A stretch of 64,000 bases of DNA from assembly GCA_905220665.1 (NCBI GenBank), contig CAJNAR010000006.1, positions 124,001 through 188,000 of the forward strand, given 5' to 3'. The notes under the pieces were generated by a model that saw only the letters and a program-made list of their open reading frames with translations, did not search any database and was not told where the DNA came from. The stretch comes from Albugo candida. Its lineage: Eukaryota > Oomycota > Peronosporomycetes > Albuginales > Albuginaceae. Below, one piece after another: positions 1-64,000 of the stretch. Each line of letters opens with the position of its first letter. Position 1 is the first letter of the stretch. The translations under genes were made by a program, and so were the position numbers.

Positions 1-764
1 TGAACCGCATTGGTGAAATCTTCCACGATTTGACGTGCCTCTTTCTCTTTGAATAATTCTCCAGTTCGTTCAGATTTTTTCTTTTCAAGATATTCGTCCA
101 GAGAAAGCTGTACTTCTTCTTCTTCTTCTGGAACAGGTTCTTCAGCATGACCTTCTTCAGCACCGGACACTTCTTCTCCGGATGGAGAATTGCTTTTTTC
201 TTGTTCACCGGCTTCTGCAACAAGTTCGGACTCGTCATTATCATTTCCCCAATTATGCGCTCCACCACCATGTTTGCTAGCCTCCTTACCCCGGCCAGTT
301 CCACTTCGGCGGTCAAATTCACGACGTCCTCCACGGTCTCCGCGTGCCCCTCGACCTCCACGTCCTCCCCGACCACCGCGGCCGCGGGTTCGATCGCTGC
401 TCTCTGGAATATCGCGATCACTACAGTAGTCAAGTCAGGGTGCTGGATTGATTAACCTGAATGCTCTTCATCGTGTATAAAGTAAGCTTACCTTTTATCA
501 GCTTTTTTTTCAGTGGTAGCTGTGACGTCACTTTTGTTCTGATTACGCTTATTTCCAGCCGCTGGTTTATTTAGTGATACCGCTTTGGTAGCGGACGTAT
601 CTTGTTCCTTTTTATTGGACTTGCTCCTTTTTGGAACGTCTTCATCGTCCGAGTCCAGTAAAGTGAATATATTCTTGCTACGCGCAGCCTAAACGTACGT
701 TAACCAAGGGAGAAGGCTTATTCTTCACAACATTTGACAAGATTGAAGCAACAACTGGTACCAT
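1..764 (-). CDS. SERBP1/HABP4-family mRNA-binding protein, 3' end cut by window edge
   Basis: The minus strand encodes an N-terminal motif NIFTLLDSDDEDVP, a lysine-rich stretch, an RGG/RG block (about 360-410), then EFDRRSGTGRGKEASKHGGG...HNWG, an acidic run, and LSLDEYLEKKKSE. This order of arginine-glycine box, RRSGTGR signature and HNWG is the hallmark of the HABP4/PAI-RBP1 (SERBP1/Stm1-like) family, which binds mRNA and inactive ribosomes in the cytosol. An intron at 422-492 (GTAAGC...CTGTAG) joins in phase (K-S-D-R). A second intron probably separates a minimal first exon (ATG at 762-764) from the exon that begins near 690, giving M-AARSKNIF. That first exon is the least certain part. 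The reading frame runs off the left edge, so the C-terminus is missing. It is transcribed divergently from the giant HECT gene. Confidence 0.8.
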
Positions 765-1095
765 TTCGTCACGGCAAGGCGAAAACTTGATTTGATAAGT
801 GGTCAAGTGATTGGTGAGGAATGCGCGTTTGGTGTGATCCGATCTAATCCGGAAAAAGAAATACTGTATACGTGTATACCATCATCCGGTAGTATCGGTA
901 ATGTAAATAAAAAATTAAATAACGACCTTCAAGGATCGAAAGGTCGTACAAGAGACCGTTGCTTGCTTCGAATCTGCTTCATGAAGAGACACCAAGTCGC
1001 CAAACAACTTGGTTCAGTTTCTACAGGAAGCTTGCTTTATCTTTTTCTGTACATTCGGCAAACCAAGCTGACGGCAAACGAACCCATTTGATGAG
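765..1095. promoter_or_regulatory. Divergent intergenic region between SERBP1-like and HECT genes
   Basis: These 331 bases separate two outward-facing genes and must hold both promoters. The sequence acattcggcaaacc at 1051-1064, 32 bases before the HECT ATG, resembles the core CATTYBNCAW of the oomycete initiator element. No coding region is supported, and the short open frames here look like chance. Confidence 0.35.
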
Positions 1096-4000
1096 ATGGG
1101 ACAAAATGCCTCTAGTAGCCAAGAGCCTTTGGGCTCTACAGCTCCAGAAGATGAGAAATCACTACTATCACTTTCCAAACAGTCTAAACCCAGACATCTG
1201 GTTCCATTATCGCCTTATTTCCTCCCACTTTGCAATATTGCTAAAATTGGAGATCCAGCAACCGCAATGTCTGCTACATCGACAGATAGCAAAGACGCAG
1301 TTGAAAAGATCTTGGACTTTGACGAGTCAATACAATGCCTTCCAGAAGGTGCACAACAAATTATTGCTAGAATCCTTCCGCTTAGTCCTAAAGGTCTTTT
1401 TTCGCAGGTTTGATGTCGTCTTCCAACACGAGCGAGCTGCAAGATTTGATGGAGAGTACACTTCCAATGGATTCTGAGCAGGAGATGTTTCAGTATATTT
1501 CACGAGTGCTCTTCTCCAATCCAAAACTTTCGAATTTCTGTGAATCGTATCGGGATATGAGGAATGTGATACGGCCAGATGACCAAAAAGCTATACCTGG
1601 AGGTTTTGAGGCTCGGATCAGTTCTTATATCCAGCTTTTGCAAAATCTTTACCATCTTACGAAGAAGCAAAAGTACCATTATGAACAACGATCAGAACTA
1701 GCTATCTCCCATGCAAGCCTACAGCGCAAGATAGCCTCCCCACCGCTCCCCCTTCCAACGCAAGGATGTATCACATTGGGATGGGATCTCGCTATCTTTT
1801 TGATCCGATCAACTTGGATTGAGAATCCGGAAAAATATATCCAAGCTATTGACATGATAAAGGCAAACTTGAGGCCTTTAAAAGCTATGGCGTATTCAGA
1901 AACTTCCTACCTTTCTCCATCCGCTTCGAATGCATTTAGTGAGCTATCCGATTGCTTGGAAGATCTTATACACTCAGACACAGATGAAGTGAATGGGGAG
2001 ATGACCTTGAGATATTCTCTAACGATGTCAACGGCTGAAGCATTGGCCGAAGTCGGGGTCGCGCGAGGCTCTCTAGCAACTCTTGTATCTATGGTTCGAT
2101 GGCTACTCAAAAAACCAGTCGACAAATGTGTGAATATTTCGCCAAGCCTTTGCAAGCTCAGTACGTTGAAAGAGCAACCCATGTACGGTAAATGTGAATC
2201 ATTTGGTGAGCTTTATAGCTGTGGCCAGAATTCATACGGGGAATTAGGTCTTGGTGACGACATTGAGCGACATCAACTTACGAGCGTCCCGCTATGTGGA
2301 TGGGATCACATACGGCAAGTCGTGAGTGGGAATGAGATTCTGGCAATTCTGACATCTGACGGTGTGGTTCTGACCTGTGGCCTGAACAAAAGCGGTCAGT
2401 GCGGTCATGGGAATTTTGATGAGCGTGTGATGCTTCTGCGACCTATTCAGGCCTTACGCTCCCACCGAGTAAAGTACATCACCGCAAGCAATGGATGTGA
2501 GCATCTTCTCGCTATCACTGATAGTGGTCTGGCTTACTCTTGGGGATACAATGATCGTGGTCAGCTTGGTCATGAAAATGTCGGCAGCAAGTTGTATCTA
2601 CCCAAGCTCATTGAAAGCATTAAGGAGAAGAAAATGAAAAGTGCTGCAGTGAGTTATCATTCTAGTGCTTTGATATCGGAATCAGGCGAGCTATACACTT
2701 TTGGGATGAACGACTGCGGGCAACTCGGGCTGGATCATACTCAGCATCAATCAACGCCGCAATTGGTCAAGGCTTTACTCGGCCACCAAGTTAGTATGGT
2801 CAGTTGTGGTCTGTATCATATGGTATTATGTACCGCTAAAGGAGAACTATTCACGTGTGGTAAGAACGACTATGGACAATTGGGCTTGGGGCATAATAAA
2901 CAAGTGAAGACACCCACTCAGGTCGTACTTCCGAATGAATTGATTTGTTTTGTTGCATGTGGATACTATCACGCCATATCAATCACTTCGACCGGTTTGA
3001 CGTACTCGTTTGGACGAAATGATTATGGTCAGCTTGGAATCGGTTCTAAGATACATCAGAATATTCCTATTGCATTAACGATATCGTCAAACACGCACAT
3101 GGTTCATGCAGCTTGTGGGTGTTATCACACAGTGCTGATGTCGGACACGGGTCAGGTCTTCGTATTTGGTCGTAACAACAAGGGGCAACTGGGAAATCGT
3201 GGGAACACTGATTCTCTTTTGCCCGTTCCTTTGAAGGTGAGACCTGAGAAGAATATGCGGAGGTGTCTCCACATAGCGGCAGGGTTTTACACCACATCGC
3301 TGATAGTGGAACGAAAACGTGAGAATGATGAAGGCGATGCAGTCTTATTGAATGAGAATTGTATCACACCAATATGTGGTCGCGTGGATATCGATCGCTC
3401 AGGTGAAGCTGAAGGTCTAAGCAACTTTGGAACCATGTCAACGATGGGCGTGTCACTGTTTTGTGGGAAATGGTTTTACGAGGTTGAATTGATTACTTGT
3501 GGTCTCATTCAAATCGGGTGGATTGATAACTACTTTCAAGGAAGCTCAGATCAAGGAGAAGGTGTGGGTGATCATGAGCATTCCTGGTCTTATGACGGAA
3601 ATCGTCAGCGGAGGTGGAATAGCGGTTCCTCATCTTACGGTGACAAATGGAAGCCTGGAGACGTTATCGGATGCTTGTTGGATCTTGATTCGTGCGAAAT
3701 GACGTTTTTTCGCAACGGAATAAGTCTAGGTGTAGCATTTACAGATTTGAAGATCTCTTCGCATGAACCGAAATTAGGGCTGAGGCCAGGGATCAGTCTA
3801 GAGCGCGGTGAGATTGTCAGAATCAATTTGGGACATCAAGCATTTGCCTTCCCTCCAACAACTATTGCAGATTTTGACGGTGTAGCGAGAGGAATCCTTC
3901 TTTCCGCGCCTTCAGCTCTCATCAACTGTTTCACTTCTATTACCAGCTCAACATTGGAAGCTTCTCCAGATGCTCTGTATGGATCAGCAACAGTGATGGC

Positions 4001-7000
4001 TGGATCTCGTATATTTGTCATAGGAGGAAGCGTAGCTCCTGATGCTAAAAGCAGCAATATAGTTTGGGTGTACGACACAAAGACTCAGTCCTGGGATCGA
4101 TGGAGCGACTTTCCTCTCAATATCCGCCATCATCAAGCTGTTCTCATTGAAAATGCTTATATTCTCGTTTTGGGTGGTGAAGATCAATCAGCCAATTCTC
4201 GGCATATGCACACATACAAGTGCTCTGTTACGCGCAATGAAGACGGAAGTCTACCTCAGTGGGAACTGATTCAAGGATCGGCTACCGAATCGCTTCCAAC
4301 TTCCCGGGCATTTCATTGTGCAGCTGTTGTAGATGCTAGGCTCGACACTCTTGTACTCGTATACGGAGGCAGAAACGCTGATAACGCGATATTAGGCGAT
4401 GTCTGGTGTTTCTCACTGGACGACTTTACTTGGGCACGCTTTCCTTCATCGACGTTTTTGGATCCGGGTCCTCGAACAGGTTGCACACTGAGTGCTACGG
4501 GTGAATCCGTTTACTTGTTTGGTGGACTTGACCGAGATGATAATCTTCGAGCTGATTTATGGTGCTTTAATGTCTTTGATCGTGCCTGGTATTTGGTCCA
4601 TGATGATGACATCAATGCTCAAAACAGCGGAACGACTTCGACTATCGCCAATTTCGGGCATGGTTTTATTCCGGAGGCTCGCAAGAATTACAGTCTGGTG
4701 ACTGATATCGGAACTGTTTGGATCTTTGGAGGTCAGAACCAAGCAGATGAGTTTTTTTGTGACTTGTGGTCATATTCTGTGGCTTCGCAAAAGTGGAACG
4801 CAATCGAAATGCATTCAGAAGAGTGCAGAAAAATAAAATTGGGATCTGCTCGCATGCTCATAGAACGTGGAGTTGTCAATGCACTTTCGTGTGCATCCGA
4901 CAACAAATATTGTGGAGCAGATAGTCGAGATTATTTATATCTGATCGATTTGACTCAACAAAGCTTACCTGCTTACTCGATTTCCGCTTGTAGTTCACCC
5001 GTATATAAGACCAAAAATGGAGTTGCAGCTGGAAGATTCTCACATATAACTACGCTTCTGCGTTCACGAACAAGTACGCCTACGAACAATAGGAACACTT
5101 ACTATTGTGCATTGAAAACGCTCGACTCTGGAGTCTCGATTCTCTCCCATTTGGATCGACTCGCGGGAACGGATGTGCTCGTAGATGACACAGAGACTGT
5201 CCAATTGTCTCGATGCAGCTATCGATCTCTGTGTATTGATCCCAAAAAGAAGACTTTTGAAGCCCTTTTCGATCTCTTGTTATCTCTTAACTCATCCTTT
5301 TCAGAATGGAAATTGCTTGTTCGAGAACGTTCTGAGTCGATGATTCCATCTCAAGTCGTATTGGAGATACTGTATCCTCTATTTGTATGTCTACGGCTAT
5401 TGAAACTCAACCTCTATGAGCTCTCTCGTTGCTGTCCCGACACAATCAAAGCTGGCCTCTCAAAGGAAAGCGATACATCTCCGGCTAGAGTTCTCAACCT
5501 CATTCAGCTTGAGTTATTCAATATTATCGAGCATCCTGTCATGTTGCCAGCTGCTTTGTCCGATGTCACGTGGATGTGCACGGCAATTGAGCAGGAAAGC
5601 GCCTTTTGTATCTATCACGGCTTTGGATCTCTGTTTCCATCGCTGGCGGAAAGACTCGACGTTCTCAAATATTTTCTCGAAAAAGGGTCATCGAGTCCCA
5701 TCGACTTGGACTTTGATCCAAACTTTTGGGACGTCGAGAATGAAATTTTCACAAAAAAACAAACCCTTCTACCAATGCTCATGTCGTGCTTCACATCTCA
5801 CCGTATGCTTTTCCAGCTGATGAGCTATTCCGAAAGTAGCGCCGGGAACACGGCAAAAATGTCACGTTCACTGACAGACGTTACTCAAGGCCTTTTTGAG
5901 ACGTTGATGATCAACCTATGGCGTCAAACAACCGCTGTTATGGAAAAGTGGATGAGAGAAGCTCCAAAGGATACAACAAATTGTGCTGCGATTCTGGAAG
6001 AGCTGGAACAAGTCATTTTGTCCGATGAGTTCAAGGTACTCAACATATTGCTTCGCGCTAATATATTTTGGGTGTCGAGGTCTTTCGAAACAAGCTGGCA
6101 GACCGTACAATTTGTGATCACTAGGATTATCACCTATATTATCAATTTGATAGAAATGGTGAACAATGGCGCAGACAATATGGACAAGAGACTCTGTGCG
6201 TGGGTCATAAAGTCAAGCTTCTGTGGCAAAGTCCTTCCTTTCTTGATACTTAGCACTTTGTCGCTTCAAAATGTGCGAGATAATTTCCAAAGCATGGCTG
6301 GGACTATTTGGCCTTCAATCAAATGTCTTCTACTCGAGATTCAGGATGCGATTGAGGAAACCGATGCCGAATGTTTTGAAATGATTGTATGCGATGAAGA
6401 AAGATTTCGGGAAGGTACAAAGGAAGGTCTTTCATCTCCTAATGTTATGGTTTCTGAGGATCTCTCACACCTTCTGTTTGGACAACCATTAAAAGACGCC
6501 GTGCCATTACACCAAGTCTTGGACGCTTTGTGGATGAAGCAAACGGATCTTGTGTGCGATGCTGACAAGACTTTTGCAAGGATGTTGATACCATCCGAGC
6601 TAGAAATTCTATTTGGTACTGCCACGCTTATGGTGAGAGCATCCCAACTTCCACGCGACGAATTGCAAGAAAACGACCTGAGGACGCTCTTTTCCCCCAG
6701 CTGGATGATTTTATCCCAGCATATCTACCCTGAATCTGATAATTCACGAGAAGATCAAGTTGAGGAGGCTCAAGGAAGCACATCTGAAAGCACGGCAACG
6801 ACCTTCAGTCTTCGACCATTGCATATGAAAAACATTCATCACTCTATTGAAACAAGCTACTCCTGGCTTAAAGACTTGCGTAATATTTTAGCCTGGGCTG
6901 GCAGTCATTATGCGTCGGCTTTGGTAGCAAGCAATCGATCTCTAGTCGACTATGAGCTTATACAACGCTGGAGCAAGTCTCCTCTTTTTGTCGGAGGTTT

Positions 7001-10000
7001 GGAAAAAGATGGAATCGAAGAAACCGGAGCGAGTGATCTCGACAACATATACAATCGCTTTCTACGACAAATTGTAGAGAACGAAGGTAATGGGAAGAAA
7101 GTTTTGGAGAAAATACGCCTTGCACTCGATCTTGGAGGTATCGGTAAGGTCCCCACATCGATTAATCCAAAGCTTCAGGCCACGCGTTTAAGACGGCAGG
7201 ACAGTGTGGAAGCTGCACTTCAAAAAAGCGGTTCTTTTGAGGCTGTAGACCGCGCTGTCAGGTCTACTTTTGCAGTGCTATTGAAGCATACTCATTTAGG
7301 ATCCACTTCATCGGCTATGATCATGGATCAAACTATTTCCGAGAAACTTGTCGATTTGTGGCGAGCTTCTTTGCAGCTTCGGCGTTGGATTGTCAGAGAA
7401 CAACAGAAACTTGCCGCTACGATGAGGTTCGTGCAGATATACTTTCTTATATTCGCTTTCTTACACTGTTGTAGTGATAAGAAAGTGGGCTTGTCGGAGC
7501 CCGTCTCGAGAGAATATCAGCAGGAACTATACAACACAGTTTGCGAGCCGCTACTTTTACGAGCCAAATTGCTTCTAAAGTTTTCTCCCGCATCTTCCTC
7601 TTATTTATTTGATGAAAGTTCATCGTCCAAGACTTTGAAACAAGCGAGCGTCATACCAGGTATCTTGTCATGTCTCTCGTTGTTGAGTATTCCGGGTGTC
7701 TGATAGCGCCCTCTGACGTAGAAGCCGGACGTTCATTGACCGATACGGATTCGAATAATTTTGTCGGTGATTCAGAGTCTACAGAAGAAGACGAACGCAT
7801 ACAATCCGAAGTTTTTTCTTTCTTGCAACAGTCCTGGACACAAGAGCGCTTTTTTACGGATTCCAACGATCCTGTAGCCATCTCTGCAGATGTTTCTCAC
7901 CGAATGCAGCAGCTCCTGATAGTCAAGGGAGAACTCGCAGATAATCGTTTACTTGGTTTAGAGATATTTCACCAGCTTCTCGAAAGCACAAGTGATCCCA
8001 ACGCTCGAGAATTTATAATTTCTGCTTTGGCTGTTGCCTTCAAGCGCATTGAATTTTCTCGCAAATGTCCCACATCTTATCCAAGTTGTAGTTCGGATCC
8101 ACAAGCACTAGTATCTCAGCAAGATCACTCTTGTAGGATACAAAAGGTTCATTATCTAGCTGATTTGGAACTTATCGGAAGCTTACGCCACCAACGAATC
8201 TCTGATGAGTTTTTCCAAATTCTTTCCAGCTTGCTCGAAGCTTCAGTCAAACAGCTCGAAAGTCTCCATATTCTCAGTACAAGTAATGAAGATTTCAATA
8301 GTGCGTCTCGAGGTTTACAAGTCTGCAAACTCCGCGCTGCCATCCACGACATGCTATCAGTTCTAGATTTCTGCAGCTTACCATATCGGTCGGTAGATTG
8401 GGAAAAACTGGAGAAGATTGGTATCACTTCGCTGCTGAAGAAACTAGCAAACTGGAACACCTATGAAAGACAGATCAATTTAGCATCCGCTACGGACTCC
8501 GAAGACGATTCCATGCGCTCGCTACATTGTCCATTGCTTCCAGCAGCCACAGGTGCGAGGAATTCAAAGATATTGTGTGGAAGATATATTACGATCAAGA
8601 CCGACCTGCATAGGCTGACGCTTCTACACAGCCCGGAAGATGGTAAAAAGTCAGGAGGCTTTGCAATCTGTGATAAACCGTTCTCGAGAGGTCGATGGTT
8701 CTGGCAAGTATCTATTCAATCGCAATGCAAAGTTCCTGTCTTTATAGGAGTTACCAATTCGGCTATAGACCTCAACTCGTACAGAAATGGTAAAATGGTC
8801 GCTGAGAACAATTCTAGCGGAATCTACGCATTCCACGATCACTATATCGCATCGACATCACACCATCGCAGGACAGAAATGATGTACCCGATAGATGAAC
8901 AAGGATGTGGCGCGATACAGATTGTGTTAGATTGTGAAGAAGGACGGCTCGACTTTTACATGCGAGAAAAGCGATTTCAATCTCAGTCTTTGCATGATCT
9001 TTCCAATCAATCATTTCCAGACTCGTACTATGCTGTGGTCGGACTGGAAAATGCTCAAGTTGGCTGGGATCTCGCTCATTCAATCCCAGCAAAATTATGG
9101 GCAAACAGCATTGATTTTCGCTTTACGTCCCCGGTAATTGCAGGGGACCTCATCGCTGCTCCCTATCGTGGACAAAAGATGGGCTGGAGCTCGATATCCT
9201 GTAGACATTGCGTGATTGCTGGATCTGGAGACACTATCATCGCTGGTGTCGAACAGATGCAGGAAGAGCTATACGAGAACATCGTGCTGAGTCACACTTT
9301 CAAGAACGGTGACTTATTTTACATGGAAGTATATCCTATATCTGGTGGCTTCGATTCTAGAGTGTATCTTACATTTGACATCGTTGGCGATGACTCTTAT
9401 CAAACGACTCCCCATCTCGTCGATAAAATATCCAAAGGTAGAGAATTGGCCATCGATTGCTTACTCTCTGAAGTCGACAAGAAAACATGTCGCTTCGGGG
9501 TCCTTTTCAACTTCGGCAATGGCAATATAACGCGATATACATCGGATGGTAATGCTTGTGCAATTGCCCACATTGATCTGTCCGACCTGGAATCAAGCTA
9601 TCGACCATGTATAAAGATTCTGTTGAATGGAGCTATAATTCACACGGACACGCATCCAGCGATAGTGTACCCGAAAGCGGCAAATCTGGCAATGGAAAAC
9701 GCTACTTTGCATACAAGCTTAACGTCGTGTCCGAGCAAAATGGATATGCAAGCTGGTAAAAGGCTTGACATGATGATAGTTGAGTGCGATGGAGAAGAGA
9801 CAAACAGCTCCCATATGGCTAAAAATTGTCTTGTTGATGACCCAAGTGTATTTAGCTCGAACAAAAGCAGAAATGTTCATTTGATTTTGAAGCATCAGGT
9901 CAATACGCCTTTTTGTGTGAACTACCTCTCACTACGTGGACCAGGTTCAGGATATACGCATCCAGCTCAGCACATCCTCGTATTCATAACAAGTAGCAAA

Positions 10001-13000
10001 CCCATTTGTCAGGATTATGCTGAGTATGACGACTTCACGCCAGAGCAATTTGCTGCTCTACCATTCCCACCTACTGCTTCTTGCCAATTTCGACGCGATG
10101 AAAATCTTCCTGTCGCGTATATCATTATGGACGGCAGCTGCTGTCAGGTGAACAAGTCGTTGATGTACCCTGTGTCTGGGAGGTTTATTGTATGCAAACT
10201 CTTGACTGCTACGACGACTTCGTTCACACGATCAGCGATAGAAACTATCGATTTCGGATACATTGGAGTTTATGGAATCTTTGATGAAGATAATGGACCT
10301 GCCTACAGCGATGAAATAACGCCGGATTACTGTGGAGAATGCAAACGATCATCCATTGTTGGGCTCAGTTACAGCAAAAGAGACCGAGAAACAACGACAA
10401 TCTGCGCCTCGTGCTTTGATGATTTGCGAGGAATCGCCAGCATTCACGCTGATTCTGAACTCTTTGTTTCTGCCGGAGATATGGGCGAAAGTCCTCCGAC
10501 TACTTTGACACCGCGTAAAGCATGGCATGCGAAAATCTCGTCAATGTACGAAGCTTTAGAGTCGAGTCATGCAAGGATAACAGCGACTCAAAATGCAGGC
10601 AGTCTACCAAGCAGCAGCCTTAGTGGCCCTGAACAAAATAAGAAGGACTATTTTTGGTCTGGCACCTCTTCATCTACGTTTGAAGAATGCGAGATCTTTT
10701 CATGTGGCCAAAATAATTATGGTGAGCTTTGTTTGGGTCACTGCAATCCAACGAACAAGCTGGAGCACGCATCCTTTTTCTCCTACAAAAGCATTCAAAG
10801 CATTGCAGGAGGAAATGAAGTTCTTGTGGTTCTTATGAAAGATGGCGCAGTTTTTACTTGCGGCCTAAACAAAAGTGGTCAGTGTGGCACCGGAAACTTT
10901 GACGAACGCTTGATCGTTCCAAGTCCTATCCAATCTCTCAGCGGTATTCCAATTACGATGGTTGCAGCTTCTAATGGATGTGAGCATATGCTTGCGATCT
11001 CTCACGATGGCGCTGTCTATTCTTGGGGATACAATGATCGAGGTCAGCTTGGTCTGGGTACAACAGTGTCCAAGAGCCATACCCCACGCGTGATTGAGTC
11101 TTTACGTGAAAAGTACTTTATCACATTCGCTGCAGTGAGTTATCACCACAGTGCTGTAGTTTCAAACAATGGCGATCTCTTGACATTTGGAATGAATGAT
11201 AGTGGTCAGCTTGGGCTCGATCACGCGCAACATCAGCACACCCCTCAGCTAGTCGAGACACTCTCTAGCCAAAAAGTTTGTAAAGTTGCTTGTGGCCTGT
11301 ATCATACCGTGGTGATCGTCGATAATGGAGAAGTGTACTCTTTCGGGAAGAATGAATATGGCCAACTTGGTCTGTCTCACACGCAGAACACCAAAGTCCC
11401 AATGCTTGTCAAAATACCACCCGCTCCTCGAACGCCAATCTCAGATACGGTCAATAAGGCAGTCCAAGTCTATTGTGGATATTATCACACTGTTGGAATC
11501 CTGGAATGCGGTAAGGTGGTGACGTGGGGTCGAAATGATTATGGTCAGCTCGGAATCGGCAGCAAGGATCACAAAAGTGTTGCTCAATATGTTCCTCTTC
11601 CACTCACGTCTCGAGTTAAAAAAGCTTCCTGTGGCTGTTATCATACGCTCATACTTCTCGTAAATGGACGTGTTATGGTATTTGGTCGCAACAATAAAGG
11701 ACAATTGGGTGTTGCTTCCCGCTCTCTTCCCTCTGCCGACTTGCCACTACCAATCCCATTGCATCCATTATCATCCGATGAAGTGGTTTATGTTTCTGCT
11801 GGATTTTATTGCTCCTATATTCTCACAGGAAAGGAAGCAAGTGACCAAGTCCAAGATATATGTGGTGATCCATCGACGACTTCACCCGAAGAAATGACAG
11901 GTCGTGCTTTGAGAACTTCAGACAAACTATTTCAGGATCTGATGAAGCAAATGGATCAGTATTCGGAATGTATGCAAAAGCTGAACACAAACACATGCGC
12001 TAGTGAATACCCGGTCGTTGTTGCATCAAAAAGGATGAACGTCGCATCCGGTAGGACGCTCGCTTTGGTGAAATTATACAGCGCATCTTGGGCACTTGTT
12101 CAAGGACTAATGTATCAGTCTGTAAAGCTGGAAAATGAGACAACAAAAAAGACTGTCGGAGCCCAGAATCCCGTGTTGCTTTCTCTACTTGATTTTTTGT
12201 TGACCATCTTCCAGTCGTCAAAGTCTTTGCAATCTGCCAAGGCTTTAGAAACTCAGTCGTTGGTACGATTTTTAGAGGTCAAGTGTGAGGACGAAAAGGG
12301 AGGCGTGAGCAACTCTTGTTTCTCGTTTCGGAACGCTTCTCTAGGTCTCACAAGATGTTTGCTAACGCTCAAAAGTATCCCAAGTCTCTCATGTCCGACC
12401 CAAGCTTCATGGCTTCAGGATTTATGCCCTCAACTTCTCAACAATCAAGTGTTGTCGATTTTGCTTTATTGCGGCTCAATGAATGACGGGATCTGCTCGA
12501 TATTGGCTGCAAATAGCTCTGTGATTGCACACACATTATCTAATTTTGAATCCAATGACCTGACAACAGCAATGATCTCATTTCGTCTCGCGATGTTGCT
12601 ATTTCCTTTCCATTCCGTGATCGAAATCAACAATATTTATCGAGAGAAGACTTCGCGTCCGTCTGGCAACGTGCTGCATACATTGATTCTTTTGGTCGGA
12701 CGTCCCTTAATCACCCGGCCAAAGCTTTGTCATCATGAACTGGGTATTGAGTGTTGCATTACACATCCCTGCGAGAGATCTTCTTGTATGAAAAAGTCTT
12801 GTCGTACTTGGAGTGAAAATGTTCCGAATGCGTCTGAAGATCACACATTGGCACGCTTACTGGATCGCTATCATGTCGCTCTTGCAAAGTCTGATGAGGC
12901 TGTTGCATTACTCCGCTATATGACAACCATCCCTTCGTGGAAAGCTGCTGTGAACGAATCGGTGATCTTGGCTCTGCAGAAACAATGCAGGATTGATGAT

Positions 13001-16000
13001 ATGGTACACTCTATAGCCACTTACTACCTGCGACTACAAGACAACACAGCCAGCTACGAGGACGATAAGAGGGATGATGACACCATACGTCAAGCCGAGG
13101 TCACAGAAGTTAACAGAGATACTTCAGATGATGAGAAGCTCAGTAACGATGTCAATTTGGCTGGAAAAGAAGCTCTCAAACGCTTTGTGAAAGCCCGGGA
13201 AGCCCTTGATGATATTGCATGTATAATGGCTGCAGTCGCAATCTATGGTGGTCACTCCGAGTCCCTTCGTGAAGGATGTGCTGTCATCTCACCTGCAAAA
13301 GAACTCTCAACATCTAAAAGCTCTGTAGGAACCTTGAGCAACGTGGAATTGGATAAGACCACTCTTGAGCCTATGGCTACTATCTTACTTCCTGAGGCTG
13401 GAACAGGAAAGTCAAACCTTCAAACTGGAAAGACAAAACCCAACTATATCTTCAACGATGGAGTTGGTACTTGCAATATTTTCATGATGAGCACCGCCAG
13501 CAATATATCGAAACAAGTTCGCTTTCCTCTGAAGCAATTACGAGCTCTGGAAAAAATTCCACCCATGTTTTCTATCTTTGATGATATACAAACAGCTATA
13601 TCCTTACTATCGTCACTGAGCACGTTCCAGCTCCATCGTTACTCAGCTAACGGAGAAGAAAGCTATCCGGGAATGCCACAGCTTGAGCAGGGTCAGCTTG
13701 ATGTCCTTGCTCCTATTTGTGGAGAGTTCTTGGAGTCTGTACAAAATCAGCTACACTGGAGGTCCACGAAAGCCTTATACACGATATGCAAACAAGTGTC
13801 CTTGCCAATGAAAAGTGAGGAGCTATCAACACCGATTTCTGGATTGCTAAATAAGAAGATAATAAGCACTCTTGCTGCCATCATCAACGATGAAAGCCTA
13901 TTGCTAGGATCTAATAATATCTGTGATACGAATGAGAATCAGGACACATGCTGGCAAGGATCTCAATGCAAGGAAAGACTTGACAATCGCTGGCTCAATA
14001 CGCAGATCAGAAAAGTGTACCTGGGTGCTCAGAGAGCATTAGATTCTACCATAGATCATCATGAAATTAAGGTCAGAGATGCAGTCATGAAAAAGATGGA
14101 CGATGAGGACGCAATAAACTGGGGTCTTGATGCGATCCAGTCACCGAAAAAAGGCTATGAGCCTGCTTCAAAAAAGGGTAAGCCCCTGGTACAGCAGCAA
14201 TGTTCGCATGACCATACACCAGGGTTGGATCAACCAGATCAATCAACTTCCAATACCAGAATCACCATTCCAACTGGAGCGTGGGGTGTGTTGTATCCTC
14301 TACCACTTTTACAAGACGTAGATGGATCCACATCGGATGAAACTCCATTGAGCACAGCTCCATTTCCGCTGGTGACATCCGTAGTTCGCGTTGGACGGGC
14401 ACCAGATTCGTGTGATATGGTTATTAATGACAAAAGTGTAAGTGGAAGGCACTTCCACCTTCGACGCATCCACGGAAATGATGGGGAACAGTGTTTTGAG
14501 CTACAAGACTTTAGCAAGAATGGAAGTATCGTCAACGGTGTACGCGTCCACGGTACAAGTACCCGCATAAGCCCAGGAACGCGTATTTCAATAATACTAT
14601 CCCGTGGCGGCCTTGCAAGTTTTGAATTCCAAGTACGTGAGTCCGATAGCACGGGTCTTTTATCCATGGCAGATGCAGGAAGTCGCTTATCATTATCCAA
14701 TCCACTATTCCAGCGCATGCCACCTCCGACATTGATAGCCTCCGGAAGACAATCAAACGTGTACGATGGAGGAGGTAACAGTAGTGAGCTTCAGCACTCA
14801 GTTGGCACGGAAACAACCACGGCCTTTGATGGGAATCCATCGACTGCATATGAACCAAGAAGTCCTGCGCAATTACAAAATCGTGGGGCTAACGAAACAA
14901 TTACACAAGCTGCTACCGATGGAGCACGTGTTGGTGCAAGACGACAAAGTCTCAATCGGATAGATGCTTTCCGAAGTAGATTTACTTCCCAAGGACTGAG
15001 GTTGATAACCTCTGTCACGGAGAGTGATGTCCCACGTGCATTGGTCTCTCCTAATCCAGCGATTGATTCACCGAGGATGAGTGGCTTCAATTCACCTCGA
15101 TCTTCCATTTTCCAGATGCCAGGAACTCCTTCGGTGGGCTCACCTGCGGGAGGCACATGTACCAATACACCTACACTCCATGGTATTTTATCTCCTGCCT
15201 CTTATCAGCAGCACGAGAGCTCCGCTGCTTATGAAACAAATGCAAATACAAGTCCCCCATCGGCTTCAAATAGCTGTAGCGAGGAAGCAATGATCAATGA
15301 GGCTTTAAGAATGGTTTTGGGGAAAGAGAACCTTCCACGAGAAAAAGTACATGAAGTAGCCAAATCCCGAATCCCATACCTCGGTAGACTACGAACAATG
15401 CTTCCAATGTCACTCGGCAACAGCGAATCAGCAAACACAATCAGTTCTAGCAAGGAGAAATGCCAAATTGATTACACTGCACGCGCTGTTGAGTTACGGT
15501 CACGTGTTCACGATCAGTATGGATATCAAGTTGCATTCGAATACTGTGAGGAAGCGCTCGTGTGTTCAAATGGAGACCTGAGTGCTGCTTTTCTCCAGTT
15601 ACAGAGTGCAATCGAGGAAGTCACATCCCGACAGAAAGCCGTCACACCTCTCTCATTCAACTCATTCTATTTGGCTCAACTCTTGCACCGAGATGAGAAC
15701 ACCTGTACAGAGGCGCTGGCTGCAGCTGGTAATAATCTCAGCGACGCGCTACTCCTCCTTTTGAATCAAGACACATCACTCGTACGACAGCCCGCGGAGC
15801 TCAACATGGCACAGGCTATCAACTATTCAAGTAATAGACAATCTCCGGAAGATAATTATCTGAGGTATCAGGATCCTATGGAGGAGAATCCTTCGTATGT
15901 TCTGACCGAGTCGAGCAGTCTGATCGATATTGATGCATCGGTGGAGCCAGTACCAATACGTCGTGGCTGGACATCAACCAGACGAGATCCTTCCAAACGT

Positions 16001-19000
16001 TCAAAAGAGAATTCTCCCGTCAAGTTTTGGACTTGGCTTCAATGCAACGCTTCCGCAAATGAGACAATCGGTACCACGAGCTATTACGAGGCCCACATTG
16101 AGGAAATCAAAACTGGAACGTTTATGATGGCTGTGTATGCACGCAAGACTCTGCTTCATTTATTGAGACTGTGTGATGCTTCAGGATATAACGTTGAAGA
16201 AGACGTGTTTGCATCCTTCTCGACAGCTACATTTCGTCGACTTGTTTTGTCGATGCGAGAAGAACCTGAGAAACAGAAAGGAGATGTCGTATTGCAAACG
16301 CTGCAATCAATTCTTAAGAGAATGGTTTTGAAGGCTCTTGAAAACTCCTGTGGATGCAACTCTATGGTTTCCATACTGAAACAATCACAAGCAATCTCTA
16401 TTTTGATGTCAGAGATCGATGATTGCGATCCACGATCATCAATGTCAAAGTCGTTCATGATGCGTATGTTTGCATCTTTCCGGATGATGGAACAGTCAGA
16501 AAAGAACAAAAATACGACACAATGCATCGTGAAAGAACAGAAAGCACCGATTTCACAGCATTTATTCATTGACGCAATCCTGCATATCCTATCGAGGAGC
16601 TATTCTGATTCCAACCCGACAATGTTATGGGATTCAACCGGAGCAAGTATTTCTCTACAGAGAGAGCCTATTTACTGGAAAGGACCACTCACTCTCGAAT
16701 GTGGCCTGGATGTCGTTGTAGTCAATACACTTGATCGTTTATGGAGCCTTGCAGCACCTGATCCATTGCTTCAGTATCGCCATAAATGGAGGAATCAAAC
16801 GAACGGGAAGAATGATGAGAATTTGATCTGGATAAAGGGATCCTACGATAGTCATCTGACATTGTGGAGACCTGTTATTCCGTTTGATTTGACGTCGTCG
16901 TCATCCGCCGGAGGTAGGCACCAACAGCCTAGAACTACCGGACAGCACTTACTGGAAGATGAAAATAATTGGTACAGTCTTGGTGACATTCTCACTTGTA
17001 CTAATGAAGTTAGTGAAGCATCTCCCAAGACAGCAGTACTCATCGTATACGATCACCATGACGGTCTGCTAGCCTCCCCGCTTGGCTTCCATCGCATTGA
17101 TGTCACAGGAAAAGGCCTTCCTTTGTGTACATCGGACACCAGCCCTGAATTGTACAAGAAGCAGCAACGTTCAATATGGTGGCCAATTGCACCTCCTGGA
17201 TATATTTCACTAGGCTGCGTCGCAGGCACAAAGCACGAACCGCTCCTGTCTCCCAGTTGTGACTCGGTGCGATGCGTGAGGCGAGATCTCGTTCTCCAGT
17301 CGACTGAGACTCATTACGCCTATCATTCGAAACAAAATCACTTGGAAGGAGAAGAAGTCGATCAACGACCTAACATCGTCTTGCGGGTCACCCGTGAAGA
17401 TTTCGTTGGCGGAACAGTTTTTCCATCCTCCCTGGTCGCTGAAGACACAGCTGATTCTCAGTATCAACAAATCTCCGTGCTGAAGCTAAGCGAGGAAGAT
17501 AAAATTCTATGTGGTCCCGTGACTGTCAAATCGGTTTTGCAATTCGTCAAAGCTTATGTGTGCTGTAAGCACTTTGAAAGTAAGGAAGAAGAAGCGCAGA
17601 ATGACAAGGCGCCGTCTGCATTGGCTCATTCATTGTTTATATTGTTGAAGAAAGTCGTCACGGAATCAAATCCGGCTTCCGCTACTGTTGCAGTATGTGT
17701 GGTTCGAGCAATGATATCGGTGATAAGAAAAGGAGAGCAGTGGAACGATAAAGCTGGTCTCTTGTTCTGCCGATCAAAGATCATGAAGCTATATCAGGAA
17801 CAGGAAAATGGATTGATGGTCAATTCTCTATGTCAGGCATTGGTCGAACTACTTTTAACCGTTCAGGATCACAATCACGGAAAGGAGGTGGAAAGGTTGC
17901 AAGCCTGCACACGAAATTGCTCCAACTTGACGTCTCCGTACCGCTTCCAATTTTCTCGACAAGTGACCAACGAAATGCTAGTCAGCCATTCCTCCAAAAT
18001 CCTTGTGACAAGATACGCTGCTGAGGATGAGCGCAAATTCCTACTCGAGTATCATCCAGACCATCCATCCAGCGAAAAGAAGATCAAATACAACCTGGAG
18101 GAAGATTTTCATTCGTGTCGATTTGAAAACACACCCGAGTTGCGAGTTCTAATGCACGGGGAATTGAAAGCCGAAATTGTATATTACGAGTTGACCATAA
18201 TGGAATGGAAGGATGGAAGCGTTTTCACGGATGGTACTGAAAAGAGCGCTCATGGATTCCCTGTGTTTGCTCTTGGTTTCTCTGCAGTCGACTATGCGCT
18301 TGAGGGTCCATGTATCGGTATGAGGAGTCGATTTACAGCCGACGCAACCACACCATCTCGTTCCTACAGTTTCCTTCCTTTCAATTCCACGGTAAACACG
18401 TCGGATCCTCATGTAGATCAATCAAGATGGAATGATCAAGTGCCTCCTTCCATCACGACTGGAGATAACTTTGGTTGTGGTATCCGTCTCGATTCACAGG
18501 AGATCTTTTTCACCAAGAATGGGTATCTACTCGGAACCACCTTTTTCTCGGTCGAGCATCCATCTGCATTACATCCCACCATTTCGTGTAGCACCGATTG
18601 CAAGCTTCTGATCAATTTTGGCTCATTAAGTCATCAGAGTTCCACTCCTAACGATCACGAATCAGGATCAAATGGAGCGTTATTAGACGTAATCGACAGC
18701 GGCTGTGTGGATCCTGGTAGCCATATCCCCATGAATTTTCATTATCGATTCGGCTCGATGGACTTTGAAAACTTGATGGCTGCATTTGAATGGTATGAAC
18801 CTATCTATCAAGTCTACGGAATAATGAAAGCTATGCTGGGTCCAAAGTTGGAAGATTATCACAACAAGAGCGCGTGCAGTATGAATACGATAGACAGTAA
18901 GCTAGTCAAGCATCTACCTGATGAATTTATGTTGTCAGCGGACACTTTTCTTGCCGAAATAGCTGAAGATGTTTGTCTTCGAGTGGAAAGTAAACATCCT

Positions 19001-22000
19001 TACGATCTTGAACTCCAGGAGGCTTTTGTCAACATTCCTCTGGCAAGCTCTATACGCGTACGATTGAGCTCTTCATGTCGAACCGATCCATCACATTGTC
19101 TTCAAATTTTACAAGGCGGTGATACATCTGCAGAGTCTGATCTTGATGGAAGAGTCGTGCACACAGGCTCCACAAGCGTGGAGTCGGAAGTTCGAGCGTT
19201 TACCGGATCTTGTGGTGGTCAAGAAGTAATGATTGAAGGCGATCGTTTCATATGGCGATTCCCAGTACAATCAAACTTTCAAAGTCGTGTTGATCGTGTG
19301 AGGAAAGGTCCCTACCTGAGGCTTGAGAATCGAGACACAAGATTATCACTTACGCGAGACAAAGGGTGGCAAACTGCGATCGGTGTGGCGAGGTTTGACG
19401 GCGGTGTGCATATCTGGGAAATACGCATTTCGTTTGTCACTGCAAGCTCCAACATATTTTTGGGAATTGCTCGAAAGGATGTGAGATTAGATTCTTACCT
19501 TGGTAAAGATAATCGAGGCTGGGGATGGATAGGAAATCGGGCTCTTTGGCATAATGGCAGCAAACAACGTGGGACCTATGGAGAGAAATTTAAGAGCGGA
19601 GATCTCGTACGAATGACGCTCGATCTGAAACGAGGAACGTTATCTTTTGCGTTGAATGGAAAAGATTTGGGTATTGCTTTTGGGCCGGGGGGAACAGGCT
19701 CAAGACTGGATGGAGTATTTTATCCAGGTTTTGCACTTTACAACCAGCGCGATTGCATCGATCTAATCGGAGGCCATCGTGTCGATGATGGGCATGAGCT
19801 TGCAAGAACCCCCGGTCCTGGAATGACAGAAAACACGATGGAAGAAGGAGACACGGAGTTTTATAGTGATGAAGACGATCAGCTTGACAGTGAAGATTCC
19901 AGTTTACGACTTGAGGCAGCGACGGCATTGACCCAAATGGGGTTTCCATTAGATTGGTGTATGTACGCTCTTCGTCAACGTGATGATGATGTTGAGCAAG
20001 CTGCGGACTTTTTACTCGCGAATCTTCACGTGATGGATGGGATTATCAACGAAGAAATGGAAGATCAACGTCGCCGCCAACTTGGGTCGAATGAACGAGG
20101 AAATCGGGATATTGGTGATTCAGTGACATCAGCAGTGGGAGACTCGTCGATTGAATCGCACAACGCTGGCTCCGACGCAGAGGTCGTGGGAGAAGAAGAA
20201 CAAACTGATTCTGAAAATTGGGGAATCGCGTTTACTGCCGTGCCCGAATTCTCTCTCACTGGTCGTAAACTTTTAGCTGCCAGATACACTAAAAAGCTAC
20301 AGCAATTGCATTCGGATCAATCTGTCTTCACACTAGAGCACGATGAAGCGATTACTCGAATTGTCAATGAAGTCTGTGAAAGTCGAGCGGAAGGGCTTCT
20401 TAGTTGTGATCCCTTGCGTATGGCCCCTAAGGAGTTTTCTCCAACTGATGAGCATCTACGGAAATTTCGCTGCCTGGAGACGATATCACTATGTCAGCTT
20501 CAAAAGCGATTTCTAATTCTACGCAATTTCAACAGCAGACTGCAGACATCGCTCTCATTTGTCGACTTTATGGCCGAGTCAGAGAACTCAGTGCTTGTAA
20601 ATGGAATTCACTTTTTACGAGGTCTGATCTTTCAGCATGTCAAATTGACTTGGTGGCTTGGAGTTTTGCGTGAGCAACAAGCTCCGGTCTCCGCAAGGCC
20701 AGAAATTGAGATTGACCGACATCGTACCTTTGATTCAACCGAGCAATCCGACATCAAAGACACAGTGTTCTACCAGGCATTCACACAGCTTCATTGCATA
20801 CAGCCTTCCCTGTTGCGTGGTTCAGATCGAGCCTTTAAATGCCAATTTGCAGGCGAATTTGGTGATGACTTTGGTGGCCTGTATCGTGAATGTCTCGCAC
20901 AAGTAAGCTGTGAGCTACAGTCAAAAGCTTTACCGCTATTTCAACCATGTCCCAATGCTTACAATAGCACGGGTGAAAACCGAGAGCAATATGTTCCGAA
21001 TGTACAGGCGAGAAGCGACAATCAAAACATACAAATGAACGAGTTCCTTGGCAAGCTTATAGGAATTGCCATTCGCACGAAAACTCCTCTGGATCTGAAT
21101 CTGCCAACAGTGGTGTGGAAATTGCTTGTCGGAGAACCTGTTTGTCGACAGGACATTGAACAGATTCATCAAGGCTGCTTCCAGGTACAACGGCTAGAAA
21201 ACTACTGCTCAAACGAACGTACTGAACCTGTATTTGCTTTAGATTGTGGACACCATTCAAAACATCCAAGCTCATGGCATCACCGAGAGCATGTTTGACG
21301 AGATCGTTGATACAAACTTCACAGTGATTTCAAACACAAATGAAGTCGTTGAACTCGTGCCGGGTGGTGAAGATGTTAGAGTGACGTGGCAAGACAAGGA
21401 GATATATGCTCGCGCTGTAGAGAATCATCGCTTAAATGAATTCCGCCCGAGTTGTGATGACATATTACGTGGAATTGCGACGATTCTCCCGGCCAACACA
21501 TTATCCTTATTCACGTGGAAAGAGTTCGCAACACTTGTGTGTGGTAAAGCTACAGTTGATATCGATCTACTGCGACGACGGACGGTGTATGGAGACGGAT
21601 GCCAAGCGAACGATCCCCATATTGTCTACTTTTGGCAAATTCTGAGCGAGTTTACCGATGAACAAAAGTCTTCATTTCTTCGATTTGTTTGGTAAGAGTT
21701 GCTCCGGTTGCTGATGTTTCGACTCTGACAATGTGAATTTCTTCGCAGGGGTCGATCTCGCTTACCAACTCACGCAGCCGATTTCACACAAGATTTTAAA
21801 ATATCAGGTCTTCCAAAAGCGGCGATGAAACCCGACGCTTATCTTCCGGTCGCACATACATGTAAGCATCTTTCTCGACGAATATACCTCGAGATTGTAG
21901 CTAAAAGACGATCGTTTTGCGAAGGCTTCTTTTCGGTGGATTTGCCGGCGTACACTTCGAAAAAAGTTATGCACGAAAAACTGTTGTACGCAATCACACA

Positions 22001-22178
22001 TTGCCAATCCATTGATGCGGATAATACGACGCTAGCTCAGCGAGCGGGTCAAGGGATCAACTGGACAAACTTGAATGCGGCTACTGCATCAGAAGCGTCC
22101 TCGGCACCTGCATCAAGAGGTCTTTCATCGGACCCCACAGCCTCGAGGCCTACTACCACACAGAGTTTGGGACTTTAG
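1096..22178 (+). CDS. Giant multidomain HECT E3 ubiquitin ligase (RCC1/SPRY/Kelch/FHA/VPS62/UBA/HECT), about 6,932 aa
   Basis: Six exons read in phase: 1096-1348, 1408-7659, 7707-21184, 21243-21691, 21749-21861 and 21925-22178. They sum to 20,799 nt (6,932 codons plus stop). Domains in order, approximate residues: MGQNAS myristoylation-like start; RCC1 propeller 1 (349-720); SPRY (750-895); Kelch (940-1215); SPRY-like (2457-2596); CxxC...CxxC finger (3041-3078); RCC1 propeller 2 (3156-3543); FHA with GR..SGRH and NGS.VNG (4389-4477); UBA-like (4755-4857); VPS62/DUF946-like with WWPIAPPGY and VRCVRRDLV (5216-5369); SPRY (5659-5806); SPRY (6037-6196); UBA (6234-6275); HECT (6496-6932). The HECT lobe has LPVAHT-C-FFS with catalytic Cys6849, whose codon is split by the last intron. 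The family transfers ubiquitin through a cysteine thioester. RCC1 plus SPRY plus HECT recalls large HERC proteins (HERC1), but Kelch, FHA and VPS62 are additions. A ~45-residue S/T/A-rich tail follows the HECT fold. A 48-nt stop-free stretch at 7427-7474 may be a further intron (6,916 aa). Confidence 0.9.
7427..7474 (+). other. Candidate 48-nt in-frame intron within the HECT gene
   Basis: Between ATGAG and TGATAAG lies gttcgtgcag...ctgttgtag, a pyrimidine-rich 48-mer with GT-AG ends and no in-frame stop. Read through, it gives an out-of-character hydrophobic stretch (FVQIYFLIFAFLHCC) inside an otherwise soluble region. Removing it joins M-S-DKKVGLS in frame. Its length is typical of introns in this window. 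Confidence 0.6.
21862..21924 (+). other. 63-nt stop-free intron splitting the catalytic cysteine codon of the HECT gene
   Basis: The donor gtaagc follows ACAT and the acceptor gcgaag precedes gcttctttt. Splicing rebuilds T|GC as the Cys of HTCFFS, the conserved HECT active site. The intron is 63 nt (21 codons) with no in-frame stop, so a retained transcript would read through, keep a Cys codon (TGT) and insert 21 residues before FFS. The spliced form matches the family exactly, so this is called an intron although the unspliced frame is open. Confidence 0.85.
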
Positions 22179-22562
22179 CGCATTGACTAATATATTTCGC
22201 AATATGCCTTCATATATGTGTCATTACTATTTCGAATGAAAGCATCCTCGTGCAAACGTCTCCATCATCCTTTCTTGACGATCTTTGCAATTTATCTTGG
22301 CTTTTATCTCCTTTTTCATTCGGCCTGCAAAGTGCTATATGTTGGTGGCCGACGTCCCCAAACAGCACGCTGCAAGATGATCCGAATCATCTTCTTTCGA
22401 TTCAGCCTGCTGGGTAACTGGTCAGCTAAACGTAGAGACTGCAGGTTACGGTCTCGTACCGAGTCATCTCGAATGAGTGTGATCATGCAAAGTGTACAAC
22501 GCGATGATCATTTGTGTCCATTGCACAGGCCACGCGGCATCCAAAAGCGTTGCTGTAAGTGA
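22179..22562. other. Intergenic region between convergent genes
   Basis: This region holds the 3' ends of the HECT gene (+) and the orphan membrane gene (-). The latter may extend into it: after a donor near 22624 and an acceptor just before 22550, a hydrophobic minus-strand frame stays open to about 22465. The phase does not close cleanly, so the extension is not called. Plus-strand frames here lack support. Confidence 0.3.
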
Positions 22563-25047
22563 CTATAATGCATACGATTTGTACTCAGTCATCCTTGCTT
22601 CAATCATACTAATGCTTACCTGTACAGAGAAAGAAACAAGAAAAGTCGAGGTGCACGGGCTGCACGTCCTCATAGCAGCCAGAATAAAAGCAGTGAGTAA
22701 TCGTTCCGATCCTACCAAAATAGGAATGAACAAACGCATCAACGAGGCACGAAACTTACCATTCAAATCCAAAAGAAAGCTATGTCTTGATATTCCTTCG
22801 ATCACGAATAATAACGGCAATAGAATACGGAATGTTGCTACCATTGCAGTGGGGCCGGACGAGCAGAAAAACTGGACCAAAAATGCATACCATAGGCAAA
22901 TCGGTGCCCATGGTGGAGCCCATGGTATCACGTGCTGCACCAGTAGGGGAAATGTGTACAGAAATAGGAAGCAGAATCCAACATAACGACGCATAAAGAG
23001 GGTGCACAGAGCAACACTGTGTACGTGAACCATCCAATAGCTTCCAACTCGATACAAGACCAGTAGTATGTCCCTTAATATTGCAAATAGCATCATCATG
23101 TGAGTTGAGGTCATTCTAACACATGGAACCAGAGAAGGCAGAGATCGATGGATTCCCTGAGTGAAAAGATAACGTCCACCCATTCTTGTATTTGTAATGC
23201 ACGAGATCATTCGAGTGCTCAGAGTTGATACATCTTGGATGATTCGATCACGCAGCTGCAATAAGCACGTGCTGATATACGTACGACTTGGTGTTGCGTC
23301 TGTCGAGAATGTCAGCTCTTTTTTTTCGTCCAAGGGCTCGCGAGCTGAGTTCAATTGACTGAGATGAATAAGCTCACTACCTCGCTGGCTACATGAGTCA
23401 CTTGATGTTCCGTACAAGTATTGCGATTCCCGTTTGTGATAATTCGCAGTAGCTTCCATAATAGACTCTGTGCAACCTTCTGCATTACCATGCTCCGGGA
23501 CAGTTGTAGCGCCAAATATACTGAGGGTCGAATGCAGCGAATCAAAATGTCCTGTGTTGGGCTCTAAACAACCAGCATGTGTAAGCCCCGCTGAAGGTGA
23601 TCCCAGAGGACCTGGACGATCTTGATTGGCAGCACCATCCTCTTGTATTGACTCCTCGCGCTCCTCTTTTCTTTGCCGCTCTTGTATATTCATTCGTGAA
23701 ATTATGCGAGAGCCTTTCTTTTTTAAACGCTCCGAATCAATTTCAGAGTCTTCTCCTACTTTTTTTGTTTCAGATTTGCATTCAACTGGTTTGGAGGTCT
23801 TTTTTGTATCTGTGCGCTTTTGTGCATCGTGTCGAATTTTTTCTCGAAAGATCTGGCGTACAGGTCTGTGGCTCTTTTGCGAGTTGGGGCTGGTGATGCA
23901 TTGAGTAGACCTAGAGTGTTTCGCGATATTCTTGCAAACTTCTAATCGATCACTTTTGTGAGCACTATGAGTTGTAGGCCCGGCCAAAGCAGATTCTGAG
24001 TTGTTCTCACGCTTCCGAAACTGTAATCCGGTATTTTGTAGCCCTGCTGGCATTGAGCTGTCAACAGCTCTTATAAATTTACTATCGCTTGCACACTGGC
24101 GCTTCTTATTGCTTTTGACAGAAGAACGTTCCTCAAGACCCGTTTTTTTGAGATTTTCCATATCTGGTCTTACTAAAGGTTGCGAAGCGATTACGTCGCG
24201 AGATTCTTGATAATGTTGAGAATTGAAATGCATGCCTCTCGTTTCATTTCTTGCTGGTTTTGAATTTGTACACACATATGATTTCGTAAATGCACGTCTA
24301 GTAGGCGTTTGGACCTGTTCCAGTGGTACAGATGTCTCATTCAGCTCCGCCAAACGAGAGGTTGTCTGAAACACTTTTGATTCAGCGGCGGGAGCATTGT
24401 AGGATAGAGTATCTCTCAAGAAGAGAGCCTGACGTCTTCCGCCCATCTGAGAAGTATCCCTAGACTTTAGATGATTGTCCTGCTGTCGACTAGTATCGAT
24501 GATTTCACTCAGTCCCGGAGGCGGTCGATGTCCGGGTGTTTCATAACTTCCTTTCCTTGGCGTTAATCGTTGGGTTGTATCACCAAAAAAAAGCGCTCTT
24601 TGTCCGCCAGCTGGCCCAAATGAGCGATAGGTATCGTTGTGAAATGCCTTCTGATCGCCTAATTCTCGATACCCTTTGGTAGTTCTAACTCGTCTTTCCA
24701 CTTGAGCATATTCTCCTTGGCTCCATGATGATAATACTCGACTTTCTTCTGATCGATCGATTGCAGGACCTTGGAGTTTTGTGGTGTAATCCATTTGACT
24801 AAAACTTGATGCAGTTGTCGCGTTTGCGTATAACGGAGAGAGACAGAATTCACTCGTCGCATGGACGTGAGCTGAGTGCCGGTCATTAGCGGCTCTAAAT
24901 TGTCAGACATTTTGTTAGCTTATTGCGATACTCTATGGCGTGAGATGCTTGCCTTCTCTCTGGAAAAATTTCATCCTTAAGCTCACCAGGTAGATAGAAA
25001 ACCACGTCATTTTGCTCTTCCGAATCTGAGTCACATTGACTCGACAT
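22563..25047 (-). CDS. Orphan multi-pass membrane protein with long basic, disordered N-terminal half
   Basis: No family was recognised. The model starts at the ATG at 25045-25047 (MSSQCDSDSEEQND), uses a GC-AG intron at 24895-24952 (AG|gcaagc...atttag), and continues from 24894 to 22563. The two exons sum to 2,427 nt (808 aa). A shorter reading would start at the ATG at 24792-24794. The N-terminal 500 residues are charged and Ser/Thr-rich, with two related motifs, GGQRALFFGDT and GGRRQALFLRDT. The last ~250 residues hold about four to six hydrophobic segments, including a tryptophan/proline-rich loop (PWAPPWAPICLW). A second intron, 48 nt and stop-free, is likely at 22712-22759 (gtaagt...ttggtag); splicing gives LDLNG-SERLL. 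The extreme C-terminus is uncertain because a good donor (CAG|gtaagc) precedes the last ~18 codons. A long soluble domain followed by a membrane bundle would suit an organelle or nuclear-envelope membrane protein, but this is inference. Confidence 0.6.
24895..24952 (-). other. Likely GC-AG intron in the orphan membrane-protein gene
   Basis: The minus-strand donor reads AGAAG|GCAAGC and the acceptor ACAATTTAG|AGCCGC. The intron is 58 nt, in the local size class. A GT donor upstream (CCTG|GTGAGC) joins the same acceptor but shifts the frame away from the long downstream ORF. Only the GC donor gives phase 2 to 2 and opens a continuous 808-codon frame. Confidence 0.55.
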
Positions 25048-25162
25048 TATTGGGACATTAATATGTGAACAAGCTCAGAAGAACAAAGCGTGAGCATGGG
25101 ACATGGACTAAGTCTTAGGTTCGGCTTATTGGATGCCAACTACCATTCAATTTCCAGTTTAC

Positions 25163-26545
25163 TTATTCCGCTTTACGACGAGATAGATAGCGCTTTGTTG
25201 CAGCCATGATGATCGGAAAAAGACATCCAATTCCCAGTAAAATTGATGCACTCCAAAAAGGTCTACAAAAGAGCGCGTCATTGATCAGAACTCGAGTGAC
25301 ATTAGGGACGTACGAATGCATAGCCCATATAAGACTCGTAATGCTAGCGATACATGCGATACTGAAAACAGATAGATGAGCTAGATTATTTGACATAAGA
25401 ATGCTGGGTACCTCATCGTAACCGTCATAATCGGCTGTAGTCCTGGATTATGCTCTGCAGATTCAGAAAAGTAACTCGGAATACGAGAATATATGACATT
25501 AAATCCGATGTATGCGATAACGCTTGTGAATATGCGTAAAAATCGATTCTTTTTTACCTAAACAAGAATTAATTCGATGAATAAGCACAAATTACTGGGA
25601 CGACGTACCCTGGTATACAAGTGCTTCTCTAGCATGCTTTCTGGACTTTTGATGCCAGAATCCAGCAGAAAAATAGACTCGCCAGCTTCAGCACGAAATG
25701 GAACGAATCCTGTTCCCGATTGTTGGGCACAAATGCTAACAGTAGCAGCCGGTAAAACATGGAATGATATCCTCAGATCACCAACACTTGGCTGTGTCGG
25801 TGTGTTTCTCAAAATGTAAAAGTAATCGTTTTCAGAGTGCGTCATATCATTAAGGGACTTGTGGGCCATTGATACTCCTCGCCTTTGCGTAAATAGACTT
25901 TGCATATGGTTGAGATTCTGCTTGTTGAGCTTGATTCGATCTCGACGCTCCATTTGATCAATCAGTCGGTCATCGATTTCAAAGTCTCCAAGGGCGACAA
26001 CCTTTGCCTAGGAGGCATAACTTCAATTAGATTGCATACCGAAGCGCAAACAATGATAACATAACTCGTATTATTTTGGATTGATACTTCCAAGCCATAG
26101 AAGACGGATTAACGTGGAACGTGTCGAGAAACATATCGCTATTGATAGCTTCTTCTCGCCATTCCATAGAATAGGTTGCAGACTGCGTCGAGCTCTCCCC
26201 AAAGCCATCGTCTTCTACCTGTGCAGAACTCGTTCTCGTCTCTACCCATTGCATCATCTCCACACTACGAAGCAACCGCACGCCATTTACTGCGATTCCA
26301 AAGCTCTCGTCAGCCAGGAGAGGGTATTGAATAGTGCCATCTTCAAAGGGTTCTTTCGAATGCAAACGACCATAGCAATGGATCAATTCGCCATTCTTAC
26401 TCGAATCGTAAGTTGGTGACGACAACGACTTCACTAATCCGATCGATTCCTCAACGCTTCTAGTGATCCTAACGAGTCCTACTTCCTGATACCCCGTAAA
26501 CAGTGCGGCTGTGCCGATCAAAAGCGTCCCAAGTATTATTTGCAT
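25163..26545 (-). CDS. TMEM43: TMEM43 (LUMA) family membrane protein
   Basis: Four exons (26545-26066, 26007-25609, 25557-25412, 25361-25163) with introns of 58, 51 and 50 nt sum to 1,224 nt, or 407 aa. Human TMEM43 has 400. An N-terminal transmembrane segment (about 3-20) is followed by family signatures: EEGxVKSL-like ITRSVEESIGLVKSL, NGELIHCYGRLH, VEMMQWVET, YSMEWREEAINS, F..NPSSMAW, and later VGDLRISFHVLPA and ICAQQSGTGFVPF. Three C-terminal hydrophobic stretches and a basic KRYLSRRKAE tail complete the family layout. In animals the protein sits in the inner nuclear membrane and ER, where it binds lamins and emerin. Stramenopiles lack those partners, so its role here is unknown. It is co-oriented with the orphan membrane gene and RNR2. 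The start ATG at 26543-26545 opens directly into the signal anchor. Confidence 0.9.
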
Positions 26546-26658
26546 ATGATAAGCTGAGCTTTTATTGCATAAGTAGCCAGCTTTTAGGACGATAAGAAAT
26601 AGAAGCGTTTTGAGACTCTAAGGAATTAAAATACATTGAGCTCCGTAAAATGGAGAAA

Positions 26659-27837
26659 TTAGAAATCTGCATCTAAAGTGAAAACTTGCTCCTTTGCAGA
26701 GACACCAACACCAGATTTCGCATATTCTCCAACGCGTTTCTCAAAAAAGTTTGTTTTTCCTTGCAGAGATATCATATCCATCCAGTCAAAGGGATTAGAA
26801 GCTTGATATAACTTGCTGACGCCAAGTGCATGTAACAATCGATCCGCCACAAACTCGATGTATTGACCCATCAAACTTGAATTCATTCCAATTAGCTCGA
26901 CTGGAAGTGAATCTCGTACAAATTCTTGTTCGATGATAACGGCGTCGGAAATGATTGCATGAATAGAGCCTTCTGGAAGCTTATTTACCAGTTTCGAGTA
27001 CATCAGACATGCAAAGTCACAATGTAGTCCTTCATCACGACTGATGAGCTCATTTGAAAAGCAAAGTCCAGGCATCAATCCTCGTTTCTTCAGCCAAAAT
27101 ATAGAGCAGAATGATCCGGAGAAAAAGATTCCTTCGACGGCCGCAAAGGCTACCACTCTTTCTGCAAACGAGGCATACTTTGGATCGCACCATTTCAACG
27201 CCCATTGTGCTTTATTGGTAACGCACGGGATTGTTTCAATCGCGCACAGTAAATGCTGTTTTTCAGTTGGATCTTTGATGTATGTATCAATCAATAACGA
27301 ATACACTTCCGAGTGTATATTTTCTATTGCAATTTGAAATCCGTAAAAGCATCGAGCTTCGGGGATCTGAACCTCACTGCTGAAATTCATGGCGAGATTT
27401 TCATTGACAATTCCATCACTGGCTGCAAAGAAGGCCAACACGTGTTTGATAAAGTGTCTTTCATTGTCCGATATATTAAGCCAGTCATTCATGTCATGCA
27501 CCAAATCGATTTCTTCTGCGGTCCAAAAGCTTGCCTCTGCTTTCTTATACATGTCCCAAATCTCAGATTGTTGTATCGGAAATAAGACAAAGCGGTTCGG
27601 ATTTTCTCGAAGAAAAGGTTCTGGAAGCAATTCGCCATTCAATTCTTTTTCTTTGAATGAGGAGATTGAGTTGCTATCGCTTAATTCACCACTTTCCATG
27701 TCAAAGTCTCTGAGCGTGTTACTGGACGTCTTCATGTTCTTTGCGAGAGTGGCGTTGAATCCATCGACAGACATTGGGCTTTTCTCTTGAGTAGCAAGGT
27801 TCTTGGCGGGAGTTACTGTTGGTGAAGCGTTCAGCAT
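26659..27837 (-). CDS. RNR2: Ribonucleoside-diphosphate reductase small subunit (class Ia, R2)
   Basis: A single 392-aa exon. The enzyme's small subunit houses the diiron-tyrosyl radical that drives reduction of NDPs to dNDPs in the cytosol. All ligands are present with the spacing of mouse R2: Asp141 (SDGIVNEN), Glu172 and His175 ([10 protein letters not shown]), radical Tyr179, Glu235 (AAVEGIFF), Glu269 and His272 (RDEGLHCDF). The C-terminal heptapeptide FTLDADF, which docks on the large subunit, is intact. Residues 1-75 are a poorly conserved, Ser-rich regulatory-type N-terminus. The start ATG lies at 27835-27837, 43 bases after a good oomycete initiator match. There is no sign of p53R2-type divergence or inactivation. 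Confidence 0.97.
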
Positions 27838-27879
27838 ATTGTAAAATCAGGCGGTATGGATTCTTTTTGCTCGTGTAGC

Positions 27880-27893
27880 AAATTGAAAAATGA
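27880..27893 (-). promoter_or_regulatory. Oomycete-type initiator (Inr) upstream of RNR2
   Basis: The minus strand reads TCATTTTTCAATTT, which fits the described oomycete core-promoter consensus TCATTYBNCAWTTT at every position. It lies 43 bases before the RNR2 ATG, where a transcription start is expected. Function is inferred from the match and position. Confidence 0.6.
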
Positions 27894-28076
27894 CACTAAA
27901 AGAAGCGCGCATTCTTCACGAGTTACTTATTGCCTGGATTGTCGGCCAATCAATTTAGCCAAATGCTCTCATTTTATATCAATCAAAACGATTGGCGCGA
28001 AAATCATTTTTGTTTCGGTCATTGTCTCAGAAAAACGTAGTTTAGATTATTACAATCTAGACATGGTTTGAGTCAC

Positions 28077-30350
28077 ATGGAATGGATTCGATGGAGCGAT
28101 GACGAGCTGTATGTATTACTGCAATTGATCAAGGAAAATATCGTGGAATATTTATATGGAACGGAATCACTATTTATGAGTACTCTGCATCAGCATTTCG
28201 CTACCAAAACTCTTGATGAAATTTGTGCGCTAGTGCGAGATTTGATGCTGCGATTCAGTGTCGCGCATGCAACGAATCAACTATTTCGGAGTTCAAATAT
28301 TCAGACAGTGAAAAGCATATATATTCCAGGATTGGATTCGAAAAGTCCATTGCCGACAAAAACTTGCATGCTCCGATTTTTGTACGAGATCATGACTCAT
28401 TTGCCAGAAAATCAGTCTCAAATATGGTTGTTGGATGAGTTACGACGCTTCATCTATAAATTGCGTCAATATCGCCACCTTTTGTCGAAATTACAATCGC
28501 AAGATTTGTTCTTTTCCCGCGTGCAAATCTGGAACAAATCGGTCACGGAAACACGTGAAAAGTTTCTTGCACTCTACCAAATACACCTGAAGCATCAGTT
28601 CGGATCAATGCGACAAAGTGAGGCGAACCAGACTGGTCAGTCTCTGCGACTCGAGGTCCTGAATGAGATATTCCTAGATTATCATGCAAAACAATTGAAT
28701 CTGATCGATATCACAAATATGTGTACTTCGGGCTGGTCTTCGGTACAAGTCCAGCATCTCCTTAGTTTTCTTGTTCAAGGTTTCAGACTTCACAATAAAT
28801 GTGGAATGCCCGAGCTACTCGTACGACTTTGCGACTTTCTAAGTACCTTTCATCACAGCTTGATGCATTCCGAGAATAACCATTTGGCTGTAGAACAAAC
28901 TGGGCCTTCCATTTGGAAAAAGCTGCAAAGTGTACAGAAGGATTTTCAAGATCAGTTAACTAAGACGACATCATTGCGAACAAGTGAGATTTCGATTTAT
29001 TTTGAGGATCCGATGGCGCAAGTTCGGCAGATATTGGTAGCTGGTACGTCTTGAATGATTGCATGCTTGCAGGATTGGGGAGGCAGACCCTGAGCAAGCT
29101 CTTTGAATTAGATTGGAATAATGCAAAAGATGTACATATGATCGGTATACGCTGTATCCGAAGGCTGTGTACGTACAAGTTGAAATATTGGCCTAAAAGA
29201 GATTGATTCTGATATGTAGCGATCATTTACATTTATCGGTATAGGCCTCGAATATTCCACGTCCCGTCGAAAACGTGCTGGCAAAAAAATGGACACTCTT
29301 GAAAGTATCACTCAGACTTGGTCTCTTATGAACACGATAGAAGCCAAGAACTCATCATTAAGCCCAATAGACCTCAATTGGCTGACTGCCCCACAACCTG
29401 AGCAAGATTACTCAGTATTCATAGATACTATCAGCCAAGAGGCTGCTTGGGAATCACACTTGACGTATCGAGTTTGCAAAGCAATGAGTCAGCATATTAA
29501 TCTTTTTCAATCCCATCGGTATACTGCTTTCTACAATGAGGTCACCAAGGCCATTCCCGGTAAAGTGCTTTGAAGTCGTTACAACACCTTGCTGACATTA
29601 TAGTACAGATGTGGAGAAATTTGACTTGATTCTGAATGGGAATATCATTTTGAGAAAAATCATGACACGTACGTCTCGCTGCTTTGATTGATAGTATTGG
29701 AATTTGCAATGTGATATGATTTGTTTAGAGTACATAGATTCGGACGAATCCGACATTTCAACTCCGAGCAATCCACAGGTTGTATTAAGAGAAATCGCCG
29801 AGTCATTCGTTGATTTGAATCAAGGCGATACTATTGGAACTATAGCAAGTAAGCAGGGCTCGCAAGCTGATCAAAATGGCCAATGTGATACGGATGGTAA
29901 GTCACACTTTATTGTCCACATGACGCGGACGAGTGCTTACAATTGAAATTGGAATTTCTTACTTGTGGATTCATTGTAGGTCCGTCTGCAAATCAATGTG
30001 ATACGTACCTATCTGGCAACCAATTTAGGAAAATAGAAAAACGAAAACGACTAGGAAGGCTATGCCAATCCCATCAGACTTCCACTATAGGACCTCTGAG
30101 ACGCCAGCGTAAAAGAAAACTATCACGAAGCTTGAAAAGATGTGGACCAATCTGCCCAAACGATCTGCCTGGAGATGTATTTGATGGCTTGCCTTGTGTC
30201 CAAAAATCGATAACTGCTGAGAATAAATTTCCAGTGCGAAGTAGGAATCGACGAAAGCACGATGTTTGTCATGAGCAGCAGTGGATGGATCTGGTTGAAC
30301 CAATGGAAGCAGATGTTATTTTTTTTGGGACAATAAATGCCACGCATTGA
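28077..30350 (+). CDS. Orphan six-exon gene with tryptophan-rich N-terminus and basic C-terminus
   Basis: Exons 28077-29043, 29073-29168, 29245-29559, 29609-29668, 29729-29896 and 29980-30350 all join in phase 1 and sum to 1,977 nt (658 aa). The N-terminus MEWIRWSDDELYVLLQLIKE resembles the opening helix of a Myb/SANT-like module, but the rest of that fold is not evident, so no family is assigned. Exon 1 is largely helical. Exon 5 is acidic and Ser-rich (YIDSDESDIS). Exon 6 is strongly basic (RKIEKRKRLGR, RRQRKRKLSRSLKR), which suggests a nuclear protein. The first intron would be only 29 nt (29044-29072). An alternative 50-nt intron (29037-29086) keeps the same frame and drops seven codons. 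The first in-frame ATG was chosen; the preceding frame opens at a TTG. A chromatin or transcription role is inference. Confidence 0.6.
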
Positions 30351-30877
30351 CAGATATGATGTATTTGGACAAGAAACAAGATTTCGAGCTCACATATAAC
30401 AATATTGGACAGCAGAGTTATCACAACATACGACCTACGACGTGAAAATTGTCCAAGTGGATGCCACACACAAAGTTATCAGCGATGGGTTTCGCTGAAG
30501 ACAGAGCGACACTATAACACTCTTTGGAGAGCAGTACATACATACTCGTCATACTGGCGAACAAAGAAAACTCACAATGATCAGAGTATATGACTCGATA
30601 GAAAAGGCGCCAGCATTTCCCGTCTTTTGTGGTCAGGGAATTCGCTTGTCTATTTCTTCTAGCAGCAAGCGCAAAGGACACAGTAGCCTACGTCGCGATC
30701 TCCACGTTTTTATTTTCTAAAAGTCCGTAACTTATAAATCCATCGAATGTACTATACGAAAGAGAGTGACTTATTGTCTCCCGCGTGTGAGCTCATCTAT
30801 AGAGTCCACGATGTCATAACTACCGCTTACTATCCATCGGAGCGTTGTGACAGTTACCGTCCAGTCATTCTCGGTGC
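30351..30877 (+). other. Intergenic region without supported genes
   Basis: About 530 bases between two plus-strand genes. Short open frames on both strands lack start context, splice-extended structure or recognisable motifs. The region presumably contains the 3' UTR of the upstream gene and the promoter of the LRR gene. Confidence 0.4.
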
Positions 30878-32863
30878 ATGGTGGCAGTTACCGCGCCAAA
30901 TGACACATTGGTGCGCATTGCCGCATTACAAGTTGCACAAAATGGTACTCTCATTGAGATACTTGACAATTTAGCGCTTCTATCACTCGAGTCGCGACTT
31001 GCAATTTTCTACCAACTATCGGATATTCGATTGCGGCAACTCGAATGTGTAGGCACACGTCCAGGCGAAATGTATAACACTCGTATTGGGGAATACAATA
31101 CGGAGCTTCAGATTATGTGGAGCTTAAAACATAAACTCGGGTGGGAGGCACCTCAGAATTATACATTGAAGTATTTGCATTTGATGCGCTATAACGAAGG
31201 GGCCATGACAACCTGGGCAGAATTCACTGACCGCATCCTCGAGATCAAACAGGAGTGGGAATCTAATCAGGCTCTAAGGTACTTTGATCCACGTCGAATC
31301 TACTGGGAAAATCATTTTCGGGACCATGTATCGAGAAGCCATCGAGATAATGCTGCCACTTTGGAGGAATTTATCGATATATTGGATCAGTTATATGAGA
31401 ACATCGTGTCGCTTGTCAAATTAAATAGTCGCGACATTGATGAGTACACTGTGGAGCGTATTGTGAGATTGAAAGCTTTACAGAAAATTGAGCTACATCA
31501 TCCTCCCAAGAGACATCGGATTTCGCAGGACTCGGATGAGACAACTATATGGTCACTTTTTCTGCAGCTATTGCAGCGTCAGCGTGTGGTATGCCAACTT
31601 GGATTGTATCACGGAAATCTACAATCGACACAGCTGCTCGATCTTTCCGAAGCTTTGCGCAGTCGAGTTGACAGATTTGGCCCGGCTGCGGGAATGAATC
31701 GTTTTGAGTTGGTTTCAATAAAACTCACGGATGATCGCTCGGACAAAGCAGCATCTTCTGATTGCTCCACAGAATCTAACGCTGTCGACACGCTTTGTGC
31801 AACCATAAAAAAGCTCGAATATCTTAAAACTCTCAGAATTTCTGGTTCTTTCTTCACAAGCGGATCAACAAGTATGGAACGATCGGCTGCAAAGCTCGTA
31901 TGCACTGCGTTCCATTTACCCAAATTGAAATCGTTGTGCTTGGACCATGGTGATTTGGAGGACAACGTCTTTGAAAGAGCACTAAACTCGCTCATTTCGC
32001 CAGCGACGCCACCAATGATGTGCTCTATCACAAGCATTCATCTTGGGGATAATTCCATCACAGCTCAGACACTAATAACGCTTTGCCAGGTCATTTCTAT
32101 AGGACAATGGAAGCTGAAACGTCTAGATCTGCATGGAAGCTTGGGTATCGGGGACGAAGGAATTGATTCCCTTGCCCGCATTCTGGCTAATTCCGATTCA
32201 TGTTCACTGGAAGATTTGGATTTGAGTAATTGTAACTTGAGCGTCGATGGAGTTCGAATGCTTTGCACAGCTCTCGAAACAAATCATTCCATGCAACGGA
32301 TAAACTTGAGCAGTAATTTTTTATCTCCGCTATTCGGTGGCTTATTGGCAAACCTTCTTCAGTGCAACACAACTTTGAATACACTTCAGTGTGAATATAT
32401 CGGATTGACCGATGCTGGCTGCACTGACGAACTGATTCGTGCATTACAGAACAATTTAGCACTGACTGGAATCACACTGGGCAGCAATCGGTTGGGAGAC
32501 AATGGTAGTACAAAGGTATTTGACGCACTGATAAAAAGAAGCTTGAAAAAAACATATTTGAAAATCGACCTCACTGGAAATCTTATAACTTCAGTTGGTT
32601 TGAATCAAATGTTGATGATGCTTCAACAACAGACACACAATGAAGTCTTGGACCGGAATGCCATATCATCAAACAAAAGGGCTCGTTACAGCTTGTATGG
32701 TACCAGATCGAAGTCAGATGTCGAACCTGACTCAACCCGCCCTCCAAAGATCGAGCAACTCATTTTGCTTGATAATCGCTTTGATACGACAAATTGTGAC
32801 TTGCGTCAAATGCGTAAATTTATATATAGCGTGGAAGCTAACGAGTGGACGAGGTCTCAGTAG
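30878..32863 (+). CDS. Leucine-rich repeat (RNI-like) protein
   Basis: An intronless 661-aa protein. The N-terminal ~230 residues are helical and polar, with no recognised domain. From about residue 240 there are ribonuclease-inhibitor-type LRRs with recurring L..L.L..N.L...G...L motifs, such as LKRLDLHGSLGIGDEGIDSL, LEDLDLSNCNLSVDGVRMLC and ITLGSNRLGDNG. Such repeats make a curved protein-binding surface and are typical of RanGAP and NLRC-like scaffolds. The C-terminus carries a basic insertion (SSNKRARYSLYGTRSKSD) between repeats. No signal peptide, kinase or membrane segment is seen, so an intracellular scaffold is most likely. Start: the ATG at 30878. It differs from the RanGAP gene at 59697-62375 and is not an obvious duplicate. 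Confidence 0.75.
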   Translation: MVAVTAPNDTLVRIAALQVAQNGTLIEILDNLALLSLESRLAIFYQLSDIRLRQLECVGTRPGEMYNTRIGEYNTELQIMWSLKHKLGWEAPQNYTLKYLHLMRYNEGAMTTWAEFTDRILEIKQEWESNQALRYFDPRRIYWENHFRDHVSRSHRDNAATLEEFIDILDQLYENIVSLVKLNSRDIDEYTVERIVRLKALQKIELHHPPKRHRISQDSDETTIWSLFLQLLQRQRVVCQLGLYHGNLQSTQLLDLSEALRSRVDRFGPAAGMNRFELVSIKLTDDRSDKAASSDCSTESNAVDTLCATIKKLEYLKTLRISGSFFTSGSTSMERSAAKLVCTAFHLPKLKSLCLDHGDLEDNVFERALNSLISPATPPMMCSITSIHLGDNSITAQTLITLCQVISIGQWKLKRLDLHGSLGIGDEGIDSLARILANSDSCSLEDLDLSNCNLSVDGVRMLCTALETNHSMQRINLSSNFLSPLFGGLLANLLQCNTTLNTLQCEYIGLTDAGCTDELIRALQNNLALTGITLGSNRLGDNGSTKVFDALIKRSLKKTYLKIDLTGNLITSVGLNQMLMMLQQQTHNEVLDRNAISSNKRARYSLYGTRSKSDVEPDSTRPPKIEQLILLDNRFDTTNCDLRQMRKFIYSVEANEWTRSQ

Positions 32864-34280
32864 AAGCAGCCAAGTAGCGATCAATGCTAGGAAATAACAC
32901 GTGATTTCGTGTTTGGGAAGTCACGAGAGATGTTTTAGCGCTGTGAGTATTGTCAGTGATACGTCGATCGGAAAAACTGCGAAAAATGACTGAAGCTAAG
33001 TCCCTGCAGCTCTGATGCAACCCAGCTATATTGCAAATTTGCAATCGTGGGAAACAGTCCGAACGCTTTGATTCTTTGTTTTGTGACTATCTGGCAAAGA
33101 CGACGGAAAGGCCTAAGAGCACTCATCTTGGGATCGACTGGCCGCTGGAGATAATATATCATCGAGAGGTGGATGTATACTTATAGGACCATCGATCTAA
33201 ACGACTATATCAGACATCTGCGCACTCGTATGAAATGATCATATCATGTATGATCATTGTTCGTATCGTAGAGGACCTAAAGGAAGATCATGCGAGCACA
33301 GCTCGTGGAACAGAACCAAAACTTCAATCACTCTTCCTTCCTCAAGAAAGTGTGGTCGTCGCACATACAAAGCTTGTAATCACAAATGTTGAATTGCAGG
33401 AAATGAGTATCCATTTCTTGGTGAAAGCCGTCACCAACATAAGGTCAACCCACTAGAAGAAAGCATTTACAGCCCGCGCATTTGACTAAGACCGTTTAGT
33501 CGGCTATCATCAGACGTTTGTGGAGACACGAAGTAATTGGTCAGCACAGGCTTTGCCTAAAACATTCGCACAACTTGATCATGTCTGGGCCTTATATTTT
33601 ACATATACGATCAGCATGGCCGCCACCTCAATATATCGCTCCAGCGGAAGCAAAAGTTCTGATCATCTTTCTAGAACCAACGGGGATCGATATGTACACC
33701 AAGAATTTCATGGGAATGCATTGCCATCTGAGAGTTTGTGCAGATTACGGATGGATTAAAAGTATACAACAAAAGCCTACGCGCCTACCAATGGACAGAA
33801 CGATGTCAGCACTCAGGGTCAGATGAATCAGACAATGACACAGAATGGATCAATCAGCTGCAACTTTTCAGCAGATTGAAATTGGGCGCGCAATCACCCA
33901 ATCGACAAATAATACCATTTCATAAGTAGAATTGACAAGCACGTAGCTGATGGAGTCGTCCCATTGTATCACATGACCAATTGTTGTAGACAATTGGTGT
34001 CTGGTGATATTGAAGTGAAAGCAGATGGGTAGGCATGATTGCTTCAATGCAAGCGCTAATCTCAGCAAAAAAGACACAAATGTGATCATAGCCACTTTAT
34101 TTATGACCATAAACTAAACACTTTGTCGCAATCATGTTTAATCACTCGGCTACACAATCTCAGGTGATTCCTGTAGCCATTTGTGGCGGAAATGTAATAT
34201 ATTAATATATACTACCAGCCAATCTTTTGTGATCTAATGCTATAAGCGTAGTACGGTACACATCAGCGTGGCTTAGCAAG
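32864..34280 (+). other. 1.4-kb region with coding-like fragments but no closable gene
   Basis: Several plus-strand stretches look protein-like but lie in different frames without a clean splice path. They include SRKCGRRTYKACNHKC near 33355, KNFMGMHCHLRVCADYGW near 33705, GSDESDNDTEWINQL near 33815 and KHVADGVVPLYHMTNCCRQL near 33945. The last two recall the acidic ...EW and ...ADGxxP...C pieces of the VEFS box of Su(z)12-type Polycomb proteins. This could be a multi-exon gene that was not resolved, or a decayed one. Confidence 0.25.
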
Positions 34281-36210
34281 ATGTCGATTGATGACGATGA
34301 AATGGCATCCTTCTTGGGCCCTAAAATGCACATCCGCAACGTATTTTTGACTGGAAATGATCGAACACGGTAAGAAAGTCATATAGTCGAGCTTACCCTC
34401 AATGCTATCTTTTATTCAGCGTAGAGCTTTTCGACCGCGAGCTAGCTGTATTGTTCTATTCTATACTCATTGTGGTGGCACAAATTACATGATTTTTGTG
34501 ATATCAGAATGCAATTAACGCAGAGTATATTGGACAAATATTTGGATCTTTGGAGCAATCGCTGAAAGAGCTCACAGCGCTGGATATTTTCACATCGATC
34601 GACGTGAAACTTGACAAAGGTTTTCACCAGCGCGAGCAATGTTTAAATTGGTTCATTACCTTTTTAAATAGGAAAGGAATGTCAGGATGATGAAGTGGAT
34701 GTCTACATTAATGTGAAAGAGAAAAGCTGGAGAAAGATTAAGATTGGCGCAACTACAGACGGGAGTGAAGAGACCGCGGTAGGATTTCTATTATGTTGTG
34801 AGGGATTTTGGCTAACAACAACGCTTAGGAAACATCGTGTACTCTGACAAATGCATTTGGTAACGCTGAACGACTCACCTTGTCAGCATCATATGGGAGA
34901 ACTGGAAGCAATACTGAATCAGCCACCTTGATCCAGCCTCGTTTCATGGATCTTCCACTCACGCTGAGCACTAGTGCTACAAATGAACTTCATGTGCGAA
35001 CTTCATTGTAACATTATGGCTGTCATTGTAAATAGCTCATTTTTTTGTCTTGACCAGAGTCATGAAGCATTCAGCTCGTATAGTGAAAAAGTACGCGGTG
35101 CGCTACTTGCTCTTTGCGACGAGTTTGGTAGACACGAATTATCTCTTCATTGCGGATGGCGTGATATTATCCCGAAGCGGGACAAGCTTATTTCGACGAT
35201 ATTTCATGCCTCGCCTAGCATCTTGGCCCAAGCACAACCTTCAGTGAAAACGAGCGTGAAATACACTTATCACGATGATGATCGTGATAATCCAATGCTC
35301 CCATGCTACGGGAGCCTACTCCACTGTAGGTGAGTGCCAAACGGTGCAAGTTGATGGGTGACTGACATCTTTCACTCTTGTCATAGTACGGAAATCGCTG
35401 GGCTCTATGGTGACGTCAAATTTGTCAAAACAGAAATTGCAGCGCAGAAGCATAAATCATTTGGGCCGACAATGTATCAGCTTCCTTTGCTTAACTTCAG
35501 CCTTTCATCACGATTCGGTCTTTGTACACGTTACGCAAGCAAACAAGCAATTCTCTCTCACTCTCAACTGGTGCAGGTCTGTTGAAAACAATTGGAGATA
35601 ATGAGCAACAAGATAGTCGTATTAGCGACAGATTCTTCTTGGGCGGTCCTCTTAGCTTGCGTGGATTCCATTTCAAGGTCGGTTGTGAAGTCACTAGTCA
35701 AGCTTCACTGTATTATTCTTTTGAATAGGGAGTCGGGCCTCGAGCATCACCCGCACAAGGTGGAGTTCCATCAGGCGATGCTTTGGGTGGGGATGTATTT
35801 TACACCGCAAGTGCACATATTGGATTTCCATTTCCGTTTCCAGTGCTTGCTGTAAGCATCATTATATGCTATTTATTCAGAGAATGGTGATTCAGCTCAA
35901 AATCCTGCACAGACGCTAGGATTACGTGGACAGGTTTTTGGAAGCATAGGCAACCTCACTACTTGGGATCGCGTCTTGAACAAGAAACGATGGATGCGGA
36001 ATCTTGTTAGCGATACACGCCTTAGCATTGGAATGGGATTGGTGCTACCATCAAGCTTTGGGCGGCTGGAAGCTAGCTACTCGTGGATTGTCAACGCTCT
36101 TCAGCATGTAAGCAAAGGGCTTCATTACTTCATTCTCAAATAATAGCACTTTGTACTGAAAGGATAACATACGACGAGGGCAAGTTGGAATCGGAGTGTC
36201 ATTTACATAG
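34281..36210 (+). CDS. SAM50: SAM50/Tob55 mitochondrial outer-membrane beta-barrel insertase
   Basis: Eleven small exons close in phase and sum to 1,377 nt, or 458 aa (human SAM50: 469). They are 34281-34369, 34420-34447, 34508-34619, 34672-34778, 34829-34993, 35058-35329, 35387-35523, 35577-35677, 35729-35851, 35913-36107 and 36163-36210. The N-terminal third forms a POTRA-like domain (RVELFDRELA...LKELTALDIFTSIDVKLD). The rest is an Omp85 barrel, with LSLHCGWRDI, VKYTYHDDDRDNP, GLYGDVKF and the family-defining ISDRFFLGGPLSLRGF motif in the L6 region, then GLRGQVFGSIGNL. The C-terminal strand VGIGVSFT ends in the aromatic-rich pattern of Omp85 barrels. The protein folds and inserts beta-barrel proteins such as VDAC and Tom40. 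The boundary of exon 10 could instead fall after a ttcagag acceptor, adding a short loop. Confidence 0.92.
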
Positions 36211-36414
36211 ATTAACGAGTACTAAAGTAATACATATGGAAATCTAATTGTGATGCAACAAAAAATACGATACTCATATGTACTCTATGTCTTTGACTGC
36301 TAGCCAAGCTCGAAATCTGTGACTGATAGCAGCCAAGTATATACTATATGTTGAATCCAGAACGATGCGCGTAGACAACGCGGGTGGTCAAAAAGGGTTG
36401 ACGCCATCGTGGCA

Positions 36415-37017
36415 TTATGCAATTCCATCGTACATTACCGATGACATCTCATCCAACATGCCAGTAATATTAGTGACAGCCCTCTCCAAAGCATAAAGAT
36501 GCGGATCATTTATCTTCAGCACCCGCATACACTCACACAATCGAAATAAATATTCGATATTAGGTCCACTCAGACCTGATCGAGTAGCAATTTGATGTGC
36601 CATCTCTTCCAGAGTGGACGGTCCTAAGAAGTCAGAATTCCTTGGCGTCGCAATATAAACTAACGCTTTGCGAATTTTACCATCGAGACAATGAACTTCG
36701 ACATGCGCCCGATCGTATCCGGCTTGCTCTCGCGTATCGAGGCTTTCCAGCGTCCAATCGATATGTGCATCCGGAACCTTATAGAGTCGGCCCCATGTAA
36801 TGCCATCACCTTCCAGCGAAGCGAATTCATCCTGAAACTCTTCCATATCTTTCGCGCTGATTAGAGTGACTACTCGACCAAGAGCTTCAGGAGACCCGCG
36901 ATGATCTGGACTTCCCTGCCAGAAACGTCGATGCCATCCTTTAACATATCCGAAAATAGTTTCTTCCGCTGGGAAATCTGTTTTCCAAACGATTGAGCCG
37001 TACCCGAACACCCACAT
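36415..37017 (-). CDS. ChaC-type gamma-glutamylcyclotransferase
   Basis: A single-exon 200-aa protein. ChaC enzymes cleave cytosolic glutathione to 5-oxoproline and Cys-Gly. The N-terminus has the substrate-loop motif [10 protein letters not shown] (residues 3-12). [14 protein letters not shown] follows at 28-41. Glu97 in [10 protein letters not shown] corresponds to the catalytic glutamate of the family. The length is close to human CHAC2 (184 aa), the constitutive form, with ~20 extra C-terminal residues. There is no targeting sequence. The gene lies back-to-back with the SAM50 3' end and shares no promoter with it. Confidence 0.93.
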
Positions 37018-37259
37018 GCTAAATTGCTGCGTTACAGTTGTTCTTTGAAGGTGTATGGGATCAACAGTGAGTGATGACTATGTTCCAAATTCAAAATAGA
37101 AATGCTTTAGTATTCTTGTTACATTCCTAAATTAGGGCTCTACTGACCAATCACAGGATCAGTGTGATGCGCCGTGATTCCGTGATGTGCAACTTAATAT
37201 AAAGGTCCTAGCGAATATTATTGCGTACCCACAAGCCCGCGTAGAATCTCTTCTAGATT

Positions 37260-38084
37260 CTAGACCTGTTCTTCGATATCCATTCCACCGCCTTGTAAAA
37301 AGCCCAATTCATCATCATCTCTGTTTACTGGGCAGTCCCGCAGTAGACCGTGAGCACATGAGAGCGCCGTACTGAACATGAAACACGTGGCTACTCGTCA
37401 TTCTCTCGTGATTGTGAACCGTGTAGCTTACCTTGCACCAAAGATAGTGAACAAGACGGAGCCTCCAAAAATTATGATTACGAGAAACGATACTAGACCA
37501 AACGATTAATTTTGATATGCAGTTTTCGATGAGAAATCAGACCTGTGATCATGCCGAGTCTTCGCTGCTCGGGTGTTATTTCTCTTCCAAAAACCACTGT
37601 TGTATTGTCAGGAGACTCGGAAACGGGAAGATTTAGGACGTAAAACCAAAATCCACCCAAGCATAATAAGACAAACAAGAAGAAAGGATTCAGCATGCTA
37701 AGGAACAACCCCGTATCAGCAACTGTGATTCTGGCGCGTTGTAGTGCTTACATGGCAATACTTCCGACAGCCATGGCTACCAATGCGTAATTTGTAGCAA
37801 AAAACAGCATATTTTTCCGCAGTCGGCTCATAACCACGCTTTTCTCCGGCATGTTGAAGGGCTTTTCTTCACCTATATTTCCATCATAGACGAAGCGTCG
37901 CAATTAGATTATCGACAATGAAAGATTAGCAAGGATAGCTTTACAGCCTACCGAGTCCAAAAAATAAAGAGATGCCTCTGACATTTCTCAGTTTTACCAG
38001 CTCCTGAACATTCTGCTTCACTCGCTGAATTGCGCTCTTTGGCACTTCTACGACTAGTGTTCCGTTCTCACTCTCGCTCATCAT
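37260..38084 (-). CDS. PRA1-family prenylated Rab acceptor
   Basis: Five exons (38084-37952, 37872-37752, 37697-37543, 37492-37432, 37371-37260) join in phase and sum to 582 nt, or 193 aa, typical for PRA1. Family features: an N-terminal helix (SAIQRVKQNVQELVKLRNV), two long hydrophobic hairpins (about 68-105 and 125-150) and the conserved post-membrane SCAHGLLRD, equivalent to the HA..R motif. PRA1 proteins sit in Golgi or ER membranes and help load prenylated Rab GTPases. Introns are 79, 54, 50 and 60 nt. The ATG at 38082-38084 is followed directly by a second ATG. The frame is also open upstream (about 38085-38195), so a longer N-terminus cannot be excluded. Confidence 0.88.
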
Positions 38085-38807
38085 TTTCCACTTGATATTT
38101 GCTATCGAATAACTAGCGCTTAGGATTGGCCAAAATAAAGAGCCTGATATTTCCGACGCACCTTTAGTGACGTAACAGCCCCGCTACAAATAATAAATCA
38201 ATTGGCTGTGCACGTTCTACAATGTAACCAACGGCAGCAGATCTAGTTCATATTATGCTACGAATATGCCCCGTGGAGTCGGATCACAGAATCTTCTAAA
38301 GACTTCAGTGAACGATAATTTCTATTTGCTGCTTATCTGTAACGCGAATGGAAGACTCTTTAACAACCAGTGTGCAAGTGTAATCTTGGCCACGGCTTGA
38401 CATTATGGTGTTACTTCTATCTTTGCAACTAGAGACTATAGCGACTGCCTCACGTGATAAAATATTTGATGAAGACTGCAAGATACCAATCAATGCATCG
38501 CCGACTTATACCATTGCTATTATAAGTGTCCCTGGTGCTTCAAATGGTGCTATGGGTGAACATTTTCGGCGCCGAAGGGAATTGATGTATACCGACCAAC
38601 ATCACAACTCAACTGGGCAACGATGCAGATAAGCGCATTGGATGGATCATGCAACCCATCATTGAGTCCTATTTTAAAATAATCAAATCTTCAACACGAA
38701 AGGACCACAAATTGCGCACATCGTTAAACTTCCTATTAAGTGATTGCTAATGTCTTGACTGTAGCATACAAGATTTTGATTGCGTATATCACTCACCGTT
38801 CTATTGT
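38085..38807. other. Intergenic region between PRA1 and tRNA-Pro
   Basis: No gene is firmly supported. A minus-strand frame starting at an ATG at 38401-38403 (MSSRGQDYTCTL...) runs 32 codons, and another frame (FTEVFRRFCDPTPRG) is open just after it. I found no splice pair that joins them in phase. It could be a short exon of an unresolved gene or 5' UTR of PRA1. Confidence 0.3.
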
Positions 38808-38879
38808 GGCCCTGTGGTCTAGTGGTATGATTCTCGCTTCGGGTGCGAGAGGTCCCGGATTCGATCTCCGGCAGGGCCC
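38808..38879 (+). tRNA. tRNA-Pro(CGG): tRNA-Pro (anticodon CGG)
   Basis: A 72-nt cloverleaf: acceptor stem GGCCCTG pairs with CAGGGCC, the D-arm is TCTAGTGGTATGA, and the anticodon stem TCTCGC/GCGAGA encloses loop TTCGGGT with anticodon CGG. The T-arm contains GGTTC-like GATTCGATC. Internal A- and B-box sequences for RNA polymerase III are present. No intron and no encoded CCA. A short T-run follows. Confidence 0.95.
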
Positions 38880-39272
38880 TTTATGATACTTGCTATATCT
38901 AGGGATTAGATGCGCTCAGTAGCTGTCTAAAGTGTTGCAACAATCTGGACAGCCTCTATTGACTCTATATGTAAATCCTAATTTGCTTTTCGGCGTTTAA
39001 TACTACGATTTATACTCTTGTGGCAATGTTTCTGGCTGAAAGTAGAGTTGAATTTTTCCATCGCTGGCGGCGTGTTGGATCAAGGGTCGTCGATAGCAGA
39101 TAATGGATTTGACAGATGTATCGCTTCCCTACTGTTTGTTGAATGACGTATATTGATGTTCAACACGTAGACGGAATTCTCGCATCAGAGTGCACTAACC
39201 ATTACAAAGTTGGTCAGTCTGTATCTTTTCGTAAGTAAAGTAATCGTTGTTCCCAAAAGTGCAAATCTCTAG
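38880..39272 (+). other. Spacer with 5' region of dynein light chain gene
   Basis: The first exon(s) of the Tctex-type light chain should lie here. A candidate exon begins at the ATG at 39143 (MTYIDVQHVDGIL) and could splice from 39220 to 39273 in phase 0, but the strong donor gtaagt at 39231 is out of phase with it. The 5' structure is unresolved. Confidence 0.35.
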
Positions 39273-39566
39273 GCGATCGAAACGAGTTTGAAGGATTGCG
39301 TGTACAACCGGAAGAAGGTTCTAGACTGGTCAAACTCATTAGTAGCAACAGTCCTACTAGGATTACAGTCGCTCAACAAGCCGCTTAAGTATGCTGTAAC
39401 ATGTGTCTTGATGCAAAAGACAGGCGCAGGATTGGTCACTAGCGCTTCCTGCTTCTGGGATCCGGTCTCGGACGGGCTTTGCACAGTTTTATGGGAAAAC
39501 GCGACAATCTATTGCATCGTCACAGTTTATGGGGTCGGAATTTCCCCTTCATCGAGAGAGCAATAA
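39273..39566 (+). CDS. Tctex-1-type dynein light chain (DYNLT), 3' exon
   Basis: The exon encodes AIETSLKDCVYNRKKVLDW, then the family core LKYAVTCVLMQKTGAGL, SASCFWD, DGLCTVLWENATIYCIVTVYG. This aligns closely with DYNLT1 (KYVVTCVIMQKNGAGL, SSCFWD). The protein is a homodimeric light chain on the intermediate chains of cytoplasmic and some axonemal dyneins. A C-terminal extension VGISPSSREQ is a little longer than in animals. The acceptor at 39271-39272 (aatctctag) begins the exon. The start codon lies upstream and is not fixed, so coordinates cover only the certain part. Confidence 0.88.
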   Translation, partial: AIETSLKDCVYNRKKVLDWSNSLVATVLLGLQSLNKPLKYAVTCVLMQKTGAGLVTSASCFWDPVSDGLCTVLWENATIYCIVTVYGVGISPSSREQ

Positions 39567-40048
39567 CAGTGGTCATTTATTCCTTCCGAACATTTATGAT
39601 GGGATTGTACTAATTGCTGAAGCCGTTCAGTTCGTCTCATTCCTAGCAGTGGCTGCTTCCATTCGGCCAAGCGATTTTATTTTAATAGGTCTTTGACACT
39701 TAGTCTTTTAGTGAAACCATCTGAAAATTAAACAGAAAAAAATTCCACAGGCATTTGGTCATTTTGCGCTTCCACTAGCACAAATGCCTCGATTAGAAAA
39801 GCTGCTCGCTTGCATACGCATTTCCTCAGATGTCTGTATAATATGCAACAAAACAACATCGCCGCCCCATTATATCACACCAGTCTTGGTGATAATGAAC
39901 AGCAGTGACGAGAAGCAATCACTACTGTTACGAAGCATTCGTTTGCATACTTTCATACATTTACATGTGATCCGATACAATTGTGGTACGTATCAAGTTA
40001 TGATAGCCAATCCAAATCTGAAGGATACCGTCGCACAGACATAAAGTA
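39567..40048 (+). other. Intergenic region upstream of DNAAF5
   Basis: About 480 bases. One open frame (39784-40044, Ile/Leu-rich, with a CIRISSDVCIIC cysteine cluster) starts at an ATG but has no recognisable domain. It ends five bases before the DNAAF5 start and is more likely promoter or 5' UTR than a gene. Confidence 0.3.
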
Positions 40049-43000
40049 ATGGAGCGCCCAGTAGAATTACGCGTGGAGCTACAGCCCGTTTACGATGCAA
40101 TATCCATAAAAATGCAGCACGATATAAACTGTATCCTCGATCCAGATCGGAATCTTCGTCGTCGGTCTTTGGAGAAACTTTATCGATCGTTGAACAGTAA
40201 TGAGCTCTCCGTGAATCAAGACGTATTGCAAGAGTTCTTCCGCTGTAATCTCAAGAAATCGCTTTTATCATGCGCATCTTCAGATCCTATTGAAAAGTGC
40301 AGAGAACTGTCTCTACAAATGATAGGTCATTTTATAGAAAAACGAGTCGTAACGTGCACAAAAGAGAATCTTCAAGACCTAACAAATCTTCTTCATGTTC
40401 GGCTTGGGAAAGTGCCGTACCCAGAACCAACCGAAGAAATCCGATTGCTTCTGTTACGACTGTATACTGAGTATATGCGGCAGAGCGCATTGCAAGAACC
40501 TTCCATCTCTTTGAAGGACGTAATTTCAAATCTTTTCAACGCCCTCGGGAAAGCAGCACTCGATCCATATCCTGATGTCAAGAAGGCCGTGTCGGAATGT
40601 GTCATCGTTGTATCCATGTACTGGCCAGAAGATGTGAAATTACAACTTGGCACCATTGTAAAACCTCTGGTTGGGAATCTGAAACACCAGCACAGTCGAA
40701 TCCGGGTTTGCACGCTACAGGTAGAATCATCCGACACTGGTGATCATTTTGTCAGGTGTCACATGAATTCACTTTTAGGCAATACAACAAGTAATACCGT
40801 GCGGATCCGAAGCTCTTCCGCTTCTATTTCAAGAACTGGTGGAACCTGCTTTGAAAAGATTGATGTTTGATCATGCACCTTCAGTGCGGAAACAGCTCAA
40901 TGTCGCTACTGCGACATGGATGGATGAATTAGATGAGTCCAAAAAGTATCGTCAAATACTACTCCCCGTGTTTCTTTCGGGTTTTGTCGATGAGTCGACT
41001 GATGTGCGCGATTCTACATTGCAACAAATGCAAAAGTACTCAGAGAAATGGCTCCAACAAAACCTTGATGACGACAAAGAAACCGAAATAATTCCTGATG
41101 AGATTCCTCCTACTTTCCCATGGTGCGACAATGCGGATGCTCTTCAAGGAATCCGTTCACTCGCTATCAGGTCACTAGTTTTTATCAATACCGAGCGTGG
41201 TTATCATTCATCTTTGTAATGTTCTCTTGTAGCATACTTGATGAGGCTACAATGAATCAATTCTTGGAGAAAACACTTGATTGGACCGTGAGTTGCTGAT
41301 GCATTTATTCATACTTCGATGTCGATAAAGTATCACGTTCTGAGTATCAGGTCCAAGTGAAGGAAAAGTATTTGAAGATTAGTGGAGTTTATTACGCGCT
41401 TATCGGCCTTCGTGTGAATAAATTCCTGGAGAAGATTCTTAATGCTCTATCTGCGATTTGTCAGGACGAGGAACCGGTGATTATCGATGCAGTTCGCCAG
41501 ATATGCATTATACTTGGAAAGTACGCCGATCAAGAGTTGGTGCTGAGCTCGATATTACAAATGGTGATAAGAACATTTTTACTATTGATGTCATCTGACC
41601 TCTTCGATGATATAGCTGGATGGTAAGAAGGCAGGCACAGACACCTCCCATCATAGAGCACGGGGACTTACTCTTCTTGGGATGACCATCGAAGGGATGG
41701 AAGATTTCAGAGATTGTCGAAACGACTTGAATGTATGAAGCGCTTGCTCTTGTGGGTGTGATTGTTTTATCAATCAACCCGAGTGGTATCGTAGATCGTT
41801 TTGGAAGCTTTGATGACTATGACTCTACAGTACTCGGATGCAGAGTCATTGCTGGAACTTGCTTATGTGGTTGCTAGTATCGTTGACAAGGCAGCCTCAT
41901 TCATTATGAAAGATGAACAGCGCTTATTTCGGGTGTTCTGGATCCTCAATCATATCATGGCCGTCAGTCCGAATGCATCTTTGGCATACAGATCGGTACA
42001 GCGACCATATCATGCGCATCTGCCTCATGGAAGTTCTAATTTAGTCTTCACAGGCACACGACACGCTGACGAGGATTTCCAACACAACTAATAGATCTTT
42101 TAAGGTAAACGAGGATGCCCATCTTGTGCGAAAATCGTGTTGACGGTCGTATGACTTCACAGCAGCTATATGAGCATTTCCAACAGCAACTGCTGGAAGG
42201 CATGCACATCAATAGGGAAAAGCCCACTCAATGGGTTAAATCCGATAAAGAATATCTCATTTTTGACTTTGTGTGCAGACACGGTGGAAATGTACGTTGT
42301 ACGTCATGAAGATATCCTATCAAATATCTCATCGGCGGGCAATAGTTTGTGGCAAACAACATTGAGGAATTGATACCAGTCATCCTACTTCACTTGAAAT
42401 CGGCTACCGAACCATCTTTACGCCTTGCATTTCTTGCGTTACTGCAGACACTTCTTGAATCTGAAGATTCAAACAAGGTACAGAACGGAAGCACCAGTCT
42501 CGATACGCATTTGATTCTCATGTGGCATCCACTCAGGCTTTCATAGGGTATTCTCGCACGATCATTTCAGACGGAATAACACCGAATATAATTTGGAGAG
42601 GTGGAAGGGAAGCTGCCACAATTCGGTAAGCAGAATGCGGCAACATGGGCAATCTCTGATTATTTGCAATAGTAAGGTCGCAATGGCATGTCTGTACACA
42701 ATATTTAGACATCAGCTCGCCGAACAAAGCTGCTTATTCGAGACAACGCCAGAGGTACCTCCTATTGCTTCGATCGCCACACGGAATCACTTAAACTTTT
42801 TTATCAGATCTTTCCGATATTGAAATCTCTTTTGGATGATTTCGATGCAAATACTCGGCATTTGGTGTGCTTAATTTTCGAGTACTTATTCGCGGCATTG
42901 CCAGGCCGTCTCGGAGGTTCAATCATTTGCGATGCTTAGAATTGGTATATATCTTACATTAGCTTGACCTGTAGAAGAACCTGTTCACCAGCTCTACTCG

Positions 43001-43306
43001 GATCTACTCAAGCGACTGGATGACAGTAGCGATATTGTTCGGAAAGCGGCCTGCAAGACACTTATCGCGTTCTTCCAAGCTTCCCCTCCAGAATATTTTG
43101 CAGGGACCATCATTGACTACATACTAAATAATTTATTCATTCATCTGGATGACCCCGATGAGAACATACAATCTGCGATATTCCAAGTTTTACAGCACGC
43201 TACAAGGATCAATGCTGCCTTAGTGATGGAAAAGGCCAAGGAGAATCAAAGTCGTCATCGTAGTCCTCATTACTGTAATCAGCTTATAGAGCTGATTCAG
43301 AATTAG
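40049..43306 (+). CDS. DNAAF5: Dynein axonemal assembly factor 5 (HEATR2-like HEAT-repeat protein)
   Basis: A multi-exon gene spanning ~3.2 kb. Exon 1 (40049-40720) encodes HEAT helices (SISLKDVISNLFNALGKAALDPYPDVKKAVSE...). Splicing at 40721-40779 gives ...RVCTLQ-AIQQVIPCGSEALP. Later exons give LLPVFLSGFVDESTDVRDSTLQQMQ, IPPTFPWCDNADALQGIRSLA, ILDEATMNQFLEKTLDWT, EKILNALSAICQDEEPVIIDAVRQIC and the C-terminus IHLDDPDENIQ...NQSRHRSPHYCNQLIELI. This order and the final KHRSPxYCxQL-type motif are those of HEATR2/DNAAF5, a cytoplasmic factor needed to preassemble axonemal dynein arms. I count about ten introns, not all fixed to the base (two or three donors between 41570 and 42550 are ambiguous). 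Its presence implies motile flagella in the life cycle. Confidence 0.8.
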
Positions 43307-43349
43307 AAATGGAGGTGCTCTTATATTCTCCATTTAAACAAAGGTTTAC

Positions 43350-43907
43350 TCAAGCAAAGTCGAGTTTCTTTTGATCAAGTGCATCAAAGTATAACATCAT
43401 GTGCTGAAGCTGGCAATGTTCTTGCTCACGTTGTAGGAGATGCCGATTATGACGAGATTGCTTCGTGTCAGACCGCGCAGCTCCGCTCGACGAAGTAGAG
43501 GTTGTTTGACCTGGAACCACATCAACCACAGTTTTCTTTATTAATTGCTGCTTGCTTCTCTTCTTTCTCTTCTCCGATTCTCTAGCCCGCACACGTCTGC
43601 CACTATTCATATTTCTTTTTGCAACCCGTTTATGGTTTCTTTCCTCTACTTCTTCTTGTACCTATGTCAAAGCGCCGTATCGTCAGATGTACTACAAAGC
43701 AATCCGAATACGCATATGTACAGGATATTCAGAGAGATGAGATGCTTCCGTCTTACTACTCTTCTTTTTTCCCCCCACAAATTCCTGTTGTAAAACAGGT
43801 AGCTGTTCTAGCACTGATAAGCCTCTCCCAGTATGGCCAGTCTTGCGGGATCTTCCCATTTTCCACCGCTTTTGAAGTTGAACTTCACTCTTTCCGCTGA
43901 ACGGCAC
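43350..43907 (-). CDS. Small basic protein, two or more exons, unrecognised
   Basis: The minus strand carries an open frame from 43907 (VPFSGKSEVQLQKRWKMGR...) to ...HLSEYP. A GTACAT...GACATAG intron of about 60 nt follows, then VQEEVEERNHKRVAKRNMNSGRR...QKKLDFA, ending at 43350. The product is Lys/Arg/Gln-rich with a Ser/Thr patch (TTSTSSSGAARS), suggesting a nuclear or nucleolar protein. The opening PFSGK...QLQ.KR resembles the N-terminus of GNL1/LSG1-type GTPases, but no G domain follows, so it is not assigned. The frame begins at a GTG, so a first exon or ATG upstream (for example near 43957) is missing from the model. Convergent with DNAAF5, with only ~43 bases between. Confidence 0.45.
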
Positions 43908-44049
43908 TTTAACAAATTGAATACAAAAGTATGATAGAAAACTGAAAGCTTCATATCTTGAGAATCACTATTTGTGATCGGTACTTGCCCCAGAAACGAA
44001 CTTGCTCCGTCAATAGAGCGATGCCGACACTAATCTATTCTTCCTGTAT

Positions 44050-47000
44050 TCACGTTGTATCCATGCAATCAGGTGATTCATTGTCATAATGTATGGTATC
44101 CTTAGCAAGAAAGAGGATCTGTTCGAAAGCAACATTTTCGTGTTTGCCCCATAGCCTATGATCACGCCACTTTTGTTGAGGACATTTTGGACTACCGATT
44201 CCGTGCAGCAGTTTTGTAACGTTGATGCTTGTCCAGACATCGCCACCGGTATCCGTCAAGAGTAATTCCTTGATGTCTTCGATAATAATGCGTCGCTTCT
44301 CAGCCGTTAATGCGGGAATCAAGTCCTCCATCAGTTTGCTACATTGTTCTTCGCCGTCGAAATATGAGGTCAATCGTTTCTCTAGATGTATCTGCCTCTC
44401 AATTTGCGCCGAATCGCTTCTAATATCAAAGAGATTGATCTGTTCCAATTCTTCTTGTGTCGAAATGGATGCTTCCCGGAAAATACTGTACAATGTCTCG
44501 AAGCGATTGACTTGGCGACGTTGTAGCTGTTCATGCTTACGATAGAGGCGAGACGTGACTAGAGTCAGGGAGTTTTGAAGCTCTTGATGATCTCTGACAG
44601 TAAGCTCTATTTGTATTCGACACGCCAGTTTTTCGGCTTGGAATCGACTTATTACACCTCTGTCACTGAACTTCTGCAAGGTATGCCAAAGTCGTTGCTC
44701 CATTGCTTCGACCTTTTCTTCTATCGCATACTCCGGAGAAGGCCCATATAAGTGCATTGCTGTTTCAAGGAGAGGGAATCTCAATATCAGTACTGACGTA
44801 TATCCTTCATTGCGTCGTTCCACGTGTGCAACCTTGCTCAGTTTTCCTTGTTCTATAGCATCAATAATACGCATCAGAAAGCTGACGTCATCATCCCCAT
44901 CATCCTTTGTTGAAAGCTTTGATGCTGGCAAATAAACTACACAGAGCAAACCACGTGGAGTAAATTCTGCATCCATCTTGAGACCTATGCTTTCCTCTGG
45001 AGCAGAGTCCAGCTCTAAATGGCAAAGCGCCAGAAAAGTTTGTATCATAGCTTTATTCATGTCGACAAACACCTCGAGCCAAGCCAATTCTAGATCGATC
45101 ACAAGAAATTGGGAAGACTCCTCTACGCTTGTACGAACAATCACACAATGCTCATCTGCAACTCTCAGTACGTCTGTGGTCCGCTCGTCAAATGAATGCT
45201 TGTGAAGTGCTTTCCGCGCCACCTGGCTCCCAAGCAAACTGAGTAGTGAAGCCAGTTGCGTCTCTTCTACGCTGCTGTGGAACAACAGAGAGCGTCTGGG
45301 TAACACTTCTTCGACATAAAGGTAAGATATCCCGAATGCGTGCTTCTGATCGCGGCCAGCGCGACCGATTTGTTGCACATATGCTTCTATAGAAGACGGA
45401 AAATGATAATGGATAACCCCACGAACATTCGGTTTATCAATTCCCATTCCAAATGCAATCGTAGCGACCATGACCTTAATTAAACCACGCTGGAACTGCG
45501 ATCGAATTCTCGCCTTGATCGCTGAGTCGAGTCCAGCATGGAAAGATGCAATTCTGACCGTCTTTTTCTTTGATAATGTCAATAAAGGTATGAACTGTTG
45601 CTCTAGAAGCATCGCCACGTTATCTGCATCTCTTTGTCGATGAACATAGACCAAAAGACCACCTCGGTTTGATTTGTTCTCGAAAAACTGGTGCATTAGC
45701 ATAATCAAGTGGTCGATTCGCTCTTCCTCAGATCCCACACGAACGATGATGATCGAGAAATTCGGTCGATTCCACGGTAGACTCATGACCGCGCTTTCAG
45801 CTTCCTTGGGTTTGACGTCGTGACAACGCTCTCTTCGCTGCTCGATTTGTGTGAGGATATCGAGTGTTACGCGCTTCGAAGCCGTCGCAGTCAGTGCAAG
45901 GATACAATCCGCACGAGGGAAAATCGTGTCGCACAAGCGTAAGAAACTCGGACGAAAATAGTGAGACCACTCTGAGATACAATGCGCTTCATCGACGCAC
46001 ACCAATGAGACAGTGACGTTGCTCAAAGAGAGCAAATGCAAAAACGATTTTGTGATTGCTCGTTCGGGCGAAACGTAAATCAATTTGAGCTCTTTTCGAT
46101 ACAGCCGATCCAACATTGAGACATAATCAGTCTTTCGCATTGAGTTCGCACTTGATAGTATCGTTGCATGTTGTTTTATCAAAGATGGTAAGTGATCGTA
46201 TTGATCTTGCATGAGTGCAATCAGCGGTGAGATTACGATTGTGATACCAGCAAGAAATAAGACCGGAAATTGATAACATAATGATTTTCCGGCTCCAGTT
46301 GGAAGAATAAGAACAGCATCTTTCTTGTCGAGAACACGATTGATTGCCCAAAGCTGACATTGGCGAAAATCCTGATGACCAAAGACAACTTTGAGATTGT
46401 GTATCAAGCTTTCATTCTGAGACTGTATAGAGTCATGCGTCTGCGTTGGTAGCAGACCCAGCTTCTTGGAGGCTAGTGCTTTGTCACAGCAATCGTGTCT
46501 GACCCAATCCTTGCATTTATTGACGAGTTGCTTGATCGCGAAGGGAAAATAATTGTCCTCCCAAAGGAAAAAATTACACTGCCCTTCTGCAACGTGATGC
46601 GGGCAAGTGAAAAAGCACTTTCCATGATTCACATTTTTTTTCTTCACCGTAGAGAGTTTGCATTGAAGCATGTGATAGCAACGAGGAGATGGCACAGAGT
46701 ATGCGGCTTGATCGATAGAGGATGAAGAAGATGGTGACGTTTTGTTTGACGTCGATACGACCCTGGTGCATTCGTACAAAAAGTAACTTACATCATCGAC
46801 GATGACTTCTTCTTGGCAACCTTTCTGTAGAATGGGCTCAGTTTTCCCTTGATTCACCTCCACACAATCATCTACAAAATCACTGCTACTTTCCTCAATG
46901 GATAGAGTGTTGGGCAAAGTATCATCCCAATTCATCGATGATGCGCGCATGTAAGCTGGAACCTCGCGAGGTGTACGCGATGAACGACCGTGACGGCGCT

Positions 47001-47622
47001 TCATATTGAGACGAATAAAATTTCCATGCTTTGGGATCGTACGTGATACTTTGCCGTCCGAGTACTGAAGACCGGAAGTGGGCATGTAGCGGTAACCATG
47101 CACTTTCGTTGGCGAGTAATTATTGAACACAGACAAATCGAGATCCCCCAACACCGAACTTTTGGACTCATTTTTACCACGTGTAACTATCTCTTTCTTC
47201 GTCTCTTTTCTTGAATGCTTCTTTAGGATGGTGGAAGAACGGCTAGTAGGCACAATCGATGCAGACATTTCCAAGTTCGCTATAATGCTGTCGGCAGGCT
47301 TGTCGACAACGTTATTTGTGCTATTTGAGTCATTTTTGTACAATTCGTTGTAAATTCTGTCGAAATCGTCCTCCAAGGGTATAGCCTTTTCTTCTCTTTT
47401 TACCGGACACGGAGGAACTGCTACAGCATCAGCAATTTGTGTATCCGCTTTCTTTGCTCTCCTTTTTTTCAAAGCGCGATGTAACCATGAGGAATCATTT
47501 GACACTTTTGATGCCTGAGCATTATCGACATTCGTAGCTTTATGTAGTGTAGAGAGAATGGATCGCTTCTGTGTCCGTCCTGAAGATGCAAGCTGTGTAG
47601 CTGAGTGTTGCTGAGACCGCAT
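44050..47622 (-). CDS. RECQL4: RecQ4-like DNA helicase with GRF zinc finger
   Basis: A single 1,190-aa exon. The N-terminal ~300 residues are basic and disordered. Residues ~310-357 form a GRF-type zinc finger (C...HGKCFFTCPHH...QCNFFLW). The superfamily-2 helicase core follows: Q-motif region FGHQDFRQCQLWAI, Walker A TGAGKS (~442), SPLIALMQDQ, Walker B DEAH in VDEAHCISEWSHYFRP (~545), LTATAS, FHAGL, ATIAFGMGIDKP and QQIGRAGRDQ. The form ISEWSHYFRPSFLRL, rather than ISQWGHDFRPDY, marks the RecQ4/Hrq1 branch, which acts in replication initiation and repair. No RQC or HRDC domain is recognisable, as expected for RecQ4. A recognisable Sld2-like N-terminus was not seen. The C-terminal ~400 residues are helical. 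The start ATG is at 47622, head-to-head with a small gene 56 bases away. Confidence 0.92.
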   Translation of the reverse strand: MRSQQHSATQLASSGRTQKRSILSTLHKATNVDNAQASKVSNDSSWLHRALKKRRAKKADTQIADAVAVPPCPVKREEKAIPLEDDFDRIYNELYKNDSNSTNNVVDKPADSIIANLEMSASIVPTSRSSTILKKHSRKETKKEIVTRGKNESKSSVLGDLDLSVFNNYSPTKVHGYRYMPTSGLQYSDGKVSRTIPKHGNFIRLNMKRRHGRSSRTPREVPAYMRASSMNWDDTLPNTLSIEESSSDFVDDCVEVNQGKTEPILQKGCQEEVIVDDVSYFLYECTRVVSTSNKTSPSSSSSIDQAAYSVPSPRCYHMLQCKLSTVKKKNVNHGKCFFTCPHHVAEGQCNFFLWEDNYFPFAIKQLVNKCKDWVRHDCCDKALASKKLGLLPTQTHDSIQSQNESLIHNLKVVFGHQDFRQCQLWAINRVLDKKDAVLILPTGAGKSLCYQFPVLFLAGITIVISPLIALMQDQYDHLPSLIKQHATILSSANSMRKTDYVSMLDRLYRKELKLIYVSPERAITKSFLHLLSLSNVTVSLVCVDEAHCISEWSHYFRPSFLRLCDTIFPRADCILALTATASKRVTLDILTQIEQRRERCHDVKPKEAESAVMSLPWNRPNFSIIIVRVGSEEERIDHLIMLMHQFFENKSNRGGLLVYVHRQRDADNVAMLLEQQFIPLLTLSKKKTVRIASFHAGLDSAIKARIRSQFQRGLIKVMVATIAFGMGIDKPNVRGVIHYHFPSSIEAYVQQIGRAGRDQKHAFGISYLYVEEVLPRRSLLFHSSVEETQLASLLSLLGSQVARKALHKHSFDERTTDVLRVADEHCVIVRTSVEESSQFLVIDLELAWLEVFVDMNKAMIQTFLALCHLELDSAPEESIGLKMDAEFTPRGLLCVVYLPASKLSTKDDGDDDVSFLMRIIDAIEQGKLSKVAHVERRNEGYTSVLILRFPLLETAMHLYGPSPEYAIEEKVEAMEQRLWHTLQKFSDRGVISRFQAEKLACRIQIELTVRDHQELQNSLTLVTSRLYRKHEQLQRRQVNRFETLYSIFREASISTQEELEQINLFDIRSDSAQIERQIHLEKRLTSYFDGEEQCSKLMEDLIPALTAEKRRIIIEDIKELLLTDTGGDVWTSINVTKLLHGIGSPKCPQQKWRDHRLWGKHENVAFEQILFLAKDTIHYDNESPDCMDTT

Positions 47623-47678
47623 TACCCGACAATGGCGGCAACGTGGGTGATTGGATCAAAAGCTCGTTTGATGATAAA

Positions 47679-48037
47679 ATGACTGCAAACTGCAGCTGTT
47701 ACCATGCAGCTCGAAATAAGTACGCTGACAAAGCACAACAGCAAGGTGATCGAAGGATCTATAGAGATTTGTTGATTAAATTTTATCAAAAATATTTGTA
47801 GCTGAAATGGATAGTTTAGCGGGTAAACAAAAAGCTCGAGTAGGCTTATACTTTGCGTCCTTTCCCCGTTGGGTCGAGAGCTTTATATCGGCGACATTGC
47901 CATCACTGTACTTCGCAGTCCAGGCTGCTCTTCGCTTACATTCCTTGTCCGATAAGTTGATGAGCGATCAAGTGAATAGGTGGTTGCTTCCGAGGCGCCG
48001 AGTCTCGCAGATAAATGATACAGTTTTCAGAGACTGA
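47679..48037 (+). CDS. 100-residue orphan protein, two exons
   Basis: Exon 1 47679-47745 (MTANCSCYHAARNKYADKAQ) and exon 2 47802-48037 join in phase 1 across a 56-nt GTGATC...TTTGTAG intron, giving 303 nt and 100 aa. The middle contains an amphipathic or hydrophobic stretch (FPRWVESFISATLPSLYFAV) and the C-terminus is basic (NRWLLPRRR). No family was recognised. It starts 56 bases from the RecQ4-like gene on the other strand, so the two probably share a bidirectional promoter. The clean splice and phase argue it is real; a small mitochondrial or membrane-associated protein is a guess. Confidence 0.55.
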
Positions 48038-48069
48038 GTAGTGCTCTAGTTGTGAACGGAGTTATGATG

Positions 48070-49527
48070 CTAGCTGAACATGGAGGGACTTTCGCTCACT
48101 CTCTCGTAATAGTGCATCGTGCAAAGTCTGTCTCTTTGTGAATTTTTCGTACAATTTGGATGTGTGCACCGCCGTATCGCATTTTGTAGTCGTGTTAGTA
48201 TGTCGTCATAGCTTTCGATATTTCCTGGTTGTTCTGATAGCTCCTTGGCTTGTCTGATGATTAAATTGCCATGAGTTCGACATAAATGATTGCGCTGAGA
48301 ATGCTTCACGCAATCAGGAAAGCTGCACATTGTGTACGCACTGTTCAATCGACGCTTACTAATGTGCTTTGGTAAACGTCCTGTGGCCATCAGTAACTTC
48401 TCATGACCTCGACAATACCCGCGGCCTTGATCATTCTTGAAACATCCTAAAGTTTTACACACTGGAATATTCTGAGCTCGATTGGCCAAGACATCATGAA
48501 GAGCCTCCTTTCCAAGCGAGATATGCTTCGCGCACATCGAATACTTTGCAGCCGCCTTATCGCGACATCCTGGAAAGCCACAGGGCGCAACAATTACGTG
48601 CCGATTACAAAACTTTCCATATATTTGCAGAACCCTCGCTCGATTTGGACAGCTATGATAATCACATTGATGGTGATGACCTTCAATCGGTTTTTGGCGA
48701 AGATCGCACTCACTTTCTTCCTCATTAATTTCATTTGGTGATCCAAATGGGTCTTTTCTGTAGTGTGATGTGTGGCTTTGATACAAGTGATCGACATTGG
48801 GATGCAATTGGACCGGCCCTGGTTCTGTTGTTGCAAAGTACTCAGTGCCTACATTGGAATGACCAGAAGAATCATATCGAAATTTATACATCAGGTTATT
48901 GGTGACATTTTCCGGATACGTCGCAGGGTGGTTGGATCGCGGAGGAACATTCTCCCCTGTTATTTCATTTCGTGTGCCCATGTATACCTTCTGATCAACT
49001 TCTCGCATTGGTACGATCGTATCGTGAGCCCGGTTACCAGAAATATCTGACGTTATGTATTGTGAATCTAGTGGATTCAAAATAAAATCAGATCTTCCCG
49101 CAGTCGTTCCCCAGAATGCTAAATTCCGTTCATTACTAAATGTAGTGTTTTGATCATTGCGTGCTACATACTGATGCGACGTCAGTGAAGGAATGTAGTC
49201 CGCACGAGCTCTTCTGTAGGTCTGTTGCACGCCGATAGGTAAATTTGCCCTCGCATCAACATGGGATGTATATATGATAGAATTTTGAGGTGGATAGTGC
49301 GATCTTGGGATCACGTCTTCGTTCATGATAGGAGCACGATAATCAATCCGATCTGTGTACGTGTCTGGGCCATGATCACCTTTATGTAGATTTTGCTTCA
49401 TGACGGCGAAGCTTGAAGTTTTCAAATTCGGGATTGAAAGAGTTCTTCCAGTTTGATCCAAAATCAGTGTTCCGTGTGACCGATTCAAATTCACCTCAGT
49501 AGCAGAGACCGGTACGGTCCCATACAT
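48070..49527 (-). CDS. Zinc-knuckle repeat protein ('WRKY19-like' C-x4-C...C-x2-H repeats)
   Basis: About 485 aa from the ATG at 49525-49527. The open frame continues upstream only to a GTG behind a TTGCAG acceptor, so a 5' exon cannot be excluded. The N-terminal 290 residues are Ser/Asn/Tyr-rich and disordered. Near residues 290-480 lie five cysteine/histidine repeats: CDYHSC...FCNRH, CGFPGC...MCAKH, CKTLGC...YCRGH, CSFPDC...LCRTH and CTHPNC...LCTMH. The spacing C-x4-C-x(8-12)-C-x2-H is the knuckle found in many oomycete proteins annotated as WRKY19-like. It presumably binds zinc, perhaps with nucleic-acid binding, but function is unproven. There is no WRKYGQK motif, so it is not a true WRKY factor. 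Its 3' end lies 32 bases from the orphan at 47679. Confidence 0.8.
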   Translation of the reverse strand: MYGTVPVSATEVNLNRSHGTLILDQTGRTLSIPNLKTSSFAVMKQNLHKGDHGPDTYTDRIDYRAPIMNEDVIPRSHYPPQNSIIYTSHVDARANLPIGVQQTYRRARADYIPSLTSHQYVARNDQNTTFSNERNLAFWGTTAGRSDFILNPLDSQYITSDISGNRAHDTIVPMREVDQKVYMGTRNEITGENVPPRSNHPATYPENVTNNLMYKFRYDSSGHSNVGTEYFATTEPGPVQLHPNVDHLYQSHTSHYRKDPFGSPNEINEEESECDLRQKPIEGHHHQCDYHSCPNRARVLQIYGKFCNRHVIVAPCGFPGCRDKAAAKYSMCAKHISLGKEALHDVLANRAQNIPVCKTLGCFKNDQGRGYCRGHEKLLMATGRLPKHISKRRLNSAYTMCSFPDCVKHSQRNHLCRTHGNLIIRQAKELSEQPGNIESYDDILTRLQNAIRRCTHPNCTKNSQRDRLCTMHYYERVSESPSMFS

Positions 49528-49916
49528 CTTGTGCACGTGGATGTGAAGAAAGGCGACAACAACGATTGTGTAGTAAATGCTTTGTATTGACTGAGGTCTC
49601 CCTGCAATCACTTTTAGTCAAGAATTTCGTTCAATCTTGCAGATGGTTTACAGGATCCTCTGCACCGAACTGAACTCGCTCTCGTTAAATGCCCAGAAAT
49701 ACGATAGGTGTGCTGACTACCCTCTACGTCAGAAGAGGAGCGGACCCAATGTGTTCTTTTATCTGAACCTAAACAAAATCGAGGATTACACAGATCTGAC
49801 TTGTGATTGTTAATGTAAAAGTCTGTTCTGCTGAGTAACACGGTTTAAGCTTTACAGTACATTATACGGTATTGAAGCATGTGTGCGTGCATTAGAATAT
49901 TCAAGCTACTTTGCTA
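49528..49916 (-). other. Spacer upstream of the zinc-knuckle gene
   Basis: About 390 bases on the 5' side of the zinc-knuckle gene and the 3' side of the tentative gene at 49917. A minus frame (49614-49841) is open but has no domain and could be 5' UTR or an upstream exon of the zinc-knuckle gene. Nothing else is supported. Confidence 0.3.
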
Positions 49917-50574
49917 CTACCGATCACATCTGGCTAGGAAAATCCCTTTTATCTTCAAACAGTCATCATTTCTGAACTCGAACGCACACACTTGAGCCAT
50001 CGAGGAACGGATCAAAGTAAGACAGGCTGGTTCTGATTCGTCAATCAGAAATAGTGATATCAATAAGTACTGTAGAGGCGTAGCTACTCGATCGATGTTG
50101 TTAATTCGAATAAGTACCATCGAGCTCTGTTTCATATCAAAGGCGCCAAACTGCACCAAATATCCGGTATCCTCTTCTATGAAATTAAAAGGATTATCTT
50201 CGGGGGTATCGCATCTCTTTCTAATTCAAAATCCAGAGTCGGATTACAATAGAAAAGCAGGTGATCGACACAGATGATTCCAAGTATGTTCGCAGTATGC
50301 TTACATTCAAGCGCCTTTCTAGGGAGTAGGGTTACCAACTAGCAGAAGAGCATTCGTCATTTTATATGAGTTTTAACTATGCTACGAGGACTCGTACTTT
50401 TGATGAAAAACAGTCTAAGCTGTTTAGACAGGGTTCTTTAGCTTCATTCTAGCATGGCAGTAATGATTAAAATCAATTTTGGATTCTACAGATAACTCAC
50501 CGTCTGACATGTGGATGTCGAAAGCGAAAGAATCCCATTACAATTGAAGCAATGCTGAAGGAAAACCTGGACAT
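49917..50574 (-). CDS. Tentative small gene, two exons, unrecognised
   Basis: Exon 1 (50574-50501) encodes MSRFSFSIASIVMGFFRF and ends at a perfect GTGAGT donor. Exon 2 (50220-49917) follows a TGAATTAG acceptor and encodes KRCDTPEDNPFNFIEE..., then a hydrophobic patch (PLQYLLISLFLIDE). The two join in phase 2 and sum to 378 nt, or 125 aa. The 280-nt intron is long for this window and might hide another exon, so the model is tentative. The hydrophobic start could be a mitochondrial presequence or signal. It sits between SURF1 and the zinc-knuckle gene, all on the minus strand. Confidence 0.4.
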
Positions 50575-50600
50575 TTGTGATACTTCAGATATCGGATTGT

Positions 50601-51821
50601 TTACACAAATTCATTTTCATACCATGTGATTGCATACCCAGCGTGCTTCTCTGGAGTCATGTAGAAGGTTAAATAGTTGGATGGAGTTTTCCGAAGGGGG
50701 GAATTCAGAGTGATCTCGCCCTCGCACTCATCATCATCTCCTGTATATGATATGGGCTCAGTTGAAGAGCTTTTCAATGTTGATACATTACTTGATGCAT
50801 CGATGATGACAGGAAGCATGTTTCGAATGCCCATTGCCTCAGCCAATGCGTGATGATCTAGCCAGTACATGTGGCGATTAGCTAGGTCATTTTCAGGAGT
50901 GAATTTTCCTTTCTACAAATGAGTCATCAGCCAAATAGTCAAGGATCTGATGACTGCATGTACCTTTTCGCCTTTACGGAGAAAGCCGCTCAATGTAACA
51001 TGACCACCATCTTCTTTATTGGTGCTTCCAATATGCTTCTCTAGTAATTGATTCGGTAGCCACCCACGATTTACAATCACCGGCGTTCTACAGATCGATG
51101 ATTACTACACCTTGCAATGCTTCGTTCAATTCAGTCTCACGCACCCATTTTCGCGTAAGAGAAGCGAATAAATATATCCGCCGGGCTTAGGACTTGCAAT
51201 ATTATCACTTACATCTGCGGGTGACGATCTCGGATCTATCACGTTAGAATGAATTTGGCAATAACATCGCATCAAAAGATTTCGGCTTCGTACAAAGATG
51301 AAAGGTGCTGTTTGGTTTCCATTCACCCTCGACCCGCAGCTGATGATACTCCAGCTTGTCTCTGACAATTGATCATGCTTTAAAGATGATTTAAGTCGAT
51401 GTATGGAACTCATACATTTCATCTGATTGAACTGCTTTCTCAGGTAAGTCGCAAGTGTTTGCCATCATTTGCGATTCTCGATCGCGGATTAATTGTCGCT
51501 TCCAGTAATAGCGCTTACTCTACCACGTATCATCAATTGGTGACAATGCGTAATCAGATCCCTAAAGTAACCTGCCAAAATCCAAGAGCTGCCGTACTTG
51601 TTGCCTAATTGCATAGAATTGTATACAATGAGAGCGCTTCCTGATCATAACCTAAAAAAATCTACAATTGTCGAGAAAACTGCAATTCCTGCAAATCGAG
51701 ATAATCTGCTGTCTGCGCGCTTGGTTTCGGCGTTTCTTGTTGCATTGACATATTGCTGCCTCGTATATTCGCTTAGCTTTGGTAGCAACACTCGAAATCC
51801 ATGGCATCTTTGTATCATCAT
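50601..51821 (-). CDS. SURF1: SURF1-family cytochrome c oxidase assembly factor
   Basis: Seven exons (51821-51666, 51604-51572, 51519-51416, 51361-51294, 51235-51145, 51087-50964, 50912-50601) join in phase and sum to 888 nt, or 295 aa, the usual SURF1 size. A basic N-terminus (mitochondrial presequence), a first membrane segment (FAGIAVFSTI...) and the hallmark LGFWQ are followed by RYYWKRQLI.DRE, LEYHQLRVEGEW, PGGYIYSLL, PVIVNRGWLP, KGKFTPEND and HMYWLDHHALAEAMG. A second hydrophobic stretch near the C-terminus ends in YAITWY. SURF1 acts in the inner membrane in heme-a insertion or early Cox1 maturation. Start: tandem ATGs at 51816-51821. It is very finely split: exon 2 has 33 nt. Confidence 0.92.
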
Positions 51822-52740
51822 CGAGTTAGTAGGTCCTAAATAAGGTGATACCCCAAACTTCAGATGCAGTCATCTTTCATGTGCTTTATTACATCCACTG
51901 AGTTTACTGTATGCGTCATTATCAAATGCCTCCGATTAAGAATTAAGAATGAGACCTCAATTCATGCAGTAAATCTTCTGCGAAGAGAATGACGTCTCGA
52001 TTTTATATTGGAGAATTACGCTTGTTAACAGTGTGGCAACATATTTGAATCCGTATGCAGTGGCGAGATGCAAACACTCTGCTATCATGCAGTAAGAAAT
52101 CTATTGGTATACTTCCCCGGTTCTAAAGCTCTCTGTGAATAATATTCTAGCTGTGAGGAGCCTAGATTGCAACAAGATTGTAGTATTATCGTTCAACCAA
52201 ACGCATATGGCGACGAAGTACGATCTTCAGTCCAAAGCACTCAATACTTCGTCTCAAGCATGGATACAGCGACAGCGTGCTAAAGTCGTGCCGACCGATA
52301 TGATAGTGAAATGATCAGCTCACTACGTTACTGGCATTTGCAAGCTGGTTAATAAGGTTGTCTCCAAGTCATTTTGCTGTCTTACGTAAATAAAATGATC
52401 CAATTAGAGACTTGAAAGCCAGCTTTTTTTCCGAATCTACTGTAAGGATCCCAACGAGTCGTATGTGTAAGATAACGAGGACAATTCGGCATCCATTGCA
52501 TTCCCTTGTAGTATATGCCTTCAGTCGCACCCATTTTGCGACATAATAAATCTACAAGCCGCCTAACTCTTCATCACAGAGGAGCCACACAGCGTCACGC
52601 TCACCGCGCGATGAAGCATGTAATCAGCCATGACGATTTGTGTCAATTCTTAAGCGACTTTATCTCACTTGCGAATAGCAGAGCTCGATTTGAAAATGGC
52701 GATGGCGACAGCTGCTAGGTCCTCCCGGCAGCGAGTCTAA
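51822..52740. other. Gene-poor 0.9-kb spacer
   Basis: It lies between SURF1 (5' side) and the 3' end of the ArfGAP-DENN gene. Open frames are short and have no domain, splice support or composition bias. I saw no tRNA, repeat or transposon fragment. Confidence 0.4.
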
Positions 52741-55700
52741 TCATACATTCACATCACTTAGTCTCGCTGCCACACGTACGATAGTGACAAGACCTCTTTT
52801 ATATGCTCTACATTGGCGCAGACTGCGCGATAGTGAACTAGATCCGAAGCTCCCATCGCAACTATCTGTAAATTGAGTGTGAAGGGGAGAATATTGTGTT
52901 AACAAATCCGTTACTAGTTTACCTCTGCGCTCATCATAGCTTTTCCATACGTTTTCCATATAAGGCTGGTAAGCTGTACAAACACGCTTGATAAACTCAC
53001 AACAATTAAATGTTGTTCAAAAAGAAAAATGTACCCTCCGCTTTCTTCTTTTACTGCCTAATGAGATTCCAAAATCTTCGTAAAAACTATGTAGATATTC
53101 TGGAGAGCAACTTCTTTTCAAGTTCTGACAAAGTAATTGTCTCTCTTGGTCATTACTCTACTCTCAGGGACACATAAGCATGTTTGCAAATACAATGTGA
53201 TCAATCGACCACGTACCACTTTATCAGGGCCACAATCGAAGTTGTCATGCTCTGGAACGAACGATGGTGATTTGCTAATGCTCCGCTTGCTAATGAAAGC
53301 AGCTCGCAAAAAGCTACTTTGGTCCCCAGCTTCACTTTTTCTCTGCGCTGGGCTTCGTTCATTTTCCAGCATTCGCTTCTCCTCTTCTACTAGAATCTAC
53401 GAATCACAACAACCTCGTAGCATATACGGCGAAATTCTTGGAGATATTATAACAGGCTCACATTCAGATTGAAGAAATTCGGAGTATCAAAGAGAAGCCA
53501 GAACTTAGCTCGATAATATATTGATACATCCCGACTTTTCCAAAGATCGAAAATTCTCGCCCGGGTTTGCTGGAATGCTTGCACCATTTCCCTATAGAGA
53601 GTTCAACTTGAGGCTTGTAAACTGTATAAGAAGTGCATTCTCGTACTTCTGTGAATGCCTTCGGGAGATGCATCCACGGTAAATGCTCTGCAATTGGACG
53701 CAAGAAGATCGCCATTGTTGTAATCTTTTCCTGGTCATTCTTCCGCGCCAAATCGCTTGGAGACGACCAACGCTGAAGCAGATCTTGTGCAAGCGAGATT
53801 TTAACAGAAATTGCCTCATAAAAGACTGAAGTTTTCGTATCATATGGCGTTTCATGATCCACATTCGACGCTGTATACGCATCCGAAAAATAGCTTGAAT
53901 TTTGATGACTGCCGTGCGAATTAAAATAAAGTGCATTCGGTGCCTACGGCCCTGCATCAAGCACTTAAATGAAAACGTTTGGCAAGCTTATAGAATGGAG
54001 AGAACCTTGGTCCATGTGATAACATAGCGCTGGAATGTTTTGAAAGCGAGTATTTGACTGAGATATCGCTTTCGTTGACGGCGCATCCGATAAAACGATT
54101 GAATCTGTCATAGTCAAAGTTGCGTAATTGTAGAAGACGCAAAAGTGGATGCATCAACATCACGAACCTGAATGACTGATTTTCGTATCTCTTCCCATCC
54201 CGAATAACTAGCTGCATTGGGTCGGAAAAAGGCGCTTTGATGGAAATGTAAGTCTTCTCGAATGATGCAAAGATTCCGTGGCTTGCGAACTATTCCGAAT
54301 AGATTTCTATCCAACGCAAACATCGACGTTACTACCAAACTTCCCGATTATCATATACAGAGCACACTTTTTCAGCTTGGGAAAATAATTGTACTACATA
54401 TTTGCGTCAGCCAAACACCATCTTGCGATAAACAAATCGAATCACCTTGTACCTTGTAAGTAATCCCTTCTGGAAGCCCAAAAGCGGATGGAGGAGGAGC
54501 CACGAAAGTTTCTTGTATCTCTTCAGAGTTGTCCGTCAAAAAGCTACAATCATACTTTTTTTTTCCGATGGTCAAGGAGCGATTGAGCTTTTCATGGATT
54601 GACTGATCGAAAAATAACACTTTTCCTGATTTCGCATTATCGGCACGTTCAGCACAGAAGCGCTGAAACATCTGCGTCGATAGTAATTGTGTCAAAAACG
54701 ATTTCGTCCCATTGTCCGTTATCTCATGGAGAAATCCATCCGCATCAAATGAAGTCTTAGTGTAGAAGGCTTCATCATCATTTCGCTACAAACTCGCGTT
54801 TCGTAAAAAATGAAGACACAGAGAAAGAAAAGCTTCCGTACCAGGTATTGAGGGTATTTTCGCAGCATACTAACAAAAAATCTCAAAAAGCTTCTCCGAA
54901 TGCCATGCGTTGAGAAAGTTTGCGTTTCATTGTAATAACTATCCGTCAAAGATACCGTCGACCAGATATCTTCGTGTTTGTTGAGTGCATTTGGACTTGT
55001 GCTTGGCATCACACCTACGTTAGGCGATTCCCCATGATAACTAGACGACGTAGACGCACGACTTCCTCTTTGAAAGCTTCGGTGGCGCAGCTGTTCTGTT
55101 TTTGAATCCAATGACGATGGGGATGGAAGCTGCGACTTGGATGCGGGTGACGATGAATGCGATGACAAGTAAACAGGTGAAGGGGAAGTTACTCCTCGAC
55201 TTCGTATGCTTTTTCCCACTTGCTGAGATACGTTGTTGGAGATGCGATGAGAGTTTGATTGAGCATGCAACCTGTTGTGTGGTAGCGTGTGCCCGTCTTC
55301 GACCACAAACGCATCGATCGGGTTGATGTTGTCTTCATTTGCAAAAGCCTGGTTACAAACGAAATCTTAAATGCACGGTATTACTCTTCACAGACACTCA
55401 CAAAATCGGCTTTGTTAACATCGGACGCGAATGGATCGAATATCTACATCAAGTCATTCCTTATGAAAGCTTCACAAGTAGCAAGATAATAAAACTTCAT
55501 ACGTTGCCATATTCCAAAAGCTTTGAGCGAAGCTTTTTCGCCTCTCGATCGGGCAGCTTCGGGAGTGTAATGGAAATGTCATCTTCATCCAAAGCTGGAA
55601 TGACTCTAGATGCAGAATAATGAATCCGGGCAGATTTGAGTACTCGTAACATACCGATTATGGTCCAGATCGACAAAGAATATCCCTCTCATCCTGCTTG

Positions 55701-57449
55701 ACATTACTTTCAGCATTGAAGCGTGCGCACCAATCAGAAACGGAACCGGAGCTTCAATCATGTCCCACATGGATAACGGAAGCACCGGTATGTAGACACC
55801 TTGCCACGAAAACGGAAACAACAGAGATAAAAGTGTCTCTGCAATCGGAGTCAGGATTGCAATATGTTTGGAGCACAGCACAACCTATCATGCTCATTAG
55901 TGTGGGCAATCGACACCGATTAGGATGGAAACTTACTTTGTACTCCAAGATGATGCATGTGAAAATTGTAAGTATGTTGTTGATATCGAGCGTCCGAAAG
56001 AGCGGACGGAAGGAGTACTGCCAAAGAGGGCCGTATGGGGAAATGCAGATAGAAAAAATATCAAAAGTACGTACATCAACCAGAGAAAATGTATTTTTCG
56101 GAGGCCTAAATATGGTATGGATGTCTTCAGGAAAAGTTATCTGGACTTGAACTAGCCCTTTGGGAGGAACTGGTATCTCTGACACAAAATTGGTAATGTA
56201 GCGTTCCAGCGGCATCGGAGATTCGGATAACGTGACCCGATATATCTAAAATCCGCCCGACGTCAATAACTTTCATATATTATGTTGCAAAAGATGCTTC
56301 TCTGCTGCAACTCACCTGCCGGAGAAATTCCTGAAAAGTTGTAAAATACGGATAATGCGATAAGATTAGGATACATTTTGGACGATAAATTGTTCGCGTG
56401 TACGGGAGAGTACCTCCCTTGTTCAATACGTCAGCGCATACCGACAATTGCCTACATTTGTTCGAATCAAAATCGAATGAATATAAGCGATCATATAAAA
56501 TCAATTTGGCTGACCCGTCTGACGTTTTGGTGAACAAAGATATCAACTCCAAAGGATGCAATTTCTCGTAAAACTTGAAGACTGAAGCATACAACTTGAC
56601 ACCATTGACATTCGTTAAAACAAAAGAGAAAGTTGTTGGAGCTTTGTATGTATTTAAGAGACGGTATCCCTCAGGAAACGAAAACTCTGGTATATGCGAT
56701 AATAGGAATTCATCTTCGGCCATAGATTCCCGGGGAACCATATCAACTACCACAGGCACAAAATCAAGACTATCCAATGAGATAATTTGTGCTCCATCTT
56801 CCAAATGGCGCTGCTTGCCTCCAACCACGATAAAGTGATTTATGAAGCGTGTTTTATTTTCCGTCGTATTCTCCTTCGGTTTTTCTTTTTGCAATTCATC
56901 TGATTCATATTTTTCATCTACCCAAAGTCTCGTTCCCAAACTTTCGTTGTTCTCAAATTCCTCTTGATCAGCGTGAAGTGCTAATCGATACTTCATCCGT
57001 ATCAAATTCAATTGTCTCCAGTCATCAGTCAGGTGGCATGGGTCAAAATCGCTACTTTCGTTACCTCTACTTTTGGCCAGTAGCTCATAGTCAGCATTTA
57101 CTTTCTTGTTGCCACCGAAACTGATCACTTGCTGAATTTCCTTCTCACTCCAGGTATCCAAATGCAATGATTTTATTCTGGAAGTGTACACACCAAGCTT
57201 TCGATGTAATCCAGCACATTGAATACAAAGAAATACCCCCAGTGAAGAACTGACCCACACTGAATCCTGTAAGTGTGCATTGCAATCCGCACAGTGTTGA
57301 TTTTCGAGCTCTGAACGATAAAAATCCGTCAACTTACGCATTCGTCTCTGTTGATTTACCAGTGGCGATGCCGTAGCTCTACCAGATACTAATTCTGAGT
57401 CGCAAAATGTGGTGGAGCGGTATATAGGCTCATTTTGAGGCTGCAACAT
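52741..57449 (-). CDS. ArfGAP-DENN-IQ fusion protein
   Basis: One minus-strand gene with about 15 exons. Exon 1 (57449-56316, 378 codons) carries an ArfGAP zinc finger (CADC...CIQCAGLHRKLGVYTSRIKS) and the start of a DENN module (FVVVGG-like FIVVGGKQR, FSFPEGY, APTTFSFVLTN, CILILSHYPYF). Exons 56245-56075 and 56017-55937 and the one from 55884 continue the core DENN: LSESPMPLERYITNF, IPVPPKG, LRPLF-like FRPLFRTLDI, CSKHIAILTPIAETLLSLLFPF, VYIPVLPLS and PVPFLIGAH. Next come REAKKLRSKLLEYGN, a Ser-rich loop, and a dDENN end (FLTQLLSTQMFQRFCAERA). At 53590-54110 five IQ motifs follow (IQSFYRMRRQRKRY, IQAIFRMRIQRRMW, LQAIWRGRMTRKRL and others), then a basic tail. ArfGAP stimulates Arf GTP hydrolysis, DENN domains are Rab exchange factors and IQ motifs bind calmodulin or myosin-type light chains. 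Splices near 55600-55640 and 53100-53470 are ambiguous. Confidence 0.82.
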
Positions 57450-57947
57450 CGTAGAGCTCCTGACCCACTCTGACTATGGTTTAAAATACCAGAATTAAAA
57501 AGGTATGAAACGCCTTATGACGATACAGAATTTGTGCGATTTGCAGGAACCTCTAGCATTACATTCATGGGTCCGACCACGCAGTGAGGTATATCGTGTT
57601 TATAGTGTGCTTTAATGGCAGAAACAATTGAGAATAATAAAACACAGCTTAGAATTCGAGGCTCCGAGCGTATAATTTGCATCGAGCAAGTGTTAAGAAT
57701 TCTTTATTAAATATGAGTACGAATTTCAATCTGAAAATGAACGCTCATTCGTAGGAAGTTTAAGCGACACAAAGCAACACAAAATCACGTTTGAATCATG
57801 TAACTAAACGGATCCTACGGATCCTATCGAATAGTATCACGATCTTTGCCACGCCTTTTCAGACATTTTTGGTGTCAGAAGGCATTTGGTGTGTCTATCC
57901 CGAGACCGTTTAGTTTTTTAATCTTACAAAATCGTGAGGTTGGCGAT
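57450..57947. promoter_or_regulatory. Divergent promoter region (ArfGAP-DENN / seven-repeat protein)
   Basis: About 500 bases between outward-facing genes. GCTCATTCGTAGGAAGTTT near 57743 matches the first half (GCTCATTYB) of the oomycete initiator, about 200 bases before the plus-strand ATG. A small direct repeat, ggatcctac/ggatcctat, lies near 57811-57828. The frame upstream of 57948 is open only to a TTG and is not taken as coding. Confidence 0.3.
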
Positions 57948-59651
57948 ATGCATCTTCTACCCCGTTTGAGTGTCTGGAGAATCTTCCTTGTATTCTCATC
58001 TTCGCAATTGTGTCTCGAAGGATATGAACGGTCGAGGAGTGCGGATGCTATATTAACAGTTCCAGTCACGGTGGACGGAAATGTGGAAGATTTACGCTTG
58101 TTCGAGGGAGAGAGTTATGAAGATGCTGCAACGGCATTTGCTCGAACGAATGGGCTTATGAACTTGAAAGATCCAAACAAAGCTCAACAAATAGTTCAGC
58201 AGCTTTCGGGTATTCTGAAGGACCGATCGATGGCAATGCAATCAGCAGAGCCTACTCCAAGCGAGACCGAATCGGAGCGGACCGTGCAGCTCACAATTCC
58301 CTTAACGATTGACGGATCGTCCACACAATTAGTCAAGTACAAAGAAGAAAACTCTCAAGATGCCGTGAATCGTTTTTTCTCAACTTTGACACTGACAGAG
58401 GATGTCAAGGCACAACTCGTTCCACAGCTGCTATCGTTGATTCAGACTCGGCTTGAGGAAATCCAAGTAAGAAAAGAAGAATTGTTCTCATTCACAGTCA
58501 CCATAGACGGAAAGGATACGGTCGTTCGTCACTATCAAGACGGTAATCCGGAAGAAGAGGCCATGGATGTGTTACGAGCTCTGAATATGGATTTGATAAC
58601 GATGCAGCATCTGGCACCGCAAATCAAAGCTGAAATAACAAAACGCTTGGGGATGGGTGGATTATCGGAAGCTCAGTCACACGAGAATGTCATATCGGAT
58701 TCTCATCGTGAGCTATTCACGGTCCAAGTTACGATCAATGGCATTGCAGCCGATCTTGCACACAATGAAGGAGACACATTGGAGGAAACTGCATCATCGT
58801 TTCTGCATAAGCATGGAATCATTGATGAAGAAAGTGTTCAAACTTATATGCCCCAGTTGATTGATATTCTACGTGCACGACTTGATGCCTTACAAGTAAA
58901 ACAAGAAGAATCAAGCCCTGTGGAGCCTACCTCACACGACCCAAAGTCACTTGTGGAGGAGCAAGCATTACCAGAGCCTTTTGTCATTATCAATGTACAG
59001 GTCGAAGATGGTCACGAGGCATTGCTTCGCTACTACGAAGGTGACGATATCAATTTAACCGTGAAGCATTTCTTAGAATCCTTCAAGCTCGCAGATGATG
59101 AGATATATCAGCAAAATTTTCATCACTTGGTTACGCTTATCCAAGATCGTGTGAAAACAAGACTTGAAGAGCTATCACAAGCCGACAATTCCCGACATCC
59201 TACTGTGTTTACGGTGCCCGTGAGTTTGGGTGGTGTCGAGCACAACTTTGAGTATTATGAAGGGCAAGAGCCTTTGCATGCGATACGAACATTTTGTGAT
59301 GAACGGCTCCAGACCTTCCGCGTCGATAACTCTATCGAGTTTGATAATGCACAGATGCAGGAATGCGAAAACGTGCTAGTGTCTCACATGAAGAACATTT
59401 TGGAACAGCCCAGAGCGCGAGAGGAGCAGGATGCTGCCGGACATGCTGAGGACACCACTCAACTCGATAAAGCGGAACTTCTTTTCACAATCGAAATTGA
59501 TATTGGAGACTCACGAATTGCGCACCTCAAGTACCATCAAGGCCAGAATCCGACCTCTGTGGCTGAAGCCTTTTGTGAAGAGTTCAAGATTGACGTAAAA
59601 AACGTCCCGATGCTTGTTGAAGCACTTGAAGGGCAGCTAACAAAGCTCTAA
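57948..59651 (+). CDS. Predicted secreted protein with seven ~75-residue repeats
   Basis: 567 aa from the ATG at 57948. The N-terminus MHLLPRLSVWRIFLVFSSS resembles a signal peptide. The rest is seven copies of one ~65-80-residue unit. Each begins with a beta-hairpin (LTVPVTVDG, LTIPLTIDG, FTVTIDG, FTVQVTING, INVQVEDG, FTVPVSLGG, FTIEIDIGD), then an aromatic/Gly turn (YYEGD, HYQDGN, KYHQGQ), an acidic helix with A..F..., and a second helix ending L..LI..RL. Linkers are acidic and Gln/Ser-rich. No enzyme motif or cysteines for disulphides. The unit has a beta-hairpin plus helices layout; I do not recognise a named family. The open frame extends 34 codons upstream only from a non-ATG. A secreted or ER-lumenal binding protein is the likeliest inference. 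Confidence 0.75.
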   Translation: MHLLPRLSVWRIFLVFSSSQLCLEGYERSRSADAILTVPVTVDGNVEDLRLFEGESYEDAATAFARTNGLMNLKDPNKAQQIVQQLSGILKDRSMAMQSAEPTPSETESERTVQLTIPLTIDGSSTQLVKYKEENSQDAVNRFFSTLTLTEDVKAQLVPQLLSLIQTRLEEIQVRKEELFSFTVTIDGKDTVVRHYQDGNPEEEAMDVLRALNMDLITMQHLAPQIKAEITKRLGMGGLSEAQSHENVISDSHRELFTVQVTINGIAADLAHNEGDTLEETASSFLHKHGIIDEESVQTYMPQLIDILRARLDALQVKQEESSPVEPTSHDPKSLVEEQALPEPFVIINVQVEDGHEALLRYYEGDDINLTVKHFLESFKLADDEIYQQNFHHLVTLIQDRVKTRLEELSQADNSRHPTVFTVPVSLGGVEHNFEYYEGQEPLHAIRTFCDERLQTFRVDNSIEFDNAQMQECENVLVSHMKNILEQPRAREEQDAAGHAEDTTQLDKAELLFTIEIDIGDSRIAHLKYHQGQNPTSVAEAFCEEFKIDVKNVPMLVEALEGQLTKL

Positions 59652-59696
59652 GTATCAGTATAAAACACCAATGTTTCTTATATGCGCTTTGGTACG

Positions 59697-62375
59697 TTAT
59701 ATCGCGTCTTCAAAATCATTTTCATCCAAGGAGTCCAATACTTCTGCTTTACCTAGCTTTTTCAACTCTTCCTGAAGCCTTATCACACCAGAATGCGAGA
59801 TAGAATTGTTGTTCAGATTTAAGCGACTAAGCTGAGGTAATCGCGGTATCATCCATTTCGTAAGTGCTTTCGTTCCTTCCGAGTCGATCTCATTGCCATA
59901 AAACGATAAGTCCAGTATGGAGCCATTACATTGTGCTTCGTTTACAGCCAGCCATTCAGAGAACTCGGACAAACCATCCGAGGTAATCTCATTCTCCTCC
60001 AAAACAAGCATCTCAAGATGAGATTGCCTCGCAATCATGGGTGCGATAGCAACCAATCCTTCATCTCCTAGTTCATTACCAGAAATGTCGAGATGTTGCA
60101 ATGAGATTTTCGCCTCATTAATTGCTGTGAGAATTTGAACCAGCCCTTCTTGACCCAGAGAAGCATCTCGAAGCTTCAAGAATTCCAATTCCTTTTGTCG
60201 ACTAATGGCATCAGCCAAAGCCGATGCGCCTTCATGCTGAAAGGAGCAATCGCTGAGGTCCAAATACCTGAGACGCTTCATGTGAATGGCGATGCTACGC
60301 GCTAATTTTTCACTGGCTTCTAAACCAGCACGTGCACTAGCATAACGGAATGACGTCAGGAAGCAGCAATGTTCCAGCATTTCAGCAACTGCTATGCAGC
60401 CACCAGGCCCACTCATATTATTGTAGAAATGAAATGTCTCCAGAGCCCACGCGGTTTTGGCCAGATTATCTTTCGGGTCGATTTGTAAAACCACTTCTTG
60501 CACGATAAATGAGGCGGCAGCGGCTGAAATGCCGTTATTGCAAAAGTATAGATGACGAAGTCTTGGTTGTGGTTTTAACAAACTCAAACAAGCTCGAACG
60601 CCTTTCTCGCCTAGTGCATTATCGCTCAGATCGATTTCTTCGAGTTGTTGAGTACACAATGCGTCACAAACGATTTGAAGGACGCATAATGCTTCATCCT
60701 CAGGGCGACCCGCAATGATATCTGCCAAATCTGCTGCTTTGAGATTTACCAATCGACTTAAGAAAAGCTCAACAAGCAGTTTGGCTCCATCGGCAGTGTA
60801 GCTTTTCCCTCGAAGAGCGATTTTGTCGTAGTGAAGAGGTTTCGATGCATCTTCGATACTGACACCATTAGTACTCAGTAGCTGCTTGACGCGAGCGGCG
60901 TCTACGACCTCTCTGGATTTATCCGTAAACTCAAACAAAGTATTGGTTTTGACGAGAGAAATTTCTTGCATCAAAGCAGCCAAATCTTCTACTTCATCAT
61001 CCTCTTTGACATTGGCGATCCCTTTGTCAACGGTATCGACTCTCTGATTATTTTTCAAAGATGCGACGATAGCTGTTACTGCTGCTTTTGAGAGATTGCT
61101 ACCCTCCAGTTTCAAAGAATTTAAATGCTTTTTGGAGACACAAGCATTGATTAGCGCCAATGCACCTGCTTTCCTGATCCCGCAATTATTCATGTTTATC
61201 TTTGCTATTGCTGGAGTGACGTGTGCGCGAAGCAAAGTGCCAGCTAGTATTTGGGCTCCACGTAATCCAAAATCATTTTGCTCAAGTTCCAAAACTTCCA
61301 AGTGTTTCATCACAGGTAGAACCTCTACTAATTTCACCATACTCTCAGAATCAAGCTCATTCGCTGAGAGATCTAACACTTCTAACAATACACGCTTTTT
61401 GCACTTGAAAACTGAATCGAAAGCTTCAGCAATTGCAATCACTCCATTCATCTTGATACCACAATTACGTAACTTCAAATACTTCATTTGCACTTGCCTT
61501 TTCAACGCTTCACCGACGATGATAGCACCGTCGTCGCCGAGGATAGCTCCGCTGAGGTCCAATTTTTTCAGATTGATCGTCGTAGACCTTTTGATACCAT
61601 TAGCAATACATGATCCATCAAGCGTGGCATGCGTTGCTGAAAATCGAAAGTCACATAAAAATGGCGAGCAGCTGAGAATTTCGCTTATAGCTTCCACACC
61701 ATTATCGTTCAGATTGTTTTGAAAGTGAAGGGTCTCTAGACGAGTCGTACCATTTTGTACAAGAATAACTTGGTCACGAATGAATTTTGCGTCTGCGGCA
61801 GACATTTCGCAATCACATAAATACAAATGTTTTAGATTTTGCTTGTTTTGCAATAGTTTACAACATGTACGAGTGAGCATCTCGCCCAATGCATTGTGAC
61901 TCAAATCTATACTGTTGACACTATTTGCGCATTCAAATGGATCACACAGCTGCTGTAGAATGTCCGCTACCGACTCTTTCGGGTGTCCAGCAGTGACATT
62001 ATTGAGATCAACAATCTCCAGTTGACCAAGTAAATTGTTTTTGCTCATAAGGTTGACATATGCGGCAAATTGTTGTGCTGCTGCTAAATTGAGAGATTTG
62101 TTGCGCAATGAAATTTCGAGAATTGGATTCTTTAATTGTTCAAACGGCATGAACGATTTCATCATATCGCATAATTGCGATTGATCGATGATCTCGCATT
62201 CAGAATCCGCGAACGCTACCCTTTGGAAAGATGTCTTAACATTAGCATTAGCGTTCATAATTTTCGATTTTGGAACATCCAGAACCATGGATTCGTAACA
62301 GTTAACAAACATGTCATAGCAACTGCGTTTTAATTTCAAAATTGCATATCTCCGACGCAATTCTTTTCTCGCCAT
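59697..62375 (-). CDS. RanGAP: RanGAP with two tandem LRR GAP modules
   Basis: An intronless 892-aa protein from the ATG at 62373-62375. The frame extends 13 codons upstream but only from a GTG. It contains two full RanGAP-type LRR arrays. Module 2 (from about residue 490) has FTDKSREVVDAARVKQLL, IALRGKSYTADGAKLL, ADIIAGRPEDEAL, LEEIDLSDNALGEKGVRA, LYFCNNGISAAAA, FHFYNNMSGPGG, LRYLDLSDC and LQHLDISGNELGDEG, ending in an acidic DSLDENDFEDAI. This is the order of plant and fungal RanGAP. Module 1 (about residues 60-470) repeats it in decayed form: NKSLNLAAAQQF, HPKESVADIL, IDLSHNALGEMLTRTC, LYLCDCEMSAADA. RanGAP stimulates GTP hydrolysis by Ran at the nuclear pore. The usual protein has one module (~400-550 aa). 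No WPP domain (the plant nuclear-envelope anchor) was seen. Confidence 0.88.
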   Translation of the reverse strand: MARKELRRRYAILKLKRSCYDMFVNCYESMVLDVPKSKIMNANANVKTSFQRVAFADSECEIIDQSQLCDMMKSFMPFEQLKNPILEISLRNKSLNLAAAQQFAAYVNLMSKNNLLGQLEIVDLNNVTAGHPKESVADILQQLCDPFECANSVNSIDLSHNALGEMLTRTCCKLLQNKQNLKHLYLCDCEMSAADAKFIRDQVILVQNGTTRLETLHFQNNLNDNGVEAISEILSCSPFLCDFRFSATHATLDGSCIANGIKRSTTINLKKLDLSGAILGDDGAIIVGEALKRQVQMKYLKLRNCGIKMNGVIAIAEAFDSVFKCKKRVLLEVLDLSANELDSESMVKLVEVLPVMKHLEVLELEQNDFGLRGAQILAGTLLRAHVTPAIAKINMNNCGIRKAGALALINACVSKKHLNSLKLEGSNLSKAAVTAIVASLKNNQRVDTVDKGIANVKEDDEVEDLAALMQEISLVKTNTLFEFTDKSREVVDAARVKQLLSTNGVSIEDASKPLHYDKIALRGKSYTADGAKLLVELFLSRLVNLKAADLADIIAGRPEDEALCVLQIVCDALCTQQLEEIDLSDNALGEKGVRACLSLLKPQPRLRHLYFCNNGISAAAASFIVQEVVLQIDPKDNLAKTAWALETFHFYNNMSGPGGCIAVAEMLEHCCFLTSFRYASARAGLEASEKLARSIAIHMKRLRYLDLSDCSFQHEGASALADAISRQKELEFLKLRDASLGQEGLVQILTAINEAKISLQHLDISGNELGDEGLVAIAPMIARQSHLEMLVLEENEITSDGLSEFSEWLAVNEAQCNGSILDLSFYGNEIDSEGTKALTKWMIPRLPQLSRLNLNNNSISHSGVIRLQEELKKLGKAEVLDSLDENDFEDAI

Positions 62376-63703
62376 GTCGACTGAAAGAGCACCACTCTCA
62401 TCAAATGATAACACATCAGCAGTAAAATCTCAGGAATCAATACCTGCGTTCTTGTCTCCAGTGTCTAAACTTGAATTGGCACGTAAATATGCTGCTGACG
62501 AGCAACAAAAGCGAATTGAAGCTGCCAATGAGCGTTTAGTCAACCAATTAAAACAGCGCTCAATAAAGCGAAAGAAAACCGAAACTCAGCTTGAAGAACA
62601 TATACAGAAAAAGATGAAGAAAATCGTGACGACGGAACGACTGCATACATCATATCTGAGTGAAGAAACGACAAATGACGCTGACTCGGAGGCTGAATCA
62701 GGGCCCAATTCAATGAGGGTCATCAGTCAGATACAGAGTACTGTCGTCTCAAATGAGAAACCAGTACTTTCTGTGGATGGCGGTCAAGTGAGCATGGATT
62801 CTGATCAGCAACGTCTACCAGAGCCAGGTACGATTTGCCTCTAATGAGATCTCTCGAGCAATCTACTATCACAGAATCTCACTTTCTATTTCACTGAGTT
62901 AGTCGATCTCAGAAATGTTAGTGATATTAGCAGTTTGGAAACAGTAGAAGATGAAGGTATCACTCGAACGTTGCTACGGTCTGTGTCGAATACATTCAGA
63001 TGTATCATTTATCGTGCTTTAGTCAACCAACCGATTCAATGTTCATAGGGAGGCTAGAAAGAAGCTGGACCGAATAGCAGCCAATAGTGTATCGAATCAT
63101 AGCTCTCCGACGAGTTTTCAAAGCCCGAGCAAAGCGGCTATGCTAGAAGACTTTGAAAAAAGTCATTCGCACAGCGATCCGAGTCAAAAAAAAGCAGGAA
63201 CAGAGCTTCATCGGCCGTTGACCAACTATCATTTGAAACAAATGGGATACGCTGACAATGTCAACATATACGCTCCTATGCATGAACAGCAGTCGCAACT
63301 CAAGGAATTCGAAGCGAAGCAAACGCGAGTGGAACGTGATTGGAACATTCACAAGAAGATTGAATTTCAGTCTCCAAATCCCAATGAAGATTCTGAGTAC
63401 GATGATGAGGACTTCTTGTCGTACGAGGCAGATGATATGGAAGCATACACTAAAATATCAAAGAACGAGATAAGAGGATCGAATGCACATATGCAAACTC
63501 AACGGTATCTACCACAGCATTCAGAGCCATTGCAGCGCACTGAGCAATTGAAGAGGAGAAAAAATACGCGCTCATCTTCTCTGTGGTATGTACCATTATA
63601 TATGATATCGTTATTTTTGATGATTCTAGCCATCATGCTCGCAACGGATGTTTTTGAGGAGTACCATAACAATTTCTGGTCTCTAATATTACAATATGTT
63701 TAG
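62374..63703 (+). CDS. Coiled-coil, tail-anchored membrane protein, unrecognised
   Basis: Three exons. Exon 1, 62374 to about 62826, starts MSTERAPLSS and contains a charged helix (ARKYAADEQQKRIEAANERL, QLKQRSIKRKKTETQLEEHI). Exon 2 starts after a gagttag acceptor near 62901 (VDLRNVSDISSLETVEDEG...LLR), and exon 3 runs from about 63050 (REARKKLDRIAANSVSN) to 63703. Exon 3 ends with an acidic run (EDSEYDDEDFLSYEADD), a basic RRKNTRSSS and one hydrophobic segment (LYMISLFLMILAIML) close to the C-terminus. That layout, soluble coiled coil then a single C-terminal membrane helix, is of a tail-anchored protein of the ER, outer mitochondrial or nuclear envelope. No family was recognised. Its ATG (62374-62376) overlaps the RanGAP ATG on the other strand. 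Confidence 0.6.
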
Positions 63704-63756
63704 CATAGACACTTCGAGCTTGGTCATTGTGGCTCACTTTTGATTTCGAGGACTCC

Positions 63757-64000
63757 CTACCAGCTCGTCTTTAAATATACCTTGCAAACCTGAGCGCCGA
63801 TTTCTGTACGATCTATTGCATCGATCAATGCCAACCACGCAAGATATAATGTGAATATATACAGCGGGAACCAATACATCACAGAGAAAAATCTACTCCG
63901 ATAGTCTCCAAATTGCGACTGCTGAAAATATTCTTTGGACACGAGGGAGTGCAAATCTTGTGCAGCGTCTTTGAACAAGGATGCTGTTTCTTCAGAGTCC
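63757..64000 (-). CDS. 3' end of a membrane protein gene, cut by right window edge
   Basis: The minus-strand frame is open from the window edge (DSEETASLFKDAAQDLHSLV...) to a stop at 63757, and contains a hydrophobic stretch (VMYWFPLYIFTLYLAWLALI). The last codons may be intronic, since CAAG|GTATAT is a possible donor near 63781. The 5' part lies outside the window, so the product cannot be named. Confidence 0.5.
   Translation of the reverse strand, partial: DSEETASLFKDAAQDLHSLVSKEYFQQSQFGDYRSRFFSVMYWFPLYIFTLYLAWLALIDAIDRTEIGAQVCKVYLKTSW

Follow-up and report, generated by a model that had tools for sequence, protein, structure and literature searches.

A giant HECT-type protein with an FHA domain is conserved across oomycetes

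RNF8 and CHFR are FHA-RING ligases, in which a phospho-reading FHA domain shares one chain with a ubiquitin ligase. To our knowledge, a built-in phosphothreonine (pThr) reader is not a known feature of HECT ligases. A locus of Albugo candida, located in the 64-kb window analyzed here (the whole stretch of 64,000 nt), raises the question of whether a single gene joins FHA and HECT domains and, if so, what the FHA domain would do in such a protein. A description of an FHA-HECT protein was not found in titles and abstract openings of the open-licence PMC papers among the matches listed, and an earlier notice is possible. In the accessible part of a 2026 review of HECT structures, FHA is named only as a UBR5 substrate (PMC13196369), and the terms FHA, oomycete and Phytophthora are absent from the accessible parts of two papers on HECT evolution (PMC2837046, PMC3712016).

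The initial annotation of the locus joined six exons (1096-1348, 1408-7659, 7707-21184, 21243-21691, 21749-21861 and 21925-22178), separated by five GT...AG introns of 47-63 nt each, into an open frame of 20,799 nt and 6,932 aa. This in-phase closure was reproduced exactly, but one 48-nt intron had been translated and one acceptor placed too early. The annotated A. candida protein P0001 (6,911 aa; 99% identical over the exon-3 query) lacks 16 residues of the 6,932-aa model from aa 2091 and five residues at approximately aa 2169. The former are encoded by an additional in-phase GT...AG intron that is skipped by the annotated protein. In an alignment of 23 near-full-length proteins (6,241-7,573 aa, P0001 included), the 16 columns are empty in every row, although three of these proteins (P0010, P0015 and P0028) also lack the flanking residues and say little at this point. 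The five-residue gap is explained by a later acceptor, the most likely end of the intron starting at 7660 being 7721 rather than 7706. The corrected model, also of 6,911 aa, differs from P0001 at 40 positions. Residues are numbered throughout according to the 6,932-aa model.

1096-22178, + strand: whole gene, corrected 7-exon model, 6,911 aa, matched to annotated A. candida P0001
1096-1348, 1408-7426, 7475-7659, 7722-21184, 21243-21691, 21749-21861, 21925-22178, + strand: corrected exons
7427-7474, + strand: additional 48-nt intron, translated in the earlier model

Several other open reading frames (ORFs) were observed in the window. One ORF at 56283-57449 (- strand) matches both ArfGAP (86.4 bits) and uDENN (42.1 bits) and is possibly an ArfGAP-DENN fusion; another at 57846-59648 (+ strand) has a match to PFU, a PLAA-type ubiquitin-binding domain (38.1 bits), and is a further gene of the ubiquitin system. 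A 1,190-aa ORF at 44053-47622 (- strand) carries a GRF zinc finger, DEAD and helicase C domains, and ORFs at 22566-24794 (- strand, 743 aa) and 30878-32860 (+ strand, 661 aa) have no Pfam match at E 0.001.

The giant protein contains the following features, in order from the N-terminus.

2208-3296, + strand: RLD1, first RCC1-like propeller, aa 352-714 (PF25390, 281.5 bits; cut-off 150)
3468-3836, + strand: SPRY1, aa 772-894 (PF00622, 83.7 bits; cut-off 26.3)
3984-4934, + strand: Kelch propeller, about aa 944-1260 (PF24681, 125.5 bits; cut-off 50)
8693-9052, + strand: SPRY2, aa 2498-2617 (PF00622, marginal at 26.5 bits against 26.3; piece scanned separately)
9170-9661, + strand: possible fifth, cryptic SPRY-like fold, about aa 2657-2820 (predicted fold)
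9764-10285, + strand: conserved block without a Pfam match, about aa 2855-3028 (also in P0068)
10331-10414, + strand: four-cysteine finger, weakly ZZ-like, aa 3044-3071 (C-x2-C...C-x2-C)
10679-11833, + strand: RLD2, second RCC1-like propeller, aa 3160-3544 (PF25390, 323.0 bits; cut-off 150)
14384-14593, + strand: FHA, aa 4395-4464 (PF00498, 45.4 bits; cut-off 20.7)
14861-15196, + strand: SP/TP-rich linker, aa 4554-4665 (five conserved S/T-P)
16697-17491, + strand: 'Vps62' block, best read as beta-tripod-like, about aa 5166-5430 (Pfam Vps62; predicted fold)
18437-18622, + strand: SPRY3, matched part aa 5746-5807 (PF00622, 40.0 bits; piece scanned separately)
19409-19750, + strand: SPRY4, aa 6070-6183 (PF00622, 62.1 bits; piece scanned separately)
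19919-20014, + strand: UBA, aa 6240-6271 (PF00627, 20.6 bits, below the cut-off of 22.4)
20906-22010, + strand: HECT, aa 6569-6877, over four exons (PF00632, 228.3 bits; cut-off 23.9)

The order of RCC1, SPRY, Kelch, FHA and HECT modules proposed earlier for one giant HECT ligase is thus recovered with Pfam matches above curated cut-offs; FHA, Vps62 and Kelch, whose profile matches the initial annotation had made the test of its architecture, were all found. Several Kelch repeat families match the Kelch region, in which the best Pfam stretch is aa 944-1151 and the end at about 1260 is an estimate. SPRY scored 83.7 and 116.7 bits in the main scan. The four SPRY-like units expected from the initial annotation correspond to four Pfam stretches, the second of them marginal, and a fifth is suggested by the predicted fold. 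Because AlphaFold modelled aa 2645-3095 poorly (mean pLDDT 51.4, pTM 0.39), use of that model was confined to its SPRY-like part. Of two proposed UBA-like units, only the C-terminal one is well supported (its M-G-F is kept in 23/23 orthologues), whereas a pair near aa 4765-4860 is poorly conserved. Inter-domain pieces scanned separately gave no further Pfam family above its cut-off, an NCBIfam scan gave nothing above its cut-offs, and no RING family appeared in the Pfam scans, which began after the N-terminal 85 residues.

Conservation differs among these modules. The most conserved part of the protein is the SPRY4 stretch, aa 6001-6200 (approximately 19202-19801), with an identity of 0.82-0.85 to 21 non-Albugo orthologues; the corresponding values are 0.70-0.74 for RLD1 and, among oomycetes, 0.67-0.74 for HECT.

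Three regions of the protein are less easily named. The VPS62/DUF946-like block of the initial annotation is matched by the Vps62 profile (30.1 bits in the main scan and 34.4 in a separate piece; cut-off 22.1), but over profile positions 113-255 of 541 only. A sequence search of this block against solved structures gave no match, and its predicted model, of middling quality (mean pLDDT 63.8, compared with 45-47 for the other four models; pTM 0.65), matches the solved structure 6fbm. The block is therefore best read as a beta-tripod-like domain rather than as VPS62 as such. The Vps62 label in plant VPS13 has been described as spurious, a misalignment with a beta-tripod fold, in the part of that study available to us (PMC7613979); plant VPS13M1/2 share the label with the oomycete protein, but they are lipid-transfer bridge proteins and not ligases. 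In the A. candida genome, the Vps62 profile has one match, at the gene described here. The block at aa 2855-3028 aligns with a block of P0068 (hhalign probability 97%); a DOC/APC10-like identity, considered by analogy with HERC2, had no Pfam support. In the finger, all four cysteines (two CxxC pairs) are present in 23/23 orthologues. Its family profile matched solved ZZ-type chains of MIB1 (E 0.0045) and HERC2 (E 0.049-0.075), Pfam ZZ matched 2 of 10 family members (best E 0.16), and the hhalign probability against the ZZ of fish HERC2 was only 2.2% (E 0.021).

How widely is this protein distributed? Among 66 matches at E <= 0.001, 41 proteins (P0001-P0041), many of them fragments, form one family. 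Organism names were available for 31 of the 41, and all are oomycetes, from the genera Albugo, Lagenidium, Pythium, Phytophthora, Plasmopara, Peronospora, Peronosclerospora, Bremia, Thraustotheca, Aphanomyces, Achlya and Saprolegnia. In databases, these proteins are named hypothetical, HERC1-like or HERC2-like. The architecture called unusual in the initial annotation does combine the domains listed, but it recurs across oomycetes and is not peculiar to Albugo. A family FHA profile, derived from 21 members of the alignment, matched 41/41 family proteins and 0/112 others (relatives taken from the best 120 of 183), and all 32 proteins recovered with the FHA-linker region as query belong to the family. 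The FHA and SP/TP-linker blocks are family-only among the proteins searched, a statement whose scope is that of the homologue searches, which detect proteins whose length is 0.55-1.75 times that of the query and which have short exact words in common with it.

We then considered the FHA domain itself. Residues G4398, R4399, S4414, H4417, N4440 and G4441 are invariant in 23/23 orthologues, and R4399, S4414, H4417 and N4440 are, we assume, the contact residues of the pThr pocket. The FHA module proposed earlier is therefore present with an intact, conserved pocket, and it would be expected to bind pThr. Three chains of solved structures matched at E <= 0.01. In two of these, the FHA chains of yeast MEK1 (E 0.0042) and DUN1 (E 0.0062), the pocket residues R, S, H and N line up with those of the oomycete protein, and the Arg at R4399 is retained. 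The best match, the adenylate cyclase-like 3gqs_A (E 6.8e-4), has Ser at this position, and FHA likeness alone is therefore no proof of pThr binding.

Downstream of the FHA domain, five sites (S4554-P, S4616-P, S4623-P, T4642-P and S4664-P) are each present in 23/23 orthologues within a poorly conserved, fast-evolving linker. The protein contains 58 S/T-P in total; those kept in >=90% of orthologues are 5/9 in the linker (aa 4486-4700) versus 6/49 elsewhere (Fisher p = 0.008) and, within the linker, 5/9 versus 4/43 for S/T not before Pro (p = 0.005), both p-values being optimistic, with bounds chosen after viewing the alignment and orthologues that are related. T4642 is the sole conserved Thr-Pro of the linker and lies approximately 180 residues from the FHA domain; the other four conserved Thr-Pro are in RLD2 (3294, 3347), HECT (6628) and the aa 2855-3028 block (2902).

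FHA domains are not known to read phosphoserine sites. Four of the five conserved linker sites being Ser-Pro, their conservation may reflect some regulation other than an FHA ligand. The FHA domain could accordingly be a recognition module only, which binds pThr on a target or adaptor while the SP/TP linker is regulated separately. Human HERC2 would then be the opposite case: according to the part of a paper available to us, it is bound by the FHA of RNF8 when phosphorylated at T4827, so that a large HERC and an FHA are already paired in trans (PMC6692442). The linker Thr-Pro, invariant in 23/23 and near enough to the FHA for binding in cis, speaks against a separate role, and we regard this reading as possible, albeit on the unlikely side.

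At the C-terminus, the spliced sequence matches PF00632 from position 4 to 302 of 306, and the full match appears once its three introns are taken out. Cys6849, which is at the catalytic position (in HTCFFS), is encoded by a codon split by the last intron (21862-21924). It is kept in 21/23 orthologues; the other two, P0010 and P0017, lack sequence there. The gene product is, from its sequence, most likely a HECT-type E3 ubiquitin ligase. Alternatively, a protein of this size might serve mainly as a scaffold, for partner assembly or at membranes, with its ligase role minor or lost: SPRY4 is better conserved than HECT (0.82-0.85 versus 0.67-0.74), and a tripod-like fold is common to pore-forming proteins, although a membrane role here would be an extrapolation. 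As the HECT domain is complete and strongly conserved, and no aligned orthologue with sequence at the site lacks the Cys, we find the scaffold reading improbable.

Nearly the whole gene is held by two long open frames, 1410-7703 and 7670-21298 (2,097 and 4,542 codons), the second of which contains, uninterrupted, the part from RLD2 to the start of HECT and has a chance probability of approximately 1e-95 by our own arithmetic (61/64 sense codons). Some database proteins begin or stop inside the gene (e.g., P0027 and P0034-P0039), but frames of this length, the single complete HECT domain restored by intron removal and the 23 near-full-length proteins that align over their entire length make it highly implausible that two or three adjoining genes were fused here by annotation.

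We further asked how the family relates to known ligases. Large HERC proteins have more than one RCC1-like domain and a HECT domain in one very large chain, as defined in the accessible part of a paper (PMC6692442). In this respect, animal HERC1/HERC2 and the oomycete family are alike, with two RLDs and HECT in a chain of approximately 6,900 aa here. HERC1 matches list SPRY and WD40 families, and HERC2 matches a ZZ finger, on the basis of Pfam accessions that we take to be SPRY, WD40 and ZZ families. Unlike the oomycete proteins, HERC1/HERC2 have no FHA, Kelch or Vps62 in their Pfam lists, among the matches listed. RNF8/CHFR share with the oomycete protein the combination of FHA and ligase, but the latter is of the HECT rather than the RING type.

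A HECT tree was built from 45 rows: 39 of 153 listed proteins, chosen by hand, and eight paralogues from the A. candida genome (L001-L008), minus P0109 and P0112, which were dropped for lack of a single HECT segment that was long enough. The ten family rows group together (100/100), and HERC1 and HERC2 group together (100/99) without family rows, so that the family HECT lies outside the HERC1/HERC2 clade; the deeper order is poorly supported, and L001 and P0106 carry a long-branch warning. Database names and the RLD-SPRY-propeller-RLD-HECT order had pointed to orthology with HERC1/HERC2, for which the tree gave no support.

In the A. candida genome, at least 23 FHA and at least 21 HECT matches were found, and by coordinates the gene described here is the only locus among them with both. 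A SPRY4 search of the genome returned SPRY4 itself and two weak matches (31-36% identity), and therefore no close second copy was seen. Of six HECT stretches outside the tree (L009-L014), five match the HECT profile (best 270.6 bits). Other HECT matches of this genome lie in very long open frames of 5,072, 4,652, 3,551, 2,377 and 2,189 codons. These matches are as follows.

C156:23746-24672: HECT match
C148:347156-348337: HECT match
C156:144568-145383: HECT match
C164:406399-407244: HECT match
C148:521593-522489: HECT match

Two proteins outside the family share parts of its plan. P0067 of the thraustochytrid Hondaea fermentalgiana, named HERC2 in the database, has RLD, Vps62/tripod (32 bits), pre-SPRY4 (26), SPRY4 (129), pre-HECT and HECT (301) matches to family profiles in the same C-terminal order, but no match to the FHA, SP/TP-linker or Kelch family profiles; its Pfam list includes accessions that are presumably SH3 families. 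The JGI protein P0068 shares RLD, the aa 2855-3028 block, SPRY, pre-HECT and HECT, the last being the strongest HECT match outside the family among the matches listed (372 bits), but does not match the FHA, linker, Vps62 or Kelch family profiles. Its Pfam list does include Kelch families, and Kelch was not retained as an oomycete-only feature. As these proteins share parts in the same order, parts of the domain plan probably predate oomycetes.

Starting from the gene model, the domains, the conserved residues and the spread of the family among the proteins found, we infer ligase activity, pThr binding, a kinase and all substrates as follows. We consider it fairly probable that the protein is a HECT E3 of large-HERC-like design, conserved in oomycetes, whose FHA would read pThr. 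The C-terminal HECT would pass on ubiquitin via Cys6849; docking surfaces would come from four, probably five, SPRY-type units, two RCC1-type units and the Kelch propeller, and the conserved SPRY4-UBA-HECT end would be the core. Recruitment or activity would become kinase-dependent through pThr reading by the FHA, and the SP/TP cluster, 90-200 residues past it, would probably be phosphorylated by a proline-directed kinase, with pT4642 as a candidate ligand for the FHA in cis or for that of another copy. The phospho-regulated hub suggested in the initial annotation would fit the conserved FHA and SP/TP cluster. A more specific switch is conceivable, though we hold it doubtful: a proline-directed kinase would phosphorylate T4642 and nearby Ser-Pro sites, the FHA of the same or a second copy would clamp pT4642, and the chain would rearrange, setting free the docking propellers and the SPRY4-UBA-HECT core or drawing them together.

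Oomycetes include major crop pathogens, and this giant putative enzyme has been kept across them. With no animal match listed that has an equal domain set, the protein would open the oomycete ubiquitin system to direct tests, for which the FHA arginine, the invariant Thr-Pro and the HECT cysteine each offer a single-residue target. If the phospho-switch is true, it would unite within a single chain the FHA-phosphothreonine partnership that links RNF8 and HERC2 in animals, and would represent an oomycete wiring of kinase signalling to ubiquitin.
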